Assembly: GCF_015169395.1 (NCBI RefSeq) | Contig: NZ_CP063458.1 | Coordinates: 1,054,001 to 1,118,000, forward strand | Source of the DNA: Humisphaera borealis | Lineage (GTDB): Bacteria > Planctomycetota > Phycisphaerae > Tepidisphaerales > Tepidisphaeraceae | Length of the DNA: 64,000 bases | Direction: 5' to 3' | Part shown: one piece after another, positions 1 to 64,000 of the stretch | Layout: each line of letters begins with the position of its first letter | How positions within the stretch are numbered: position 1 is the stretch's first letter | Made by a program: the position numbers and the translations under genes | Notes under the pieces: model-generated | The model's input: only the letters and a program-made list of their open reading frames with translations | Told to the model about the DNA's origin: nothing | Databases searched by the model: none

Positions 1-496
1 GAAACAGTCCGGGTTCGCACTCGATACCGACTTCTACGCCGACCTTGTCGGCATGGTCGAGCACGGGCTTGATCGACTCGGCAAACTGCGCCGCCGCCTT
101 GTCCGGGGGCATGCCGCCTATGCACCGCCCGCTCGTGATGCTGATGTTCCTAGCCCCCACCGCAGCCGCGAAATCGAGCGTGGTCTTGATCATCGCCGTG
201 CGGTCGGCACGGTACTTCGCGATCGGACTGATCAGGCTGGGCTCGAAATAGGGTTCGGGCGGCGCGTCTTTCCAGTAACCGAACGAGCAGTTGCAGTTGA
301 TGTTGCTGACCGCCAGACCCGTCTCGTCGAGCACCCGGCGGACTTCATCGGTCAGAGCGGCGTTGATCTTCGGCGGATATGCGTGCGGCTCATCGGCGAG
401 AATCTCCACCCCTTCGAATCCGGCTTTGCGAATCCCACGGAGTGCATCGACAAGTGGGAAACGTGTGTAGGCGTTGGTGGAGAAGGCGAGTTTCAT
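1..496 (-). CDS. Sugar phosphate isomerase/epimerase (TIM barrel), 3' part missing
   Basis: The minus-strand frame is open from an ATG at 496 to the left edge, giving 165 residues with no stop. The N-terminus (MKLAFSTNAYTRFPLVDAL) followed by a strand ending in GFEGVEILAD and then VSNINCNCSFGYW is typical of the xylose-isomerase-like TIM-barrel family (AP_endonuc_2), which isomerises or epimerises sugars or acts on related polyols. Metal-binding Glu residues of the family are expected near GVEIL and near VEVGIECEPG, which is where the window cuts. Substrate cannot be told. It is upstream of and divergent from nothing: its start faces a repeat field that separates it from ruvA. The C-terminal half lies outside the window. 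Confidence 0.8.
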   Translation of the reverse strand, partial: MKLAFSTNAYTRFPLVDALRGIRKAGFEGVEILADEPHAYPPKINAALTDEVRRVLDETGLAVSNINCNCSFGYWKDAPPEPYFEPSLISPIAKYRADRTAMIKTTLDFAAAVGARNISITSGRCIGGMPPDKAAAQFAESIKPVLDHADKVGVEVGIECEPGLF

Positions 497-510
497 CGAG
501 GGAATGTTAC

Positions 511-665
511 TGGTCACTTGTCACTTGTCACTGGTCACTGGTTAGTTGTTAGTTGTTAGTTGTTAGTTGTTAGTTGTTACCTGCCTGTCCACGGGACGCC
601 GACCGATTGCACGATCCCGTAACCGCGATGAACAAGTGACCAGTGACAAGTGACCAGTGACAAAA
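511..665. repeat. Inverted TGACCAGTGACAAG arms around a heptamer tandem repeat
   Basis: Positions 541-579 are five copies of the heptamer GTTAGTT plus a partial copy. On either side lie imperfect inverted arms built from GTCACTTGTCACTGGTCACT-type units (511-540) and their complement (634-663), the right arm abutting the ruvA stop codon. The arrangement resembles the short tandemly repeated heptamers known from other bacterial genomes, set inside a palindromic intergenic element. It could form a large stem-loop between ruvA and the upstream gene and may act as a terminator for ruvA transcription. Confidence 0.7.
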
Positions 666-669
666 GTCG

Positions 670-1308
670 TCACCTCGACGTTCGCAGTCGCAGCATTTCC
701 CGAACCAGATCGTTGCTCGTCTTGACCTCGCCGACCACCACGCCCTGTGCCCTTTCCAGCAGCGCCTCGGCATCGGTCCGGCGTTCGCCCAAGGCCATCA
801 GGGCGGCGATCGCGTCTTCCTCCAGCGCGCTGCGCCGGGTGACGGCCTTGTCGATGCTCGGCGTCTTGTGGTCGTAGCTGGTTGCGAACGCAGCCACCTT
901 GCCGGCAAGTTCCGCGACAATCTGCTCGGCAAGCCGCTTGCCGATCTGCGGGAGTTTGACCAGGAATCGTGCGTCCTTCTCCTCGATCGCCCGGGCGATT
1001 TCGCCAGTGGGCGAGATCAGCGCCTTGAGCGCCTTTTTCGGGCCGATTCCCTTTACCGTGATGAACTTCTCGAAGAAACGCTTGTCTTCTTTGCGGAGGA
1101 AAGCGATCAGGCGCGGCTCCATGTTGCCGCCGGAACTATCGCCTTCGAAGTAGAGGATGGTCTGGAAGGTCATCTCCTGACCCACGCCCGTCGCAAGAAA
1201 CGCGACGTCAGAAGCCGGCACGAGCGCTTCGTATACGATGTGCCCGGCGCGGAGGTGAATGCGGTCTTCGTCGACCTGGGCGAGGGTACCGGTAAGAGAT
1301 GAGATCAT
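670..1308 (-). CDS. ruvA: Holliday junction branch migration protein RuvA
   Basis: RuvA binds four-way DNA junctions and loads the RuvB motor for branch migration and recombination repair. The 212-residue product has the expected length. It starts MISSLTGTLAQV, the beta-barrel OB domain, and carries two helix-hairpin-helix motifs in the middle: TVKGIGPKKALKAL (about residues 108-121) and LPQIGKRLAEQIVAEL (about 143-158). The C-terminal third (from about 165) matches the flexible linker and small RuvB-binding domain III (ALMALGERRTDAEALL). ruvB and ruvC are not next to it, so it is not in the classical ruvCAB operon here. Identification is secure. Confidence 0.97.
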   Translation of the reverse strand: MISSLTGTLAQVDEDRIHLRAGHIVYEALVPASDVAFLATGVGQEMTFQTILYFEGDSSGGNMEPRLIAFLRKEDKRFFEKFITVKGIGPKKALKALISPTGEIARAIEEKDARFLVKLPQIGKRLAEQIVAELAGKVAAFATSYDHKTPSIDKAVTRRSALEEDAIAALMALGERRTDAEALLERAQGVVVGEVKTSNDLVREMLRLRTSR

Positions 1309-1437
1309 GGCGCGGGTTCGCGGATGACGAACGGGGAAGTTCGAATGGCGAAGGGGCGGTCAATCAGACAGGAGCAGCGTGCGTTTGTGAATTGAACCTT
1401 CGCGCTTCGCTCGTCATTCGCGTTTCGTCATGCACCA

Positions 1438-2172
1438 TCACCGCATCACCCACTTCGACCCCTTCTTCTCGATCGGATCGACACCCGGGGCGACGTCGTC
1501 GCCGAGAATGCGGTAGGTCACCGAGTACTGCTTGCGAAGCAGCAGGCGGTCTTCGTCCTTGACGTCCTTCAGTTCTTCGGCGGCTTTCTTGGGGTCAACG
1601 GCGACATACTGCGCGCCGACCTTCTTCATGATGACCGTCTCGCCGGACAGGCCCGCGGCGAAAATTGAAAACGTGCCCATTTCCTTCAACGGCTCCGGCC
1701 AGATCGCTACGCCGTCCTTGGCCTGCTCAGGGCCGGGCTTGATGATGCCGGTGATCTGCTTCGGCGATTCCAGCAGCTTGATGCCTTCCTTCTTCTTGAT
1801 CGCTTCAAAGACATCGTTGGGGATCGCGCGATTGGCCCGATAGGTCTTGCCGTTGTCGGCGAGCATCTCAAAGACCGGGTCAAACTCGGCCGCCTCGTTC
1901 CCGGCATTGCTAACGGTGTAGGTCATGTACCAGTAAGCCCGCGGCGACAGATCGCCGGGCGTGCGAGCGACGATCCGCTTGGGCGTCTGGTGGCGGAAGT
2001 TCAGTTCCCAGGAGACCGGGTAGAACGACGGCTCCGGATATCGCGCGACCGCGGTCTGCGCCGACGCGCACGTAACCAGCTTCGGCAGAAGGCCAACGCT
2101 CGTGGTGGCAGCAAGGCAAAGTGCGATCCCGCAAGTGCGGGCGAGTTTTGGCATGCCGTGGGTGATAGCCAT
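1438..2172 (-). CDS. Secreted hypothetical protein
   Basis: A 244-residue protein of unknown function. The start at 2172 is chosen because GGAGG lies 9 bases upstream and because it puts a clear signal peptide first (MAITHGMPKLARTCGIALCL, hydrophobic to about residue 37). A longer reading frame reaches 2238 but has no ribosome site. The mature part has no motif I recognise: it contains a segment around YWYMTYTVSNAG that looks like the start of an Ig-like or CARDB-type beta sandwich, comparing intact and changed states, and many Lys/Pro-rich turns. It is divergent from the GNAT gene across 146 bp. Likely periplasmic or extracellular. Confidence 0.7.
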   Translation of the reverse strand: MAITHGMPKLARTCGIALCLAATTSVGLLPKLVTCASAQTAVARYPEPSFYPVSWELNFRHQTPKRIVARTPGDLSPRAYWYMTYTVSNAGNEAAEFDPVFEMLADNGKTYRANRAIPNDVFEAIKKKEGIKLLESPKQITGIIKPGPEQAKDGVAIWPEPLKEMGTFSIFAAGLSGETVIMKKVGAQYVAVDPKKAAEELKDVKDEDRLLLRKQYSVTYRILGDDVAPGVDPIEKKGSKWVMR

Positions 2173-2318
2173 CGCGGGAAACCTCCGCCAGTCAGGGACA
2201 TGTCGTCTCTGCGGCATAAGGGAACAAATGGAAAACAACAGAGAAGCAGGAGGCTTGACGGGTGTCTAACTTCGCGCGCCCGTAGCCCCTTCCGCACCGA
2301 GAGCTTATCTTACTGCCC

Positions 2319-3407
2319 GTGCGGCCGCTATCCAATCTTCATCGCAAAGCCAAAGCGTTGCTGGGTTTCGGCCCGACCGAAGCCGGATTAAGCGCCCCCA
2401 CCGGCCCCGCCGATGCCGCTGCCCCGCCGGCGGCGGCCGGTATGGCGGCGGCGATGCCGCCGGCGGATGCAGCGATCCACTATCGCCCGCCTCGCCGGGA
2501 CGAGCTGCACCAGGCCGTCCGGATGATCCTATCCCAACCCGGACAGCTTGCCGACGAGACCCAGGTTGCCGATTTTCTCCGATTTGCCGAGCCCAGACGG
2601 GTCGATTTGAGCCTGTTCCTGGTCGCCGAACGCCGAAGTCGACTGCTCTGGGCCCTTTTGCCGATGCTCAGCCCCGGGCGAACGGCCTTGCTCCTGTCGC
2701 CTGCGCTGCCTCACGGATCTGCCGAACGCCTGGCCGCAGGCGAGTTGATCGAGGGAATGTGCGCACAGCTCGGCATCCGAGATGTGCTGCTGACCCAGGC
2801 CCTGCTCGACCCGGCCGACAACACCGCCCGCGACCTGTTCCTGGCCCACCGCTTTGAGGTCATGGCCGAACTGCTTTACCTGGCGGGTGAGCCACGTAAA
2901 CGGCTGACGACACCAGTCCTGCCACCCGGCATGGCCTGGGTCGGCTATACCGAACAGACCCACGAGTTGTTCAAACAGGCGATCCACGCGACGTATGAGA
3001 ACAGCCTGGACTGCCCTGGCCTCAACGGCGTCCGCGACATGGAAGATGTCATCGCCGGCCATCGGGCGGCCGGCGAGTTCGAGCCAAAGCTCTGGCGTCT
3101 CCTGGTGGAACTCGGGCCGGATGCTTCTGCCCCACCCAAACCGCTGGGCGTGCTGCTGCTGTCTCCGATACCCCAGGCGGGCTCGGTCGAGCTCGTCTAC
3201 CTCGGACTCGTTCCAGAAGCGCGAGGCCGAAGACTCAGCGACTTGCTGATGCGTCAGGCGATGATCGCCGTAATCGAGCAGGGGATGAGTCGGCTCACGC
3301 TCGCGGTCGATGCGCGGAATGTCCCTGCGCTGAAGCTCTACTACAAACACGGCATGGCCCGAGCCGGATCAAAGCTTGCCCTCATGCGTGATCTGCGCAA
3401 CCCATAA
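2319..3407 (+). CDS. GNAT-family N-acetyltransferase
   Basis: A 362-residue protein with a GCN5-related N-acetyltransferase fold in its C-terminal part. The acetyl-CoA binding loop is visible as VPEARGRRLSDLLM (about residues 301-314), followed by the family's usual LAVDARNVPALKLYYKHGM pattern near the end. The first 55 residues are Ala/Pro-rich and probably unstructured. Residues 60-200 look like a second, degenerate GNAT-like half. The start is a GTG with no strong ribosome site, and an internal ATG at residue 42 is possible. Acceptor substrate is unknown. It is the last gene before the dnaA upstream region. Confidence 0.85.
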   Translation: MRPLSNLHRKAKALLGFGPTEAGLSAPTGPADAAAPPAAAGMAAAMPPADAAIHYRPPRRDELHQAVRMILSQPGQLADETQVADFLRFAEPRRVDLSLFLVAERRSRLLWALLPMLSPGRTALLLSPALPHGSAERLAAGELIEGMCAQLGIRDVLLTQALLDPADNTARDLFLAHRFEVMAELLYLAGEPRKRLTTPVLPPGMAWVGYTEQTHELFKQAIHATYENSLDCPGLNGVRDMEDVIAGHRAAGEFEPKLWRLLVELGPDASAPPKPLGVLLLSPIPQAGSVELVYLGLVPEARGRRLSDLLMRQAMIAVIEQGMSRLTLAVDARNVPALKLYYKHGMARAGSKLALMRDLRNP

Positions 3408-3489
3408 GTTGGTCGCGACCCATCTCGGCGGCGATCCAAGTGTCTCCGGCTCTGGGGTGTTTAGTGTGACACGCTGAAGCAAGCCCTTT

Positions 3490-3670
3490 GCCGTACGGGT
3501 GAGTTTTCCACAGGGTGGCTGCAAACAGCGTGCGAACAAAATCGATATTTGCATTTCATGAACGTCAGGAAAAGACGGCGTTCCGCAACGTTGTCCACGA
3601 AACTGTCCCCACCGGCCGTCCACACGGTGCCGAAAAGTGGAGAAGACGTGGACCGATTTTTCTTCAAGTT
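3490..3670. other. Candidate chromosomal origin (DnaA-box cluster)
   Basis: TTTTCCACA at 3504-3512 differs from the DnaA consensus TTATCCACA at one position. TTGTCCACG (3591-3599), CCGTCCACA (3616-3624) and an inverted TTCTCCACT (around 3637-3645) are weaker matches within 140 bp. An AT-richer stretch (ATCGATATTTGCATTTCATG, 3541-3560) lies between them. Clusters of DnaA boxes next to dnaA are the usual mark of oriC, but planctomycete origins are poorly characterised and the boxes are degenerate, so this is a suggestion only. Confidence 0.35.
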
Positions 3671-3839
3671 CGGCAAACGCGGCAGGTTCGGGGTTTGCCT
3701 CGTGGTGGGCGAGAAACCCACGCTTAAACCGCTTGTCACCCGGGTGGGGCTTCACTATCTTCCGACCTTGTTCGAAGAGGTTGAGGGTCCGGTAAAGACG
3801 CCTGCCACGGATCAGGCGCGTCGCTACCCAAGATCACAT

Positions 3840-4440
3840 CTGTCACTCAGAGACCTTCGACCTGGTTTGACGTAGGGACGCGATTTCATCACGGACGATG
3901 CGAGGCATGAGGCCTCTTGCCGATGCGAGGCATCGGTCGGTCGAAACGACCCGCCCCATTTTCGGGGTGGATTGCTTCTCCGGCTGACGCCGCCCGTTGG
4001 CCGATGTACGCACAGCCGCAGGGTAAGCTGCGATTGTGTGGGTGGCGTTAAAACGCCGCCGTCCGGATGCCAGATCGCGGGCCCCGCCCCCGTCAACTCG
4101 ACCTCATCAGGTCGAAGCACGTTCGGGGCTGGAACGTTCTGATTCCCCGGTACATCGGAATACGACGCGGTGCCAAACCCCGCTCATTGGCGACGAACCT
4201 AACCCCGGCGATGGGTGCCGGGATATTGGGCCCGTTGGAGTCCGCGCATCTGTCGCCAGTCCGTGGGAGCGGACCGGCGCATTGGTAGGGATGCCGACTT
4301 TCGGGGCGTTTACGACGGATAGGCTGACGAGTCGGACGACTCATGGGGAGAGTCCGGCCGGTGCCCCCTCACGGGGACGCCGTGGCCCTTCCGCGACGAC
4401 GAGAGGCGACGATGCGATCTCCTAGGCGCACGTCGACTCA
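3840..4440. ncRNA. Hairpin-dense untranslated region, possible structured RNA or dnaA leader
   Basis: Many compact stem-loops follow one another: GGTCGGTCGAAACGACC (3935-3952 region), GGCGTTAAAACGCC (about 4043-4056), CGACCTCATCAGGTCG (4100-4116 region), CCGGCGATGGGTGCCGG (about 4205-4221) and GAGTCGGACGACTC (about 4329-4342). Loop-closing pairs fit stems of 5-6 bp. I looked for the conserved cores of RNase P RNA, tmRNA, SRP RNA and 6S RNA and found none. It may be a long 5' leader of dnaA, a structured RNA of unknown type, or part of the origin. Confidence 0.3.
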
Positions 4441-4465
4441 AGGCTCATAGGGAAAAGGAGCTCAC

Positions 4466-6115
4466 TTGAGCTGCGTCACAGTACAGGACCCCCAGCTGGT
4501 GCGATTGGCAGATGCCATCGCCCAGCGGGTGGGACAGCAACGTTTTCATGTGTGGTTTGACAACTCAACCCGGCTGGACCTTCGACAGGATGGCCTGGAG
4601 ATTGCCGTTCCGAATGATTTCATCAGCGAGTGGATCAACAAGAACTTCGCCGCACCGATCCAGGAAGCAGCTCATGAAGTTCTCGGTACCCAGTTGACCC
4701 TTCGGTTCAGCGTGGTGCCCGAACTCTTCGAAGTCGGCGACGGCGACGACGGCGCATCCAGCGCCGGCAACGGTACGCCGGACGCGCAGATGCTTCAGCA
4801 GGCATCGGGCGTACTGAAGCAGGGCCGGCGGTCGTTCGATGTGGCGGCTCCGATTCCCGTCGGACAAAAGACAGCCGGTGTTGCCCGCTTACGACGAGAT
4901 ATTGCAGCGGTGCTACCCGTCAACGGCCAATCGCGGTCGGCCGGCGGACACCCGGTGCCGCGGCCGCAACCGGCGGCGAGCGGGAACAATGGCAACGGTC
5001 GTAATGGCACCGGTGCGGCATCCACTACCGGTGGGCCTTCACCGATGCCCGGTTCCGGCCCCCGCCTGCGGCACGAATTGACCAACTATGTGGTCGGCGT
5101 AAGCAATCAGCTCGCGTTCAATGCCGCCAGTCATGTGGCTGAGTTCCCCGGCACGCAATACAACCCGCTGTTCATTCACGGGGCCTGCGGTCTGGGCAAG
5201 ACTCACCTGTTGCAGGGACTTTGCCGCAAGTTCATCGAGTGTCACCCGACCAAGCGGTGGGCCTACCTGACCGGCGAAGAGTTCACCAACGACTACATCA
5301 CCTCGCTGCGGGCCAACAAGATTGACGGCTTCCGCAGGAGAATGCGCGACTTGGACTTGCTCGTCATCGACGACGTGCATTTCCTGTCGGGCAAGACGCA
5401 GACGCAGGTGGAGTTCCTGCACACCTTCAACGCGATCGAAGCCAGCGGCCGGCAGGTGGTGCTCGCGAGCGACGAACACCCGAAGATGATCGCGGAGTTC
5501 GGCGAGTCACTGATCAACCGCTTCGTCAGCGGGATGGTCGTGCGCGTCGATCCGCCGAACTATCAGATGCGGTGTGACATCCTGCGCAGCCTGTCGCTGC
5601 GGTCGGGCGTGCCGCTGAGTGAAGAGGTGATCGGCTGGGTGGCCCGCCGGGTGACGCAAAACGTGCGCGAGCTGGAAGGTTCGATCACGCGCATCATGGC
5701 GCACGTCAACCTGACGGGCTGCGCCGCCGACGTCGCCACGGCCCAGGCCGCGCTCGGCGACATCGACCGCCAGCACGCACATCCGGTGAAGCCGGAGAAC
5801 GTGCTGAGCAGCGTGTGCGAGTATTTCGGCCTGGAGCACAAGGACCTGATGTCCGGACGACGTCAGCGGACGATCAGTCTTGCCCGCAGCGTGGCGATGT
5901 TCCTGGTCCGCAAGACCGCCAAGCTCAGCTTCCCCGAGATCGGCACCCGGATGGGCAAGCGAAATCACAGCACCGTGATCAGCGCCTGCCGGAGAATTGA
6001 ACGCGCCGTCGAACGCAATGAACGCCTGGCCTGGACCAGCAGCGTCGGCGAACGGGAGGAAGAGGCGATGGAACTGGTGCAACGGCTGGAGGAGCACGCG
6101 CGGGCGATTGGGTGA
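4466..6115 (+). CDS. dnaA: Chromosomal replication initiator protein DnaA
   Basis: DnaA binds oriC as an ATP-dependent filament and opens the duplex. The 549-residue product shows domain I (about 1-85, FHVWFDNSTRLDL), a long low-complexity linker (about 90-205, Gly/Asn/Pro rich), the AAA+ domain with Walker A GACGLGKTH (about 238-246) and Walker B LLVIDDVHF (about 298), and the DNA-binding domain IV signature GKRNHSTVISACRRIE (about 497). Walker A has GAC in place of the common GGV/GGT. The start is TTG, fixed by AAGGAG five bases upstream. dnaN does not follow, unlike in many bacteria. A long gene-free region precedes it. Confidence 0.97.
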   Translation: MSCVTVQDPQLVRLADAIAQRVGQQRFHVWFDNSTRLDLRQDGLEIAVPNDFISEWINKNFAAPIQEAAHEVLGTQLTLRFSVVPELFEVGDGDDGASSAGNGTPDAQMLQQASGVLKQGRRSFDVAAPIPVGQKTAGVARLRRDIAAVLPVNGQSRSAGGHPVPRPQPAASGNNGNGRNGTGAASTTGGPSPMPGSGPRLRHELTNYVVGVSNQLAFNAASHVAEFPGTQYNPLFIHGACGLGKTHLLQGLCRKFIECHPTKRWAYLTGEEFTNDYITSLRANKIDGFRRRMRDLDLLVIDDVHFLSGKTQTQVEFLHTFNAIEASGRQVVLASDEHPKMIAEFGESLINRFVSGMVVRVDPPNYQMRCDILRSLSLRSGVPLSEEVIGWVARRVTQNVRELEGSITRIMAHVNLTGCAADVATAQAALGDIDRQHAHPVKPENVLSSVCEYFGLEHKDLMSGRRQRTISLARSVAMFLVRKTAKLSFPEIGTRMGKRNHSTVISACRRIERAVERNERLAWTSSVGEREEEAMELVQRLEEHARAIG

Positions 6116-6140
6116 TAGTGTATTTGGGAAATGTGCGTCC

Positions 6141-6176
6141 GGGTGCCATGGGCTGCGGTACTCCGCTGCCCGTGGC
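6141..6176 (+). repeat. REP-like inverted repeat, left arm (RAYT element)
   Basis: A 36-bp sequence beginning GGGTGCCATGGGCTGCGGTA is repeated without mismatch, in inverted orientation, at 6799-6834 on the other side of the transposase gene. The arm has its own internal palindromic character (GGGCTGCGG...CCGCTGCCC), as REP sequences do. Confidence 0.85.
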
Positions 6177-6204
6177 CGAGGGCCGTATTGTGCTCGAAGG
6201 CCAA

Positions 6205-6777
6205 TCAGATGAACGGGGGCCGATCCACTATCGGTAACACGATGTCATCGGCCCCCTCATATGCTCGAGCACTGGACCAAGGCCAATCGATTGAATTCCT
6301 CACGAGCCCGCGTCGAACAGGGTTGTCGTGGATGTACCGAACCGCTGACCAAATCGCATCCAGTTTGAAGATATTGCGATCGTACCCACCGCCCTGCTGC
6401 CAGAAGCGATACTCGATTCGTCCGTTCGGTCGGCAGACCTTCAATTTCTCAAGCCAATTGGAATTGCTCTCGCGTAACCATCCCACTGCTTGACGGGCGA
6501 CGGGAAGTTTGATCGCCGTAAGGATTGCAGCCATCTCGTAGACTTCCCGCCGTGGTAGCAGCAGGACATGCACATGCTCCGGCATCACGACATACGCCCA
6601 GAGCTCGAAGTCTAGTTTTTGTCTTGCCCGATCGAGTGATTCGACAAACCATTGTCGGCATCGATCGGAGTTCAGGATGGGCAGTCGCTGATTGCATGAA
6701 AACGTCAGCTCATGAGCATGCCCCGGAGTATTGAATGCCTTCCGAGTTTTCGTGGCACGTTTGTCAGGCTGGTCCAT
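6205..6777 (-). mobile_element. REP-associated tyrosine transposase (RAYT, Y1/HUH family)
   Basis: RAYTs are single-copy, domesticated relatives of IS200/IS605 transposases that are thought to spread REP palindromes. The HUH metal motif is visible as MPEHVHVLLLP and the candidate nucleophile Tyr lies in VRYIHDNPVRRGLV, followed by the family's C-terminal DWPWSSARAY. The start at 6777 (MDQPDKRATKTRKAF) gives 190 residues; the frame stays open upstream through the right repeat but that extension just translates the repeat. The gene sits between perfect 36-bp inverted repeats, which is the classic RAYT context. It separates dnaA from dus. Confidence 0.9.
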
Positions 6778-6798
6778 CCTGGCCCCGCGGTCACGCCC

Positions 6799-6834
6799 GC
6801 CACGGGCAGCGGAGTACCGCAGCCCATGGCACCC
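6799..6834 (-). repeat. REP-like inverted repeat, right arm (RAYT element)
   Basis: This is the exact reverse complement of the 36-bp arm at 6141-6176. It lies 22 bp upstream of the chosen transposase start and 22 bp beyond the end of dus. Confidence 0.85.
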
Positions 6835-6856
6835 GAAAATCTGACAAGCTTCACGT

Positions 6857-7906
6857 CTATGCCACTTCCGCAAGTTCGTCCGGAACCGGCTCGTGCTTCT
6901 GCCCCACTTCGCGGTCCCGCTGCTCCCGCCATTCCAGGAAGTCATTCAACGCCTTATCGAACTCCGCGGCTGAATTGATCAGCCGGACCCTCTCCTTCAG
7001 AATCGCACAAGGGTGCATGTTCTTGGCGTACCAACTCACCCGTTTGCGAAGTTCCATCACCGCCCCGCGTTCGTTGCGGTACTTGCACAGGTTGTAAAAG
7101 TGCCGGCGCATCGCGTCGACCTTTTCCTGGATCGTCGGGGGTGGCGGGATGACGCCAGTCGTCAGGTAGCTGGCGATATCCCGGAAGATCCACGGAGCCG
7201 ACAGTGCCCCCCGCCCGATCATGATGCCGGCGCACTTGGTGTACTTGAACATGTGCTCGGCTTCCTGCGGCGTGCGGATGTCGCCGTTGCCGATCACCGG
7301 GATGTGTTTTACCGCCGCGACCACTTCGGCGATGCCGTCGAGGCGGGCCTGGCCGCTGAAACGCATTTCGGTCGTGCGGCCGTGGATCGTCACCAGCGAC
7401 ACGCCGGCGTCTTCAAGCTGCCGAGCCATCGACGGCGCGACGATGCAGGTATCGTCCCAGCCGAGCCTCAGCTTGCAGGTCAGCGGGCATCGGCGAAGGG
7501 ATGCCTTGATCTTTTCCACCATCCGCAAGGTATTGTCGGGATTGCAGAGCAGCTTCGAGCCGCCGTCCTTCTTGGTCACCTTATCGACCGGGCAGCCCAT
7601 GTTGATGTCGATGATGTCGGCACCGTTGTCTTCGGCCCAGCGGGCGGCTTCGCACATTCGGTCGGTCGCCGAACCGTAAAGCTGCATCGCGAGGGGCTTG
7701 TCCTCGTCGCAGGTGGCAGTGAGGACCAGCGTATTGGCCGTTTGGCGGAGAATGCCTTCGGGGCTCAGCAGATCGGTACACGCCAGGCCGACATGGCCAA
7801 ACGACCGCGCTATGAGCCGGTACGACACGTCGCAGTAACCGGCGATCGGGGCGAGAAACAGGTTGTTGGCCAGTTGGACGTGGCCGATCTTCAGGGGCGA
7901 CAGCAT
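6857..7906 (-). CDS. dusB: tRNA-dihydrouridine synthase (DusB-like)
   Basis: An FMN enzyme that reduces uridines in the tRNA D-loop using NADPH. The 349-residue protein has the TIM-barrel N-terminus LFLAPIAGYCDVSYR (FMN binding), the active-site region INMGCPVDKVTKKDGGSKLL with the catalytic Cys of the NMGCP motif at about residue 104, HGRTTEMRFSG, and the phosphate-binding NGDI and GIMIGRGAL segments. Order and length fit the DusB/Nifr3 subgroup, although subgroup assignment by eye is less certain than family. No fis gene follows as it does in enterobacteria. It is divergent from the FAD oxidoreductase across 200 bp. Confidence 0.93.
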   Translation of the reverse strand: MLSPLKIGHVQLANNLFLAPIAGYCDVSYRLIARSFGHVGLACTDLLSPEGILRQTANTLVLTATCDEDKPLAMQLYGSATDRMCEAARWAEDNGADIIDINMGCPVDKVTKKDGGSKLLCNPDNTLRMVEKIKASLRRCPLTCKLRLGWDDTCIVAPSMARQLEDAGVSLVTIHGRTTEMRFSGQARLDGIAEVVAAVKHIPVIGNGDIRTPQEAEHMFKYTKCAGIMIGRGALSAPWIFRDIASYLTTGVIPPPPTIQEKVDAMRRHFYNLCKYRNERGAVMELRKRVSWYAKNMHPCAILKERVRLINSAAEFDKALNDFLEWREQRDREVGQKHEPVPDELAEVA

Positions 7907-8106
7907 TGGGCCATGATTCTACCGCGAATTCTGCGCTCTGCACGATGCGTCCGCCAAGAGAGCGTCAGTGTCACTGACGCCTGCTCGAAGACGCGTCATT
8001 CGACGGCCCGCCGAGTCAACGCATCGGCTCGCCGCCGGGTACAATCCCTGCCCCATGTACGAGTACCATTGAGTCCCTCAGGTACTCGGCGGAATCAGGA
8101 GAAGTA

Positions 8107-10218
8107 ATGACGTCTATCCGTTCTCTGGTGTCGGCGCTGGCCGTTGCGGCGTTCATCGCGGTGTGGTCGGTGACGTCGCCGAGTGCGATGTCGGCCGACG
8201 CCGCGGCCACCCAATCCCCCAACCTCAAGTTCTACTACCCCCTGCCGCCGGTTACCGATCCCAAGCCGATCGACGTCGACGTCTGCGTCTACGGCGGGAC
8301 CAGTGGCGGCGTGACGGCGGCCATCCAGGCCTCGCGCATGGGCAAGAAAGCCGTGGTGGTCGAGTTCGGTATCCATGTCGGCGGCCTGACGACGGGCGGC
8401 CTGAGCGCGACCGACGGCGGATCGGCCGCAGGCGGCCTGGCGCGAGAATTTTATGGCCGCGTCGGCAGCCTCGCCGGGTTCCGCCCCGCCAAGGCCGAGC
8501 AGGTCATGCTCGACATGCTCAAGGAAGCCAACGTGCCGGTCCTGTTCGAGCACCGCCTCGTCTCGGTCACCAAAGACGGCAAAGACATCACCTCAATCAA
8601 GTGCGAGAACGGCGTTGTCATCAACGCGAAGATGTTCATCGACGCGACGTACGAAGGCGACCTCTTCGCCGCCGCAGGATGCTCGTTCCATGTCGGCCGC
8701 GAGGCCAACCACGTCTACAACGAAACGATCAACGGTGTGCAGCCGGGCAAGAAGACCCACCAGTTCGTGAAAGACGTCGACCCCTACGTCGTCCCCGGCG
8801 ACCCCAAGTCGGGACTTCTCTGGGGTATCTCCCCCACCGGCCCGGGCGAGAAAGGCGCGGGCGACAATCTCATCCAGGCCTACAACTTCCGCATGCAGTT
8901 CGAAAAAGGCGGCCTGCCGTTCGTCAAACCCAATGGCTACGACGCCAAACGATACGAACTGCTCCTCCGCTACATCCAGGCGGGTGGCGGCCCGGGCGTC
9001 TATCCTCATCCCGGCGACAACAACAACAACGGCGCGTTCTCCACCGATCACATCGGGTTGAACTACGAATGGCCCGACGGCGACGGCAACTTCAGGGCCA
9101 ACCGTAACGAGGAGGCCTATTTCAAGAAGCTGTACGAAACCCGCGAGAAGATCTACCAGGACCACATCAACTACCAGATGGGACTGGTCTGGTTCCTCTG
9201 CAACGACGAGCGCGTGCCCAGAGAAATTCGCGACAAGATCGGCGAATGGGGCATGGCCCGCCATAGCTTCGAGGCGACCGGCGGCTGGCCGCACCAGCTC
9301 TACATCCGGGAAGGCCGCCGGCTTCTTGGCGAGCTCGTCATGACCGAGCACCACTGCCGTGGGGCACAGGTCGTCGACGATTCCGTGGGACTGGCGCAGT
9401 ACACCATGGATTCGCACAACACCCAGCGGTATGTCGTGATCGACCCGAAAACCAACAAAGCGGTCGTGCGAAACGAAGGCGACGTGCAGGTGGGCATTCC
9501 CGGCCCCTATCCGGTGGCGTACCGAGCGATCGTCCCGAAGGCCGATGAGATCGCCAACCTGCTCGTCCCGGTATGCCTCAGCAGTTCGCATATCGCCTAC
9601 GGCAGTATCCGCATGGAGCCGGTCTTCATGGTCCTGGGCCAGAGCGCTGCGACCGCGGCGTGCATGGCGATCGACGACAAGTCATCGGTGCAACAGGTGC
9701 CCTACGAGAAGCTCAAGGAACGACTGCTCGCCGACAAGCAGATGCTGGTCTGGACCGGCCCCAAGCGCACGACGCCGGCGGTCGGATCGGTCGCCGTGGA
9801 CAAGCTTCCGGGACTGGTCATGGACGACGCCGCGGCAACCTTCGTCGGTGATTGGGGAACCGGTCATGGGCCCGGCTTCGTCGGGGACGGCTACCGACAC
9901 GACAGTGACGTGGACAAAGGCACAAAGACCGCGACTTTTGCGATCCCCGTCAAGACCGCCGGCAAGTACGAGGTCCGCATCTCGTACGCCGCCAACAACA
10001 ACCGCGCGACCAATGCCCCGGTCAAGATCAGCGGATTTGCCGGCGGTGAAAGCAAGATGATCAAGGTAGACCAGAAGAAGTTGCCGCCGATCGACAAGCT
10101 GTTCCTGTCGCTGGGAAGTTATGAGTTCGCGGCAGGATCAACGGCGACGATCGTCATCAGCACCGAAGGAACGAACGGACACGTGATTGCCGACGCGGTG
10201 CAGTTGTTACCCCAGTAG
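8107..10218 (+). CDS. Secreted FAD-dependent oxidoreductase with golvesin-like C-terminal domain
   Basis: A 703-residue exported protein. After a signal peptide (about 1-30) comes a FAD_oxidored-type flavin fold with the dinucleotide loop CVYGGTSGGVTAAIQASRMG (about 60-79) and the GGLTTGGLSATD segment typical of this family. The last 140 residues (from about GDWGTGHGPGFVGDGYRHDS) match the golvesin or xanthan-lyase-like beta domain often attached to these planctomycete and Verrucomicrobia oxidoreductases. Such genes are common in polysaccharide degradation neighbourhoods, but the substrate is unknown. AGGAG lies five bases before the ATG. It is followed by palindromes and another exported protein on the same strand. 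Confidence 0.85.
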   Translation: MTSIRSLVSALAVAAFIAVWSVTSPSAMSADAAATQSPNLKFYYPLPPVTDPKPIDVDVCVYGGTSGGVTAAIQASRMGKKAVVVEFGIHVGGLTTGGLSATDGGSAAGGLAREFYGRVGSLAGFRPAKAEQVMLDMLKEANVPVLFEHRLVSVTKDGKDITSIKCENGVVINAKMFIDATYEGDLFAAAGCSFHVGREANHVYNETINGVQPGKKTHQFVKDVDPYVVPGDPKSGLLWGISPTGPGEKGAGDNLIQAYNFRMQFEKGGLPFVKPNGYDAKRYELLLRYIQAGGGPGVYPHPGDNNNNGAFSTDHIGLNYEWPDGDGNFRANRNEEAYFKKLYETREKIYQDHINYQMGLVWFLCNDERVPREIRDKIGEWGMARHSFEATGGWPHQLYIREGRRLLGELVMTEHHCRGAQVVDDSVGLAQYTMDSHNTQRYVVIDPKTNKAVVRNEGDVQVGIPGPYPVAYRAIVPKADEIANLLVPVCLSSSHIAYGSIRMEPVFMVLGQSAATAACMAIDDKSSVQQVPYEKLKERLLADKQMLVWTGPKRTTPAVGSVAVDKLPGLVMDDAAATFVGDWGTGHGPGFVGDGYRHDSDVDKGTKTATFAIPVKTAGKYEVRISYAANNNRATNAPVKISGFAGGESKMIKVDQKKLPPIDKLFLSLGSYEFAAGSTATIVISTEGTNGHVIADAVQLLPQ

Positions 10219-10308
10219 GGGCATACGGCAGTATGCCCGCCAGCCCCGTCATGCTTTAATACGCGAACTACCAGCACGTAGTCGGGTACACGGCCGTGTG
10301 CCCCTACG
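10219..10308. repeat. Two intergenic palindromes
   Basis: GGGCATA/TATGCCC (10219-10225 with 10232-10238) forms a hairpin directly after the stop codon. A second, imperfect palindrome spans 10277-10308 (GGGTACACGG against CCGTGTGCCC, closed by CGTA/TACG). Both are REP-like in size, share the GGGYAYACGG theme, and could end transcription of the upstream gene. Confidence 0.55.
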
Positions 10309-10330
10309 ATTGCCTCAACGAGGGATCCTC

Positions 10331-11131
10331 ATGCTTCGCAAGTTGGTCATGTCGATGATTCTTATGTCACCGTTGGCGGTTCTCGCCGCCGACAAACCTG
10401 CCGATTCCGCTCCCGCCAGGGAGAAAGACGGCCTTCCGCTCGTCTTCCATGAAGACTTCTCAGAAGGTGAAAAGGCGATCGAGAAGTTCGACATCATCGA
10501 CCCCACCGACTGGAAGATGTCGAAGAACGCCGCCGACAAGTGGGTGTTGAACCTCTTCAAGAGGCCGACCGATGCCAGCTCGGGCAAGCTGCCGGTCCGC
10601 AGCCCGTTCGGCCGGGCGATGGTGAAGGATCTGTATGTCGGCGAGTTCGTTATGGAAGTGAAGATGACGAGCACGATCCCCGCGTACGGGCATCAGGACC
10701 TGTGCCTGCATTTCGGCGAAGTGGACCCGACGCACCTGTACTACGTGCATTTCGGCCGCAAGCCCGACCCCAATGCCGGCAACATCTTCATCGTCGACGG
10801 CACGCCGCGCAAGAACCTGCTTCCGCCGCACGACAAGGGGATTGAGTGGACCGAAAAGGAGCATGTCGCCAGGGTCGTCCGCAAGCCCGACGGCCTGATC
10901 CAGATCTACTTCGACGGCAAGCTCTGGCTGGAAGTGAAGAACGACAAGTTCCCCGTCGGCCGGGTTGGCGTGGGTTCGTTCGACGATACCGGCGAGTTCA
11001 GCGAGATCACCGTCTGGGGCAAGAAGGCAGAGAAGCCCGCCCCGCTGCCACAACCGCAGCCGCAGCCGACGGCCAAACCCGCCCCCGCCACCAAGGCCCC
11101 GAGCAAGACGGAAGCCAAGCCGGCGAAGTAA
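10331..11131 (+). CDS. Secreted DUF1080-like (concanavalin-fold) protein
   Basis: A 266-residue exported protein. The start at 10331 is preceded by GAGGG and gives a signal peptide (MLRKLVMSMILMSPLAVLAA). The mature part reads as a LamG/DUF1080-type beta sandwich: VFHEDFSEGE near the start, LYVGEFVMEVKMTS, AYGHQDLCLHFGEVDPTHLYY, and VGVGSFDDTGEFSEITVWG near the end, the last being the usual closing strand. The tail is Pro/Ala/Lys-rich low complexity. DUF1080 proteins are linked to glycoside hydrolysis in planctomycetes. It lies in a run with the FAD oxidoreductase before it and the DUF6797 protein after it, separated from the latter by an inverted repeat pair. Confidence 0.75.
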   Translation: MLRKLVMSMILMSPLAVLAADKPADSAPAREKDGLPLVFHEDFSEGEKAIEKFDIIDPTDWKMSKNAADKWVLNLFKRPTDASSGKLPVRSPFGRAMVKDLYVGEFVMEVKMTSTIPAYGHQDLCLHFGEVDPTHLYYVHFGRKPDPNAGNIFIVDGTPRKNLLPPHDKGIEWTEKEHVARVVRKPDGLIQIYFDGKLWLEVKNDKFPVGRVGVGSFDDTGEFSEITVWGKKAEKPAPLPQPQPQPTAKPAPATKAPSKTEAKPAK

Positions 11132-11150
11132 AGCTTGCATTTGTCACATG

Positions 11151-11324
11151 GGGCGTCCGTGACACGGCTTTCCAAGCCGAGCGAACTGCGCCCGAGCGTC
11201 GGACGGTATTGATCCTCTGTGACCCCCTCACTTCGTCAGAATGAAGTCGAAGGATCTGAGGATTTACGATTGTTGTACGCGGGGCGCACCTCGCACGGCT
11301 TAGAAAGCCGTGTCACGGACGCCC
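11151..11324. repeat. REP-like inverted repeat pair
   Basis: Arms at about 11151-11182 and 11292-11324 are imperfect reverse complements; the left arm begins GGGCGTCCGTGACACGGCTT. The arms share the GTGACACGG core with the pair at 19657-19772, so both belong to one family. The intervening 110 bp has no reading frame of note. Confidence 0.75.
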
Positions 11325-11337
11325 GGCAGAAAGCCCG

Positions 11338-13752
11338 ATGATCATGCTGCGATATCGAGGGTTGGCGTTGTGTGTGGTTTCGCTGGTCACCGGTGCGTCG
11401 GTGGTCGCGCAGGTGAACAAGCCGGCCGATCCAAAGTCGGCGGACGCAAAGCCATCCGCCGCCAAGCCCAGGAAGCCTGCCACAAAGCCGGCCGAGAACA
11501 AGCCCGACGAGTGGCTCGCGCAGATGGACTACGGCCCGTTCCTGATGACGTCCGTCGCCCGCAGCGGCAAGGCGTACAAGAGCGAAGGCTTCCAGGCCGA
11601 CAACGGCCCGAAGTTTCCGGTCGACACCATCCCCGACATGGTCGCGACGAAGGGGATCGTCATCCCCCTCGGCCCCAAGGACGCTAAAGGCAAACCGGCC
11701 GCGACCGTGGTCTTCGATACCGAGCGCCTGACGATGGCAGCCGGCTGGATCGGCGGCTGGTTGGATGTGACCGGGTCGATGTTGACGAACCACAAGGGGA
11801 CAAGCCTGGTGGCGATGGAGGGGAAGGAAGCGTTTCGCTTGTCTGCTGCTGATCCGGCCGTCGGAGGGATCGCCCCCGGATCCGCAAATACGCGGTTCAT
11901 CGGCGTCTATCGGGGCGACAAAGCGGTCGTGCTCTCTTACGAATTGAAGGGCGTCGCCGTCCTGGAGACCTCCGCCTTCGACGCCGAGACACAAACTTTT
12001 TCGCGTCAGTTCCAGTTTGGCGAATCGGCGGGTCCGGTCTCAGTCCCCCTCGTCGATGCCGTGAACGAGGTGAAGATCATTAACGGGCAAGTGGCCACCC
12101 TTGGTGCGGGCGACCAAAAGCTTCGCGTCGCACTGACGAATCGTAGCTCCCCTGGCGAACTGTCGGTTGCAGGTCAGCGGCTGGTTCTATCCTTCCCCGA
12201 AGGCAAAGGTGGCAAGGTAGAGGTGACTCTCACTGTGCAGGGAGCGAACGCGCCTGCTTCACTGCCGGCAGTGAAGCCCTCTGACTTCCCGTCACTCGTC
12301 GCGGCCGGACCGACGCGATGGAAACCCATCACCACCGCCGGCAAACTCGGCGACGCACCCGGCACCGCGCCGAAGAAAGGTGCCGACCCCGCCTTCGTCG
12401 TCGACGACCTCACCCTGCCGTTTAAGAACGACTACAACGCCTGGTTCCGCCTCGGCGGGCACGATTTCTTCTCCGACGGACGCGCCGCCGTTTGCACGAT
12501 CAACGGCGACGTCTGGATCGTCTCCGGCATTGACGCCAAGCTCGAGAAACTGACCTGGACGCGGTTCGCGACCGGCCTCTATATGCCGCTGGGCCTGCGC
12601 GTCATCGACGACAAGGTTTACGTCTGCGGCCGCGATCAGATCACGCGGCTCCACGACACCAACAACGACGGCGAGGCCGATTACTACGAGAACTTCAGCT
12701 CGGCAGGCGAAACCCACCCTTCCTACCACGGCCTGGTCTTTGACTTGCAAACAGACGTCGCCGGCAACTTCTACTATGCCCGCGGCGGCATCGGTATGAA
12801 GCCTGAGCTCGACGGCCATGGGCAGTTGATTGCGCTGACCAAGGACGGCAAGACTGCCAAACCCATCGCATCGGGCCTGCGTGCCCCGAATGGGCTGGGC
12901 GTCGTCCGCGGCAAGTGGGTGACCGTCGGCGACAACCAGGGCAACTGGATTCCGACGTCGCGCGTCAGCCTGATCGATCCGGCCGTGACCGTGGGTGCCA
13001 ATCCTTTCCTGGGCTTCCTGCCGCACCACCATCAGAAGACGATGCCCAGTGAGGCCGCCCCGCCGATCGTCTGGATTCCGCACGCGCTGGACAACTCCAG
13101 CGGCGGGCAGTGCGACATCCCTGCCGGGGCGTGGGGCGAATACGCCGGCCAGTGGATTCACACCAGCTTCGGCGCAGCGTGCGCCATGCTGCTGCTCCCT
13201 GATGCCGCGACGCCGGACGGCCAGATGCCGAAGCAGGCCGCGGTCGCGCGGATTCCGCTCGACTTCGCCACCGGCATTATGCGGCCGCGGTTCAATCCGA
13301 AAGACGGACAACTCTACGTCAGCGGTGTGGGCGGCGGATGGCAGACCAAGGGCACCGCTGACGGCGGTCTGTACCGCATTCGCCACACGGGCAAACCCGG
13401 TCACCTGCCGACGAAGTTCGCGGTCGTATCCGGCGGCGTGCAGCTCAGCTTCGCCGTCGCCCTCGATAAGAAAGACGCCGCCGACCCCGGCAACTACGCC
13501 GTCGAGCAGTGGAACTATAAGTGGACCGAGAAGTACGGCTCCCCCGACTTCAGCGCGATCAACCCCGAGAAGGCCGGCAACGACGAAGTCGCAGTGAAGT
13601 CGGTCATCGTGTCGGAAGACGGGAAGACCGTCACGTTGAAGCTCGACAAGCTGATGCCCGTCAATCAGATGTTGATCGAATGCAAACTGATCACCGCTGA
13701 CGACAAAGATCTGGACGTGAAGGTCTACGCGACGATTAACTCGGTCCCCTAA
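11338..13752 (+). CDS. Secreted DUF6797 / sorbosone-dehydrogenase-like beta-propeller protein
   Basis: An 804-residue exported protein. A signal peptide (about 1-25) is followed by a Lys/Ala/Pro-rich linker and then a domain opening EWLAQMDYGPFLMTSV with KGIVIPLG and LTMAAGWIGGWLD, which matches DUF6797. From about residue 360 a second part with WFRLGGHDFFSDGRAAVCTI, LYMPLGLRVIDDKVYVC and LHDTNNDGEADYYENF is a six-bladed propeller like the PQQ-dependent sugar dehydrogenases. No CxxCH haem motif is present, although many relatives carry one. The ATG at 11338 or the one two codons later may be the start. Enzymatic activity is unproven. Confidence 0.75.
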   Translation: MIMLRYRGLALCVVSLVTGASVVAQVNKPADPKSADAKPSAAKPRKPATKPAENKPDEWLAQMDYGPFLMTSVARSGKAYKSEGFQADNGPKFPVDTIPDMVATKGIVIPLGPKDAKGKPAATVVFDTERLTMAAGWIGGWLDVTGSMLTNHKGTSLVAMEGKEAFRLSAADPAVGGIAPGSANTRFIGVYRGDKAVVLSYELKGVAVLETSAFDAETQTFSRQFQFGESAGPVSVPLVDAVNEVKIINGQVATLGAGDQKLRVALTNRSSPGELSVAGQRLVLSFPEGKGGKVEVTLTVQGANAPASLPAVKPSDFPSLVAAGPTRWKPITTAGKLGDAPGTAPKKGADPAFVVDDLTLPFKNDYNAWFRLGGHDFFSDGRAAVCTINGDVWIVSGIDAKLEKLTWTRFATGLYMPLGLRVIDDKVYVCGRDQITRLHDTNNDGEADYYENFSSAGETHPSYHGLVFDLQTDVAGNFYYARGGIGMKPELDGHGQLIALTKDGKTAKPIASGLRAPNGLGVVRGKWVTVGDNQGNWIPTSRVSLIDPAVTVGANPFLGFLPHHHQKTMPSEAAPPIVWIPHALDNSSGGQCDIPAGAWGEYAGQWIHTSFGAACAMLLLPDAATPDGQMPKQAAVARIPLDFATGIMRPRFNPKDGQLYVSGVGGGWQTKGTADGGLYRIRHTGKPGHLPTKFAVVSGGVQLSFAVALDKKDAADPGNYAVEQWNYKWTEKYGSPDFSAINPEKAGNDEVAVKSVIVSEDGKTVTLKLDKLMPVNQMLIECKLITADDKDLDVKVYATINSVP

Positions 13753-13792
13753 CTGGATCGACAACCACGGCGCCGTAATCATGAATGGAACG

Positions 13793-13835
13793 GACAGCCC
13801 GAGGCCGTTCTCAAGAATGAGCGCTTCGGGCTGTC
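13793..13835. terminator. Convergent stem-loop between dehydrogenase-like gene and response regulator
   Basis: GACAGCCCGA (13793-13802) pairs perfectly with TCGGGCTGTC (13826-13835), leaving a 23-base loop. It lies between two convergent genes and lacks a T-tract, so it is a stem-loop that may serve both directions. Confidence 0.5.
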
Positions 13836-13864
13836 TTACGTTCGTAGGCGCCAAATCACGCAGC

Positions 13865-14248
13865 TCAACTCGTCAGCGTGGTCCTTCGGATGGCATCGGC
13901 GAGCGACTGGCCGTCGATCGGCTTGACCAGATGCTCGCGGAAGCCGGCCTGGTGGCTGCGGTCCACGTCCTCGTCCGTGCCGAACCCGCTCAGCGCGATT
14001 CCTCGAACGACCGGCTTGAGCACGCGCAGTTGCCGCATCAAGGTCAGCCCGTCGCCGTCCGGAAGCTGAATGTCGCTGATCATCAGGTCGAGTTGATCGC
14101 CTCGAATGTGTTCAAGCGCCGCTGCCAACGTGTCCGCGGTCGCGGTGGTGTGACCTGCCATGGACAATACGGATTGCAGCGCGGCGCGTGTCGGAGGATC
14201 GTCTTCGACAAGCAGAATCTTCAGCGGTTTCTGCGGCTCGACCTCCAA
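13865..14248 (-). CDS. Single-domain response regulator
   Basis: A 127-residue receiver domain with no output domain. Acidic pocket residues lie in LLVEDDPPT (E15, D16, D17), the phospho-acceptor is D59 in MISDIQLPDGDG, followed by ALSGFG and the conserved Lys in HLVKPIDG. It starts 12 bp after the stop of the sensor kinase on the same strand, so the two almost certainly form an operon and a phosphorelay pair. With no DNA-binding domain it probably passes phosphate onward or acts by protein contact. Confidence 0.92.
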   Translation of the reverse strand: MEVEPQKPLKILLVEDDPPTRAALQSVLSMAGHTTATADTLAAALEHIRGDQLDLMISDIQLPDGDGLTLMRQLRVLKPVVRGIALSGFGTDEDVDRSHQAGFREHLVKPIDGQSLADAIRRTTLTS

Positions 14249-14260
14249 CGGGTCTGGTTG

Positions 14261-16804
14261 CTATTCCCGCAACGGTACCGGCGGGAGCGGCAGTTCGACT
14301 GTAACGTTGGTACCGCGGTTCTCGCCAAGACTGGATACGCGAACGCTGCCGTCGTGGACTTCTGCGATGGCCTTGACGATCGTGAGACCCAGGCCCAGTC
14401 CACCAAACTGGGGCGAATTTACTCGCCGCCCCTGCTCGAAGGGTACGAACAGTCGCGGCAGGATTTCGGGATGAATGCCGATCCCGGTGTCCATGGCCTC
14501 CAGGAAAAGCCTGCCCTCGGGAGAAATCGAATCCGAAGTGCGGATCAATACGCTTCCCTTTGCCGGGGTGAACTTGATCGCGTTGCTGAGCAGGTTGGAA
14601 ACCAGTTGCTGCATGCGGGCTGGATCGGCATTCAACTGGTGCGACGCCGCCCAGAGTTCGACGGTCAACGTGATTTTCTTTTCGGCTGCCAGCGGTTTCT
14701 GCGATTCGACCACCTTCTCGATGACCTCGGCCAGATCGGTTGCCCGGCGCGACACGAAAAACTTTCCACGCTGAATCCGTGTCACATCGAGCAGGTCGTC
14801 GATCAGACGGCTTTCGAGCTCGACCTGCTGGCGGATGACGCGCACCTCTCGACGATGCTCTTCGTTCAGGGTCCTGTCGCGTTCCATCGAAGAGGCATAA
14901 AGCAGGACCGGCGTGAGAGGGGTGCGGAGCTCATGGCTCAGCATCGCCAGGAACTGGTCCTTGGTTCGGTTCGCCTGCTCGGCGACGCGCCGCGCCTCCT
15001 GGGCCGCCTGTTCGGCGAGCTTTCGCGCGGTGATGTCAGTGACGATGCCTTCGATAGCGACCGGTTTGCCGTTGTCGTCGTAGACGCCGTGGGCCTGATC
15101 CCAAACCCACTTCTCGCGTCCCTGACGCGTCGTGATCCGATACTCCAGATGAATGGCCGTTCGATCCGTCAGGGCCTTAAGAATGGCTTGACGGTTCGGG
15201 GGCAGATCCTCCGGATGGACGAGCATGTCCCATTTCACGGCGGCCCGGGTGGTGAAGTCTTCCGGCGTGTAGCCCGTGAGCGTGGCCGCGAAATCAGAAA
15301 GCAGTTCGAAGGACCAGATTTCGTCGTCGATGCCACACCGGTACACCATGCCCGAAAGGTTGGAAACCAGCGACGCGTAGGCGCGTCCGCGCTCGTTCAG
15401 CACGTTGATCATCCGGTAGCGCTCCAGCGCGATCCCCGCAAGATGCGCCGCGGACTCGATCAGCCTTAAGTCCGATCGTGTCGGGGCGCGTGGCTGGCCG
15501 TAGTACATCGCGAACGTGCCGAGGATCTGTCCTCTGGCCCCGAGAATGGGCTGCGACCAGCAGGATTGAAGTCCGAAGCGGTTGGCCAATGACAGGAATG
15601 GCACCCAAAGCGGGTCCGTTCGAACATTGCTGACCACGACCCTTTCGCGACGGAACACTGCGGTCCCGCAGGAACCGGCGACCGGCCCCACCTGGATTCC
15701 ATCGACCATCTGGTTGTATTGGGGAGGCAGACCCGGGCCGGCCGCCACCCGAAGGGTCTTGCCGTCAGGCTCCAGCACCAGCACCGAACCGATCATGCCG
15801 GGGGAGTTCGATTCGATCGCCCGGACGAGTTCGTTCAATGCCAACGACGGAGGCTCGCCGGCGACGATGCGCTCCAGCACGGTGTTCTGCGTTTTGCGGT
15901 CGCGCAGCGCCGACTGAAACTCCTCGAAAAGCACAGCGAGCACCAGCGTCGAAATTGCCACAATGGAAAAGTACGTCTCGGCCCATTCGGCTTGATCCAG
16001 AATGGCCGACTCGTCGGAGCCCGGCAGTTGTCCCCCTGTCGAGAGCTGCCAGGTGCCGACGGTTCCGACAATCGCGATCGAGATCGCGGATCCGAGAACG
16101 CCGGTCCGGAACCCGGACAGCAGGAGGATCGGCATGGACGCATAGACAGCGACGCGCGCCGCAATACCGGGCATAAACTGTGCCTGGAACAACGTCCAGG
16201 AGATGACGGCCAGCAGCGAGAGGATGCAGACGGCTTCGATTCGTCGACGAACGCTGAATTGCCGAACACGCCGCACGGTTGCCGCGAGCATCAGCGGCGC
16301 AAGAATCACGATCCCCATCAAGGTGGAACTCGCCCAGATCCGCCACTCCATCAGCACATCATGGTGATGGCCCATGTACGCGAGTACGCCCATGCCGGCC
16401 GTGGCCGCAACGATTGTGACGGCGGAACCAACTGCACCCAGCGCGAGCAATTCCCCACGCGTGGAAAGTGGCTCGTCCTGATTGAGGAGCGGGCGGAGAA
16501 AGACCGCTCCGATAGTCGGCACACCGATATCAATCAGCATGAACATCAGGACGACATCGATCCGTCGTCCCGTCATCGCATTGGCCAGGATGCTGGCGGC
16601 CACCATCGCCGCGACGTACCAGAACCAGGCTCGTCGTTCGATGCGGCAAAGAAGTGCCAGCACAAACGCGGTCGGCGGCCAGACAAAGCTGATGTCGTCC
16701 GGCCCGACTCGAAAGTGAAGGGAAAGCGCCGTCAGAAAGTAATAAGCAATACCCGCGCCCGCCGCGCCTAAGGCAAGCCGTACCCTTGTCCCGTCAATGC
16801 CCAT
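14261..16804 (-). CDS. MASE1 / GAF / PAS sensor histidine kinase
   Basis: A membrane sensor kinase. Numbering from the ATG at 16804 (847 residues; the frame continues upstream to 16867 without better support), the first 300 residues contain about eight hydrophobic segments beginning VRLALGAAGAGIAYYFLTAL, the MASE1 pattern. A GAF domain follows (VAAGPGLPPQYNQMVDGI to GIALERYRM), then a PAS domain ending in IVTDITARKLAEQ, and a HisKA domain with FLAMLSHELRTPLTPVL (phospho-His about residue 624). The HATPase domain shows the N box NLLSNAIKFTPAKGS, DTGIGI and GLGLGLTIVKAIAEVHDG. It is followed by the stand-alone receiver. The signal is unknown. Confidence 0.92.
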   Translation of the reverse strand: MGIDGTRVRLALGAAGAGIAYYFLTALSLHFRVGPDDISFVWPPTAFVLALLCRIERRAWFWYVAAMVAASILANAMTGRRIDVVLMFMLIDIGVPTIGAVFLRPLLNQDEPLSTRGELLALGAVGSAVTIVAATAGMGVLAYMGHHHDVLMEWRIWASSTLMGIVILAPLMLAATVRRVRQFSVRRRIEAVCILSLLAVISWTLFQAQFMPGIAARVAVYASMPILLLSGFRTGVLGSAISIAIVGTVGTWQLSTGGQLPGSDESAILDQAEWAETYFSIVAISTLVLAVLFEEFQSALRDRKTQNTVLERIVAGEPPSLALNELVRAIESNSPGMIGSVLVLEPDGKTLRVAAGPGLPPQYNQMVDGIQVGPVAGSCGTAVFRRERVVVSNVRTDPLWVPFLSLANRFGLQSCWSQPILGARGQILGTFAMYYGQPRAPTRSDLRLIESAAHLAGIALERYRMINVLNERGRAYASLVSNLSGMVYRCGIDDEIWSFELLSDFAATLTGYTPEDFTTRAAVKWDMLVHPEDLPPNRQAILKALTDRTAIHLEYRITTRQGREKWVWDQAHGVYDDNGKPVAIEGIVTDITARKLAEQAAQEARRVAEQANRTKDQFLAMLSHELRTPLTPVLLYASSMERDRTLNEEHRREVRVIRQQVELESRLIDDLLDVTRIQRGKFFVSRRATDLAEVIEKVVESQKPLAAEKKITLTVELWAASHQLNADPARMQQLVSNLLSNAIKFTPAKGSVLIRTSDSISPEGRLFLEAMDTGIGIHPEILPRLFVPFEQGRRVNSPQFGGLGLGLTIVKAIAEVHDGSVRVSSLGENRGTNVTVELPLPPVPLRE

Positions 16805-16913
16805 GCGAGCAGGATACCACAAAGAGCAGCGGTGGCTCCGGGCCTCCAACGACGTAATGCCTGGCAAGGGACTTCCCTACTGCCGACCGTCGCCAGCACC
16901 ATTCTAGGGGTTA

Positions 16914-17326
16914 TTAGAGCGTTCCCTTGGTGTAGTGGAATCGAACCCCCGCCGCTTCGGCGGCCACAAGGAGAACCTCAATTGCCTTCAAATCTCGAAG
17001 GATCGGGTTGGGTTGCTTGTAGTCGTTCAGATTCGCGGACACGAAGGCATGGATCGCACGAACCGAGACCAGCGCCTCGGTGGGGCTGAACCAGCGTTCG
17101 GGGGAAGACGCATCTTGCTGGGGTCGAAGCCGTCGGCTTCCATTTGCGCCGCAAGCACCGCGGGGTTTTCCGATAGCATCGATGTGAGCGGTTCTACCTT
17201 GCACCGGCGTGCGGTGAAGTCGAGTTTGTCCGCCTCGCGTACGAGGGCCTTGCCGGTCGCGCCTTTTGAATAGGCCGCCAGAGCCGGAATCTCTTTGTCT
17301 AACGTGACGAGAAGGGCCTGAGCCAT
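16914..17326 (-). pseudogene. Conserved planctomycete hypothetical, broken by a one-base frameshift
   Basis: Two overlapping frames together make one protein. The first (from the ATG at 17326) reads MAQALLVTLDKEIPALAAYS up to FDPSKMRLPP. The second continues ERWFSPTEALVSVRAIHAFV through IEVLLVAAEAAGVRFH to the stop at 16914. The switch falls in a G5 run on the plus strand (17100-17104); one extra base there would restore a single protein of about 137 residues. The fused sequence looks like a family of small cytosolic planctomycete proteins of unknown function that often precede a partner such as the next gene upstream. A real frameshift, slippage, or sequencing error are all possible. Confidence 0.65.
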
Positions 17327-17433
17327 GGGTGGATGTTCCGCGAAGTCGAGTCCGGGCAGGCGTAAAGAAGGCCGCCCGGGGTGGGTGTTGCAACAGTGAC
17401 GGCAGGTGAGGGTTGTCGTGTTTGCAGTGCTTC

Positions 17434-17772
17434 TTAGACCAGCGCCAGTTCACGCTCGCGGACGGCGGTGCGAAGTTGCGCCATCGCATAGACGGCCGCC
17501 TCTCGTTCGCAGGAGCCGATGACCGTGCCATGTTTTTCGTCTGCAACGTGCTGGTCGTCGAGCGGCTCACCGATCGGTGCCCAGGTGGCGCGGTAACACG
17601 AAAACATGAGGTTGTGCTTGATGCGCAACTCCAAGCCGGCGCGGGCGAAGCACTGCTGAACTGCCATCACGCTGGGATAGCGGCGGCCGTCAGGAAGGGT
17701 GTCCAGATCCATCGAGGAGTCGGGGGACCAACCGGTATCGACCAGTCGGTCGACCGCGTAAGTGAGGTTCAT
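17434..17772 (-). CDS. Conserved hypothetical protein
   Basis: A 112-residue protein starting MNLTYAVDRLVDTGW at 17772; a longer frame reaches 17823 but begins with Arg-rich sequence lacking support. Cues include DGRRYPSVMAVQQCFA, a central KHNLMFSCYRATW, and the closing EREAAVYAMAQLR, a compact alpha/beta protein. I recognise the style of small planctomycete proteins encoded beside the preceding broken gene, but know no function. It is transcribed in the same direction as that gene, about 110 bp upstream. Confidence 0.65.
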   Translation of the reverse strand: MNLTYAVDRLVDTGWSPDSSMDLDTLPDGRRYPSVMAVQQCFARAGLELRIKHNLMFSCYRATWAPIGEPLDDQHVADEKHGTVIGSCEREAAVYAMAQLRTAVRERELALV

Positions 17773-18163
17773 AGTCGTCTCCGTCCGTCGCCACAGGCCC
17801 CGCATTGGTAGCCTGTTCTTCAATATTCTGACGCCGGTGGCAATGCCTTACAACAATGTGTCGGCAGGGAAACCAGTTAATCTGAGCGGTTTCGGCAGAC
17901 TTTCTGGAGGAACGCGATTCGTCCAAACGATCATCATGCCAGGCGGTCGGGCGCTTTTGGCCCCTGTCGCCCCCTTTTCAAGAAACGCGCCGGCTGCTAC
18001 GATGCGGGACTTCCACGCGATCGGCGTTGCCGACTGCGCGGGCTGGCAGCTCTCGCGATGCGGGCGCTTGGTCAACGCATCAACGGGATGCAACATCGGC
18101 GGTAGAGTGCCGCCCGGGCGAGGCTGTAAGCCTTTCCGATATAAGAGGATACGAGGTTCCGAC
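17773..18163. other. Intergenic region upstream of tig
   Basis: A 391-bp divergent intergenic stretch. A frame in phase with tig is open through it but starts with no ribosome site and no recognisable sequence. I see no RNA gene in it; it must hold the tig promoter. Confidence 0.5.
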
Positions 18164-19555
18164 ATGTCTGAAACCCAAACCGCCGAAGCCACCGAAACCG
18201 TCGATGCCGTCGAGCAGCCCTTCGAATATCCCGTTACCGTCGAAGACGCCGGCTCCGGATCCAAGAAGGTGTCTGTCGAAATCCCGCGCGATCGCATTGA
18301 TACCGAAATCAAGAAGCAGTTCGGGGAACTCCGCAAGCAGGCCGCGCTGCCCGGCTTCCGTGTCGGTCGCGCCCCTCAGAAGCTGATCGAGAAGCGCTTC
18401 GCCACCGACGTCAAGAACGACGTCCGCCGTTCGCTCATCTCCGAAAGCTACGAGCAGGCGATCGAGAAGAACAAGCTCCAGGTGCTCGGCGAGCCCGAGT
18501 TCGAAGACATCGAGAAGGCCCAAATCCCCGATGACGGCGGCCCGCTGAAGTACAGCTTCAACGTCGAAGTTCAGCCCGACTTCATCCTCCCCGACATCGC
18601 CCAGATCACCGTTAAGAAGCCCAAGATCGACATCAAGGAAGAAAACATCGACCAGGCGATGACCAACCTGCGTGAACAGCAGGGCGCTCTGGTTCCGGTG
18701 GAAGACCGCGGCGTCGAAGAGAAGGACTACATGACGGCCGACGTGCACGTGAAGCTGGAAGGCAAGGTCGTCGCACATCAGCACGACGCCCAGCTCGTCG
18801 CGCGTCCCGGCCGCATCGGCGGCGTGCAGATCGACGACCTGGCCGACAAGGTCAAGGGCATGAAGGCCGGCGAAACCCGCAACTTCACCGTCAAGGCCCC
18901 CGAGAACCATCCCGACGAAACGGCCCGCGGCAAGGACCTCGAGGTCGAAGTCGCGGTCAAGGACATCAAGCGTCTGGAATTGGCCGCGATCACCGAATCG
19001 TTCCTGGCCGACCTGGGCTTCGAAAAGGAAGCCGAGCTGCGGGACGCCCTTCGCGAGCAGATGCAGGAGAAGATCGACTTCGACGTGCAGACCGCGATGC
19101 GTGAGCAGGTCGCCCGTTACCTGTACGAGAACGTCACGCTCGACCTGCCGCAGAAGATGTCCGAGCGGCAGGTGGACCGCGTGATCCAGCGCCGGGCGAT
19201 GGACCTGATGATGCGTGGCGCGACCCGCGAGCAGCTCGAAGCGAACATCGAAGCCCTTCGCGCCGGCGCCGGCGACGAAGCCCAGCGTGAACTCAAGCTG
19301 TTCTTCATCCTCCAGAAGCTCGCCGCCGACCTCGGCGTCGATGTCGACGAGGAAGAGCTCAATGGCCGCATCGCCTACATGGCGATCCAGCGCGACCAGC
19401 GTCCCGAGACGCTCAAGAAGGAAATGGCCAACAATGGCCAGCTCGTGCAGATGTACATCCAGATGCGTGAGCAGAAGGCGCTCGACAAGGTCCTGGAGAC
19501 GGTCAAGGTCGAAGTCGTCGAAGTGAAGCCCGAGGAAGAGAAGAAGGCCGAGTAA
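18164..19555 (+). CDS. tig: Trigger factor (ribosome-associated chaperone and prolyl isomerase)
   Basis: Trigger factor sits at the ribosome exit tunnel and shields nascent chains. The 463-residue product has the ribosome-binding signature GFRVGRAP at residues 64-71, a middle FKBP-type domain beginning about 170 (EKDYMTADVHVKLEGKV), and a long helical C-terminal arm. The start at 18164 (MSETQTAEATETVD) is supported by CGAGG seven bases upstream. The FKBP region has an insertion and lacks several canonical aromatic residues, so prolyl-isomerase activity may be weak (inference). clpP/clpX do not follow as they often do; hisS does. A stem-loop follows the stop codon. Confidence 0.94.
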   Translation: MSETQTAEATETVDAVEQPFEYPVTVEDAGSGSKKVSVEIPRDRIDTEIKKQFGELRKQAALPGFRVGRAPQKLIEKRFATDVKNDVRRSLISESYEQAIEKNKLQVLGEPEFEDIEKAQIPDDGGPLKYSFNVEVQPDFILPDIAQITVKKPKIDIKEENIDQAMTNLREQQGALVPVEDRGVEEKDYMTADVHVKLEGKVVAHQHDAQLVARPGRIGGVQIDDLADKVKGMKAGETRNFTVKAPENHPDETARGKDLEVEVAVKDIKRLELAAITESFLADLGFEKEAELRDALREQMQEKIDFDVQTAMREQVARYLYENVTLDLPQKMSERQVDRVIQRRAMDLMMRGATREQLEANIEALRAGAGDEAQRELKLFFILQKLAADLGVDVDEEELNGRIAYMAIQRDQRPETLKKEMANNGQLVQMYIQMREQKALDKVLETVKVEVVEVKPEEEKKAE

Positions 19556-19610
19556 CAGGCGTAGGGCCAGACGCCCGAGCCGGTTTCGACCTTCGAACGA
19601 TGAATGTAAG

Positions 19611-19639
19611 CAAGGGCGATCCATATTGGGTCGCCCTTG
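19611..19639 (+). terminator. Stem-loop terminator after tig
   Basis: CAAGGGCGA (19611-19619) pairs with TCGCCCTTG (19631-19639) around an 11-base loop and is followed by TTGTTGT. It lies 55 bp after the tig stop. Confidence 0.6.
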
Positions 19640-19656
19640 TTGTACGAAATGGCTCC

Positions 19657-19772
19657 GTCAGTGACACGGGCTTCCAGCCCGTGCGAGAGGCGTGGAAGTC
19701 TGGAAGACGTTGGTATCAGCGTCCTTCCCACTACAACGCACCCAGCACGGGCTGGAAGCCCGTGTCACTGAC
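19657..19772. repeat. Perfect 28-bp inverted repeat pair (REP family)
   Basis: GTCAGTGACACGGGCTTCCA opens the left arm (19657-19684); the right arm (19745-19772) is its exact reverse complement. Each arm is itself palindromic around CGGGCTTCCAGCCCG. The pair lies between tig and hisS and shares its GTGACACGG core with the pair at 11151-11324. Confidence 0.85.
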
Positions 19773-19826
19773 AGAGCGATCCGAGTTCCACATCAGGATG
19801 CGTGGCACACGCAATCGGTTGGCATC

Positions 19827-21098
19827 ATGAGCACCGCCGCCAAAATCACCGCCCCCAAAGGCACCGTAGACATTCTTCCGGCCGAAGCCGCTAAGTGGCA
19901 GACCGTCGAGCGCATTGCTCGCGAGACGGCCGCCGTCTTCAACTTCGGTGAAATCCGCACCCCGATCTTCGAGCACACAGAACTCTTTCACCGCGGCGTG
20001 GGTGAAGGCAGCGATGTCGTCTCCAAGGAGACCTACACATTCAACGATCGCGGCGTACCACCGACCTCGGTCACCCTGCGTCCTGAAGGCACCGCCGGCG
20101 TCGTTCGCGCCGCAATCGAAAACGGCCTGTTGAACGATCAGGGGGCCCGGTCGAAGGTCTACTACATTGGCCCGAACTTCCGTTATGAGCGCCCTCAGAA
20201 GGGCCGCCTTCGCCAGCACCACCAGTTCGGCGCTGAAGCCTTTGGCGTCGCCGAGCCCGATCAGGATGTCGAATGCATCCTGCTTCAGATGGAGTTCTAC
20301 CGCCGGTGCGGCGTGCGCGATCTGGAACTTCAGGTGAACAGCCTCGGCGATCGTGAGAGCAAGGCCCGCTACCGCGACGCGCTTGTGGCGTATTTGTCGC
20401 CGAAGAAGGACGCGTTGTCGGAAGACTCACAGCGGCGTCTGGAAGCAAATCCGCTGCGCATTCTCGATTCGAAAGACCCGCGCGATCAGGAGGCGTGCAA
20501 AGGCGCTCCCCCGGCCGCCGAAAGCCTGTCCGACAAGAGCCGGGCGCACTTCGATCGCGTACAGAAGCTACTGACCGCGTCGGCGGTACCGTTCCGCGTG
20601 AACCCGAACCTCGTCCGCGGCTTCGATTACTACACCGAAACACTGTGGGAAGTCACCGCCGGCGGATTGGGCGCACAGAACGCGATCGGTGGCGGCGGCC
20701 GATACGACAATCTCGTCGAACAGCTCGGCGGCCGTCCGACGCCCGGCGTTGGCTTCGGCAGCGGCCTCGAACGGCTGCTCCTGGCCTTGGAAGGCCAAGG
20801 CGTCACTTTGCCACTGCCGCCAAAGAAGCTCGTCTGGCTCATCGCCCATGGCGACGCGGCTCGCGATCACAACTGGAAACTGCTCGGCGACCTCCGCCAG
20901 GCCGGCGTCGTCGCCGACATGGATGCTTCTGGCCGGAGCGTCAAAGCCCAGTTCAAACAGGCCGATCGCGAGCAGGCGACGCACTGCATTGTGGTTGGTG
21001 AAGATGAATTGGCGAGCGGTACAGTGAAACTGAAGGACTCGGCGACGAGGACGGAAGTGTCGGTTCCGCGTGCGGATGTCGTGCAGAAGTTGAGTTGA
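19827..21098 (+). CDS. hisS: Histidyl-tRNA synthetase
   Basis: A class II synthetase that charges tRNA-His. The 423-residue protein begins APKGTVDILPAE, has motif 2 in GPNFRYERPQKGRLRQHHQF, the histidine-specific LVRGFDYYTETLWEV, and motif 3 in GGGGRYDNLVEQLGG to GVGFGSGLERLLLAL. The last 95 residues form the anticodon-binding domain (VWLIAHGDAA onward). The start at 19827 is chosen because it begins the conserved sequence and clears the repeat; the frame upstream only translates the repeat. All key features are intact. Confidence 0.96.
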   Translation: MSTAAKITAPKGTVDILPAEAAKWQTVERIARETAAVFNFGEIRTPIFEHTELFHRGVGEGSDVVSKETYTFNDRGVPPTSVTLRPEGTAGVVRAAIENGLLNDQGARSKVYYIGPNFRYERPQKGRLRQHHQFGAEAFGVAEPDQDVECILLQMEFYRRCGVRDLELQVNSLGDRESKARYRDALVAYLSPKKDALSEDSQRRLEANPLRILDSKDPRDQEACKGAPPAAESLSDKSRAHFDRVQKLLTASAVPFRVNPNLVRGFDYYTETLWEVTAGGLGAQNAIGGGGRYDNLVEQLGGRPTPGVGFGSGLERLLLALEGQGVTLPLPPKKLVWLIAHGDAARDHNWKLLGDLRQAGVVADMDASGRSVKAQFKQADREQATHCIVVGEDELASGTVKLKDSATRTEVSVPRADVVQKLS

Positions 21099-21152
21099 GT
21101 TTCGTTCCTTCTCGGAAGGTACGCGGGCGAGGGTACGAACGTCGCGACTCTC

Positions 21153-21294
21153 TTTTAGCGCCATCCCCGAAGGGGTGGGCTTCGGCGCGGATCTCACAAC
21201 GAGCGTCCCGTATGTTGGACGAGGACGCTTGTGGTTGTGAAGATGGATTGCGCGATTAGCGCCGAAACCCACCCCTTCGGGGATGGCGCTAAAA
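21153..21294. repeat. 36-bp inverted repeat pair between convergent genes
   Basis: The left arm (21153-21188) starts TTTTAGCGCCATCCCCGAAG; the right arm (21259-21294) is its reverse complement with one mismatch. Each arm contains the hairpin CCCCGAAGGGG. They lie between the ends of hisS and the transporter gene and could act as a bidirectional terminator. Confidence 0.8.
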
Positions 21295-21313
21295 GCAGAC
21301 TTCGTCCCGTTCC

Positions 21314-22702
21314 CTATACCTCTCTCCCGAGTACGGGGGAGAGCGCACCTGAAGCGGCGCGTTCCTTGACGACCTCAAATCCCCGCTTGTTCGGGTCAGG
21401 CGCATGCCCGATCCGCCGAATGATCAGCACCGACAGCATCGCCCACACCAGGCAGACGCTCAGGAACATGTACGGCGCGAAGTAGTTCGCAGGGTTCGCG
21501 GCCCCGGCGCCCATCGAGTCGACCCACGCACCCATGATCCACGGTCCCGTCGCGCCGATCGTTCCGGCGATCGAGAGGAACAGGCCGACGACCCGCCCGC
21601 GGACTTCGGGGACAACGCGTTCGAGCGTCGCCGCGTCGCTGATGGCATACGATCCGAGCTGACAGGTTTGAAAGAGGCACAGAAGGATTACCACGCCGAC
21701 GATGCTGCCCGCTTGCGATGCCAGGGGAACCAGGCACGCGCCCAGCACCAAGTGTGCGATCAGCGCCGGTAACCGCCGTCGGCCGGGGCTCAGGTACACG
21801 GCCAGCGGGTTGACGATCACGCTCAGCAGCATCATGCAGCCGACGACGAGGCCGGCTTCCTTTGCGCCATAGCCGTACGCTTTCTGAAGGAAGATGCTCG
21901 CGAGCGAAAGCCCGGCGACGCCGGCGAAGTCGCGGAAGCCGAGTGTGAACGCGAGCCCGACGACCTGCCATCGTAACCGCTTGCCGAGGGTATTGGCCTT
22001 GTTGATCGGCAACGATGGTGGTTCGGGCATGGAAGCCAGGATTTCCGCGGAGGGGACGGGCAGGCCTGAGTCACCTCGTCGGCGGAAAATGCGGCTTGGC
22101 GCCTCCCTCGCGAAAATGAGGAAAATCACCCCGATAACAAGGCCGATCAGTCCCAGTTCGATCAGCGGCCGTTGCCAGTCGGCGACACTCCAGAGATGCC
22201 AGGTGGCAGACTCGGCGCGCCAGCCTGCGTATTGCGGTCCGAGGAAGAAGCCCAGGCCCGACCCTGCGCCGAGCAATCCGATCGCCATGCCCGGCGATTT
22301 GGGATAGTGGGCCGGTACCATCGCGTTGGCGGCCGGGTGGAAGAGCGAGCCGGCGATCCCGGCGACAATCGCCCAGACGATCAACCACTCGTAGGTCCGC
22401 GTCAGCCCCATCGCCAGTACCGCCAGGCCGTTGCCCAGCAGGCCGATGCCGAGCAGGACCTTTCGATTGAATCGGTCGGCGAGAATGCCGGAGACAAATG
22501 CCAGACCCCAATAGACGACGTTATAGATCGTAACCACGATCGCCGCCTGCTTGACGCCGGGCAGCTTCAGGTCGGCGACGACGAGCAGGTACAGCGGAAC
22601 AATGAGCACGCTGTAGGCGTGCGTAAAGGCATGCAGACCCGTGGTTAGCACGAGTGTCAGATTCGAGCGGGTGGCGGTCGGCAGGTCGGTGTCGGTGGTC
22701 AT
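21314..22702 (-). CDS. MFS transporter
   Basis: A 462-residue major facilitator protein with about twelve membrane segments. The start at 22702 (MTTDTDLPTATRSNLTLVL) precedes the first helix. The motif-A-like loop between helices 2 and 3 reads SGILADRFNRKVLLGIG (about residues 64-80), and the second half begins after a cytoplasmic loop rich in Arg and Pro (ASMPEPPSLPINKANTLGK). Transport direction and substrate cannot be told. It converges on hisS and is divergent from the cytochrome-WD40 gene. Confidence 0.88.
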   Translation of the reverse strand: MTTDTDLPTATRSNLTLVLTTGLHAFTHAYSVLIVPLYLLVVADLKLPGVKQAAIVVTIYNVVYWGLAFVSGILADRFNRKVLLGIGLLGNGLAVLAMGLTRTYEWLIVWAIVAGIAGSLFHPAANAMVPAHYPKSPGMAIGLLGAGSGLGFFLGPQYAGWRAESATWHLWSVADWQRPLIELGLIGLVIGVIFLIFAREAPSRIFRRRGDSGLPVPSAEILASMPEPPSLPINKANTLGKRLRWQVVGLAFTLGFRDFAGVAGLSLASIFLQKAYGYGAKEAGLVVGCMMLLSVIVNPLAVYLSPGRRRLPALIAHLVLGACLVPLASQAGSIVGVVILLCLFQTCQLGSYAISDAATLERVVPEVRGRVVGLFLSIAGTIGATGPWIMGAWVDSMGAGAANPANYFAPYMFLSVCLVWAMLSVLIIRRIGHAPDPNKRGFEVVKERAASGALSPVLGREV

Positions 22703-22828
22703 GTCCGGTCGGCAGTTCAGAATCGGCGAAAGGGAAAGTATAGGCACAAACCCGGCGAGGACGAGATCGAGGCCAACAGAGTGTATCTATCGTTCAACAG
22801 GGGACCGATTCTCCGCTAACTTCAGGTT

Positions 22829-24262
22829 GTGATCATTTCTCGCATCGTCATCGTGTTGTCGTGCCTGGCGCTGGTCTCGCCCGCTGTCTCTGCTGCACCG
22901 GCAGAAGCGGGTAAGGTCAGCTTTCGAAAAGACGTCGCCCCCATCCTGCTCGCCCAGTGCCAGACCTGCCATGGTGCGGAGAAGGTGAAAGGCAAGTTCC
23001 GAGTTGACACGTTCGAACGCCTTTGGACGCCGGGCTCCAGCGGAGATGCGCCGGTCAATCCCGGTTATGCCGACAAGAGCACCCTGTACCGCCTGCTGGT
23101 GACGGCCGACGCCGACGACCGCATGCCCAAGAAGGCCGACCCGCTTCCCAAGGCGCAGATCGAGATCATTCGCAAATGGATCGACAAAGGTGCCACCTTT
23201 GACGGCCCCGACAAAACCGCGAGCGTCGCGAGCTATGTGGATGGCGGATCTCTCGATGTCGCCCCGACGGTCTATAAGCGGCCGATCCCGATCACCACGC
23301 TTGCGTTCACCGACGGCGGAAAATCCCTGCTCGCCGGCGGGTTTCATGAACTGACGCAGTGGGATCCGAAGACTGGCAAACTGGCCGGCCGAGTTCCCCT
23401 GCCCATCCAGCGGGTACAGTCGATCGCGGTGGACGGCACCAGCGGCCGAGTTGCAGTCGTCGGCGGAACGCCGGGGGTGAGTGGTGAACTGCTGTTGATC
23501 AACCCGGGCGGCCCCGGCAAATCGCTGTTGGCGATCGCCAGCCTGGTCAAGGCGTCTGACGTGATGTTGTCCGTGCGCTTCAGTCCGGACGGAAAGACGC
23601 TTGCCGCGGGCGGTGCCGACGGCAGCCTGCGGGTATTTGACGTTGCCAGCGGCAAGCTGCGATGGAGATCAGACCCGCACGCGGACTGGGTGACGGACGT
23701 CAGTTTCAGCCCCGACAACCAGTTCCTGGTGACCGCGAGCCGCGACAAGTCGTGCCGGGTGTTCGAGGTGAAAACGGGTCTGGCCGAGGCAAGTTACAAC
23801 GACCACACCGAACCGGTGTTCGCGGCGGTTTTCTCTGGCGACGGCGGTCACGTCTTCACCGCAGGCCGCGATCGCCGAATCCACATGTGGGCCAGCAGCA
23901 ACGGCAACGCCAAGGGCCGCACCGACGGCTTCGGCGGAGACATCGTCCGGCTGGAACGGTGCGGCGATCGGCTGTACTCCGTCTGCGCCGACGGCACGCT
24001 GCGCGAACATGCGTCCAATCAGGGCGTTGCCCCGAGCGAGAAACCCGCAACGCAGCCCGATGCCAAGAAGAAGGAACAGAAGGAGAAGCCGCAGCCGCGG
24101 GCGCTGACGCGCGAGATCAAGGCGTCCACCGAGTGGCTGTATTCAGTGACGGCGAGCGAAGAATCGGGCCTTGTCGCCGTCGGCTCGCACGACGGAAAGG
24201 TGCATGTCTACGACATCAGAAGCGGCAAGCCAGTAGCGGACTTCGTCGCCGCGCCGAAGTGA
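22829..24262 (+). CDS. Secreted cytochrome c domain / WD40 repeat protein
   Basis: A 477-residue exported protein of a type characteristic of planctomycetes. A signal peptide (about 1-22) leads to a single-haem cytochrome domain with CQTCH (C44, C47, H48) and the distal DRMPKKADPLPKAQIEII segment holding the likely Met ligand. From about 150 on there are six or seven WD40-like blades (LSVRFSPDGKTLAAGGADGS, VTDVSFSPDNQFLVTASRD, FAAVFSGDGGHVFTAGRDRR). A Lys/Glu/Pro-rich linker interrupts the propeller near residue 415. The start is GTG. It probably carries electrons or senses redox state at the cell surface; the partner is unknown. Confidence 0.88.
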   Translation: MIISRIVIVLSCLALVSPAVSAAPAEAGKVSFRKDVAPILLAQCQTCHGAEKVKGKFRVDTFERLWTPGSSGDAPVNPGYADKSTLYRLLVTADADDRMPKKADPLPKAQIEIIRKWIDKGATFDGPDKTASVASYVDGGSLDVAPTVYKRPIPITTLAFTDGGKSLLAGGFHELTQWDPKTGKLAGRVPLPIQRVQSIAVDGTSGRVAVVGGTPGVSGELLLINPGGPGKSLLAIASLVKASDVMLSVRFSPDGKTLAAGGADGSLRVFDVASGKLRWRSDPHADWVTDVSFSPDNQFLVTASRDKSCRVFEVKTGLAEASYNDHTEPVFAAVFSGDGGHVFTAGRDRRIHMWASSNGNAKGRTDGFGGDIVRLERCGDRLYSVCADGTLREHASNQGVAPSEKPATQPDAKKKEQKEKPQPRALTREIKASTEWLYSVTASEESGLVAVGSHDGKVHVYDIRSGKPVADFVAAPK

Positions 24263-24363
24263 ACTGGCGCTTGGTCACAGTTGAGAGTTGGGATTGGGTG
24301 GCATGGCATTAGGCGGCAGTGCCTGCCCTACCCGTCGCGACTTCGAGTACATTCCCCGCGAGC

Positions 24364-25674
24364 ATGGACGCGCGCACGCCAGTCATCCCGGCCAACGTAC
24401 CGAAAGTCCATCACCCCCGCCGTCATGCCGCCGTTCGGACGGATGACTACGTCTTCTCGCAACTGATTCCGTACATCGGGAACAAGCGCAAACTGCTGCA
24501 CCTGATTGGCCAGGCGCTGGATTTCACAGGCGTGCCGAGCGAAGGAACGTTCGTCGACCTGTTTACCGGCAGCACGGTCGTCGCGCGGTGGGCGAAGCGG
24601 CGCGGATTGCGCGTGATCGCCAACGACTGGGAGCCGTACTCGCATCAGATCGCGACCGGGACCGTGACGTTGAACGCGCCGCCGGCGTTTGCGGGTGTTG
24701 CCGCGATCCTGGCCGCCGGCGGCGGGCACACGGCCGTGGGTCCTTGCAACGAGCGCGTGTCCGCGGTCTTCGGCCATCTCAACGCCTTACCGCCGGTGAG
24801 AGGATACGTCTCGACCCACCTCTGCCCCGCCGACGATGACGACTTTGATGTTACGCGCGAACGGATGTTCTTTACGCAGGCCAACGGCCGGCGGATCGAC
24901 GCGATTGCCGAGGAGATCGACGCCTGGATGCGCGGTGGCGCGATCGACGCCAGCGAGCGCGCCTACCTGATGTCGGCGCTCATCTACGCCGTCAGCTATG
25001 CGAGCAATACGTCCGGCGTTTTCAAGGGGTTTCACAACGGATGGGGCGGCAAGACCGGGACGGCTCTTTACCGCATTCGCGGCAGGCTGACCCTCGCCCC
25101 GCCGGTGCTGCATGACAACCGACGACAGAACATCGCACTGCGAGAAGATGCGCAAAAGATCGCAGTCGAGATGCCGGCAATCTGCGGCGGTGTACCCGAT
25201 GTCGTCTACATCGACCCGCCCTACAACCAGCACCCCTATGGGAGCAACTACCATGTGCTCAACACGATCGCGCTGTGGGACAAACCGGAACTGAGTCCGA
25301 GCATCGTCGTCGACGGAAAGGCAATGGATAAGTCCGCGATCCGGAAGGACTGGAGGACCGAGCGGCGATCGCCGTACACCTTTGCCCGCCAGGCGACGAC
25401 CGCGTTCGAGAACCTTGTTGCCGCGATCGATGCCCGCTGGCTGTTGGTCAGCTACAGCACGGATGGCAACATTCCCGCGCGGCAGATGCTGGAGACGCTC
25501 AGCCGACGGGGTCGGGTGACCCTGTTCACCGAGCGATACAAGCGCTACCGCGTTAGTACGCCGCGGATGTCAGCGAAAAGCCATAACACCGAGTTCGTTG
25601 CGGCGGTGGAGGTGGGGGCGAAGTCGAACGCCGATGAGGTCAATGCGATGGCCGAACGACTGAGCTTAACGTGA
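24364..25674 (+). CDS. Orphan D12-class DNA adenine methyltransferase
   Basis: An N6-adenine methylase of the Dam/D12 class. From the ATG at 24364 the product has 436 residues; an upstream GTG at 24319 would add 15. Motif X is YIGNKRKLL (37-45), motif I FVDLFTGSTVV (about 63), and the catalytic motif IV is DPPY at 284-287 in YIDPPYNQHPYGSNYH. The region between motifs I and IV (about 180 residues) holds the target recognition segment. No restriction endonuclease gene is adjacent, so it is either an orphan regulatory methylase or the remnant of a restriction system. Target site unknown. Confidence 0.88.
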   Translation: MDARTPVIPANVPKVHHPRRHAAVRTDDYVFSQLIPYIGNKRKLLHLIGQALDFTGVPSEGTFVDLFTGSTVVARWAKRRGLRVIANDWEPYSHQIATGTVTLNAPPAFAGVAAILAAGGGHTAVGPCNERVSAVFGHLNALPPVRGYVSTHLCPADDDDFDVTRERMFFTQANGRRIDAIAEEIDAWMRGGAIDASERAYLMSALIYAVSYASNTSGVFKGFHNGWGGKTGTALYRIRGRLTLAPPVLHDNRRQNIALREDAQKIAVEMPAICGGVPDVVYIDPPYNQHPYGSNYHVLNTIALWDKPELSPSIVVDGKAMDKSAIRKDWRTERRSPYTFARQATTAFENLVAAIDARWLLVSYSTDGNIPARQMLETLSRRGRVTLFTERYKRYRVSTPRMSAKSHNTEFVAAVEVGAKSNADEVNAMAERLSLT

Positions 25675-25837
25675 ACACCCCGGTACGTCGGAGGGAATTC
25701 GGCGTTCCGCGCGCGGCTTGAAGTTCGATGTTGATTCGCCTGTGATACGAGGTCCTTCGGAGTACCTCCGGATGACATTGGTACTCAATCGCTAATTGCG
25801 ACCGGCCACGACGAAGACCTCGTTCCGTACCTCTGTG

Positions 25838-27466
<1,629 letters not shown>

Positions 27467-27653
27467 CAGATCTCCTGGGTTGGGTTCGGCCCCCCAGATA
27501 CGATCGAGCCGCCGATGTATTTCGTGAACGCGAACTTCCCGGCCAAACCGGACAGGTGCCGGCACCAATTTCGGGCAATTCTTCGAAGTCGCCAAAGGGG
27601 GTTGCCGATAGAAGGCGTGGAGTACGTCCTTTTTCCGAAACGAGCAGGCCCCC

Positions 27654-27866
27654 ATGGACCTCGTCAGCGCACTGTCATCCATCTCTCAGGCCCAGACCGG
27701 GCAGGCGATCCAGACCAAGGTTGCGCAGAAGGTGATGGACAGCCAGCGCCAGGAGGGCGAGGCAGCCCTTCAGTTGCTCGCCGCCGCCGCCCAGACGTCG
27801 GGGGCCGGTGACGAACTGACCGCCAAGGCGACAGGCCTCGGCGGTCAGATCGACGTCTTCGGCTAG
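27654..27866 (+). CDS. YjfB-like putative motility protein
   Basis: A 70-residue protein, MDLVSALSSISQAQTGQAIQ to the end, matching the YjfB family (PF14070), which is named for an association with motility but has no proven role. It is almost wholly helical and Gln/Ala-rich. GCAGG precedes the ATG by five bases. Genes of this size are easily overlooked. It starts 188 bp upstream of the sulfatase on the other strand and is followed by a flavoprotein that converges on it. Confidence 0.7.
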   Translation: MDLVSALSSISQAQTGQAIQTKVAQKVMDSQRQEGEAALQLLAAAAQTSGAGDELTAKATGLGGQIDVFG

Positions 27867-27918
27867 TTCATTGTCCGCCCCACACCATCGCCGCGGGCTC
27901 TCCGCACCGCATCCCTGT

Positions 27919-29163
27919 TTACGCCATGCCCACGCAAGCTTCGTTCGCAGTGGCGTAGAGGTCGAAATCCGGCTCCCCAGTAATCTCCCGAAAGACTTCA
28001 CGAACCTGACGGTGCCCGGTACGGAGCAGGAAATTGCTGTTCGTGCCGAAGCTCTTGTGACCCAGCAGGTAGTAGTCCGATCCCACGCTCGGAACGGTCG
28101 GAGGTCCCTGCAAGGCATTGGTGTGTGAACTCGAATCGACCGACAGGTCGTTCGTGCCCAGAGCCGCTTCGGTAGCGTGGAAATCCGCGTACGCGGGGGT
28201 GACGCCGAGGGGTTCGTGAATCATCTCGTCCGGTCGGAAGCCGACTGCTGCGATCATCTCATCGACATGCCGTTCGACGACCCCATCGCGACCGCTCAGC
28301 CAAGCCGTCAATCCGTGGGACGCATCTAGGCGATCGACGGTGGCGTTTTCATGAACGTCGAGCCAGGCGGGCGGACGGGCCAGTAGTCGAAGGGCGGCTT
28401 CGGCGAGGGCCCGTCGGGCGGGTAGTGGGTCTTCGTCGGCCAGGCTCAGCACTTCGCCCCACCGCCGCACAACCCAGGTGACGCGGGTCATCGGCGATTC
28501 GGCCGCCAGAGTTGCCAGGTGCTGCAGGACGGTCAGTGCGGACGTGCCGGCACCGACCAGCATGGTCCGGCGGTTTTCGAAAGACGCGCGGTCGGCACCC
28601 AGCACATCGGGGACGGTGTACCAGATCGCCGACTTGACTCCCGCTTCGCCCACCGCCGGGACACCGCCCCGCCCTGCCCAGCGGCGATTGCCGTAGGTGC
28701 CCGAGCAATCCAGCACATAGTCGGCGTGGTCGATCTGCTCGATCCCGTAGCGATCGCAGACGAGCAGTCGAAAGCGGCCGCTGCGGCGGCGGTTGCCGGG
28801 CGTTGTGTCGGGCTCTTCATGGCCGACCGCCAGAACGCGAAAGCCGGTGTCGATGCAGCCTTGCAGCAGATCCGACTCGGCCAGGGGAAGCAGGTACTGA
28901 TCGACGAACTCCTGTCCGGTCGGGCAGGCGTTGGAGGCAAACAACGGATCGTTGCCCAGCGTCGCACGCCCCAGCGGCGTCGTGTTCAGATGCCATGGCG
29001 TGAACATTCGCACGAATCCCCACGACGCTACGCTCGCTCCGATGTCCTTGCGTTCGGCGAGCACCACATCAAGCCCGGCGGCTCTGCCGTAGGCGGCCGC
29101 CTCCAGGCCGATCGGGCCGCCTCCAATAATGAAGATCCTCTGACCTGTACCCATGGCAGTCAC
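27919..29163 (-). CDS. FAD/NAD(P)-binding oxidoreductase
   Basis: A 414-residue flavoprotein. The Rossmann motif GGGPIGLEAAAYGRAAGLDV (about 14-33) binds FAD, a second loop MLVGAGTSALTVLQHLATLA (about 202-221) fits a nicotinamide nucleotide site, and VLDCSGTYGNRRW and MIAAVGFRPDE resemble the GD-type motifs of pyridine nucleotide-disulfide oxidoreductase-like proteins. The ending DYYLLGHKSFGTNSNFLL is unusual for thioredoxin reductases, and no CxxC is present. It is cytosolic. The reaction is unknown. It converges with the YjfB-like gene. Confidence 0.85.
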   Translation of the reverse strand: MTAMGTGQRIFIIGGGPIGLEAAAYGRAAGLDVVLAERKDIGASVASWGFVRMFTPWHLNTTPLGRATLGNDPLFASNACPTGQEFVDQYLLPLAESDLLQGCIDTGFRVLAVGHEEPDTTPGNRRRSGRFRLLVCDRYGIEQIDHADYVLDCSGTYGNRRWAGRGGVPAVGEAGVKSAIWYTVPDVLGADRASFENRRTMLVGAGTSALTVLQHLATLAAESPMTRVTWVVRRWGEVLSLADEDPLPARRALAEAALRLLARPPAWLDVHENATVDRLDASHGLTAWLSGRDGVVERHVDEMIAAVGFRPDEMIHEPLGVTPAYADFHATEAALGTNDLSVDSSSHTNALQGPPTVPSVGSDYYLLGHKSFGTNSNFLLRTGHRQVREVFREITGEPDFDLYATANEACVGMA

Positions 29164-29379
29164 CTCGGGATGAGCGATTGGTTATGGGTCTGGACGAGCC
29201 AGAAGGCTTGAAGGGTTTCACCTCGGCCATGTTTCTGAGCCGGAGCCGCTCGGGGAATGCAGCGGCCCGGTGAATCACCGAGGAAGACTCTGTTTTTTAC
29301 CTATCTCGGGCTTAACCGCTGCCAGTTACATGCCGATGTTTCAGTGCGTGGGCCTTACCAGTTCTCAACAGGAGATGAG

Positions 29380-29547
29380 ATGAATCTGACGTCTGTTCTG
29401 AAGCGGATGTGCAATGATGAAAAGGGTGGCGAGGTGCTCGAATACGCGCTGATCGCCGGCCTCATCGTCGTGGCAGCCATCGCTGCGATCAAGGGTGTAG
29501 GGAGCAAGGTTCTGGCCCGCTGGACCTCGCTGAACTCCAGCATGTAA
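29380..29547 (+). CDS. Flp-family type IVb pilin
   Basis: A 55-residue protein, the class II Flp/Fap pilin. The start at 29380 (MNLTSVLKRMCNDEKGG) has AGGAG five bases upstream. The sequence runs from an acidic region through EVLEYALIAGLIVVAAIA, the hydrophobic segment typical of the family with its conserved E-Y just after the cleavage site, to a short tail. No tad or cpa genes are nearby, so the secretion apparatus must be encoded elsewhere. Confidence 0.85.
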   Translation: MNLTSVLKRMCNDEKGGEVLEYALIAGLIVVAAIAAIKGVGSKVLARWTSLNSSM

Positions 29548-29608
29548 AGCGCCGTCGCAGGCTCGATGGGGGTGACACGCGGCCGCTTCCGGCTACACTG
29601 CCCGGACG

Positions 29609-30565
29609 ATGCGCGCCTTGGTCTTCGACAGCCGGCTTTCGTTCCAGCCCCGCCAGTCGGAGCCCCTGCACTCTTTGGGCGACAGCCTCATCCGCGTCCG
29701 ACAGGCCGGCATCTGCTCGACCGACCTCGAGATCACACGCGGCTACATGGGTTACAAGGGGATCTTGGGTCACGAGTTCGTCGGGGACGTGGTCGATTCC
29801 GCCGACCGGCAGTTGATCGGCAAGCGGGTCGTCGGCGAGATCAACGTGGTTTGCGGCCGCTGTGACCTTTGTCTTTCCGGATTGAGCACCCATTGCAGAA
29901 ACCGATCGGTACTGGGCATTCTGAACCACGACGGGGCGTTCGCCGACTACGTGCGACTTCCCTCGGCGAATCTGCACGTCCTGCCTGATACCGTTGACGA
30001 CGATCAGGCTGTTTTCGTCGAACCGCTCGCCGCCGCCTACCAGGTGGTCAAACAAATCAAGCTCGACAGCAACAAGTGGGTCACCGTTCTGGGCGACGGC
30101 CGGCTCGGACTGCTGGTCGCACAGGCCCTTCGGGAGACCGGGGCGCCGGTGCGTGTCATCGGCAAGCACCCTGACAAGCTGGCACTGTGTGAAAAGTGGT
30201 CGATCCGAAGCCGCCCGCTGGCGGACATCGTCCCTCGTCACGACCAGGACGTGGTCGTCGACTGCACCGGGTCTGCCGGCGGATTCGAGCTGGCCATGCA
30301 GATGGTCCGCCCGCGGGGGACCATCGTGCTCAAGAGCACTGTCGCGCAGGGCAAGCCGCTGAATCTTGCGCCACTGGTGATCGACGAAGTGAATGTCGTC
30401 GGCAGCCGCTGTGGACCGTTTCGCGAGGCGATTCGCGCCCTCGGCGAGAAGCGAATCGACGTCGCGAGCCTGATTCATCGGCGAATGAAACTCGATCAGG
30501 GCGTCGCCGCGATGGAGTTAGCCGGTCGACCGGGTGTTCTGAAGGTGCTGTTGTCCATGGACTGA
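29609..30565 (+). CDS. Zinc-dependent alcohol dehydrogenase family (MDR) protein
   Basis: A 318-residue medium-chain dehydrogenase. Likely catalytic zinc ligands are C36 in AGICSTDLE and H55/E56 in LGHEFVGDV. The structural-zinc lobe carries four Cys (C82, C85, C88, C96). The NAD(P)-binding domain has VTVLGDGRLGLLVAQAL. The protein is shorter than the usual 340-380 residues, but no domain seems to be missing, so it belongs to a compact subgroup near threonine or sorbitol dehydrogenases. Substrate unknown. It lies in a head-to-tail run with the Flp pilin before and the lipoprotein after. Confidence 0.88.
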   Translation: MRALVFDSRLSFQPRQSEPLHSLGDSLIRVRQAGICSTDLEITRGYMGYKGILGHEFVGDVVDSADRQLIGKRVVGEINVVCGRCDLCLSGLSTHCRNRSVLGILNHDGAFADYVRLPSANLHVLPDTVDDDQAVFVEPLAAAYQVVKQIKLDSNKWVTVLGDGRLGLLVAQALRETGAPVRVIGKHPDKLALCEKWSIRSRPLADIVPRHDQDVVVDCTGSAGGFELAMQMVRPRGTIVLKSTVAQGKPLNLAPLVIDEVNVVGSRCGPFREAIRALGEKRIDVASLIHRRMKLDQGVAAMELAGRPGVLKVLLSMD

Positions 30566-30672
30566 GGCAGGCAATCTTCGGAGCTTTGGTGGTCGACAGT
30601 TGGCCCGATGCTTGCGACTGGCGACAATGGTGCGGGTTGCAACGTCAGTTTTCGTCCGGGAGAGTGCCGCAA

Positions 30673-32490
30673 ATGACCGAACTTGCCCCGATCGCAGCAG
30701 CCTGGGTTCGCCGTCTGGCCTCGGCTTCGATTGCTCTTTCTGTGTTGTTTCATGTCGGTTGTACATCACTTCCGGGCTCGAGCCAGTGTGACACCCCGCA
30801 GTGGGACCCTCCCGCAGCAGAACTCAGACGGCTCGTGCCGCGTGGAGACAGCAGCAATGCGCTGATGGTGGTCATTCCGTTCGGCCCGAAAGGTCTGACC
30901 TGCAACCCCCGCGCGGTCGCCGGCCTGGAAGCGATGGTCCGCGATGGTGGATACACGGACGTTTACGTGCTTTGCCCCGGGTGGCATGACGGATGGCAGT
31001 CCGCCATCGGTTGGATGGATGCCTTTGCCGCCGGTTACGAGCGCGCCCGGACCTGGGCCGGAGACGCCACGACCCGGCCCGCGGCCTACAAACCACTTTA
31101 TGTCGGCGTCGTCTGGCCCGGTGAAGTCTTTAACCGAGCCTATCCCGCGTTCGGCAGCGAGGCGCGGCGATCGCCAATGCGGCCGGACGTGGATCGTTCA
31201 GCGATGCTGAGCGTGCTGACGACGGACCCCAGCGAAGAGTCCGTTCAGCGGCTGATCCAGGCGCTGCGCGATCGAGGGCATGACCTGCGGGCGACGCGCC
31301 TCGAGAAGATGCTGGCCAGCCCGCTCGGCCCCACCCCGCCGGAGCAGATCGACCTTGCCGACTGTCTTTTGCCGCTGTTCGGCCCGGAGGACGAGCCGTC
31401 GGTGCCTGGTTTGCGTTACGCCGTCACTGCCGGAAGTCCGCCGGTGAGGCGGACGGTCGAAGCGAGCCGTTTCGGCCTGATCGGCATCTCGGCGACGCCG
31501 TTGCCACCGATGTCGGCGATCGAACTGCTGGAGGTCTGGAAAGATGCGCTTCGGACCGTTGCGGTCACCGTGAAACGCCCGACCACCGACGGTACTGCGG
31601 CGAAGGACAATGCCGCGGAGTACGGACTGAATGTCCTGGAGCTGCGCCGGTGGGCGATCCGGTCCGCGGATTTAAGGGTCATCAACGATCGGGCCTACCG
31701 GTTGGGGCGGTCGGGCCTGCGTGACCTGATGGACCGGGTTCGGCTCACGAACGGACCGCGCGTACACGTCGTGGCGCATTCGTTCGGCGCCGGGGCGGCG
31801 CTGGCGGCACTAACGCCGGCCGCGGACGAAGCGGCAGGTACGCCGGAGCGGGCATCAGCACCGTCGGCGACCTGGCCATCAACGGCCCCCGCCGTCAGCC
31901 CCGATGCCGTCGTCGGGCCCGCGCCGCGGCTTGTGGATTCGCTCTTGCTGCTGAGTCCATTGGTCAACCACTGGGCTATGGGCGGAGCGCCGCCGATCGA
32001 TTCGGCCGTGCCGCCGAAATTGCAGAGTGCCGCGGCACCCGGCGCGTTTCACTCGATCGCGACCGGACGCATGGTTCGGTCGGTCGTAGTCGTCTACAGC
32101 TCGCGGGACTGGTTCGCGACTTCCTATGCGCCATTGGCGACGCGACGCCCGACGTTCGAGGGCATGGCGTCGGCGGACAGCTGGTCTGGCCCGGGCAATG
32201 GCTTTGCGACGATGGGCGGCGTCGGACCCAACGGCATCGATCCGCCTCCGTATCGCGAGGGTCTGATCGCTCCCGGTGCCGGACCGCAGGCCACACTCCG
32301 ATACAACTTCCCTGGCTCCTCAGCGACAGTGGTCGCGATCGACGCGTCGGCATCGCTCACCAATCATGGCGAAGCGAATGATCGCACCATCTGGTGGCTC
32401 TTTGCCAATCAGGTTGAAGCGAGTAGATCGCCCCGGCTCGGTGCTCAAACGCCGCCGGGCGTCAATCCCCGCGCCCAAGTTTCACCTTGA
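30673..32490 (+). CDS. Alpha/beta-hydrolase-like lipoprotein
   Basis: A 605-residue protein. The start at 30673 is the first in-frame ATG that gives an export signal; residues 20-30 (LSVLFHVGC) form a fair lipobox ending in the Cys that would be acylated. An alpha/beta hydrolase segment lies in the middle: HVVAHSFGAGAALAAL contains the nucleophile elbow (G/A-H-S-F-G), the Ser being the likely nucleophile. No clear Asp-His pair could be assigned. The rest has low-complexity linkers rich in Ala and Pro. Its 3' end overlaps the protease gene by 29 bp on the other strand. Confidence 0.7.
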   Translation: MTELAPIAAAWVRRLASASIALSVLFHVGCTSLPGSSQCDTPQWDPPAAELRRLVPRGDSSNALMVVIPFGPKGLTCNPRAVAGLEAMVRDGGYTDVYVLCPGWHDGWQSAIGWMDAFAAGYERARTWAGDATTRPAAYKPLYVGVVWPGEVFNRAYPAFGSEARRSPMRPDVDRSAMLSVLTTDPSEESVQRLIQALRDRGHDLRATRLEKMLASPLGPTPPEQIDLADCLLPLFGPEDEPSVPGLRYAVTAGSPPVRRTVEASRFGLIGISATPLPPMSAIELLEVWKDALRTVAVTVKRPTTDGTAAKDNAAEYGLNVLELRRWAIRSADLRVINDRAYRLGRSGLRDLMDRVRLTNGPRVHVVAHSFGAGAALAALTPAADEAAGTPERASAPSATWPSTAPAVSPDAVVGPAPRLVDSLLLLSPLVNHWAMGGAPPIDSAVPPKLQSAAAPGAFHSIATGRMVRSVVVVYSSRDWFATSYAPLATRRPTFEGMASADSWSGPGNGFATMGGVGPNGIDPPPYREGLIAPGAGPQATLRYNFPGSSATVVAIDASASLTNHGEANDRTIWWLFANQVEASRSPRLGAQTPPGVNPRAQVSP

Positions 32491-33673
32491 TCGTTTCGAT
32501 CTTGCCGTCGCGAAGCACCTCCAGTTCGATCGAGTCATCGGGGCGGAACTTCTGAAGCCCGGAGTAGACGTCGTCCGGCGTTCGCACCCGTCGACCACCC
32601 GCCTTCTGGATCACATCGCCGATCGTGATCTGGCCGTTCTCGTCCTGCGCCGCGCCGCGCAGGCCGGCGGCTTCGGCCCCGCTGCCGGGAGTGACACCCA
32701 GCACAAACGCGCCCTCTTTGCCCGTGCGCTTGGCGAGCAGTTCATTCACCCTGGCATCCATCGCGACGCCGAGCACCGGCGGTGTGTACTTGCCGGTAAG
32801 AATGATTTCCTCGACGACCCGCTTGACCGTATCGATCGGGACGGCAAACCCGATCCCAGCGCTTGACCCTGTAGGACTGTAGATCGCCGTGTTCACGCCG
32901 ATGAGCCTGTTGGAGCTGTCGAGCAGCGGGCCGCCGGAGTTGCCGGGATTGATCGCCGCGTCGGTCTGGATGACTTCTTCGATCGGACGGCCCGTCGGGC
33001 TCTGGATCGTGCGGCCCAGCGCCGACACGATACCGGTGGTCAACGTCTGATCGAGGCCGAACGGGTTTCCGATCGCGAAGACCTTTTGACCGACCTGCAG
33101 ATCATGGCTCGTGCCGACACGGATGGGCGGCAACTTGGCCGCCGGCGCATCAATGCTCAGCACTGCCACGTCATGGAGTGCCGAGACGCCGACCAGCTTC
33201 GCCGTGTAGGTGCCGTGATCCGACAGCGTGACCTTTGCGCCGTTGGCGCGTTGAACGACGTGATAGTTGGTGACGATGTGGCCGGCGCTGTCCCAGACGA
33301 ATCCCGAGCCGCTGCCGGCCGGAATCTCCATCACGTTACGCGTCCGGAAGTCCATCCGCTGTTGCAGCGTCGTGATGTAGACGACCGAAGGACTTGCGGC
33401 TTTGAACAGGTCGATGGTGGACCGCTCGTCGGCGGCAAGTTCGCCGGCGGGGGTGACCTTCCGCGATTCGACCGCCGGCGGGCGATCGGGTGACGTCAGA
33501 CGCCAGATCACGCTGGTCACCATCACACTCAGGAACGCCACGATCGCCAGCAGCGGCAGGATGGACCGCCGCGGCTCTCGAAAGCGCGTAGAGGTCGGGC
33601 CAGCAACAGGAACAGGGCGGCCGGTGGCGGACGGGTAAACGAAGAACTCCGGGGCATCGGGCTCGCGGCTCAT
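32462..33673 (-). CDS. DegP/HtrA-type serine protease with PDZ domain
   Basis: A 403-residue membrane-anchored protease that cleaves or refolds damaged envelope proteins. A single membrane segment (about 38-58) anchors it. The chymotrypsin-fold domain has the triad H138 (TNYHVV), D168 (HDVAVLS) and S246 (INPGNSGGPLL). One PDZ domain follows (from about 305, GVAMDARVNELLAKRT, to the end). One PDZ and an N-terminal anchor make it DegS-like rather than DegP. The overlap with the lipoprotein gene at the 3' end is 29 bp, a convergent arrangement. Confidence 0.93.
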   Translation of the reverse strand: MSREPDAPEFFVYPSATGRPVPVAGPTSTRFREPRRSILPLLAIVAFLSVMVTSVIWRLTSPDRPPAVESRKVTPAGELAADERSTIDLFKAASPSVVYITTLQQRMDFRTRNVMEIPAGSGSGFVWDSAGHIVTNYHVVQRANGAKVTLSDHGTYTAKLVGVSALHDVAVLSIDAPAAKLPPIRVGTSHDLQVGQKVFAIGNPFGLDQTLTTGIVSALGRTIQSPTGRPIEEVIQTDAAINPGNSGGPLLDSSNRLIGVNTAIYSPTGSSAGIGFAVPIDTVKRVVEEIILTGKYTPPVLGVAMDARVNELLAKRTGKEGAFVLGVTPGSGAEAAGLRGAAQDENGQITIGDVIQKAGGRRVRTPDDVYSGLQKFRPDDSIELEVLRDGKIETIKVKLGRGD

Positions 33674-33797
33674 ATCCGAAGTTTAGCACCGCAACGGGCT
33701 TGTCGGCACGCGCCCGGCGCGTTGCGCCCGAAACCCTGAGTCGCGGCGGATCCCGCCGGCGCGTCGTAAGCGGCGGCGGATCGCCTAAGATGCCGCC

Positions 33798-35039
33798 ATG
33801 ACGATCACCCTGATCATTCTTGGTCTGATCGCGCTGGTCTGGATCGGCTTGTACCTGAGTCCCGTTCACCGTTCGACCTTTACCGAGCCCCTTGACGCAG
33901 ACGCGGGCGAAGGGGCGTTGGACGGTACGCAGCCTCCGGTGACGCTGATCGCCCCGGCGCGAAACGAGTCGGCCGTTCTGCCGCGGACCGTGCCGACCTA
34001 TTGCCGTCAGGAATACACCCGTCTCCGCGTGTTGATCGTCGATGATCAGAGCGACGACACCACGCCTACCGTGCTGACAGAACTTTCGCGCGTGCACCCG
34101 GAGCTCATCCACATGCGGACAACGGAGCGGCCTGCCGGCTGGATGGGCAAATCCTGGGCGGTGGCGTCGGGGGTGACGTTCGCGCGGGGCCTGCCGTCGG
34201 TCGCGTTGGACACAACGCCCGAGCAGGCGGCCGAGGAAATCTACTGCTTCACCGACGCCGACTGCGCTTTCCATCCCCGCGCGCTCGCGACGGCTGTGCG
34301 AGTCATGCGGGAGCAGAACGCGGACATGCTTAGCGTGCTGCCACACATGGTGCTGGGACACTGGAGCGAGAAAATCGGACTACCCGCGCTGCTGACGACG
34401 CTCGGAATGGTGTTCCCCCTCGGCAGCGTGAACAACCCGGCCAGCTCCATCGCGCTGGCGGCCGGGGGATTCATCCTGATTCGCAGATCCGCGTACGAGA
34501 AAGTCGGCGGGCACGAATCGGTGCGGTCGCACATTGTGGAAGACGTGCAGCTGGCGCGACGGGCCAAGTCCATGGGCGTGCGGCTTCACACCCGGCTGAC
34601 CCGGAACCTCGTGACCACCCACATGTATGAAGACTGGAACGACCTCTGGGAAGGTCTGGCGAAGAACGCCTACGCGGGCATGGACTATCAGCCTCGTAAG
34701 TTCTGGGTCGGACTAATCGTGGGCATGATGGTGGCGGTGTTGCCGCCGGTATATATGGTCGCGACGCTGATATGGGTCATCGCCGCTCCGTCGCCCGCGG
34801 GCTGGACGGCGTTGGCGCTGTCCGCGGCGATCGTCGCGGCACAGGCGGCGATTCACGCCCGCACCATCCGCCACATGGGATTGCCGCTCTACCACGCGGT
34901 GCTGATGCCGGTGAGCATTGCGCTTTACCAGGCGATCGCGGCTTCGTCGGCGTTCCAGTACCACTATCGCGGTGGCAACCTCTGGAAGGGCCGTCGCGTC
35001 GGCGGGCCGGCCGTTACCGAGCCCCAGCCCCCCGGTTGA
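33798..35039 (+). CDS. Glycosyltransferase family 2, HpnB-like
   Basis: A 413-residue membrane glycosyltransferase. An N-terminal helix leads into a GT-A fold with VTLIAPARNESAVL, RVLIVDDQSDD, and the metal-binding region CFTDADC. GWMGKSWAVASG resembles the W-x-GK-W pattern of the hopene-associated glycosyltransferase HpnB and of related carotenoid or sterol-type transferases. The sequence VEDVQLARRAKS stands in the place of the Q-x-x-R-W type motif. Two or three membrane segments end the protein. Donor and acceptor are unknown; the HpnB name is by resemblance only and no hpn genes are adjacent. Confidence 0.75.
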   Translation: MTITLIILGLIALVWIGLYLSPVHRSTFTEPLDADAGEGALDGTQPPVTLIAPARNESAVLPRTVPTYCRQEYTRLRVLIVDDQSDDTTPTVLTELSRVHPELIHMRTTERPAGWMGKSWAVASGVTFARGLPSVALDTTPEQAAEEIYCFTDADCAFHPRALATAVRVMREQNADMLSVLPHMVLGHWSEKIGLPALLTTLGMVFPLGSVNNPASSIALAAGGFILIRRSAYEKVGGHESVRSHIVEDVQLARRAKSMGVRLHTRLTRNLVTTHMYEDWNDLWEGLAKNAYAGMDYQPRKFWVGLIVGMMVAVLPPVYMVATLIWVIAAPSPAGWTALALSAAIVAAQAAIHARTIRHMGLPLYHAVLMPVSIALYQAIAASSAFQYHYRGGNLWKGRRVGGPAVTEPQPPG

Positions 35040-35063
35040 GCGACTGGGTCTGATCGACGGTCC

Positions 35064-35519
35064 TTACGCGGCCTTTTCCAGCGGGGCTTCGGGCACGTTC
35101 TCGAGCGTGACTTCGCGCGGCATCACCTTGCGATAGCCGAGCTGCCGCAGCACTTCGAGAATCTCCGTCCAGGTCGGATAGAGCTTCTTGTTGACCTTCT
35201 TGTACGCTTCGACGGCCATCACGAACTCGAACTGGTCACTGTGCATCTCGCCCTCCTCGGCGCTACGACGGTCATCACTACGACGAATCCCCGCGCCGCG
35301 ACGGCGTTCCAGGCCGGTCTCGTCGCGACGGCTCTTCACCCGCCGCTCAGGGCCGGTATAGCCCGCTTCATCACGCGACTTCTGACGCCGGTCGAGGCCC
35401 GTACGCCGGTCCACCTCGCTCTGGCGTCGTTCGGTTTCCCCCGCCGCCTTGAGCGGTTCGACCACAAGGTCGGTTTGGGGATCGACCATCGACAACTTAT
35501 CTGCTGATTCCTGGCTCAT
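35064..35519 (-). CDS. Arg/Asp-rich hypothetical protein
   Basis: A 151-residue protein starting MSQESADKLSMVDPQTDLVV, with AGGAG upstream of the ATG at 35519. The central part is a run of charged units of the form (G/D)-x-E/D-R-R (VDRRTGLDRRQK, TGPERRVKSRR, TGLERRRGAG). The C-terminal 50 residues (FEFVMAVEAYKKVNKKLYPT) look like a small folded helix-rich domain ending LGYRKVMPREVTLEN. The charged stretch suggests nucleic-acid or acidic-surface contacts, but that is inference. It is a convergent neighbour of the glycosyltransferase. A family name is not known to me. Confidence 0.65.
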   Translation of the reverse strand: MSQESADKLSMVDPQTDLVVEPLKAAGETERRQSEVDRRTGLDRRQKSRDEAGYTGPERRVKSRRDETGLERRRGAGIRRSDDRRSAEEGEMHSDQFEFVMAVEAYKKVNKKLYPTWTEILEVLRQLGYRKVMPREVTLENVPEAPLEKAA

Positions 35520-35753
35520 GGCATTTCTCCTGAACGGGCTCCAACATCGCTCCGTTAAGCTCCACAAGCATCATCGAGTGCATTGGCCGACCGCTTTAGC
35601 GCCAGGTCGTATAAAACCGGGAACCCCTGTACTGACGTAAAATCGAGTCCGATAAAACTGGCGGTGCTCACCCACGCCGCGGTCGTCGGGTCGCTGGCAT
35701 CACTGCAATCGCATTAAACGGCGCAGTGTCCGCGCCGCTCGAAGGCACCGCTG

Positions 35754-37730
35754 CTATTCGCGAGGCGTGCTGACCATCGGAAGGATGCTCGCCGGGCCGT
35801 TGCGGCCTGGCGGAATGACATCCTGCTGGATGGCGCTGGCGGACCGGTTCTGCTCCGTCGGCCGAAGCAGCGTGATCTTTCGACCGGTGTGCTCGGCAAC
35901 GTAGATGTAGCCCGTCGCCGGCGAGACGCACAGGTCGACCGGATCGTGAAAGTGCGTGAAGCCGTCCAGGTTGGTGACGAAGTGGCGAATGTCGCCGTCG
36001 TCGCCGGGTGTCAGAGCGATGATGTCTTTGCCGCCGGAGAACCGCACGACGAGCACTTTGCCCCGCAGCGCCGGAAACGCCTGGCCGCGGTACTCGGTCA
36101 TGCCGCACGGCGAAAGGTTCTTGCCGAAGTCGAACGAAGGGAATCGGTAGTTGCGGTCGGGCACGACGCCGACGGGATACTCCGCCACCTCGCAGGCATC
36201 GATGGCTGCGGTGGGATTGCCGCCGTTCATCACGAACTCGGCACGCAGTGGGTTGGGGTGCCCGTAGTAGCCGCCTGATTCCAGGCGCAGCAGGTAGTCG
36301 TTCTGGGTGCCGACCTCCTTGAGGCCGGGAACGGTCGGGCCGTCATAGCCGCCCGCGGCGGCCTGATCGAATCGTCGCACGTCGCTGGGTCCGCCGGCGG
36401 GCGTGTTGCCGCCGCGGGCAGAGCCGTTGAGCGTGGCATAGAACCGCCCGTTGCTATGGAACAGCAGGTCGTAACAGTTGCGGGTTCCCGTGGCGACGAT
36501 CGTCAACGGAGCGCCGTCGGCGAACGGATCGTAGTTCACTTCCGCGCCTGCGGTTTGCGAGTTCAGCGGGAGCGACGACAGACGCTTCATGTCGAGTCGC
36601 ATCACGCATGCCGTCAGCAAGCGCTCCGGACGGTATCCCCATTCGTGGTCGGCTTCACCCATCGCCGTGTTGCTGGCCTGCGCGAAGTACATCGCGCCGT
36701 CCGGACCGAAACTGATCTGCCCCGTCGTGTGATCGTGCCGCGCCCTGGGCAGGCCGACGACGATGTCCTGATAGTTCTCGAGGTTCGGGCCCGACAGGCG
36801 GCTGATTTTGCCGCTCCAGTCGGGGATGACCTTCTTGCTCATGCCGTGAGGCGTACCGGCCTTGCTGCGGACGTTGTCCCCTTCGGGCATCCGATCGAAC
36901 GGGAATGTGCCGTGAGCGACATAGATGATCGGGTTGTCGCGCGTGGCGGCGGGGTCGAACGTCAGGCCCGTCATGATGCGCGGGCCCTGATTGGCCGCCA
37001 GCACGGTCGTGATGACCTTCGGAGCCGACAGCGACCCGTCTGCTGCGACATCAAATCGCACCACCTGACCTGCGATCGTGCTCGCGTAGAGCCGTTCGTC
37101 CGGCCCAAAAGCAAGCCCCGTATACCAGTTGCCCGCCGAGAGCGGCTGTTCCACCTTCACGGCTGCGGCTGGGAACTCGCTGTAAACCGTGCCCGCAGCG
37201 GTCGAGAACGTGGTGCTGTGCTGCTCGAACGACGCGCCTCCCGTATCTTTCAAGGCAGGCAGCACTTCGAACGTGTAGAGTGCGTTGAGTTCCAGCGGCT
37301 TGAGCGGACGGAGCACAATCGCATCTCCCCCGCCGCTCGTATTGACCAGCGCAGGGACCTTCTCGCGTGCGTTGCCCTTTAGAAGCATCACGCCGTTTTC
37401 CAGCGTCTTACGGTCGATGACCTTCCCCTTGTTGGGAAGCCTGACGTCGGCGGCGATGAAGGCGTCCGGCGGCACGCCTCCGGTCATGTCTGCCGGGCGC
37501 ACCGCGACGACCGTCGGCTTGCTAAGATAGACCGGACTTTCCGGGAAGATCACCCGGAGCATTGCAGTTTTGTATCCACGCCCCTTGGCCCAGACGGCGG
37601 CACTTACTCCGACCGCCAGGAGCAGCAGAACCACGCCCAGGCGAAGCCAGCGGGACGACCGTCGACACGACTGTGTCCCCCGCTGCGCGTAGTCGGGGTG
37701 ATGGACCGAGGTTGCCTTGTTGTCTTTCAT
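35754..37730 (-). CDS. Membrane-anchored Ig-like / sorbosone-dehydrogenase-like protein
   Basis: A 658-residue protein with a membrane segment at about 27-49 (WLRLGVVLLLLAVGVSAAVW). Next comes an Ig-like module of the Big_5 type (YLSKPTVVAVRPADMTGGVP to LNALYTFEV). From about residue 185 the beta-propeller resembles PQQ-dependent sugar dehydrogenases: WYTGLAFGPDERLYAST, GLTFDPAATRDNPIIYVAHG, HDHTTGQISFGPDGAMYFAQ, SPATGYIYVAEHTGRKI. No haem motif occurs. It is likely periplasmic and may bind sugars or PQQ. It is similar in kind to the propeller part of the protein at 11.3-13.8 kb. Confidence 0.75.
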   Translation of the reverse strand: MKDNKATSVHHPDYAQRGTQSCRRSSRWLRLGVVLLLLAVGVSAAVWAKGRGYKTAMLRVIFPESPVYLSKPTVVAVRPADMTGGVPPDAFIAADVRLPNKGKVIDRKTLENGVMLLKGNAREKVPALVNTSGGGDAIVLRPLKPLELNALYTFEVLPALKDTGGASFEQHSTTFSTAAGTVYSEFPAAAVKVEQPLSAGNWYTGLAFGPDERLYASTIAGQVVRFDVAADGSLSAPKVITTVLAANQGPRIMTGLTFDPAATRDNPIIYVAHGTFPFDRMPEGDNVRSKAGTPHGMSKKVIPDWSGKISRLSGPNLENYQDIVVGLPRARHDHTTGQISFGPDGAMYFAQASNTAMGEADHEWGYRPERLLTACVMRLDMKRLSSLPLNSQTAGAEVNYDPFADGAPLTIVATGTRNCYDLLFHSNGRFYATLNGSARGGNTPAGGPSDVRRFDQAAAGGYDGPTVPGLKEVGTQNDYLLRLESGGYYGHPNPLRAEFVMNGGNPTAAIDACEVAEYPVGVVPDRNYRFPSFDFGKNLSPCGMTEYRGQAFPALRGKVLVVRFSGGKDIIALTPGDDGDIRHFVTNLDGFTHFHDPVDLCVSPATGYIYVAEHTGRKITLLRPTEQNRSASAIQQDVIPPGRNGPASILPMVSTPRE

Positions 37731-38107
37731 CAGGCCAAACGTCCTTCCCAGGCGGCAGCATTCTCGCCGCCATGGGGATTACAAGTCGGCGAAGCACTAA
37801 CAACGCGTAGCGGCGCTTCCGGTCAAGTCGCCGGAAGAAGCCCACTCCCGTTGGTATCGGCCTCTGAAGGCACAAGCTTGTCCGCAGGCCGAACCTCAAG
37901 CCGTGCGGGCGAAATCAATCCACCCCAAGCTGACGCCTTGCCCCGTTCACCGGGCCTACGCGGCGTCCAATAATTACACACCGACACCTATTCTACACTC
38001 TAGACCGCGTCGGGCGAGCCGACAGATCGGAAGACGCAGCCAGAGCACCTGCAAACCCCTTGCTATCACTGTATTAACACTCCAACGGCGAATCGGGATC
38101 GTCGGGA
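37731..38107. other. Intergenic region without genes
   Basis: A 377-bp stretch between the start of the propeller protein and the end of the Rieske oxidoreductase gene, both on the minus strand. I find no reading frame or RNA gene of note in it. Confidence 0.5.
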
Positions 38108-39706
38108 TCACGGTTCCGCCAGCGGCGGAAGTGGCTCAACCGCCGGTCCGGTCAGTACCCGGCCCTCGGGGCAGAAGCGACTTCCGTGAACCGGACAATC
38201 CCAGGACTTCTCGACGTCGTTCCACACAACGACACCCTGCTGATGGGTGCAAAGCGCCGAGCACTGATGAATCTGCCCTTCCTTGTCGCGATACGCCGCG
38301 ACCTTGGTCAGCCCCTTGCGGAGAATCGCCCCACAGTCCACGGCAATATCGTCCACCGACGACACCTCGCCGGGCGTGAGCAGGGCCGCGTATTGAGCAA
38401 CGGCGTTCAGGTTTTCGCTCAGGAACGTCCCAGGCGAGCTCAGGGGTTTTCGCTGCGGTCGATACAGTTCCGCCCAGGGCGATTCGACTCCGGTTATCAG
38501 GTCGGTGACCAACTTGGCCCCGAGCACTCCATGGGTTAGTCCCATCCCGCTGTCGCCGGTGATGACGTAGCAGTGTTCATTATCCGCGGTCGGAACAGCG
38601 CCGATAAAGGCAACGCCGTCGTCCGGCTCATTGACTTGTCCGCTCCAACGCCAGGCCAGCCTGCCGACACCGTCGAAGTTCTCGCGAGCCCATTGTTCGA
38701 GGCGGGCGAACCGCTGTTCCTGATCGGGCCGATGGTCGTGCTGTCCTGTTTTGTGGTCTTCCCCGCCAACGAGCAGAATCGCTGGCTCGCCCCCGCCCTG
38801 CCCCTGTTCGAGGCGGGCGTAGTGATACGGGTCGAGCATATCCCAATAGAGGCCGTCGGCGATCGCGCCGGCGGGCACCTCCAGACCCACCATGTAGGTT
38901 CGATAGGCTGCGAACTTCGTGTAGATACCCGCCCAGTTGTTGATGACCGAGGGGACATTCGTGGCGGCCAGGCCGAATCGTGCGGTCACCTCGAATCCGT
39001 CCGAGGTGGACGCCTTAACACTGCCCTTCACCGTCGCCAGCTCGTTCACGAACGTGTGCGTATGGACGCGCACGCCCATCGCGGACAATCGCCCGGCCAG
39101 TTCGCCCATGAAAATCAGCGGCTGGAAACGAGCCTGTCGCCCGAAACGCAGGCAAGGCTGCCTGCGGGTTCCGGTGGCATCGCAGGCGGCCAGTTGCTCC
39201 ACATGGGGCATCCCCGCGCGCTTGGCAGCTTCGACTTCGCGCGCCAGGGACGGCACCTCCTTCGGACCGGCGAATAGATACGCGTCGAGCCGAAGAAATC
39301 CGCATTCAATTCCTTCGTCCTTGGAGACCTTCTCGATGAGATCGATCGCTGCCGCATGACTTTCATACTGGATACGAGACCCCGTCTAACCGTGGGCGCG
39401 TTCGATCTCGTAGAAGCGATCGTCGATCGCGCTGGCCAGATGCGCGCTGGTTCGACCCGACTCGCCACCGCCAACCTCTTTCGCCTCGAGTACAGTCACC
39501 GACAGACCCGCCTTGGCCAGCAGGTAGGCCGCCATCAGCCCCGCGATACCTGCCCCAACGATGCAAACGTCCGACCGGATGTTCGCCTTGAGCGCCGAGA
39601 AGCTTGGCGGCGTGTAATCGCGGTACCAGATCGGATCGGTTCTGCCAGACGGATTCGCACCCGACGCCACGATCAACTCTGCTGGGATGCTTTGTGCGTT
39701 AGACAT
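38108..39706 (-). pseudogene. FAD-dependent oxidoreductase with C-terminal Rieske domain, broken by one stop codon
   Basis: Read as one frame of 532 codons it encodes a DAO-type flavoprotein: VCIVGAGIAGLMAAYLLAKA gives the FAD loop, and the C-terminus has Rieske ligands CTHQQG and CPVHGSRF. The frame is interrupted by a single TAG at 39386-39388, after EIERAHG and before TGSRIQYESHAAAID. The next in-frame ATG is 43 codons later, so re-initiation would lose the FAD loop. The C is one base from Gln or Glu, which relatives often have there. Everything else is intact, so this is a very recent nonsense mutation, read-through, or a sequencing error. It heads a stress-type cluster. Confidence 0.75.
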
Positions 39707-39905
39707 CGCAGTATCCTTGGCGCGAAACCTACCGGCGTCAGCGCTCGAAATACCAATGAAGCTGCACTATCCCGGTGAATCTTCATTCATGTCGTGCTAC
39801 CGAACTGCTCCAGTCGTGCGCAAGGTTGTCCTGACTCGCTGACAGCATGTCTTGAACTGCGGCGCATATGCCCGACACAGGTTCAAAAGGCCCCAATTCG
39901 CAGGG

Positions 39906-39921
39906 TGGCACGCATCATGCA
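39906..39921 (+). promoter_or_regulatory. Candidate sigma-54 promoter for the SDR gene
   Basis: TGGCACGCATCATGCA contains GG at 39907-39908 and GC at 39919-39920 with ten bases between, the required -24/-12 spacing. The -24 part TGGCACG is an exact match to consensus. It lies 47 bp before the SDR start. No enhancer-binding protein gene is adjacent. Confidence 0.4.
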
Positions 39922-39967
39922 AAGAGATCGACACGTATGAAATGAAGCTTCATGCACGATCTCCCCA

Positions 39968-40912
39968 GTGAACACCATGCAACAAGACACCGACGGCAAC
40001 GGCCGAAAAATCAGCGTCGCGTCCGCAAGCACCCCGCAGACCCAGAAGGAGCCTTCGCCTCCGTACTCGCCGCAGAAGCTTTCCAAGCCCGGCCTGGAAG
40101 CCGACATGACGCAGAAGCCGCGCTGGCAAGCACCGCTCTACAAGGCCGCGGGAAAACTCGAGGGCAAGTCGGCGCTGATTACCGGCGGCGACAGCGGCAT
40201 CGGCAAGGCCGTCGCCTACCTCTATGCCCGCGAGGGCGCCGACGTCGCGATCGTCTACCTGCCCCAGGAACAGGTCGATGCAGAGGAAGTTCGCGCCGCC
40301 GTCGAGGCAACCGGCAGGCGTTGTCTGCTGATTCCCGGCGACGTCCGCACCAGTGCGTTCTGCCGCGAGGCGGTCGAGCGCGTGGTCGCAACCTTCGGGC
40401 GGCTCGACATTCTCGTCTCCAACGCCGCCTGGCAGGATCGCCAGGACGACATTCAGGATCTGTCCGACGAGCAGATCGACCGCACATTCAAGACCAACAT
40501 CTACGCCTACATCTATCTGGTTCGGGCGGCGGTGCCACACATGAAGCCAGGCTCGGCGATCATCGCGACCAGTTCGGTCGCCGGCCTCAAGGGGGGCGGA
40601 TCGTTGTACGATTACTCGGCCACCAAAGGCGCGATCGATTCGTTCACCAAGGTGCTCGCCAAGGAACTGGTGGACAAAGGAATCCGCGTCAACAATGTCG
40701 CCCCGGGCCCGGTCTGGTCGCCCCTGAATCCCGCCGACCGTGGACTTCCGCCTGAAGAGGTCGCCGCCTTCGGCAAGAAGACACCGATGGGTCGTGCCGG
40801 TCAGCCGGAGGAGATCGCACCGGCTTACGTCTTCTTCGCCAGCGATGCCGATTCCTCGTTCATCAGCGGCGTCGTGCTCGAACAGTCCGGCGGCGAAACC
40901 ATGGCAGGATGA
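39968..40912 (+). CDS. Short-chain dehydrogenase/reductase (YghA-like)
   Basis: A 314-residue SDR with a long N-terminal extension. The cofactor loop is TGGDSGIG (72-79), NAAWQD stands for the NNAG motif, and the catalytic part has IATSSVAG and YSATK (the Tyr-x-x-x-Lys pair). The extension plus this pattern is typical of the YghA/YhdF-type general-stress oxidoreductases. It follows a candidate sigma-54 promoter and runs divergently from the FAD/Rieske gene across 261 bp, so both may share control. Substrate unknown. Confidence 0.9.
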   Translation: MNTMQQDTDGNGRKISVASASTPQTQKEPSPPYSPQKLSKPGLEADMTQKPRWQAPLYKAAGKLEGKSALITGGDSGIGKAVAYLYAREGADVAIVYLPQEQVDAEEVRAAVEATGRRCLLIPGDVRTSAFCREAVERVVATFGRLDILVSNAAWQDRQDDIQDLSDEQIDRTFKTNIYAYIYLVRAAVPHMKPGSAIIATSSVAGLKGGGSLYDYSATKGAIDSFTKVLAKELVDKGIRVNNVAPGPVWSPLNPADRGLPPEEVAAFGKKTPMGRAGQPEEIAPAYVFFASDADSSFISGVVLEQSGGETMAG

Positions 40913-40962
40913 CCTTGCCGATCCTGTCGCGACGCGCGTCGATCCCGTCGATCCCGCAGCAT

Positions 40963-41460
40963 TCACTCGGACGCTGCCGGCGATCGTCCCGACGCTCGCG
41001 GCGGCGACAGCATCAGTGATCGCAGTGAACTGATGAGCCGCGCTGCATCGATCGGCTTCGAAAGGTGTAACGCAAACCCGCCCTGCTCGCTCCTGGCCCG
41101 GGCTTCGCCAAACTCGAGCCCGCTCACGGAAATGCCCTGGATCGTCTGGTAAGCCGTTCGCATCGATCGCAGGACGTCGCAACCATCGCGCCGTGATTGC
41201 AGGTCGATGTCGCAGACAAGAAAGTCGGGGATCCATTCGCTGGCCGTGCGCAACGCACTTCGATAGTCGGTGGCATAACGACACTCGAACTGCTCGTCCT
41301 CCAGAAGTTTCGCCATCATCCGTGCCGACAGGTCGTCGTCCTCGACCAGTAGGATGCGCGGCCTCGTGCAGCCAGCTCTGCTGCGCTCCGGCCCTGGATG
41401 ACACCTCGCGGAATCGGATTCGCCAGAGGGCACGGCGTTGCCCTTTCGGTGTTCCAGCAT
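40963..41460 (-). CDS. Stand-alone response regulator
   Basis: A receiver-domain protein of 165 residues counted from the ATG at 41460 (MLEHRKGNAVPSGES), with a longer frame to 41502. RILLVEDDDLSARMMAKLL gives the acidic pocket, D84 in FLVCDIDLQ is the likely phospho-acceptor, and HLSKPIDAARLISSLR holds the conserved Lys. There is no output domain. It lies between the SDR gene (convergent) and the SRPBCC gene (divergent), inside the stress-type cluster, with no kinase adjacent. It resembles the regulator at 13.9 kb in architecture. Confidence 0.85.
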   Translation of the reverse strand: MLEHRKGNAVPSGESDSARCHPGPERSRAGCTRPRILLVEDDDLSARMMAKLLEDEQFECRYATDYRSALRTASEWIPDFLVCDIDLQSRRDGCDVLRSMRTAYQTIQGISVSGLEFGEARARSEQGGFALHLSKPIDAARLISSLRSLMLSPPRASGRSPAASE

Positions 41461-41806
41461 GGTGATGTACCTCGTTGCAACGTGCGTCAATCCGGCCGTC
41501 AAACTTCGGTCTGATGATAGACAGCGTCACCGCACCGCGCGAGCCTGAAAAATTTCTGCAAGTGTGACATCCTGTCCGCCCTGCCGTTCCTTCGACCCGT
41601 TGCATGGCAAGGTTTTCATCCAGACGTCCGCCGGGGAGCGGACTAAACCGCAGTTCCGTCGCATTGGGGCGGCACCAGATTGCGGCCACGCGGCGGGACT
41701 GATCGCGTTCGAGTTTCCCTTCACGTTGCAGCGACGGCACCGTCGTTGCAATGGCCTCCGGCGAGTGGCAGATCATCTTCAGGCAACGACATCGTGGAGG
41801 TCGAAC
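41461..41806. other. Divergent intergenic region
   Basis: A 346-bp stretch between the response regulator and the SRPBCC gene. A frame in phase with the latter is open to 41564 but begins with sequence of no recognisable kind, so it is probably untranslated. I see no clear promoter of either sigma type. Confidence 0.4.
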
Positions 41807-42634
41807 GTGACAATACAGGCTGTGAATGAGAACGCGTCGCGGGACAAGAACGCGTGGCGTGAAACACAAACCCGTGACCCCTTCAGCATGTCCACGCCGG
41901 GCAGCCTTCCTGGCGCGCAGAGCCGGGAGACAGGCAAAACGAAGAATGTCGGCGATCCTGAGCGGCTGGCATCCATGGTCGCCGGCGCGGTGCTTGCCGT
42001 TGGCGGTATGAAAATGCGTGGGCTCGCCGGCTTGGCGATGCTCGCGGGTGCAGGCGGGCTCATTCGCCGTGGCTACACGGGTCATTGTCCGCTGAACACG
42101 GTCATTCACCGCAACTCTGCCGAGGAAGCCACACCGGAGTCTTACTACAAACGAGGCATACACGTTCAGTCGGCTTTCACGATTCAGAAACCGCGGAACG
42201 AACTGTTCGCCTTCTGGCGCGACTTCCAAAATCTGCCCCGTTTCATGAAGCACCTGAAAAAAGTGGCCCCGCTCGGCGGCGACCGCTGGCACTGGGAGAT
42301 TCACGCGCCAGCCGGCTCGACTGTTAGTTGGGACGCCGAGATCGTCAACGAAGTGCAAGACGAGTTGATCGCGTGGAAGTCGGCCGGCGGCGCCGACGTT
42401 GACAACGCCGGTTCCGTGCGTTTCCTCGACGCGCCGGGCGACCGCGGCACCGAGGTCCGTGTCGTGCTCGATTACATCCCTCCCGGCGATGTCGTCGGCA
42501 AATGGGTCGCCACCCTGTTCGGGAAAGATCCCGCCCATCTCATTAAGTCTGACCTTCGCCGATTCAAGCAACTGATGGAAGCCGGCGAGATTCCGACCAT
42601 CGAAGGGCAGTCCAAAGGCGAATGCACGTGCTGA
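41807..42634 (+). CDS. SRPBCC (polyketide cyclase-like) protein with membrane segment
   Basis: A 275-residue protein. The GTG start at 41807 has GGAGG six bases upstream. A hydrophobic double helix (RLASMVAGAVLAVGGMKM, then GLAGLAMLAGAGGLIRRGYT) at about 50-88 resembles the DUF2892 membrane element. The rest is an SRPBCC/COQ10-type lipid-binding fold: FTIQKPRNELFAFWRDFQNL, LPRFMKHLKKVAPLGG, WHWEIHAPAGSTVSWDAEI and VRVVLDYIPPGDVVG. Such proteins bind hydrophobic ligands; the ligand is unknown. It is followed by a Zn-alcohol dehydrogenase on the same strand after 117 bp. Confidence 0.85.
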   Translation: MTIQAVNENASRDKNAWRETQTRDPFSMSTPGSLPGAQSRETGKTKNVGDPERLASMVAGAVLAVGGMKMRGLAGLAMLAGAGGLIRRGYTGHCPLNTVIHRNSAEEATPESYYKRGIHVQSAFTIQKPRNELFAFWRDFQNLPRFMKHLKKVAPLGGDRWHWEIHAPAGSTVSWDAEIVNEVQDELIAWKSAGGADVDNAGSVRFLDAPGDRGTEVRVVLDYIPPGDVVGKWVATLFGKDPAHLIKSDLRRFKQLMEAGEIPTIEGQSKGECTC

Positions 42635-42751
42635 TCGCGGCGTACGGTGAAAACCGTGGCCGACAGTTCGGCTTCCAGGGTCGTACGGCATCCGCCGATC
42701 GCGCAAACCCTCCCAATCTTCAACATCGCTCTCAACCACAGGACCAAGATC

Positions 42752-43918
42752 ATGCGAGCTGTCACCTGGTGCGGAAAACACAAAGTCGAAGTCTGTAATG
42801 TTCCCGATCCCAAGATCCTTCAGCCCACCGATGTCATCATCAAGGTGACCACGACGTGTATCTGCGGCTCGGACCTTCACCTTTACAACGGTTACATCCC
42901 CGGCATGCAGAAGGGGGACGTGCTCGGCCATGAATTCATGGGCGAAGTCGTCGAAGTCGGCAAAGCCGTCAGGAAGTTGAACGTCGGCGACCGCATTGTG
43001 GTTCCGTTCACAATCTCCTGCGGTGGTTGTTTCTTCTGCAAACGCGGACTTTGGAGCTGCTGCGACAATACCAATCCGAACGCCGCCGTCGCCGAACAGG
43101 CTTACGGATTCACGACGGCGGGACTGTTCGGCTACTCGCACCTGACCGGCGGCTACGCCGGTGGCCAAGCCGAATACGTTCGGGTGCCCTACGCCGACAT
43201 CGCCCCCATCAAGGTCCCCGAAGGCCTCAGCGACGAACAGGTCGTCTTCCTGACCGACATCTTCCCGACCGGTTACATGGCAGCGGAGAACTGCAATATC
43301 CAGCCCGGCGACACGGTCGCGGTCTGGGGTGCCGGACCGGTCGGACAGTTTGCCATTCGATCGGCATTCATGCTCGGCGCAGAAAAGGTCGTCGCCATCG
43401 ACAGCGTGGACGATCGGTTGGCGATGGCCGCCCAGGCCGGCGCAACCACCATCGACATCGACGACGAATGGGTCTACGAGAAGCTCCTCGACCTCACCGG
43501 AGGTCGCGGCCCGGACGCCTGCATCGACGCCGTCGGAATGGAAGCTCATGGGCTGACCCTCGACGCGCTATACGACCGCGTGAAGGCAACACTGTTCATG
43601 GCAACCGACCGCCCCCACGCCCTGCGACAAGCCATCAACTGCTGCCGCAAGGGAGGCACCGTTTCCATCCCGGGTGTCTACGGCGGACTCGTGGACAAGC
43701 TGCCCATGGGCGCGGCGATGCAAAAGGGCCTGACATTCAAAATGGGCCAGACCCATGTCCCCAACTACCTTGCTCCGCTGCTCGATCGCGTCGCCAAGGG
43801 GCAGATCGATCCATCGTTCGTGATTACCCACCGATTCGCACTGGAGGATGCGCCCAAGGCTTATGACACCTTCTCCAAGCGCGAAGCCGGCTGCATCAAG
43901 GTTGTACTCAAGCCCTGA
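42752..43918 (+). CDS. Zn-dependent alcohol dehydrogenase (glutathione-independent formaldehyde dehydrogenase-like)
   Basis: A 388-residue MDR enzyme with NAD-binding domain ([20 protein letters not shown]). The start at 42752 follows AGGACC. Catalytic-zinc residues are C38 (CICGSDLH) and H60-E61 (LGHEF). The structural zinc site is C90, C93, C96 and C104 in [16 protein letters not shown]. The length and the long central insertion (about residues 108-140) fit the glutathione-independent formaldehyde dehydrogenase/YcjQ group. Its natural substrate is not shown. It ends the stress-type cluster, with the SRPBCC gene just upstream on the same strand. Confidence 0.9.
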
Positions 43919-43958
43919 TGGGTGCTCAGTTCGCCGACTCCCTGTCAAACTCAACGTC

Positions 43959-44400
43959 GCCGAACGAACTCGAACCTTATCCCTTCCTCCGGTACTCCCG
44001 GGGGAAGGGATTGGGTCGAAGGTTCCCGACGCACTCTCGTCACTCGAGATGGCCAAACAAACCCGAGGTTGAAGGCAAAGTGGGAACATTGAACCTCCGG
44101 TATCGAACGTCCAACTGCAAAGTCCCGGCCGCCAAACGAACCCGAGAGTCGGCTCCGCACCCAAGGCTCTGCCAGTGCGCCGCACCATCGGCTTGTTTGC
44201 CGAACGAACCCAGATCGCCGAACGAACCCGAGATCGCCAATCGAAGCCGAGAATCAAGACGAACTTCAAACGTCAGAACCCAATTGCGCGCAAGTCTTGT
44301 TCTCGACCGCTGTCCATGACGGGGCTTTCCAGGCCGTGGGAGGTGCATCACGCACCGACAGATTCCATCCTCAAGCCTCATTGGTCTGCCGAACGAACCC
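43959..44400 (+). repeat. Scattered GCCRAACGAACCC repeats
   Basis: Copies of the 13-mer GCCRAACGAACCC occur at 44131-44143, 44199-44211, 44217-44229 and 44388-44400, with degenerate copies at 43959-43970 and 44052-44064. Spacing is irregular (18 to 170 bp), so this is not a tandem array and not a CRISPR. All copies have one orientation. I do not know the family. Confidence 0.65.
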
Positions 44401-44653
44401 GACGGCTCATCATGCGGACAGATCTGACCCAGCCTGACGTTTCCTGGTGCGCATCGCGCATGGCAAGCCCCGGCCTTGGTTGTCGGTCGGAGTAATTCAG
44501 TGACTTTGTAGGCACCGGCGAGACAGGGGCGTCGTTCGCTGAATAAAGCGATCAGCCAACGACGGCACGACCGACCTCCCGCGCGGGAACTCGTCGATCG
44601 CAGTCCGCCGGACGACGGTACTGCCAGCTTCCAGAGAATTTTGACAACCAAAC

Positions 44654-44681
44654 ATTATACGAACTGTCATCTGTTCGTCAA
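44654..44681 (-). promoter_or_regulatory. Consensus sigma-70-like promoter on the minus strand
   Basis: Read on the minus strand, TTGACG (44676-44681) and TATAAT (44654-44659) are separated by 16 bases. Such a near-perfect pair is rare in this GC-rich DNA. It points into the repeat field, where no minus-strand gene is convincing, so any product would be a non-coding RNA. It may also be chance. Confidence 0.35.
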
Positions 44682-44903
44682 TGTTCAACTTCGGCCAGTT
44701 TTCACACGATCGGCAGCGACCCACCGGATACTTCGAACGCGAGTTCCACGAGTAGCCGGTGCGGCTCACGATCGTCGCTTCCCGTCCCCCGGAACTGTTT
44801 TGACCATCGCGCCGAACCGTCCCGCCAGCCGAGGCTTGAGCCATTCGCTTGATTCCCTACCATTCGCAGCGTTGCCGGGGGCCACTGCTTTGGAGAGCGA
44901 ATC

Positions 44904-45554
44904 ATGGCTTCGACCCGCAACACTACACCTCCCGTCAGCGCCGATGACGCACTGCGCCGTCTGATCGAAGGGAACGAGAGGTTTTGCAGGGGCGAGGCCC
45001 AGTTCCCCACAGTGCAGAAGGACATCCTGGCCGACCTGGCAATCGGCCAGAGCCCCTACGCGACCATCCTGGGTTGCAGTGACTCACGCGTGCCGCCGGA
45101 ATTGCTGTTCGACGCCGGCTTCGGCGAACTGTTCGTCATCCGCGTCGCCGGCAACACGCTGTCGGCCGAGGTCGCCGGCAGCATGCAGTACGCCGCCACC
45201 CACCTCCACACGCAGTTGTTTGTCGTACTCGGACACGAGAACTGCGGCGCGGTACAGGCGGCGATGGCGACGAAAGTGGACGGGATCAGGCACAAATCAC
45301 GGATCCAGCTCCTCGTGGACAACATCGTCCCCGGACTGACCGATCCCGACGAGCGCCTTACCCCTGATGCACAACTGGCGCACGCGGTCGAGGAGAACGT
45401 CCGCTGGACCATTCGCCAGATTCACCAGATGCCGGAGGCCGCCGCGCGACGCACAGAGGGGAAGATGAAACTCGTCGGTGCCGTGTACGACATCGGATCG
45501 GGCGGCGTACGCTTTTTGCCAGACGACCCCGAACCATCCCAACGACCGCGGTAG
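44904..45554 (+). CDS. Beta-class carbonic anhydrase
   Basis: A zinc enzyme that interconverts CO2 and bicarbonate. The 216-residue protein has the beta-class zinc ligands C58, H111 and C114 (LGCSDSRVPPE and LGHENCGAV) and the D60/R62 dyad. The helical N-terminus (DALRRLIEGNERF) is typical of the family. It has no signal peptide and is cytosolic. The gene stands alone between the repeat field and tRNA-Leu. Everything needed for activity is present. Confidence 0.95.
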   Translation: MASTRNTTPPVSADDALRRLIEGNERFCRGEAQFPTVQKDILADLAIGQSPYATILGCSDSRVPPELLFDAGFGELFVIRVAGNTLSAEVAGSMQYAATHLHTQLFVVLGHENCGAVQAAMATKVDGIRHKSRIQLLVDNIVPGLTDPDERLTPDAQLAHAVEENVRWTIRQIHQMPEAAARRTEGKMKLVGAVYDIGSGGVRFLPDDPEPSQRPR

Positions 45555-45786
45555 TCTTCGGCTCCCCTCGGCCTCCCGATGTCGGGCAACCCGTTCGCGC
45601 AACCCGTTCAGGTAAGGTGTCGGCCAATACGTCCTCCGATTCCCCGCTGCACACCCGACTCCAAACGCCAGCCCGGAGCGCGGTAGCCGAATAGCCGCAA
45701 AGCAAAGATCGCCACAAGGTTGCGGCAGGCCCCCGCTTTTCGTATCCTTGGAGGTCCGTCGGAAACGGCGACGGCAACTTTTTTTT

Positions 45787-45869
45787 GGCCTCATGGCGGA
45801 ATTGGCAGACGCAGTGGATTCAAAATCCACCGCCCCAAAGGCGTGAGGGTTCGAGTCCCTCTGAGGCCA
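45787..45869 (+). tRNA. tRNA-Leu (anticodon CAA)
   Basis: The acceptor arms GGCCTCA and TGAGGCC pair, followed by discriminator A; CCA is not encoded. The anticodon stem GTGGA/TCCAC closes the loop TTCAAAA, with anticodon CAA at 45821-45823. The variable arm is a short class II stem (CGCC...GGCG), and the T-arm is GAGGG-TTCGAGT-CCCTC. The 83-nt gene is intact. A tyrosine integrase gene reads into its 3' half on the other strand, so it is the likely attachment site of an element. Confidence 0.95.
45820..45869. other. Putative attachment site (attL) in tRNA-Leu 3' half
   Basis: The last 16 codons of the integrase gene (MASEGLEPSRLWGGGF) are the antisense of the tRNA-Leu 3' half. Integrases of tRNA-targeting islands lie next to the site they use, and the 3' half of a tRNA is the usual crossover. 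I could not find the matching direct repeat (attR) within the window. Confidence 0.55.
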
Positions 45870-47127
45870 TCCTAACAGAATGCGAACTTTCGCACTCCGT
45901 CGCAACCGCTGGCACGCCAGCGGTTTTTGCGTTTTGCGGCCAGGCGTTTTGCGAGGTGTTTCCAGTCGATTCTCGGCCGGGCTGCGCTGGTTTTTGCGCT
46001 CCCGGTTCGGTCATTTGGGCGGCACGTTCGTAGTGCTGGTCGGTCACCTGAAGGTAGTGGTCTTTCGCCACGTCTTCGGAGTTGCCGAGCCACTGGCACA
46101 CGACGTGGCCGGGGAAGATCTCGCAAAGTTCCGTCTGCCGTGTCGCTCGCAGATTGTGAAAGAGTCGCGGCCATGGTTCGACGTCGGCAACGTCGATGAT
46201 TCGCATCAACTGCGTCCGCAGATTGCTGTTGGGATTGCGATAGCGGGTGATGACGAACTCCGAGCCTTCCGATGCATTCTGAAACACTTCCAGCAGGTAG
46301 CGTTTGAGCTCGGGGAACATCGGAATGACGCGGGTTCCCTTGTTGCTGTAGTGCTCCGTCTTGGGCGCGTGGACGAGAATGCGTTCGCGATCCCAGTCGA
46401 TGTCGCCCCACCGCAGGCCCAGATGCTCGGACGGACAGCGCAGCCCGCCGTAGCGGCTTAGCGCGAAGATGAGCCGCCATTCGGCGTCGGGACAGGCGAT
46501 CAACACCTTCTGCGCGACTTCCTGGCTGATGAAACGTTTGCGGGCATCGTTCTTCTGGGAGCCGGCCTTCACGTCCTCGAAGGGATTCTCAGGGATCAGC
46601 TTCCACTTGACCGCCTTGCGGAAGAAGTGGCGGCAGGTCTTCACCCGGCGACTGAGCGTGGCCTCGGCAAGACCCTTCGCCTTCTGCGCCTGTCGCCACT
46701 CGTCGGCCTCGAGTGGCCCGATGGTTGCGATGTCGCGATCGGCGCCGAAGTAGGCGACGAGGTCACGCCGAACCTGACGGTAGGCGGTCTGTGTACTCAG
46801 CTTGATGTCGAGCGAGCCGAGCCACTTGTCGAACATCTCGCCGAGTGCTCCCGTGCGTTTGGCTTCGGATGCCGCCGGTGCGATAAGTCCCTTGGCTTCC
46901 AGTTTCGTGCGCAGCGGGCCTTCCAGTTTGGCGACCCACGTCGCCGTGGCGTCGTCCACGGGGCGATTCTGTTTCAGGGCTGACAGGAGCGATTCGATCT
47001 TATCCATGAATCGCTCGGCGTCGCGGCGCGGCATCTTGCCCGGTCGGATGGTCTGTCGGCCGGATACGCCCGGCCGAAAGAACTGGATGTGCCACAGGTT
47101 GTCACCGTCTTCAATTAAGCTTGCCAT
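45820..47127 (-). CDS. Tyrosine recombinase / site-specific integrase
   Basis: A 435-residue phage-type integrase of the kind common in planctomycete islands. The core-binding domain lies at about 95-180 (MFDKWLGSLDIKLSTQTAYR). The catalytic domain has R in SRYGGLRCPSEHLGLRW, H-x-x-R in LFHNLRATRQTEL, and the nucleophile Tyr near the end in KDHYLQVTDQHYERA. The last 60 residues are low complexity and then antisense tRNA. The start MASLIEDGDNLWHIQFFRPG is 51 bp downstream of the HTH gene stop, so the two form an operon. It marks the boundary of an integrated element. Confidence 0.93.
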   Translation of the reverse strand: MASLIEDGDNLWHIQFFRPGVSGRQTIRPGKMPRRDAERFMDKIESLLSALKQNRPVDDATATWVAKLEGPLRTKLEAKGLIAPAASEAKRTGALGEMFDKWLGSLDIKLSTQTAYRQVRRDLVAYFGADRDIATIGPLEADEWRQAQKAKGLAEATLSRRVKTCRHFFRKAVKWKLIPENPFEDVKAGSQKNDARKRFISQEVAQKVLIACPDAEWRLIFALSRYGGLRCPSEHLGLRWGDIDWDRERILVHAPKTEHYSNKGTRVIPMFPELKRYLLEVFQNASEGSEFVITRYRNPNSNLRTQLMRIIDVADVEPWPRLFHNLRATRQTELCEIFPGHVVCQWLGNSEDVAKDHYLQVTDQHYERAAQMTEPGAQKPAQPGRESTGNTSQNAWPQNAKTAGVPAVATECESSHSVRMASEGLEPSRLWGGGF

Positions 47128-47178
47128 TTGGGTTGCTCCGATGGAGGCCGGCTCTGATTGAGTTTCTGCCCGGCGAGA

Positions 47179-47400
47179 TCACGCGGCCAGCACGCTGGCG
47201 GGCCGAGTTTTGGCACGTTCAACGAACGCAATCAGGTCGGCCGGGTCGAATCGGACCGAACGCCCGATCTTGACGGCGGCAAGCTCGCCGCGGTCGACGA
47301 TGGTCCAGAGGGTCCGTGGCGAGATCGCTAGGAACGTGGCGGCCTCGCGGCTGGACATCAGTTTCTGCATGGGTCGGATACTGTTCTCGAGTAATCGCAT
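47179..47400 (-). CDS. Excisionase-like helix-turn-helix protein
   Basis: A 73-residue MerR-type winged helix protein. MSSREAATFLAISPRTLWTI followed by VKIGRSVRFDPADLIAFVER is the usual excisionase/DNA-binding domain (HTH_17). The ATG at 47400 has AGAGGA upstream; an internal ATG at residue 11 is less supported. It lies directly upstream of the integrase on the same strand, so it probably controls integration and excision of the element. Confidence 0.85.
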   Translation of the reverse strand: MRLLENSIRPMQKLMSSREAATFLAISPRTLWTIVDRGELAAVKIGRSVRFDPADLIAFVERAKTRPASVLAA

Positions 47401-48840
47401 GTGGGCATCCTCTCACACTTTTTGGTGCTGAAAAGGGTCGAGTGAGTCCGCGCCATGCAAACGACCACAGCAAGGTTCGAAGGTATTTTTACGAACTTCA
47501 GCCGCTGCCGCCAAGGGCGGAGGAATAGTTCGAGTGGGGTCTTGAACGCCTCGGTTCGCAGCTTGAAGTCGGCGATTGCGGTGGTCGATCAACGTACTGA
47601 GTTCACTTTCGGATCTCGGTGGAAGTCGATCGGACCAAATCAAAATCCGTGCCAGATCTCGTTCCGTAAGCGCAGGGCATTGGAGGCGCGCTATGGGGCG
47701 GCAACTTGGACTTACCCCTGAGCGCATTGACCACCACCCAGCGCGGAACGGTCGTGGCGACGGCATGCCGACAGCGCCTAAGTTGAGGTCTTTTGACTCG
47801 GTCGCCTGTCTTGTGATGGCGCAAGAAGTGTTCAGTTTTTCGGGGTTCAGAGATCCGTGTTCCTGGCATGGCCATTCGATTCTGGTGGTAGGCAATCCGG
47901 TGTTCGATATCGTGACTGTAGCGGACGCTACCAAAGTCTTCGACGGATGCAGCGTCCACATCCATCAGTCTCTCGATAATCCTCATGTGTGATCTGTCTT
48001 TTTCGGTTTGACGAGTCCGTATGGAGTATTCGGGAACCCGCCGAACTGATCGGTGTCTCCCTGCCTGGCCTCACAATCACTTAGCGTCTTCCGGCACCCA
48101 CGCCGGATGCTTACTCCGTCTCCTTCGGCTGGCGCAACGCGGAGTGGGTATCTCAGGTAGATTCTGTGAGTCCCGCCAATTGACTGGTAGCGATGGAACG
48201 GCGCGTGCTGAAGTGCAGCAGCACCGCTCGTCACAAAGACCTATCCAGAGGCCCAGTAGTCCGTTGGGTCTGCGCCAGCGCCTGCGATCGCACTGCCAGG
48301 CACGACGATGTACTTGTCGGTTGTTCCTGCTTCGGCCGTCGTGGATGCCGTCACCGAGACGCCGGGAATGTCACCAACTCGCAGGAAGCGGCAAAATGAC
48401 TTAGGGGCGCTATTAGCGCTTTGCGCCCCTTCAGTAAATCCCTTAGCGCGCCTCGAATGCCGTTCTTTTGGCCATCCAGAGCCAAATTGTTTTTCTTTCT
48501 TTCTTCATCCTCTCGTCAAGTTTGAACATGACGATGCCGCCTTTTGGTTGCGCGCGGGGCGGAGAAAGAGGCACGATGTGTCGCGAACCGGCGTTCGGGA
48601 TGACTGCGCGCGATTCGCCGAAACAATCGCAGAGGTCGGCAGAAGTTTTTTCCGCCCTGTTCGCAGTCGAGCGCTCTGCGACGAACGGCCTCGATCTGGC
48701 GATGGCGGAGAAATGAATCGGGCCAGGGTGGGAGGTATGGTTGTTCGTCGCCCATGGACGCTATAGCTTGGCAGACTTCCTTCCGCCGCTCCGCGTGATG
48801 CTCACACTCTCGGAAAACGATGAAACCTTGGCACGACGAC

Positions 48841-48873
48841 CGAGATGGCTGAGATGTCCGAGATGGCGAGGCT
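48841..48873 (+). repeat. Short GAGATG-type tandem repeat
   Basis: Three imperfect copies of a nine-base unit (GAGATGGCT, GAGATGTCC, GAGATGGCG) follow directly after one another. They lie 25 bp upstream of the CACACCT array, and may belong to the same control region. Confidence 0.5.
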
Positions 48874-48895
48874 CCCACGTCTCTCCGGTAGATGA

Positions 48896-49127
48896 CACAC
48901 CTTCTCACACCTTTCCCACACCTCCCGAAGAAAGGTCATTGAGCGCAAACTCTTGTTTTGTCTGGAATAAGGACTTCAATACACACCTTCCACATCTTTT
49001 CAAAGATCAAAGAGGAAGTAAAAGAGTAAGTATCTATATGGGGTAACATGGGACCCAAAAAAAGGTATTCAAGGTGTGGGTGAACAGCGTAACTCTCTGC
49101 CCAGCTGAAGCTTCGACGTTCACACCT
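48896..49127 (+). repeat. CACACCT iteron-like array in an AT-rich pocket
   Basis: CACACCT occurs at 48896-48902, 48906-48912 and 48917-48923, that is with starts 10 and 11 bp apart (one helical turn), then at 48982-48988, as its complement AGGTGTG at 49072-49078, and again at 49121-49127. The interval between is AT-rich for this genome (for example ATAAGGACTTCAATACACAC). Phased repeats beside an AT-rich stretch are what replication or partition control regions of plasmids and integrative elements look like. No replication gene is adjacent, so function is inferred only. Confidence 0.55.
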
Positions 49128-49318
49128 CCTCGCGAAGGTGCGTCAAAGGTGGAGATGTAGGTCAGTGGACGTTGGTCAACCCAGGATTGGACAGCGGCCC
49201 GGTCGTTCCCCATCTCTTCCCCCGCCCTCGCGGCTCCCACTATGTGCTGCGGTGATTACTGACCTTGCGGAGCGCCTGTGGCCAGCTGACGCGGCTGGAA
49301 CGACTTCTTGGGTCAGAA

Positions 49319-49543
49319 TCATGGTACCTTGAGCAGCAAAGCCCATCGCTCTTTCTGCGCCTCATAGGCTAACGTCCATTCACCAGGGGCAGCCTGACAG
49401 CGGGCATCACGATAATGCTCCGCCAACCGCAGCGGTTCTTTTGAGGGGCAGATCAATTCGGTCAATGGCGGGCCGTCGGCTACGAGACGCATCGTCGGAA
49501 GCGATGCAAGTAACGTGGGACTGATCTTCAGGGGAGCGCTCAT
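49319..49543 (-). CDS. Small hypothetical protein
   Basis: A 74-residue frame, MSAPLKISPTLLASLPTMRL, with a balanced composition and the aromatic-rich ending WTLAYEAQKERWALLL. There is no clear ribosome site and no family I recognise. Among the many frames of the island it is one of the more protein-like, but it could be chance. Confidence 0.3.
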   Translation of the reverse strand: MSAPLKISPTLLASLPTMRLVADGPPLTELICPSKEPLRLAEHYRDARCQAAPGEWTLAYEAQKERWALLLKVP

Positions 49544-50240
49544 AAAAACGGTGGCCTCGATACAGGTCTGGTCGGACGTTCCCGACCTTGAACATTGCGG
49601 CCGGATGCGCAGTCAAGCGTTACGGCATCTGGCTCGTACTATTTACCGGGTTAAGAATATCCTTCACCCCACGATTACGCCTACGAAACGGGGAGCTGGG
49701 AACATCCGACCGGTATCTTCAAAGTCCGCGTGAGGTGCCAATTCGCGGCGTGCAGCCGAATCAGATTAGCCTCTGTGCGGAGCGGAGAGCCGGAAGGCTT
49801 AGCGCGCCCCGCGTGGTGATCTGCGTGAGTTCGACCCCGCCTCTTACCCTTCTTCCCTCCGCCGATGGAAAGCCATGCCCTGATGACCTGCGGTCGTGCC
49901 GTACATGGCGGCCGTGTAGCTCGGTCGCAAACCAAGCCACGACGTAATAAGCCCTCGGAGACCGCACGATTGGCGTTCCGGCCGCGACACCAAGTGGACC
50001 ATCGCACTGAGCACCTGTGACTGGAGAACGCGCGGCCTCCAAAACTCTCCTGAGCCATCTCGAGCATCATGCCCCTGCCGCGAGCGCTTGGACCAACCGA
50101 ACCGAGAACGGACGTCCAGTGATAGGTGATGAACAGCGATAAATCCGCACGGTGGTCACTTTCCGGGCGTGATCCTTCGACACTTTCTGCGCCATCGCGA
50201 TCACAGCCCCATTTCCCCGTCCGACCTCAATCCATGAAGG

Positions 50241-50272
50241 AAGGCATTGGAACATCAATGTCCCAATGCCTT
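50241..50272. terminator. Long stem-loop in the island
   Basis: AAGGCATTGGAACA (50241-50254) pairs with TGTCCCAATGCCTT (50259-50272), a 14-bp stem with one mismatch and a four-base loop. It is far from any confident gene, so it may be a terminator of a lost gene, or a structural element of the island. Confidence 0.4.
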
Positions 50273-50560
50273 CGTCGTGATCCCAGTCTGAGTTCTCGTT
50301 CAGGTCCACCCCACACCTATCGCGATGGACGTCGCCGTTCGGGACTGTTGCTCCAAGACGTCTGATGATTCTGGCGGCTCGATCAACTCGCAGATGCTTC
50401 TGTCTTCCTCCCCTCCGCCGATTGCCGCGCGATTGATCCAAGAACAAAGATCGTACTTTGCCTGAGGTATGCGTATCAAAAGTCACTTCGACAAAGCGAT
50501 CCGTCGATTGGCGAAAGAACAGGCTCGAAAGTGCGAGTTCCTGCCATGGCATGCGACGCA

Positions 50561-50791
50561 TCAAGATCGCCCGTCGGCAAGGTTCTCGGAACGCAGGATC
50601 TCAATCCTCTTGCAAACGTCCACCCACTTCGGCCCGGCCAGTCGATGGAACGCCCACAGCCACCAACCGCCGCGAATCTTGATTCCGAAGTCGCTCGCTC
50701 GGTACGCCATTGGCTCGCCGCGAGCATCCCGCTTCCACTCAACGCCGACGCGATGAGCACGCGATTCGGTTACTGCTCTTTGAAAAAACAA
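50561..50791 (-). CDS. Small hypothetical protein, possibly 3'-truncated
   Basis: A 76-residue frame whose interior reads like a real protein (VGVEWKRDARGEPMAYRASD, then IKIRGGWWLWAFHRLAGPKW). It then stops just after ILRSENLADGRS. The Trp-rich core and charged turns set it apart from the shadow frames around it. It may be a fragment of a longer gene of the island. I do not recognise a family. Confidence 0.35.
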   Translation of the reverse strand: MFFQRAVTESRAHRVGVEWKRDARGEPMAYRASDFGIKIRGGWWLWAFHRLAGPKWVDVCKRIEILRSENLADGRS

Positions 50792-50846
50792 TGTAACTCA
50801 CTTCGTCCTGCCGAAGACTCCTGAGCCATTCAGGAAGGAGTCCTCC

Positions 50847-51375
50847 ATGAGGCCGAAAGGGAGTTCGGCGGTTCTGGAACAGCGACGCCGCGACGCGCTG
50901 GCCCTGCTGAAGCAGGGCATGAAGCCCGCCGCCGTCGCCAAGACGTTGCGCGTGTCGCTCGTGTCCATCGGTCGCTGACGGCAACTCGCGTCCGGCGGAG
51001 GAACCAAAGCGTTGGCGGCGAAACCGCAATCAGGTCGTCCGCCGAAGCTCGATGCGGCGAAGCGGAGCAAGATTGCCGGCCTGCTTCTGCTCGGGCCGAA
51101 GCATCACGGCTTCGATAACGACCTGTGGACACTGGACCGGATCGCACAAGTGATCCAACGGCACTTTTCGGTGAGCTACCACCCGAGCCAGGTCTGGCGA
51201 ATCCTGCTCTCGATCGGCTGGTCCTGCCAGAAGCCGCAGCGTCGGGCCAGGGAACGCAACGACGATGCGATCGAGCACTGGCGGCGAGCCGTCTGGCCGC
51301 GCATAAAAAAAGGCGCGAAAACACGTCAAAAGCGTGCTGTTTCTCGATGAGACGGGCCTGATGCTCCAGCCGTAA
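50847..51375 (+). pseudogene. IS630-type transposase remnant
   Basis: The N-terminal part of an IS630/Tc1-type transposase. It begins MRPKGSSAVLEQRRRDALAL with a helix-turn-helix (MKPAAVAKTLRVSLVSIGR). An in-frame TGA at 50976-50978 follows where relatives usually have Trp. The frame then continues KPQSGRPPKLDAAKRSKIAG and VWRILLSIGWSCQKPQRRA. A frameshift near 51320 moves reading to the frame of SVLFLDETGLMLQP, which holds the first Asp of the DDE triad, and a TAA ends it at 51375. The C-terminal half is absent. With three lesions it is dead. Confidence 0.75.
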
Positions 51376-51393
51376 ATCATCACCCTTCAGACT

Positions 51394-51593
51394 ATGAAGC
51401 TCATCCACGCCCTCCTGCTAACCGCGCTGCTCGCGTTACCCTTCCCAGGCCTTCGGACTGCCGCTCGTTGAATGCGTGTCCGACGCAGATGTGCCATCGG
51501 TGGCGAAGGCACATTCAGAGGGCGATTTGTGGTGGCAGCGGATGTTCTCGATGGCGTTCGACGGCCATGAGGTCGTGAAGGAGATCATCGCCC
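51394..51593 (+). pseudogene. Fragment of a secreted protein gene, frameshifted
   Basis: An ATG at 51394 starts a signal peptide (MKLIHALLLTALLALPF) that runs into a stop. A shift to another frame continues QAFGLPLVECVSDADVPSVA and LWWQRMFSMAFDGHEVVKEI up to the start of the Dabb frame. So this is a remnant of one exported protein with a single shift near 51448. I cannot name the family. Confidence 0.45.
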
Positions 51594-51836
51594 ATGATTC
51601 GTCACACCGTTGTCTTCCGACTCAAACATCCCGCAGCCTCTGCCGCCGAACGGGATTTCCTCAGAGCCGCGCGCGAGCTTGCAGGCATCCCTGGGGTACA
51701 ACACTTCGAGTGCTTGCGGCAGATCAGCGCCAAGAACCCCTTCACCTTTGGTCTCTCGATGGAGTTCGCCAATGCGGCGGCCTATAAGCGATACAGCGAC
51801 CATCCCGACCATGTGCGCTTTGTGCAGGAGCGTTGA
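51594..51836 (+). pseudogene. Dabb (stress-responsive alpha/beta barrel) gene, 3'-truncated
   Basis: An 80-residue product, MIRHTVVFRLKHPAASAAER, with the Dabb-family pattern (a beta-alpha-beta barrel; FGLSMEFANAAAYKRYSDHP, then HVRFVQER). Full-length relatives run about 15-20 residues further, usually continuing with Trp-x-Pro. Here the frame ends TGA right after FVQER, where the sequence turns into the giant surface-protein frame. So the gene was cut by the recombination that made the junction at about 51834. Dabb dimers usually bind small aromatic or stress metabolites. Confidence 0.7.
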
Positions 51837-54800
51837 CCCAACCGATTTCCAGTTAACCTTCTCCGGCGGCGTCAGCGCGGCGACAGCCGTCGCGGTCAAC
51901 CCGGTAAGCCCGTCGGTTTACAACGTGGCCGTCAGCGGGATCGCCGGCAGCGGAACGCTGGGATTAAATCTTGTGGATAACGGCACCATCCGTGACACGG
52001 CAGGACATTCGCTGCAAAGCAATGCCGCCACGGCTGGCTTATTCGCGAGTGAGACGACTTTCGCCGTTGGGTCCCGGCCGTTTACCGTGGCATCGGCAGA
52101 TGTGAACGGAGATAACAAACCCGACCTGATCACTGCAAATTTTGGAAGTGACAACGTTAGCGTTCTTCTGGGCAACGGCGATGGAACCTTCCAGGCGGGG
52201 ACGACTTTCGCAGTTGGTGACGGACCATATTGCGTCGCCGCCGATGTGAACGGTGACAATAAGCCAGACCTCGTTACCGCCAACTATCACAGCAAATCCG
52301 TCAGCGTTCTTCTGGGTAACGGAGACGGAACATTTCAGGCACAGAAGACCTTTGCAGTCGGGATCGGTCCGACGTCCGTGATCGTGGAAGACATGAACGC
52401 CGATGACAAGCCTGACATTGCAACCTCCAACTCGGTCGCCGGCACCGTTAGTGTCCTTCTGGGCAATGGAGACGGCAGTTTTGAAGCTCAGCTTACCTTT
52501 GCGGCCGGGCTCGACGCAGGTTCTTTGATCTCTGCGGATTTGAACGGCGACGACAACCCTGACCTGATTGCCACGAACTACTACAGTACCACAGTCAGCG
52601 TGCTTCTGGGCAATGGCGACGGCACCTTTCAGGCGAGGCAGGTGATCGCGGTTGGCTCCAGCACCGCTACAGTGACCTCGGCAGACGTTAACAATGATGG
52701 TAAGGCCGACCTGGTGACTGGTAACTGGGCAAGCGACACCATCAGCGTCCTACTGGGGAAGGGGGATGGAACCTTCCAAGCGGAGAAGACCTTCAACGTC
52801 TCCGAACCGTGGTACATCACATCGGTGGAAGTGGACGGCGACGGCAAGATCGACTTGATCGTCGTTGACGAGTTCAATGACAAAGTCAAGGTGCTTCTGG
52901 GAAACGGTGACGGCACATTCAAGGCGCAGAAGACTTACGATGCAGGATCTAGTCCAGTTTTAGTGGAGGTGGTCGACGTCAACGGCGATGCCAGGCTCGA
53001 CTTGATAACCGCCAACTTCAACAGCGACACTGTCAGCGTGCTGCTGAATAGCGGTAGAGGGAATTTCACGGGCCAGACTTACACGATCCAAGTCCCACCA
53101 TCGAACTCAGCGGTCTACACTGTCACCAGTCTTGGCGACTCGGCAGGGACTGTGACAGCCGCAGGACCTCGGAAGTTCAACGCCACGACGCTGCGCGCAG
53201 CAATTGCCGCAGCGAACTCCCATCTTGGGAACGATGCAATCGAGTTCGCTCCCGGGCTCAAGGGCATGATCACGTTGTCCACTGCGTTGCCTCAATTGTC
53301 TGACAATGTAGTTCTGAGGGGGCCTGGCGCATCGCTATTGACGGTGGCACGCAGCCCTTCGGAGGCCTCAAACTTCTCGATCTTCTTCCTCAATGCCGGC
53401 AAGACCGCGACCATCTCAGGTCTCGGGATTGCAAAGGGCACTGGTGTTCCCGTGGGGCCATCGGGCATCACAGCTGGCGGAGGCATCTTCAACAACGGAG
53501 CGCTGCGCATTACTGACTGTGTACTTACCGAGAACTCTTCGAAGTCGACCGGTGGCGGCATCTACAGCGCGGGGAACTTAACTGCCACTAACTGCACGTT
53601 TACTGGAAACTCCGCACAAGACGGTGGCGCGATTTACACTACCGGCACGGCAACCTCAACCCTTCAGAGTTGCAACCTCGCGGGCAATTGGACGGGCCAG
53701 GGCGGCCGTGGCGGCGGAATCTCCAACGGTGGGGCCCTCACCATAGATACCAGCCTTCTGGTCGCGAATTCGGCAGGCCGTGCCGGCACGGGAGGTGGCG
53801 TGTACAACGGCGGAAGCCTCGTCCTAAGAGGGTCAACTGTGGCCGGGAATGCGGCCCAACAGGGTGGTGGGATCTACCACGCGGGAAATGGCTCGTTCAT
53901 TGCATCCAACGCAATTGTGGCGATGAATCTCAAGGAAACATGCAACGTCAACGGACAGGTGACGGCAACTAACCCCGACGATCTCTTCGGTGCCTCGACC
54001 AGCACGGCCAGTTCTTTCAACCTCATCGGCACCGGCGGCTCTGCGGGCATGGCCAACGGTGTCAACCACAACATTGTTGGCGTCGATCCTGGTTTCCTTC
54101 TCAATCCAAGTTCGGGTGCCGACGGGATCCGAGCCACCGCCGACGATGGGCCCGGGAACTTCCGACTCCGGCCGGACTCGCGCGCCCTCAATGGTGGCGC
54201 GAATAATCTCGTCGCTCCCGGCATTACGATGGACATCGACGGACGTCCGCGAGTTGTCGACGGGACTGTCGATATCGGCGCCTATGAGATGAAACTGCTG
54301 CGCGTCAGCAGCAGTGCCACTGGCGGCAGTACCGGCCAGTCGTGGAGCAGTGCATTCCGAAGTCTGAGTGGCGCCTTGGGAGCGGCGAGTCCGGGCACCA
54401 ACGTCCTGGTGGAAGCCGGTACCTATCTACCCGGTACGGCCAGCGCTCGGAGTGCGTCATTCTCTCTCGGGGCCGGAGTGTCGGTATTTGGCGGATACGC
54501 TGGGAACAGCAATCCCCTGAACCCGAATCAGCGGGACATCTCCGGATTCAAGACAATCTTGTCGGGAGACATCGGCAGGCCGAACGATAACAGCGATAAC
54601 AGTTACCATGTCGTCACTGCCGTCAACGGCGGAGCTCCGATTGTGCTCGATGGTGTCACCATCACGGCAGGCAATGCCAACGATGCCAGTGCGCTGAACG
54701 GCAAGTTCGGCGGCGGATTGCTGATTATCGGTTCCTCGGCCGTGCTCCGCGATTGCCTCGTCAATCATAATTCTGCGCTCGGCAGCGGTGGTGGCATTGC

Positions 54801-56991
54801 GGCTCTGCTCGGGTCCAATGTCGACGTCAAGAACTCGGAAGTGAGTCAGAACAAGGCGGGCGTCGACGGCGGTGCGATGCACACCAGCGAGGGTGCCAGG
54901 CTGAGCATGACCGGCGGCAAGGCGATCGGCAATCTTGCCGGGGCGCTGGGCGGTATGCTCGGTGCCGGCGGACAGTCCAAGTTCGAGATAACCGGCGTCG
55001 ACGTCGCCGGCAACAAGGCCAAGGAAGGTGGCGCGATCTCCGTCAAGGAGAAGTCGTCCGGGATCGCCGATCAGTGCAAGATCAACGGCAATGAGGGCTC
55101 GGTCAACGGCGGCGGGTTCCGCATCAAGGACGAAGGAGCGGTCGACGTCAAGAACTCGGAAGTGAGTCAGAACAAGGCGGGCGTCGACGGCGGTGCGATG
55201 CACACCAGCGAGGGTGCCAGGCTGAGCATGACCGGCGGCAAGGCGATCGGCAATTTTGCCGGTGTATTCGGCGGCATGCTCGGTGCCGGCGGACAGTCCA
55301 AGTTCGAGATGACCGGCGTCGACGTCGCCAGCAACAAGGCCAAGGAAGGTGGCGCGATCGCGGTCAAGGAGAAGGCGTCCGGGATCGCCGATCAGTGCAA
55401 GATCAACGGCAATGAGGGCTCGGTCAACGGCGGCGGGTTCCGCATCAAGGACGAAGGAGCGGTCGACGTCAAGAACTCGGAAGTTAGTCAGAACAAGGCG
55501 GGCGTCGACGGCGGTGCGATGCACACCAGCGAGGGTGCCAGGCTGAGCATGACCGGCGGCAAGGGGATCGGCAATCTTGCCGGGGCGCTGGGCGGCATGC
55601 TCGGTGCCGGCGGCCAGTCCAGGTTCACGATGACCGGCGTCGACGTCGCCAGCAACAAGGCCAAGGAAGGTGGCGCGATCGCGGTCAAGGAGACGGCGTC
55701 CGGGATCGCCGATGAGTGCAAGATCAACGGCAATGAGGGCTCGGTCAACGGCGGCGGGTTCCGCATCAAGGACGAAGGAGCGGTCGACGTCAAGAACTCG
55801 GAAGTGAGTCAGAACAAGGCGGGCGTCGACGGCGGTGCGATGCACACCAGCGAGAACGCCAGGCTGAGCATGACCGGCGGCAAGGCGATCGGCAATTTTG
55901 CCGGTGTATTCGGCGGCATGCTCGGTGCCGGCGGACAGTCGAAGTTCGAGATGACCGGCGTCGACGTCGCCGGCAACAAGGCCAAGGAAGGTGGCGCGAT
56001 CGCAACGAACGAGGAGTCCGTGGGGGCCGTCACCCAGTGCCTTGTAAATGGGAACCAAGCCAGTGGCTTGGGAGGCGCACTGGCGGCTCTCGGCAGTTCA
56101 ACGTTGGGCGTGACTAACTCGACGCTCTCTGGAAATATGGCGGACAAGGGTGGTGCCATTGGCGTTAGTTCCATCAAACGCCTCTTTGTCGGTGCCTGCA
56201 CGATTGTTGGCAACACTGCTGCAGTCGGCGGAGGCATCGCAGGGCTAGGCGCTGCGATTGGACTCTTCAACGCGATCGTCTGCGGCAACTTTGGATTGCT
56301 GACCACCCTGCGATCGTCGGAATCGCCTTCCAACGACATCGAAGGAACGATAGGCTCCGACAGTTCATCGAACCTGGTTGGCGTGGGTGGTTCCGGAGGC
56401 ATTGTCAACGGCAAGAACGGCAACCTCGTCGGCATCACCCTCGCCCAGCTCAAACTCGGCCCCCTGGCCGACAACGGCGGCCCGACCCAGGCCATGGCCC
56501 TGCTCCCCGGCAGCATCGCCATCAACGCCGGCTCCAACGCCAAAGCCGTCGACGCCGCCGGCAAACCCATCGCGACCGATCAGCGCGGCACCGGCTTCGC
56601 CCGCATCGTCGGCGGAATCGTCGATGTCGGCGCGTTCGAAGTGCAATCGCCCGTCGTCACCGGCAAAGGCTCCGTCGCCGGCATTGTGTTCAAAGACCTC
56701 AACGGCAACCGCATCCAGGACGCCGATGAGTCAGGCGTCAAAGGCTGGCTCGTCTGGGCCGACCTGAACAAGGACGGCCGGCTCAACTACAACGAGCCCC
56801 GCACCGTCAGCAACGCCGGCGGTCAATACACCCTCACCAACGTCCCCACCGGCTACCAACTCGTCCGCTTGGAGAAGCGCACCGGCTGGCAACAGACCAT
56901 TCCCCGAGGCGGCGGCGCCCACGGCCCGACGATCCTCACAGACAAGCTGATCACCGGCTGGCATTTCGGCATCCGGCCGATTCTGGGATAA
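51832..56991 (+). pseudogene. Giant FG-GAP / beta-helix / SdrD-B surface protein, 5' end missing
   Basis: A frame of about 1,720 codons without a plausible start: it emerges directly from the Dabb gene and has no signal peptide. Order of parts: the end of an adhesin-type domain (VDPTDFQLTFSGGVSAATAV), six or seven FG-GAP/VCBS repeats with Ca-binding DVNGDNKPDL loops (52.04-53.07 kb), a right-handed parallel beta-helix (GGGIYSAGNLTATNCTF) closed by VDIGAYE (54.28 kb), a second beta-helix with 321-bp tandem repeats, closed by VDVGAFE (56.64 kb), and an SdrD B-like module (GSVAGIVFKDLNGNRIQDAD) to the stop. It is probably a cell-surface adhesin remnant; if expressed it needs a start in the upstream fusion. 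Confidence 0.75.
54820..55998 (+). repeat. 321-bp intragenic tandem repeats (107 residues)
   Basis: The sequence beginning GTCGACGTCAAGAACTCGGA recurs at 54820, 55141, 55462 and 55783, exactly 321 bp apart, giving three full units and about two thirds of a fourth. Units are almost identical at DNA level, differing at a handful of positions (for example IGNLAGALGG versus IGNFAGVFGG, alternating between units). Recent duplication or gene conversion is likely. Confidence 0.92.
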
Positions 56992-57137
56992 CGTCCGGCC
57001 GACGTATCCGCGGCCTTGTAACGAAGCCAACCGAGTACAAGCCGAAGCGGCATCGCGATTGGACTTTGAACCTTTTGCTTTTCTGGCACGTTTATTGGCG
57101 GCACGCTGGCCACGACGCAACGTTCACCTTTCCCATC

Positions 57138-58544
57138 ATGACACTCACCCATCCTCTGTTTCGTCTACTCTGCCTGGCGATGATTCTCCCCACGACGGCC
57201 TCGGCAGAGGGTACCACGAGAAGGCCCAACGTCGTCATCCTCCTCACCGATGACCAAGGGACACTGGATGCAAATTGCTACGGCTCAGCCGACCTCAAGA
57301 CCCCCAACATGGATAAGCTGGCCTCGACCGGCACGCGCTTCACGCAGGCCTACGCACACACCGTCTGTTGTCCGTCCCGGGCGGCCCTATATACGGGGCG
57401 TCATCCGCAGCGCGGAGGGGTGATCAACTGGACCCAGGGAGATCGCCACGGCACCGACCGCGCCAATATCAACATGGCCGCCGAGGAAGTCACCCTCGCC
57501 GAGGTTCTGAAATCCGCTGGCTACCGCACCGCCTTGTTCGGCAAATGGCACCTGGGCGCGAAGATCGGCCATGGTCCGCTGGACCAGGGGTTCGAAACTT
57601 ACTTCGGCCACCTCGGCGGCTTCATCGACAACTACCGGCACTTCTTCCTGCACGGGCGCGGCTATCACGACCTCTACGAGGGCAACGACGAGGTCTTCCG
57701 TCGCGAGGAATACTACCCGGACCTGATGACTGAGAAGGCCGTCGCCTACATCGATAAGAACAAGGACGCGCCCTTCTTCCTAACCGTCGCGTTCAACCTC
57801 CCGCACTATCCCGAGCAGCCTATCGCCGCGTTCAAGGACACCTACGCGGACATGCCGATGCCGCGCCAGGCCTACGCGCGGGTCATCTCATCCGTGGACG
57901 CGATCATCGGCCGCGTGATCGACAAGCTCGAACAGACCGGGCTCCGGGACGACACCATCGTCATCATGATGAGCGATAACGGCCACTCGACCGAGGACAA
58001 CAAGGGGATCGCCGTCGAGAACCACACCAGCGGCTACCCAGTCGGCCACTACTACCTGGCGCACGGCGGCGGGGGCAACACGGGCAAGTGGATCGGCCAC
58101 AAGGGTCAGTTCCTCGAGGGCGGCATCCGCGTGCCCGCGATGATCAGCTACCCGGCCAAACTCCCCCGCGGCCAGACCCGCGAGCAGGTTGTCCCGATCA
58201 TGGATTGGTTCCCGACCGTCCTCGAACTCTGCGGCATCCAAAAGGAGACCGGCGCACCCAAACTGGACGGTCGAACCATGATCCCGGTGATCGCTGATCC
58301 GAAAGCCCCCAGCGCTCACGAGGTGCTGCATTTCGGCTGGGCCAATGGATGGGCAGTCCGCAAAGGCGACTGGAAACTCATCTCCACACAAAACAAGACC
58401 AACGGCAAGGTCACCAAGGCCAGCCTACACAATCTGACAGGGCCTGAGCCGGAGGCGAAGGATCACGCGGCCGAACACCCCGAAATCGTGGCCCAGCTGA
58501 CGGCGCTCCACGAGGCGTGGGAGAAGGATGTCAACCCGAAGTAG
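57138..58544 (+). CDS. Sulfatase (formylglycine-dependent)
   Basis: A 468-residue exported sulfatase. The start at 57138 (MTLTHPLFRLLCLAMILPTT) gives a signal peptide ending near residue 24; an upstream in-frame start lacks one. The active site is C77-C-P-S-R81 (CCPSRAALYTGRHP), the first Cys being the one converted to formylglycine. NVVILLTDDQGTLDANCYGS, LFGKWHLGAKIGHGP and IVIMMSDNGHSTEDN complete the family. It resembles arylsulfatase A-type enzymes acting on sulfated glycans. It overlaps the next sulfatase by 14 bp at the 3' end, on the opposite strand. Confidence 0.93.
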   Translation: MTLTHPLFRLLCLAMILPTTASAEGTTRRPNVVILLTDDQGTLDANCYGSADLKTPNMDKLASTGTRFTQAYAHTVCCPSRAALYTGRHPQRGGVINWTQGDRHGTDRANINMAAEEVTLAEVLKSAGYRTALFGKWHLGAKIGHGPLDQGFETYFGHLGGFIDNYRHFFLHGRGYHDLYEGNDEVFRREEYYPDLMTEKAVAYIDKNKDAPFFLTVAFNLPHYPEQPIAAFKDTYADMPMPRQAYARVISSVDAIIGRVIDKLEQTGLRDDTIVIMMSDNGHSTEDNKGIAVENHTSGYPVGHYYLAHGGGGNTGKWIGHKGQFLEGGIRVPAMISYPAKLPRGQTREQVVPIMDWFPTVLELCGIQKETGAPKLDGRTMIPVIADPKAPSAHEVLHFGWANGWAVRKGDWKLISTQNKTNGKVTKASLHNLTGPEPEAKDHAAEHPEIVAQLTALHEAWEKDVNPK

Positions 58545-60381
58545 GGGCGGGTCCGAGACCGGTGCCCCTCGGGCGTGTTCCCTCGGAATCGGGGATCACG
58601 GCTTTGGCTGCGCGGTCGCCGATGACGAAGCTGCCCAGGCGTGCGCCGCTCTCGGCGCGGATTTCCCACACGGCACCCGGCCGCGTCTGCTGGCGAATGA
58701 TCTTTGCGGCGGCGATGGCGCCATACGATTTCGAACTCCCATCGGGCGCGATCCAGAATAACTCCACGCTCTGCTCGCGCGAGTTGACGAACGTGACATC
58801 AAACGGATTGCCATCGGGCTTCGAAGGCGGCGTGGCTCCTCCGTCCGCGGGATGCCAGTCGAGTGCGGGAAGTGACGCGAGCGGGATATCCGCGACGGGC
58901 GCGGCATCCGCCGGCGCGAGCGCACGCAGTTCGGCGGCGCGCGCCTTGTGTTCGGCGGTTCCGTCACGGTGCAGAAGGTTGGTCCACTCGTGAGGGTCGG
59001 CGGCGATGTCGTAGAGTTCCTCTTCGCCGTTGGCGTAATGGATGTAACGCCAGCTGTCGCGGCTTACGGAATAGGCGTCCGGGGTCTGGAGTTGTGTGAT
59101 TGCGGCGTGGGGCCACGTGCCCTTCGGGTTGCGCAGCAGCGGCACGAGGCTGCGCTCGGCGGCGTCCTTGTTCCCCGACGCGGGCAGCCCGCACAAATCG
59201 GTCAGGGTGCGGAATACGTCGGTGAGGCTGACCGCACGGTCGCAGATATCCCCGGCGGCGGTGCCCTCGGGCAAGCCAGCCGCCCCCTTGGGAACACGTA
59301 CGATGAGCGGCACCCGCGTACACAACCGCCATCCGGTGTATTTCTGCCAGTGCTCCTTCTCGCCCAGATGCCAGCCGTGATCGCTGATGAGGACGACGAT
59401 GGTGTTGTCACGGTGCGGGCTTTTCTCCAGCGCGTCTAGCACACGCCCGACCATGGCGTCCGCAAAATGAATGGCGGCGAGATATGCCTGGACGCCCTGC
59501 TTCCACTGGCCCTGCTTCTGGATGTGCTCGAAGTAACGATTGCGGGCGAGTTTCTGCCCCGCCGCCGGGACGTCGTCGAGATCTTCAGCCTTGTAGCCCG
59601 GCCCAACCTGGATTGTTTCGAGTGGAAACGGCTCGAAGTATTCCTTGGGCACGAACCACGGCTCGTGGGGCTTGTAGATGCCGCAGGCAAGGAAGAACGG
59701 TTTGTCGTGCGGGTGCCGGAGTTGTTCGCCGATCCACTTTGTCACCAACCAATCGCCGCCATGTTGCTCGTCGGTCACGTCGAGTGCGGCCCAGTCGGTC
59801 TCGCGATACTGCCATGGTCCGCCCACCGGCAGGCCGACCGGGCGGTTGGGGGGATCGAACGTGCGCGGGAAAGGATCATCCTTCGACTTCTCTGGGAAGT
59901 AGTCGTCCCAAGATTGGGGGTCGATGACGTAATGAAGCAGCTTGCCCGAACCAGCAGACCAGTAACCGTTGCGGGAGAAATGGCGCGGCAGCAACTCCGC
60001 GCGGGGTATGACATCGCGGAGCTTCTGCGCGTTGTTGTAGAGGCCGGAACGGTACGGCGGCACACCAGAGAAAATCGCCGAGCGAGACGGATTGCACGAG
60101 GGCGCGGGGCAATGCGCGTTGGTGAACAGCACGCCGCTCCGGGCCAGTCGGTCGATATTGGGGGTTTTCGCCTGCGGGTGTCCGCCCAGGCAGCCGACCC
60201 AGTCATTGAGGTCGTCGGCGACAATGACTAGGACATTGGGCTTGTCGCCGGGAGTCGCCGCGCAAACCCCATCGCCCCATAGGCCGGCGAGCAAGGCGAA
60301 GAGCACGCCACCCACCCTTATTCCGGCCATCGCCACGGCAATCAATATCCATAGGCGTGGCATGTTTTCGCGAGTCTTCAT
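58531..60381 (-). CDS. Iduronate-2-sulfatase-like sulfatase with C-terminal VHL-like beta domain
   Basis: A 616-residue exported sulfatase. The active-site motif is C96-N-P-S-R100 (CNPSRSAIFSG), with NVLVIVADDLNDWVGCLGGH before it and LISDHGWHLGEKEHW later, as in iduronate-2-sulfatases. Residues from about 527 form a second domain (FDVTFVNSREQSVELFWIAP, then SYGAI and QQTRPGAVWEI) that matches the pattern of the von Hippel-Lindau beta domain. In sulfatases this tail may bind a glycan or protein. The N-terminal start may instead be at residue 7. It is convergent with the previous sulfatase. Confidence 0.88.
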   Translation of the reverse strand: MKTRENMPRLWILIAVAMAGIRVGGVLFALLAGLWGDGVCAATPGDKPNVLVIVADDLNDWVGCLGGHPQAKTPNIDRLARSGVLFTNAHCPAPSCNPSRSAIFSGVPPYRSGLYNNAQKLRDVIPRAELLPRHFSRNGYWSAGSGKLLHYVIDPQSWDDYFPEKSKDDPFPRTFDPPNRPVGLPVGGPWQYRETDWAALDVTDEQHGGDWLVTKWIGEQLRHPHDKPFFLACGIYKPHEPWFVPKEYFEPFPLETIQVGPGYKAEDLDDVPAAGQKLARNRYFEHIQKQGQWKQGVQAYLAAIHFADAMVGRVLDALEKSPHRDNTIVVLISDHGWHLGEKEHWQKYTGWRLCTRVPLIVRVPKGAAGLPEGTAAGDICDRAVSLTDVFRTLTDLCGLPASGNKDAAERSLVPLLRNPKGTWPHAAITQLQTPDAYSVSRDSWRYIHYANGEEELYDIAADPHEWTNLLHRDGTAEHKARAAELRALAPADAAPVADIPLASLPALDWHPADGGATPPSKPDGNPFDVTFVNSREQSVELFWIAPDGSSKSYGAIAAAKIIRQQTRPGAVWEIRAESGARLGSFVIGDRAAKAVIPDSEGTRPRGTGLGPAPTSG

Positions 60382-60701
60382 GGTCGGTTCTTCTTGGTGT
60401 AGGTGGTGTTGATATGATACTGCCGGGCGGGCCGGTGACGGAAGTCGCAGTAGCGAAGACGCAATACGATCAACTGACCAATATGCACGTCATCTTGTTG
60501 AGCATCTGCCTCCGGGGTCATGCTGAATGAGCCTTCGGACCTGATTTGCCACAAAACGGCGAACGATAATGAGGCTCGAATCCCCCGGTCCGGCGGCTTC
60601 CGGCGGCTGCGGTGATCGCGGTTGCCAGGGACATCTTGACCTCAGGACGCCGAACGTCTTTGCCCTTGCGGCGATAGCCACAACCATGTAGACCGCATGA
60701 C
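60382..60701. other. Intergenic region between divergent sulfatases
   Basis: A 320-bp divergent stretch with no gene. Promoters for both sulfatases must lie here, but I see no convincing consensus boxes. Confidence 0.5.
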
Positions 60702-62108
60702 GTGAAACCCCTGCTTATCACGCTTATCACCCTCCTGCTGATTCCGCTACCTGCGATTTATGCCGCTGATGTAATCCAGCCTGTCCTGCCTGGTGCGTCA
60801 GGGAGACCGCCGGCAGGAGTGCCTGTGTCATGTCCCAATATCATCGTCATTCTCGCCGACGACCTCGGCTATGAATGCATCGGGGCCAACGGCGGCAAGT
60901 CCTACCAGACGCCGCACTTGGACCGCATCGCGAGCACGGGCGTCCGCTTCGAGCACTGCTATGCTCAGCCGAATTGCACGCCGACGCGCGTACAGATGAT
61001 GACCGGCATGTCGAACGTGCGGAACTATGTGGACTTCGGCTCGCTGGAAAAATCGCAGACAACCTTCGGCCATTTGTTTCGCGATACCGGCTACGCCACC
61101 TGCATCGCCGGCAAGTGGCAGCTCGGTTCCAAGGACCCCTCGCTGCCCAGGCACTTCGGCTTCGATGAGCACTGCCTGTGGTCGATGCTCGGACGCGGCG
61201 AGCGCTACGCCAACCCCAGCCTCTCAGTGAATGGTGAGTTCAATACCTTCGCCGGAAAGTACGGGCCGGACGTGTGCCAGGAGTTCGTCGTCGATTTCAT
61301 CCGCCGCAATCGCAGCAAGCCGTTCCTGGTCTATTACCCGATGATCCTCACGCACGGACACTACGAGGCGACACCGGACAGCAAGGACTACGGCCAGCCG
61401 GGCGCGCAGGCAAAGGCGGCCAATCAGCAGCACTTCGCCGACATGGTGGCCTACATGGACAAGCAGATCGGCAACTTGACGAAGGAACTCGAAGCCCTCG
61501 GCCTGCGCGAGAACACGCTCATCCTCTTCAGTGGCGACAATGGCACAGGCCGCGGCGCGACCTCGACACTGGAGGACGGAAGCGAGCAGGACGGGGAAAA
61601 GGGCAGCACCACTCGCGGCGGCATGCATGTGCCTCTCATCGCGAGCTGGCCCGGCAAAATGAAGCCCGGCACCGTCTGCCTCGATCTCGTGGACATGACC
61701 GATTTCCTGCCCACGATCTGCGAAGCAGCGGGCGTGTCCGTGCCGAAGACACTGACCCTGGATGGTCGCAGCTTCCTTCCCCAGGTGCGCGGCGAGAAAG
61801 GCCAGCCGCGTGATTGGATTTACAGCTATTGGGTGCCGCTGCGTGCGTCACAAACCAAGCATGTCGGCACACGCGGCGCGGTGGAGCAGGCGTTTGATCA
61901 GCATTTCAAGCTCTACAGCACCGGCAAGTTTTTTGACCTCGACCACGACGTGGAGGAGAAGTCGCCACGGCGAGTTGCAGACTTGCAGGGCGACGCCGCC
62001 GCCGCCGCCCGCAAACTTCAGGCGGCGCTGGAGCAATTCAAAGACGCCCGGCCGGCCAGCCTGAGTCCGCCGACTGTGCCGGGGGAAAGGAATAAGAAGA
62101 CCAAGTGA
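60702..62108 (+). CDS. Sulfatase (formylglycine-dependent)
   Basis: A 468-residue exported sulfatase beginning with GTG (MKPLLITLITLLLIPLPAIY). The active-site motif is C92-T-P-T-R96 (NCTPTRVQMMTG). NIIVILADDLGYECIGANGG, AGKWQLGSKDPSL and FSGDNGTGRGATS fit the family. It differs in motif from the other two sulfatases nearby (CCPSR, CNPSR) and from that at 25.8 kb (CWPTR), so the cluster probably cleaves several sulfate linkages. The following toroid gene is on the same strand, 98 bp away. Confidence 0.92.
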   Translation: MKPLLITLITLLLIPLPAIYAADVIQPVLPGASGRPPAGVPVSCPNIIVILADDLGYECIGANGGKSYQTPHLDRIASTGVRFEHCYAQPNCTPTRVQMMTGMSNVRNYVDFGSLEKSQTTFGHLFRDTGYATCIAGKWQLGSKDPSLPRHFGFDEHCLWSMLGRGERYANPSLSVNGEFNTFAGKYGPDVCQEFVVDFIRRNRSKPFLVYYPMILTHGHYEATPDSKDYGQPGAQAKAANQQHFADMVAYMDKQIGNLTKELEALGLRENTLILFSGDNGTGRGATSTLEDGSEQDGEKGSTTRGGMHVPLIASWPGKMKPGTVCLDLVDMTDFLPTICEAAGVSVPKTLTLDGRSFLPQVRGEKGQPRDWIYSYWVPLRASQTKHVGTRGAVEQAFDQHFKLYSTGKFFDLDHDVEEKSPRRVADLQGDAAAAARKLQAALEQFKDARPASLSPPTVPGERNKKTK

Positions 62109-62206
62109 CTCATCCAGCCACCGATAAACGACTTACGCACGGCCAGTTTGGGCGACAATTACGTCCTACACTCTGAGAAGTAATGACCGGCATCCAGGAG
62201 GATTCG

Positions 62207-63253
62207 ATGAAACACACGCTCGCATTCCTCTCAGCCCTGCTGCTCACACCGCTGGCTGCAATACAAGCTGCCGAAGCCACTAACAGCGTCGAATCCGCCA
62301 CACAGCGAGGCTTGGCGCGTGTTATGCAGGCGGCGAGTCGTTGGCAGACGCATAAGACGTGTTTCTCATGCCATCATCAGACGCTGCCAATGCTCGCGGC
62401 GCTGGAGGGTGCGCGCGTGGGGATTCCCTTGGATAAGGCGTGGCTGAAGTCGCAGGCGGACACCACGCTGAAGTATTTCGAGGACCGCATCGAGAGCATG
62501 GACGATGGCGATCATGTGCCGGGTGGCGCTGCGACCGTGGCATTCGGGCTCTGGGCTTTGGATCTCGACCATCGACCTTCGGACAAGACCACGACGTCGA
62601 TGGTGACATATCTGCTTAAGATCCAAGGCGTCACGAGACTGCGCGATGGCAGTAAGGAAATTCCGCTGCCGGAGGCACGGGACGGACACTGGCAGGCATC
62701 GTGTCGCCGCGCACCGATGCAGGCATCGCTCATCGGCGATACCGTGCTCGTGCTCATCGGCCTGGAGAAGTACGGGACAAAGGAACAGCGATCCCTCGTC
62801 GCTGGGGCGCGAACGAAGGCGGAGCAATGGCTAGCCAATACGCCCCTGCGCGACCAGCAGGATCGCCTCTGGCGTCTTTGGGGGCTGCATCATCTCGGCG
62901 GAGCCGAGGCGCTGAAGCAAAACACCCTCGCCGCCGTGATTGCCGCGCAACGCGACGATGGCGGCTGGGCCGAAACGAAAGACCGCGAGAGTGACGCTTA
63001 CTCCACGGGCCAGACCTTGTTCATGTTGTTAAAAACCGGCACCGCCGCCGAACACCCGGCCATTGTTCGAGCGCGAGACTATCTATTGAAGACGCAACGC
63101 GCCGATGGCTCGTGGCTGGCCGAATCGCATGTGAAGTTCAAGGCCCAGCCCTACTTCGACAATGGCGACCCGCATGGCGAGCATCAGTTTCTCTCCATCG
63201 CCGCAACGGCGTGGGCGGTCGCCGGACTTGCGCAATTACGTCCAGCCAAATAG
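62207..63253 (+). CDS. Secreted alpha-toroid (squalene-cyclase/prenyltransferase-like) protein with CxxCH
   Basis: A 348-residue exported protein. AGGAGG lies five bases before the ATG at 62207 and the signal peptide ends near residue 22 (MKHTLAFLSALLLTPLAAIQ). The rest is an alpha-alpha toroid of the terpene-cyclase/prenyltransferase type: repeats such as QRDDGGWAETKD and TQRADGSWLAESH are its QW-like turns. Near the N-terminus is CFSCHHQT (C52, C55, H56), a CxxCH pattern that could bind haem. Cyclase catalytic Asp motifs are not visible, so enzymatic function is doubtful. It lies in the sulfatase cluster. Confidence 0.75.
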   Translation: MKHTLAFLSALLLTPLAAIQAAEATNSVESATQRGLARVMQAASRWQTHKTCFSCHHQTLPMLAALEGARVGIPLDKAWLKSQADTTLKYFEDRIESMDDGDHVPGGAATVAFGLWALDLDHRPSDKTTTSMVTYLLKIQGVTRLRDGSKEIPLPEARDGHWQASCRRAPMQASLIGDTVLVLIGLEKYGTKEQRSLVAGARTKAEQWLANTPLRDQQDRLWRLWGLHHLGGAEALKQNTLAAVIAAQRDDGGWAETKDRESDAYSTGQTLFMLLKTGTAAEHPAIVRARDYLLKTQRADGSWLAESHVKFKAQPYFDNGDPHGEHQFLSIAATAWAVAGLAQLRPAK

Positions 63254-63304
63254 ATCGCGTCCCTCGCAGCGGTAAGCAGTTATTGAATAATGGAAAACCC
63301 TGCT

Positions 63305-64000
63305 ATGACCATAAAACAGCTCCCCGCGCTCATCGCACTCTTTTTGCTGGCTCCACAAGCACCCCTACTTGCTGCCGACAACGAAGTCCGACCGGATGAA
63401 ATCCAATTTCGCCGACAAGCCGTGGTGCGCATGGTCTTCGATTCCAACCAAGGCATCCCACTGTCTTCCCTCAGACCGGCGAAGGTGACCGACCTCGACC
63501 TGATGCACCCGGAAATGTTGCCAGGTTCCAAAGTCAAATGGGATTTGAAGAACGGTGGGCTCTCGGGGTCATCTCCGGGAGTCTCAGGCGGTTCGCTGCG
63601 ATGGGTCGGCGGATTCAACCCCTTCGCCACTTATGATCTGGTGCTTGAAAATGCACAAGGCGACGGATCGACAGGGATGACGTTTCTCGATTCGACGAAC
63701 GGCGACTCCCTGACAGCCAGCTTGCAGTTCAAAGACGGGAAACCAGATTCGATCACCTGGAATGTTCTCGTGGGTGGCAAGCAGGTCGTCGAGGACAAGT
63801 GGCCGGTCCCCGTAGGGACGGCTACGAAAGATCTGACACTTCGGGCCCAAATGTCGGCCGTGGGGGTGAACCTGCTGCTCGAGTCCTCCGGCAAATCGGT
63901 GCTCGTCGGTTACTCTGACTTCTCAAAGCACTTTGATCTTCGGGAGCGTAAGCGGATCCAACGAATGGATTTCGGCGTCAGGACGGATCTGAAGGCCGGC
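63305..64000 (+). CDS. Secreted protein, 3' end outside the window
   Basis: The frame opens with MTIKQLPALIALFLLAPQAP, a clear signal peptide, at 63305 and runs open to the window edge (232 codons seen). Following parts contain FRRQAVVRMVFDSNQGIPLS and a beta-rich stretch YDLVLENAQGDGSTGMTFLD, then VVEDKWPVP and KRIQRMDFGVRTDLKAG. This looks like the N-terminal beta part of a larger secreted enzyme, possibly a glycoside hydrolase of the beta-propeller type, but I cannot place the family. It follows the toroid gene, on the same strand. Confidence 0.5.
   Translation, partial: MTIKQLPALIALFLLAPQAPLLAADNEVRPDEIQFRRQAVVRMVFDSNQGIPLSSLRPAKVTDLDLMHPEMLPGSKVKWDLKNGGLSGSSPGVSGGSLRWVGGFNPFATYDLVLENAQGDGSTGMTFLDSTNGDSLTASLQFKDGKPDSITWNVLVGGKQVVEDKWPVPVGTATKDLTLRAQMSAVGVNLLLESSGKSVLVGYSDFSKHFDLRERKRIQRMDFGVRTDLKAG

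Follow-up and report, generated by a model that had tools for sequence, protein, structure and literature searches.

A phased CACACCT array in a tRNA-Leu island of Humisphaera borealis, a candidate relic of an iteron-type replication origin

Six copies of the heptamer CACACCT lie close together in an AT-rich part of an integrated island of Humisphaera borealis. Are they what is left of a replication origin, the sites of a cooperative operator, or a short word that has accumulated by chance? We analyzed a stretch of 64,000 nucleotides around them (the window, to which all positions refer unless another locus is named) together with related genomes, viral contigs and bacterial chromosomes. We regard the array as a candidate relic of the iteron-type replication origin of an integrative element, a reading whose chances of being right or wrong we judge to be evenly balanced. 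We found little on the replication of planctomycete integrative elements, and the phased CACACCT array gives two unrelated tRNA islands a candidate origin that can be tested.

The repeats coincide with the AT maximum of the window

Exact copies of CACACCT start at 48896, 48906, 48917, 48982 and 49121 on the forward strand and at 49072 on the reverse strand. The sequence-only reading had described five direct copies and one inverted copy within 48896-49127, the first three starting at intervals of 10 and 11 bp, or one helical turn, and this description proved exact. The whole 64-kb window holds eight copies, six of which are in the array and the remaining two far off (5420 and 50312). One-mismatch copies extend the array, and a 19-nt dyad (79%) joins 48982-49000 to 49060-49078 with an AT-rich centre in between. 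The parts of the array are as follows.

48896..48923, forward strand: phased triple of CACACCT (starts 48896, 48906 and 48917)
48924..49071, no strand: AT-rich pocket, 61.5% AT, from its composition a candidate DNA-unwinding element
48982..48997, forward strand: fourth CACACCT (48982), then one-mismatch CACATCT (48991)
49072..49078, reverse strand: inverted CACACCT, an arm of the dyad around the AT-rich centre
49121..49142, no strand: last direct CACACCT (49121) facing a degenerate inverted AGGTGCG (49136)

No other 7-mer cluster in the window is as large as this array. (The second-densest, at 449-652, consists of ACAAGTG, AACTAAC and overlapping words in five copies each.) Third-order Markov simulations of the window gave a maximum of 5 copies of any 7-mer per 232 bp, in two of 60 runs, and dinucleotide shuffles of the 232 bp themselves gave at most 4 copies of any 7-mer (3,000 trials) and at most two of CACACCT (5,000 trials). 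In a 492-kb control from the same genome, some 7-mer reached six or more copies per 232 bp at 12 places, approximately one per 41 kb. Since such clusters are fairly common in real genome sequence, the CACACCT cluster alone is not exceptional, and the evidence from the repeats is weaker than the random models imply. It is the coincidence of the copies with the AT peak, rather than their number, that sets the array apart. The AT-rich interval noted from the sequence alone is real: the pocket of 61.5% AT at 48924-49071 overlaps the stretch where the AT content of the window peaks (62.8%; runner-up elsewhere in the window, 54.1%), and 61.5% was not reached by any of 24,432 control windows of 148 bp, drawn from about 0.5 Mb of the same genome.

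These results bear on the view that the copies have no function and are either a tandem repeat that has decayed or a chance cluster among pyrimidine-rich, non-coding gene remains. The frequency of comparable clusters (about every 41 kb of genome) is what that view would lead one to expect, as is the location in pseudogene debris that shows no conservation in relatives; it accounts poorly for spacers that differ, for copies on both strands over 230 bp, and for their bracketing the sole pocket of such AT content in about 0.5 Mb. We consider it unlikely. A simple tandem repeat was rejected because there is no constant unit that includes the spacers, which are unequal within the triple (TTC and TTCC) and longer between later copies, one of which is inverted. 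The short-spacer triple occurs once in the 7.19-Mb genome. The genome's only other CACACCT pair, at 5.27 Mb (L003), is at an ORF end beside an unrelated element and was judged to be chance. We also rejected a chromosomal origin, as there was no cluster of DnaA boxes and only a single weak box with one mismatch, and an RNA element, as Rfam gave the tRNA only and the DNA fold of the array was not significant (z -0.27). The array DNA was not found again in the genome, nor in any of 60 relatives, and searches for homologues of the region returned none in phages and the IS630 part only in plasmids.

The array lies in a decayed element at tRNA-Leu

The surrounding island carries the following features.

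45786..45872, forward strand: tRNA-Leu (CAA), the insertion site (ARAGORN, Rfam)
45820..47127, reverse strand: tyrosine integrase, 435 aa (Pfam Phage_integrase, 9e-9)
47179..47400, reverse strand: excisionase-like HTH_17 gene, 73 aa (Pfam HTH_17, 4.6e-11; PHROGs excisionase)
48019..48258, reverse strand: Phage_BR0599 phage tail-assembly fragment (Pfam 3.1e-10, PHROG_778)
48403..48545: block also found in sibling island L058, with 61 bp at 82% and palindrome TCGTCAAGTTTGAACATGACGA (blastn E 1e-8, collinear order)
50267..50490, forward strand: possible AEP-like primase remnant with in-frame stops (tblastn E about 0.001)
50847..51374, forward strand: IS630-type transposase remnant with in-frame stops

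The integrase gene overlaps the 3' half of the tRNA, runs leftwards and is free of internal stops; tRNA-Leu, integrase and HTH_17 gene together form the left end that is usual for tRNA-integrated elements. Just after the tRNA, 48 bp (45882-45929) with a terminator-like inverted repeat match a site at 526.7 kb of the genome at 96% (L059:6686-6733). Two further elements of the same genome, at tRNA-Arg (L057) and tRNA-Tyr (L058), have integrases that are 57-58% identical, and the catalytic columns R230, K256, H324..R327 and Y358 are invariant among these siblings. The product of the HTH_17 gene has a 60% amino acid match in L058. Short collinear matches between the window and L058 occur at 47635, 48403-48462, 48514-48545, 50378-50419 and 50453-50490, and the palindrome TCNAGTTTGAACATGACGA has good matches genome-wide only in the window and L058. 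A second copy of the tRNA 3' end, which would mark the right attachment site, was not found in the window or the next 12 kb, and there is no intact replication gene within the island. With neither found, the element is probably now dead.

The last two collinear matches (E 1e-4 and 1e-3) fall inside the 533-aa AEP-TOTE-like primase gene of L058, and the translations can be compared (window LDQLADASVFLPSADCRAIDP, L058 LDRLTEASVFFPSALHRLIDD). The trace, a short one with E about 0.001, was missed by a three-member family profile, so we take it only as a suggestion of a decayed AEP-like primase approximately 1.1 kb to the right of the array. The earlier statement that no known replication gene is adjacent thus stands for intact genes and is qualified by this decayed match. 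The initiator lost from the element was possibly this AEP-like primase module.

The left side of the array, with its direct copies, and the right side, with a degenerate pair whose members face each other, recall multi-site ends; even so, we think it highly improbable that the array is a transposon end or a partition (parS/centromere-like) site, as the region yielded no ParA/ParB, no resolvase and no transposase from a multi-site family, and the IS630 remnant is 1.7 kb away.

The sibling elements differ from the window in the array region. L058 has an intact AEP-like primase, yet no CACACCT array. Relatives of this primase have other words in L217 and none in L218, and none was found among viral contigs. 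L057 is a prophage with a terminase and an AAA_25 helicase; a CACACC-rich hairpin directly follows its AAA_25 gene, and a window-type array is absent. A peptide-pattern search of viral contigs found no relatives of this AAA_25 protein. The AAA_25 helicase, the large terminase subunit and the integrase of L057 lie within about 10 kb (L057:1627-10062) that has few structural genes, and the element is possibly a satellite or a shortened prophage. AAA_25 genes of the same genome comprise the prophage gene at 1.83 Mb and three other matches elsewhere, none of them in the tRNA-Leu island. That the word is not conserved within the integrase family is expected of fast-changing iterons and equally of a chance cluster.

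A second tRNA island has phased CACACCT beside replication genes

Among 198 relatives, five genomes had phased CACACCT triples. Besides the window, one of the examined triples was in an island, a tRNA-Val-integrated element of genome G082 (L265) with four copies at spacings of 23, 10 and 10. An HTH_17 gene starts 45-100 bp downstream of this array, and an O-like replication initiator, with a DnaC-like helicase loader after it, lies about 500 bp downstream of the array. (An Eco57I-type methylase is further out from the array and replication module, in 3123-9000 of L265.) The G082 integrase is distantly related to that of the window (25% over part), and the only relative of the O-like initiator in the 198 genomes was one weak match (G185), which had no array nearby. 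The expectation that phased CACACCT would recur in other islands was borne out in G082, at 10-bp spacing, and failed in the same-genome siblings. As a separate observation, another planctomycete genome (G110; L034, L037, L039-L051) has many dispersed tandem CACACCTTT arrays, with at least 24 matches.

Phased direct repeats are typical of cooperative operators, and the position of the G082 array ahead of an HTH_17 gene is that of an operator. The main rival to an origin is accordingly that the window array was the cooperative operator of a lost promoter, bound by a phage-type repressor or the HTH_17 regulator. Several points are at odds with this: no promoter-like site was found at 48400-49800, the start of xis is 1.5 kb from the array, an operator does not require an AT maximum, and in the phage relatives described below the array is 3' of a gene rather than ahead of one. 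On balance we find an operator rather unlikely.

AAA_25 helicase genes of phages are often followed by arrays

We searched 2.9 million viral contigs for triples of CACACCT spaced by 10-11 bp and obtained 18 stretches. An AAA_25 replication helicase gene was found 5' of the array in six of them; the gap is 33-65 bp in four (L118, L119, L123 and L127), 574 bp in L122 and 854 bp in L128. A further stretch, L135, has its array just 3' of the end of a VapE-like gene. The composition-matched control word CCTACAC also gave 18 viral stretches, none of which had AAA_25. In bacterial chromosomes at large, one of 55 triple-bearing stretches had AAA_25 beside it and most were plain tandem repeats. The 10/11 spacing of the window was found again in L118/L144 and, with the different word GGTGAGG, in L149-L157. 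The suggestion that the copies are arranged like iterons or cooperative sites gains from their helical phasing, from their position at the flanks of the AT-rich pocket and from the arrays beside replication genes in phages and G082, and loses from the lack of arrays in the sibling islands.

The association extends beyond this word. At least four copies of some 7-mer were present within 300 bp after the stop codon in 18 of 38 non-redundant AAA_25 genes, a figure that is slightly inflated by the five genes that had entered this otherwise largely word-independent sample through CACACCT arrays; the corresponding frequency in 1,175 control windows was 3.4%. The words vary from phage to phage (AGGTGTG, AGGTGAGG, GTGTAAA, CTACAAA, AACGAAA, AGTTCCG and others), and a short GC hairpin centred on TATA or TACG is found repeatedly directly after the AAA_25 stop (L144-L211, L119, L122, L123 and L127). 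After many planctomycete AAA_25 genes there is a hairpin together with a conserved ACCCCCCAYACCCCCC-like motif (L057:2880-2960, L201, L203, L188-L197, L208 and L210).

The AAA_25 proteins of L144 and L147 are 92% identical, and their iterons read GGTGTG and GGTGAG, respectively. The differences between the proteins cluster in the last 100 residues, likely a winged helix, and include a change from RTGR to RQGR. As judged from these sequences, this suggests that the C-terminal winged helix of the AAA_25 helicase may read the iterons. The natural pair makes the specificity of initiator for iteron testable by computation and binding assays. We found no description of a link between AAA_25 and 3' iteron arrays in the literature, most subscription papers being outside the search, and its novelty is uncertain. 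This link is a more useful outcome than the window array, which is itself modest.

A model for the array and comparison with known island origins

We favour a relic origin for the window array, whose anatomy has counterparts in published island origins (SGI1, SaPI and SCCmec); the int-xis context at tRNA-Leu, the phased copies around the AT maximum, and the phage and G082 arrays also speak for it. Cooperative binding of an initiator encoded by the element to the CACACCT iterons would have come first, the copies of the 10/11-bp triple all facing the same side of the helix. After excision, the AT-rich pocket between the iterons would have opened, and the replication machinery would then have been loaded at the opened pocket. 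We infer the iteron binding, the origin function and the identity of the initiator, which is lost here. More tentatively, and with doubts that outweigh our confidence, the array may be what remains of a member of a large class of origins, in phages and islands, whose element-encoded replication helicase, often AAA_25, would use its C-terminal winged helix to read fast-diversifying phased iterons beside its gene, word and reader co-evolving like an incompatibility code. Such a class is not described in the papers that we found.

Like the features of an iteron origin, the array has short direct repeats in helical phase and an AT-rich region between repeats; where an adjacent initiator or helicase gene would be expected, there is no intact gene and a short primase trace approximately 1.1 kb off. 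As an adjacent initiator gene is a defining feature, we do not place the array in the AAA_25-linked class or in a named origin family; at best it would have functioned in the manner of an iteron origin. The phage AAA_25 arrays (L118, L119, L123, L127, L128 and L144-L157) resemble it in having CACACCT in several cases, a 10/11 triple, inverted copies and a dyad. They differ in being always beside an AAA_25 gene and in having a GC-rich CCCCTATAGGGG-type hairpin; the window has neither, the centre of its array reading only ATCTATATGGGG, with no CCCCTATAGGGG-like hairpin core. The G082 island shares with the window integration at a tRNA and phased CACACCT, there at 10-bp spacing, and is set apart by an unrelated integrase and by having an HTH_17 gene and an O-like/DnaC-like module directly downstream of its array.

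The iterons of SaPI and SCCmec are directly downstream of the helicase gene, and the SCCmec Cch2 origin has three 5-nt iterons (PMC7581432). The window array is similar in its short iterons, which in SaPI and SCCmec are read by an element-encoded initiator helicase beside the replication genes of the integrated island; unlike them, the window island is without an MCM-like Rep/Cch helicase and has no adjacent helicase. In SGI1, oriV is between rep and xis, downstream of rep, and has iterons and AT-rich regions (PMC7433901); the intact rep is directly adjacent and the iterons are four GC-rich 17-bp repeats (PMC7433901). The window differs in its 7-bp word, its six copies and a replication gene that is lost or left as a trace. 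Like SGI1 oriV, it combines iterons with AT-rich regions in an integrative element, on the xis side of the replication gene.

Follow-up and report, generated by a model that had tools for sequence, protein, structure and literature searches.

Genomic islands and degenerate prophages at tRNA genes, deletions by illegitimate recombination at short homologies, giant surface proteins with FG-GAP and choice-of-anchor-Q domains, and the small Dabb (stress-responsive A/B barrel) proteins of Verrucomicrobia are the described systems closest to the locus that we examined in the window, i.e. the whole stretch of 64,000 nucleotides of the Humisphaera borealis genome analysed here, in which positions are counted from the first base. 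With the islands and degenerate prophages the locus shares a tyrosine recombinase gene convergent on a tRNA-Leu gene, an excisionase-like HTH gene, a phage-tail remnant, a transposase fragment and cargo resembling that of another phylum. At its centre a Dabb frame and a giant frame are joined at 51832-51836, and this join is likely to be the scar of a deletion in a laterally acquired, decaying genomic island. It is made up of the following features:

51591-51835, + strand: verrucomicrobial-type Dabb gene that lacks its 3' end (Pfam, DNA matches, tree)
51832-51835, + strand: GTTG, which fits both sides and is a possible short homology at the join (from the sequence and matches to relatives, through which alone the parents are known)
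51832-56991, + strand: headless giant gene with a cut Ig-like domain, FG-GAP repeats, PMP/choice-of-anchor-Q repeats and SdrD_B (profile matches, homologue comparison)

The sequence-only reading of this DNA had placed the end of the Dabb frame against the start of the conserved interior of the giant protein, and the comparison with relatives agrees, as the Dabb DNA match stops at 51835 and the homology of the giant begins at 51832-51837. The Dabb frame runs from 51594 to 51836 and ends with the stop codon TGA (51834-51836). Its match to Pfam Dabb (PF07876; E 1.5e-16, 61.3 bits against a gathering score of 25) covers positions 1-80 of 96; the complete Dabb barrel including its last strand is absent, the frame stopping at profile position 80. 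The C-terminal end was checked in 39 loci, namely 32 of the 80 fetched Dabb relatives (L043-L074) and seven loci from relatives of the window's genome (L018-L024). All of the 32 printed relatives continue for 15-33 residues past the window's stop, with the motif 'W...V..F.E.D', which among the other seven caught two (L021 and L022, both longer too) and missed five. Within the best 80 of 226 relatives the closest to the window's Dabb protein are L043, from a Verrucomicrobiaceae metagenome-assembled genome (MAG), and L044, from a MAG labelled Chthoniobacter, with 85% and 83% amino-acid identity. The DNA match to L043 (the same as L147) has 88.6% identity over 245 bp; its last base is 51835, immediately before the A that completes the Dabb stop codon. 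Matches to L044-L047 likewise end at 51835, and some weaker ones end earlier.

At E<=1e-12 a Dabb protein was found in only two of the 396 other genomes searched of the window's class, both 42-44% identical, and 394 were without one; at the looser E<=1e-3 it was found in 7 of 60 relatives, with 31-39% identity. A Dabb tree of 85 rows (84 of 89 loci and the window's own row, five having been dropped for lack of a match) groups the window with L043 and L044 (99/86), on few columns and with a bootstrap that had not settled.

The surroundings of the Dabb gene were also compared with verrucomicrobial DNA, using 47130-64000 as query against 13 genomes that hold Dabb relatives, with 23 candidates scored per genome. 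Among the matches listed, the Dabb gene (89% over 245 bp) and a sulfatase gene lying 9 kb downstream of it (91% over 1,300 bases) were matched by the same Verrucomicrobiaceae MAG, and other stretches by 72-74% over 0.8-1.3 kb.

60702-62108, + strand: sulfatase gene, of which 60812-62108 is 91% identical to the Verrucomicrobiaceae MAG (G397:C4:61094-62393)

The signal-peptide end of this sulfatase (60702-60811) lies outside the MAG match. A control stretch of equal size (27200-44070), searched against the same 13 genomes, had no match longer than 63 bases that exceeded 82% identity; its best scores came from about 965 bases with 66% identity, and short pieces (44-63 bases) had 80-89%. The 16.9 kb that follow the query downstream matched 7 of the 13 genomes at E<=1e-20; identities were 69-79% in stretches of 1.2-3.9 kb (at 67.95-74.4 kb), and one other kilobase had 65%. 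Genes for DUF6288 and SASA esterase proteins, together with one more gene, lie in L040:3868-10389 (67868-74389 from the first base of the window), where the DNA is 69-79% identical to verrucomicrobial genomes over kilobases.

The two occurrences among 396 class genomes, the identity to the MAG, the control stretch and the tree together argue for a foreign origin of the Dabb gene. The sulfatase at 60702 is likely to be a recent transfer between phyla. Judged from these comparisons, a direction of transfer is supported for Dabb only, and for the sulfatase and the block at 67.95-74.4 kb the matches are no more than suggestive of foreign DNA.

The giant frame extends over 51610-56991 and would encode 1793 residues if a TTG inside the Dabb gene is taken as the start, so that automatic annotation might report a protein of 1,793 residues, of which the first 74 come from reading the Dabb gene in a shifted frame. 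These residues before 51832 show 66% 'identity' to L043 when L043 is read in the equally shifted frame, and genuine homology of the giant begins only with V/D at 51832-51837. From there on it has the domains of a large surface protein (FG-GAP_3 E 3.9e-47, choice_anch_Q E 2e-27, SdrD_B E 2e-7). In the homologue L039/L025 from the family of the window's genome (L039 being a longer fetch of L025), '..VTYTVTFTQPVTG' precedes the shared 'VDPTDF', which in L039 sits in the middle of an Ig-like domain. The L039 protein begins with a basic stretch and a 'LEERLALSA' head and has the opening portion of the Ig domain that the giant lacks. In the window's own genome, the related large proteins L037, L038 and L157 also begin with a basic stretch and a 'LExRxLxS'-like motif; these heads were read by eye, a regular expression for the LExR head having given no match. 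By eye, neither a LExR-type head nor a basic stretch was seen before 51832 of the giant, nor was a signal peptide. Past the join, the first in-frame starts are GTG at 51925 and at 51973, with the first ATG at 52393, and in 50700-52700 no sigma-70-like promoter was found against 0.4 expected. The earlier claim that the giant protein has neither start nor signal peptide holds, and nothing head-like precedes 51832.

The giant frame is open, with no stop in 5,154 bases (1,718 codons), which would not be expected of an old pseudogene. Such an absence of stops becomes 5% likely at a neutral divergence of 2.5% if all changes are equal, or of 3.3% if transitions are weighted. Hence either the cut happened recently or the frame is one that remains under selection or in use. 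The last 194-195 codons gave dN/dS of 0.083/0.397 and 0.082/0.372 against two paralogues (about 0.21 and 0.22), ratios which mostly record the time before the cut and say nothing certain on the time since.

It could be proposed that the giant is still expressed, from an unrecognised start past the join or as a fusion to Dabb. The 1,718 codons without a stop speak for this, as does the ratio of about 0.2 in the 3' part, though mostly a record of the time before the cut, and so does the context of the Dabb stop, AGGAG followed by CGT TGA C, which we take to be RF2-like and from which a +1 slip would lead into the frame of the giant. Still, we find continued expression quite unlikely: no signal peptide was seen, no ATG lies before 52393 and no promoter matched, and AGGAG and the nearby Dabb codons are nearly those of L043, so the context did not arise for slipping. 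The spacing of the AGGAG, moreover, presumably differs from that of RF2. A working chimera, in which an RF2-like +1 slip at CGT TGA C gives an intracellular Dabb-FG-GAP fusion of about 1,800 residues, would explain why the giant frame was kept open since the deletion, and it is to our mind scarcely credible. Under the deletion reading the giant remnant is most likely a young pseudogene, neither secreted nor made in quantity.

Some further observations concern the body of the giant gene. Positions 54820-56003 hold 3.7 tandem copies of a 321-base unit with 95% matches, which are young internal duplications, and the strand opposite the repeat array carries a 533-codon open frame (54457-56058, - strand) that is probably a by-product of the repeat and no gene. 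The last 600 bases (56404-57004) are 86-87% identical to the ends of two adjacent genes at 4.06 Mb in the same genome (L038:4840-5439 and 7024-7610); this identity is far above that of the other shared parts, and one of the matches extends 13 bases beyond the giant's stop. This suggests that the C-terminal end is an anchor that was kept alike or moved by conversion. A further match of the giant, over 98 bases (56451-56548) with 83% identity, is to a verrucomicrobial genome. The giant may be native, as the paralogues at 4.06 Mb would suggest, or may have arrived with the island, as the 98-base match would suggest.

Upstream of the Dabb gene the window contains elements shared with islands at tRNA genes:

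45786-45872, + strand: tRNA-Leu (CAA) (ARAGORN)
45820-47127, - strand: tyrosine recombinase (integrase) frame, overlapping the tRNA-Leu and convergent with it (Pfam Phage_integrase E 8.9e-9; NCBIfam Xer-type matches below cut-off)
47212-47361, - strand: HTH_17 protein, excisionase-like (Pfam HTH_17 E 5e-11; PHROG excisionase families)
48022-48300, - strand: remnant of a phage tail-assembly gene (BR0599) (Pfam PF09356 E 3.3e-10; phrog_778 E 1.9e-9)

The integrase gene adjoins the 3' end of the tRNA-Leu, as in genomic islands. Fourteen bases of this end (45857-45870, CCCTCTGAGGCCAT), which stop two bases before the tRNA end given by ARAGORN, recur exactly 39.4 kb further on, at L041:1223-1236, as a putative att repeat. 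In a chance control 35 of 2,000 random 25-mers from the window (1.75%) had a match as long, so that the far repeat is no more than suggestive of an att site. Over 124 kb, the window plus the following 60 kb, CCCTCTGAGGCCAT had no other copy on the + strand, and a genome-wide search for a longer copy of the tRNA-Leu end (25-mer, up to three mismatches) returned only itself. Between the tRNA-Leu and this repeat lie three sulfatases and DUF6288, SASA, DUF1501 and PSCyt2/PSD1 proteins. A point against the island reading is that GC3 is not uniformly odd across the stretch. The carbonic anhydrase gene beside the tRNA has a counterpart at E<=1e-40 in 2 of 25 other genomes of the family, and no tRNA was found in their 3.6-kb loci scanned; an attempt to find an empty site in the family through the carbonic anhydrase and a sulfatase met with relatives too few and too distant. 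The notion that the deletion also took the right end of the island was dropped, the 14-base repeat and verrucomicrobial-like DNA having been found further downstream.

In the 3.4 kb between 47400 and 50800, where the GC content is 0.56-0.59, six-frame Pfam and PHROG scans detected only the phage-tail remnant (48022-48300, - strand). This DNA is probably that of a decayed element.

Between this stretch and the Dabb gene, short pieces of other genes follow one another on the + strand:

50847-51368, + strand: transposase fragment, cut short and broken by an in-frame stop and a frame shift (HTH_33 E 1.6e-19, HTH_32, HTH_29; frames)
51391-51460, + strand: 5'-terminal piece of a gene of sugar-phosphate isomerase/AP_endonuc_2 type, comprising only the start and signal peptide (short DNA matches)
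51458-51567, + strand: 5' piece of the next gene in the same verrucomicrobial cluster (829 residues in L145), its start missing (DNA matches)
51568-51590, + strand: 23 bases between two joins, covered by none of the matches; either filler or what is left of another gene (DNA searches)

The transposase is presumably of IS630 type, with its 3' half missing. In a search of three sequences the isomerase end matched L145 (51411-51460, E 9e-5) and L146 (51391-51433, E 2e-6), and the piece of the 829-residue gene was 79% identical to L145 over 106 bp and 77% to L146 over 111 bp. Order and strand of these two pieces are those of the verrucomicrobial genomes L145 and L146, in which 866 and 882 bases separate the matched parts; in the window the parts touch or almost touch, so that about 860 bases have been lost. 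This deletion lies 375 bases upstream of the Dabb-giant join. The 380 bases upstream of that join thus contain no fewer than two others, of which one is a clean internal deletion.

Several short foreign pieces side by side could also have been captured, the transposase, isomerase, 829-residue gene and Dabb pieces being end-joined into a break in the giant gene, or the headless giant piece itself being the one captured. The 23 bases without a known source (51568-51590) do resemble the filler at end-joining sites. Two of the pieces, however, keep the order and strand of their source cluster, as after a deletion, and had there been a simple insertion, the giant's head should still lie on the upstream side of the foreign pieces, yet it was not found; we judge such a capture unlikely.

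The 5' part of the adhesin, whose absence had been pointed out, was sought elsewhere in the genome by DNA and by Ig-domain search, and none was found. In the DNA search with 50700-52060, for which 40 of 83 candidates were scored, only the query itself was returned, other hits having E>=0.05. A query made of the L039 head and Ig-like domain matched, besides the window, a 2560-residue ORF (E 5.8e-4) and an 857-residue ORF (E 0.067); the former has a head of its own, and no severed Ig-domain partner of the giant was found in this genome.

As to the claim that two genes were cut and joined by deletion or misassembly, the cutting and joining stand and deletion is the best explanation, while misassembly is neither shown nor needed. 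A join existing only in the assembly, through misassembly or chimera, might be suspected because the giant gene that borders the foreign DNA carries a repeat array (54820-56003), and assemblers err at such places. The genome, though, is assembled as a single 7.19-Mb contig (completeness 98.4%, contamination 1.8%), and the join is 3 kb from the array, in DNA for which no second copy was found. With other joins within 380 bases an assembler would need several errors at one place, one of them producing a clean internal deletion in a gene order still kept by two verrucomicrobial genomes; furthermore, verrucomicrobial DNA matches lie on both sides of the giant. We therefore hold an assembly artefact to be very unlikely. 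The sequence-only account is also incomplete: the join is one of a series, because the Dabb gene is verrucomicrobial in type and lies within a decaying stretch beside a tRNA-Leu with an integrase.

For the favoured explanation, a deletion scar in a decaying island, we propose the following course of events. An element carrying verrucomicrobial carbohydrate and sulfatase genes would have integrated at the 3' end of the tRNA-Leu by means of its own tyrosine recombinase, and would then have lost DNA through illegitimate recombination at very short homologies, such as GTTG at the Dabb-giant join. A single deletion running from Dabb (51835) to a point within the giant's Ig-like domain would have taken the tail of Dabb, the intervening DNA and the start, signal peptide and first domain or domains of the giant. 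The locus would then be a base-by-base record of how DNA from another phylum, lying next to a tRNA gene, can decay by deletions that fuse pieces of genes into chimeric open frames, and its sulfatase-rich, verrucomicrobial-like DNA in an apparent planctomycete is a concrete candidate for transfer between phyla.

In comparison with known genomic islands and degenerate prophages, the far repeat is short (14 exact bases) and putative, and the mobility genes in the scanned DNA are only the integrase, the HTH gene and the transposase fragment. The window's Dabb protein, 85% identical in amino acids to that of L043, differs from the Dabb proteins of Verrucomicrobia by the absence of the C-terminal 15-33 residues. 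The giant has the same domains as the FG-GAP/choice-of-anchor-Q surface proteins and paralogues in its own genome, and differs from them in being without the LExR-type head and the first part of the Ig-like domain. From described deletions at short homologies the join departs in that its parents, lost from this genome, are known only from relatives and the homology is one that we infer; it resembles them in its precise joins in two reading frames, the possible 4-base overlap and the loss of the intervening DNA, and the event is of an ordinary kind.
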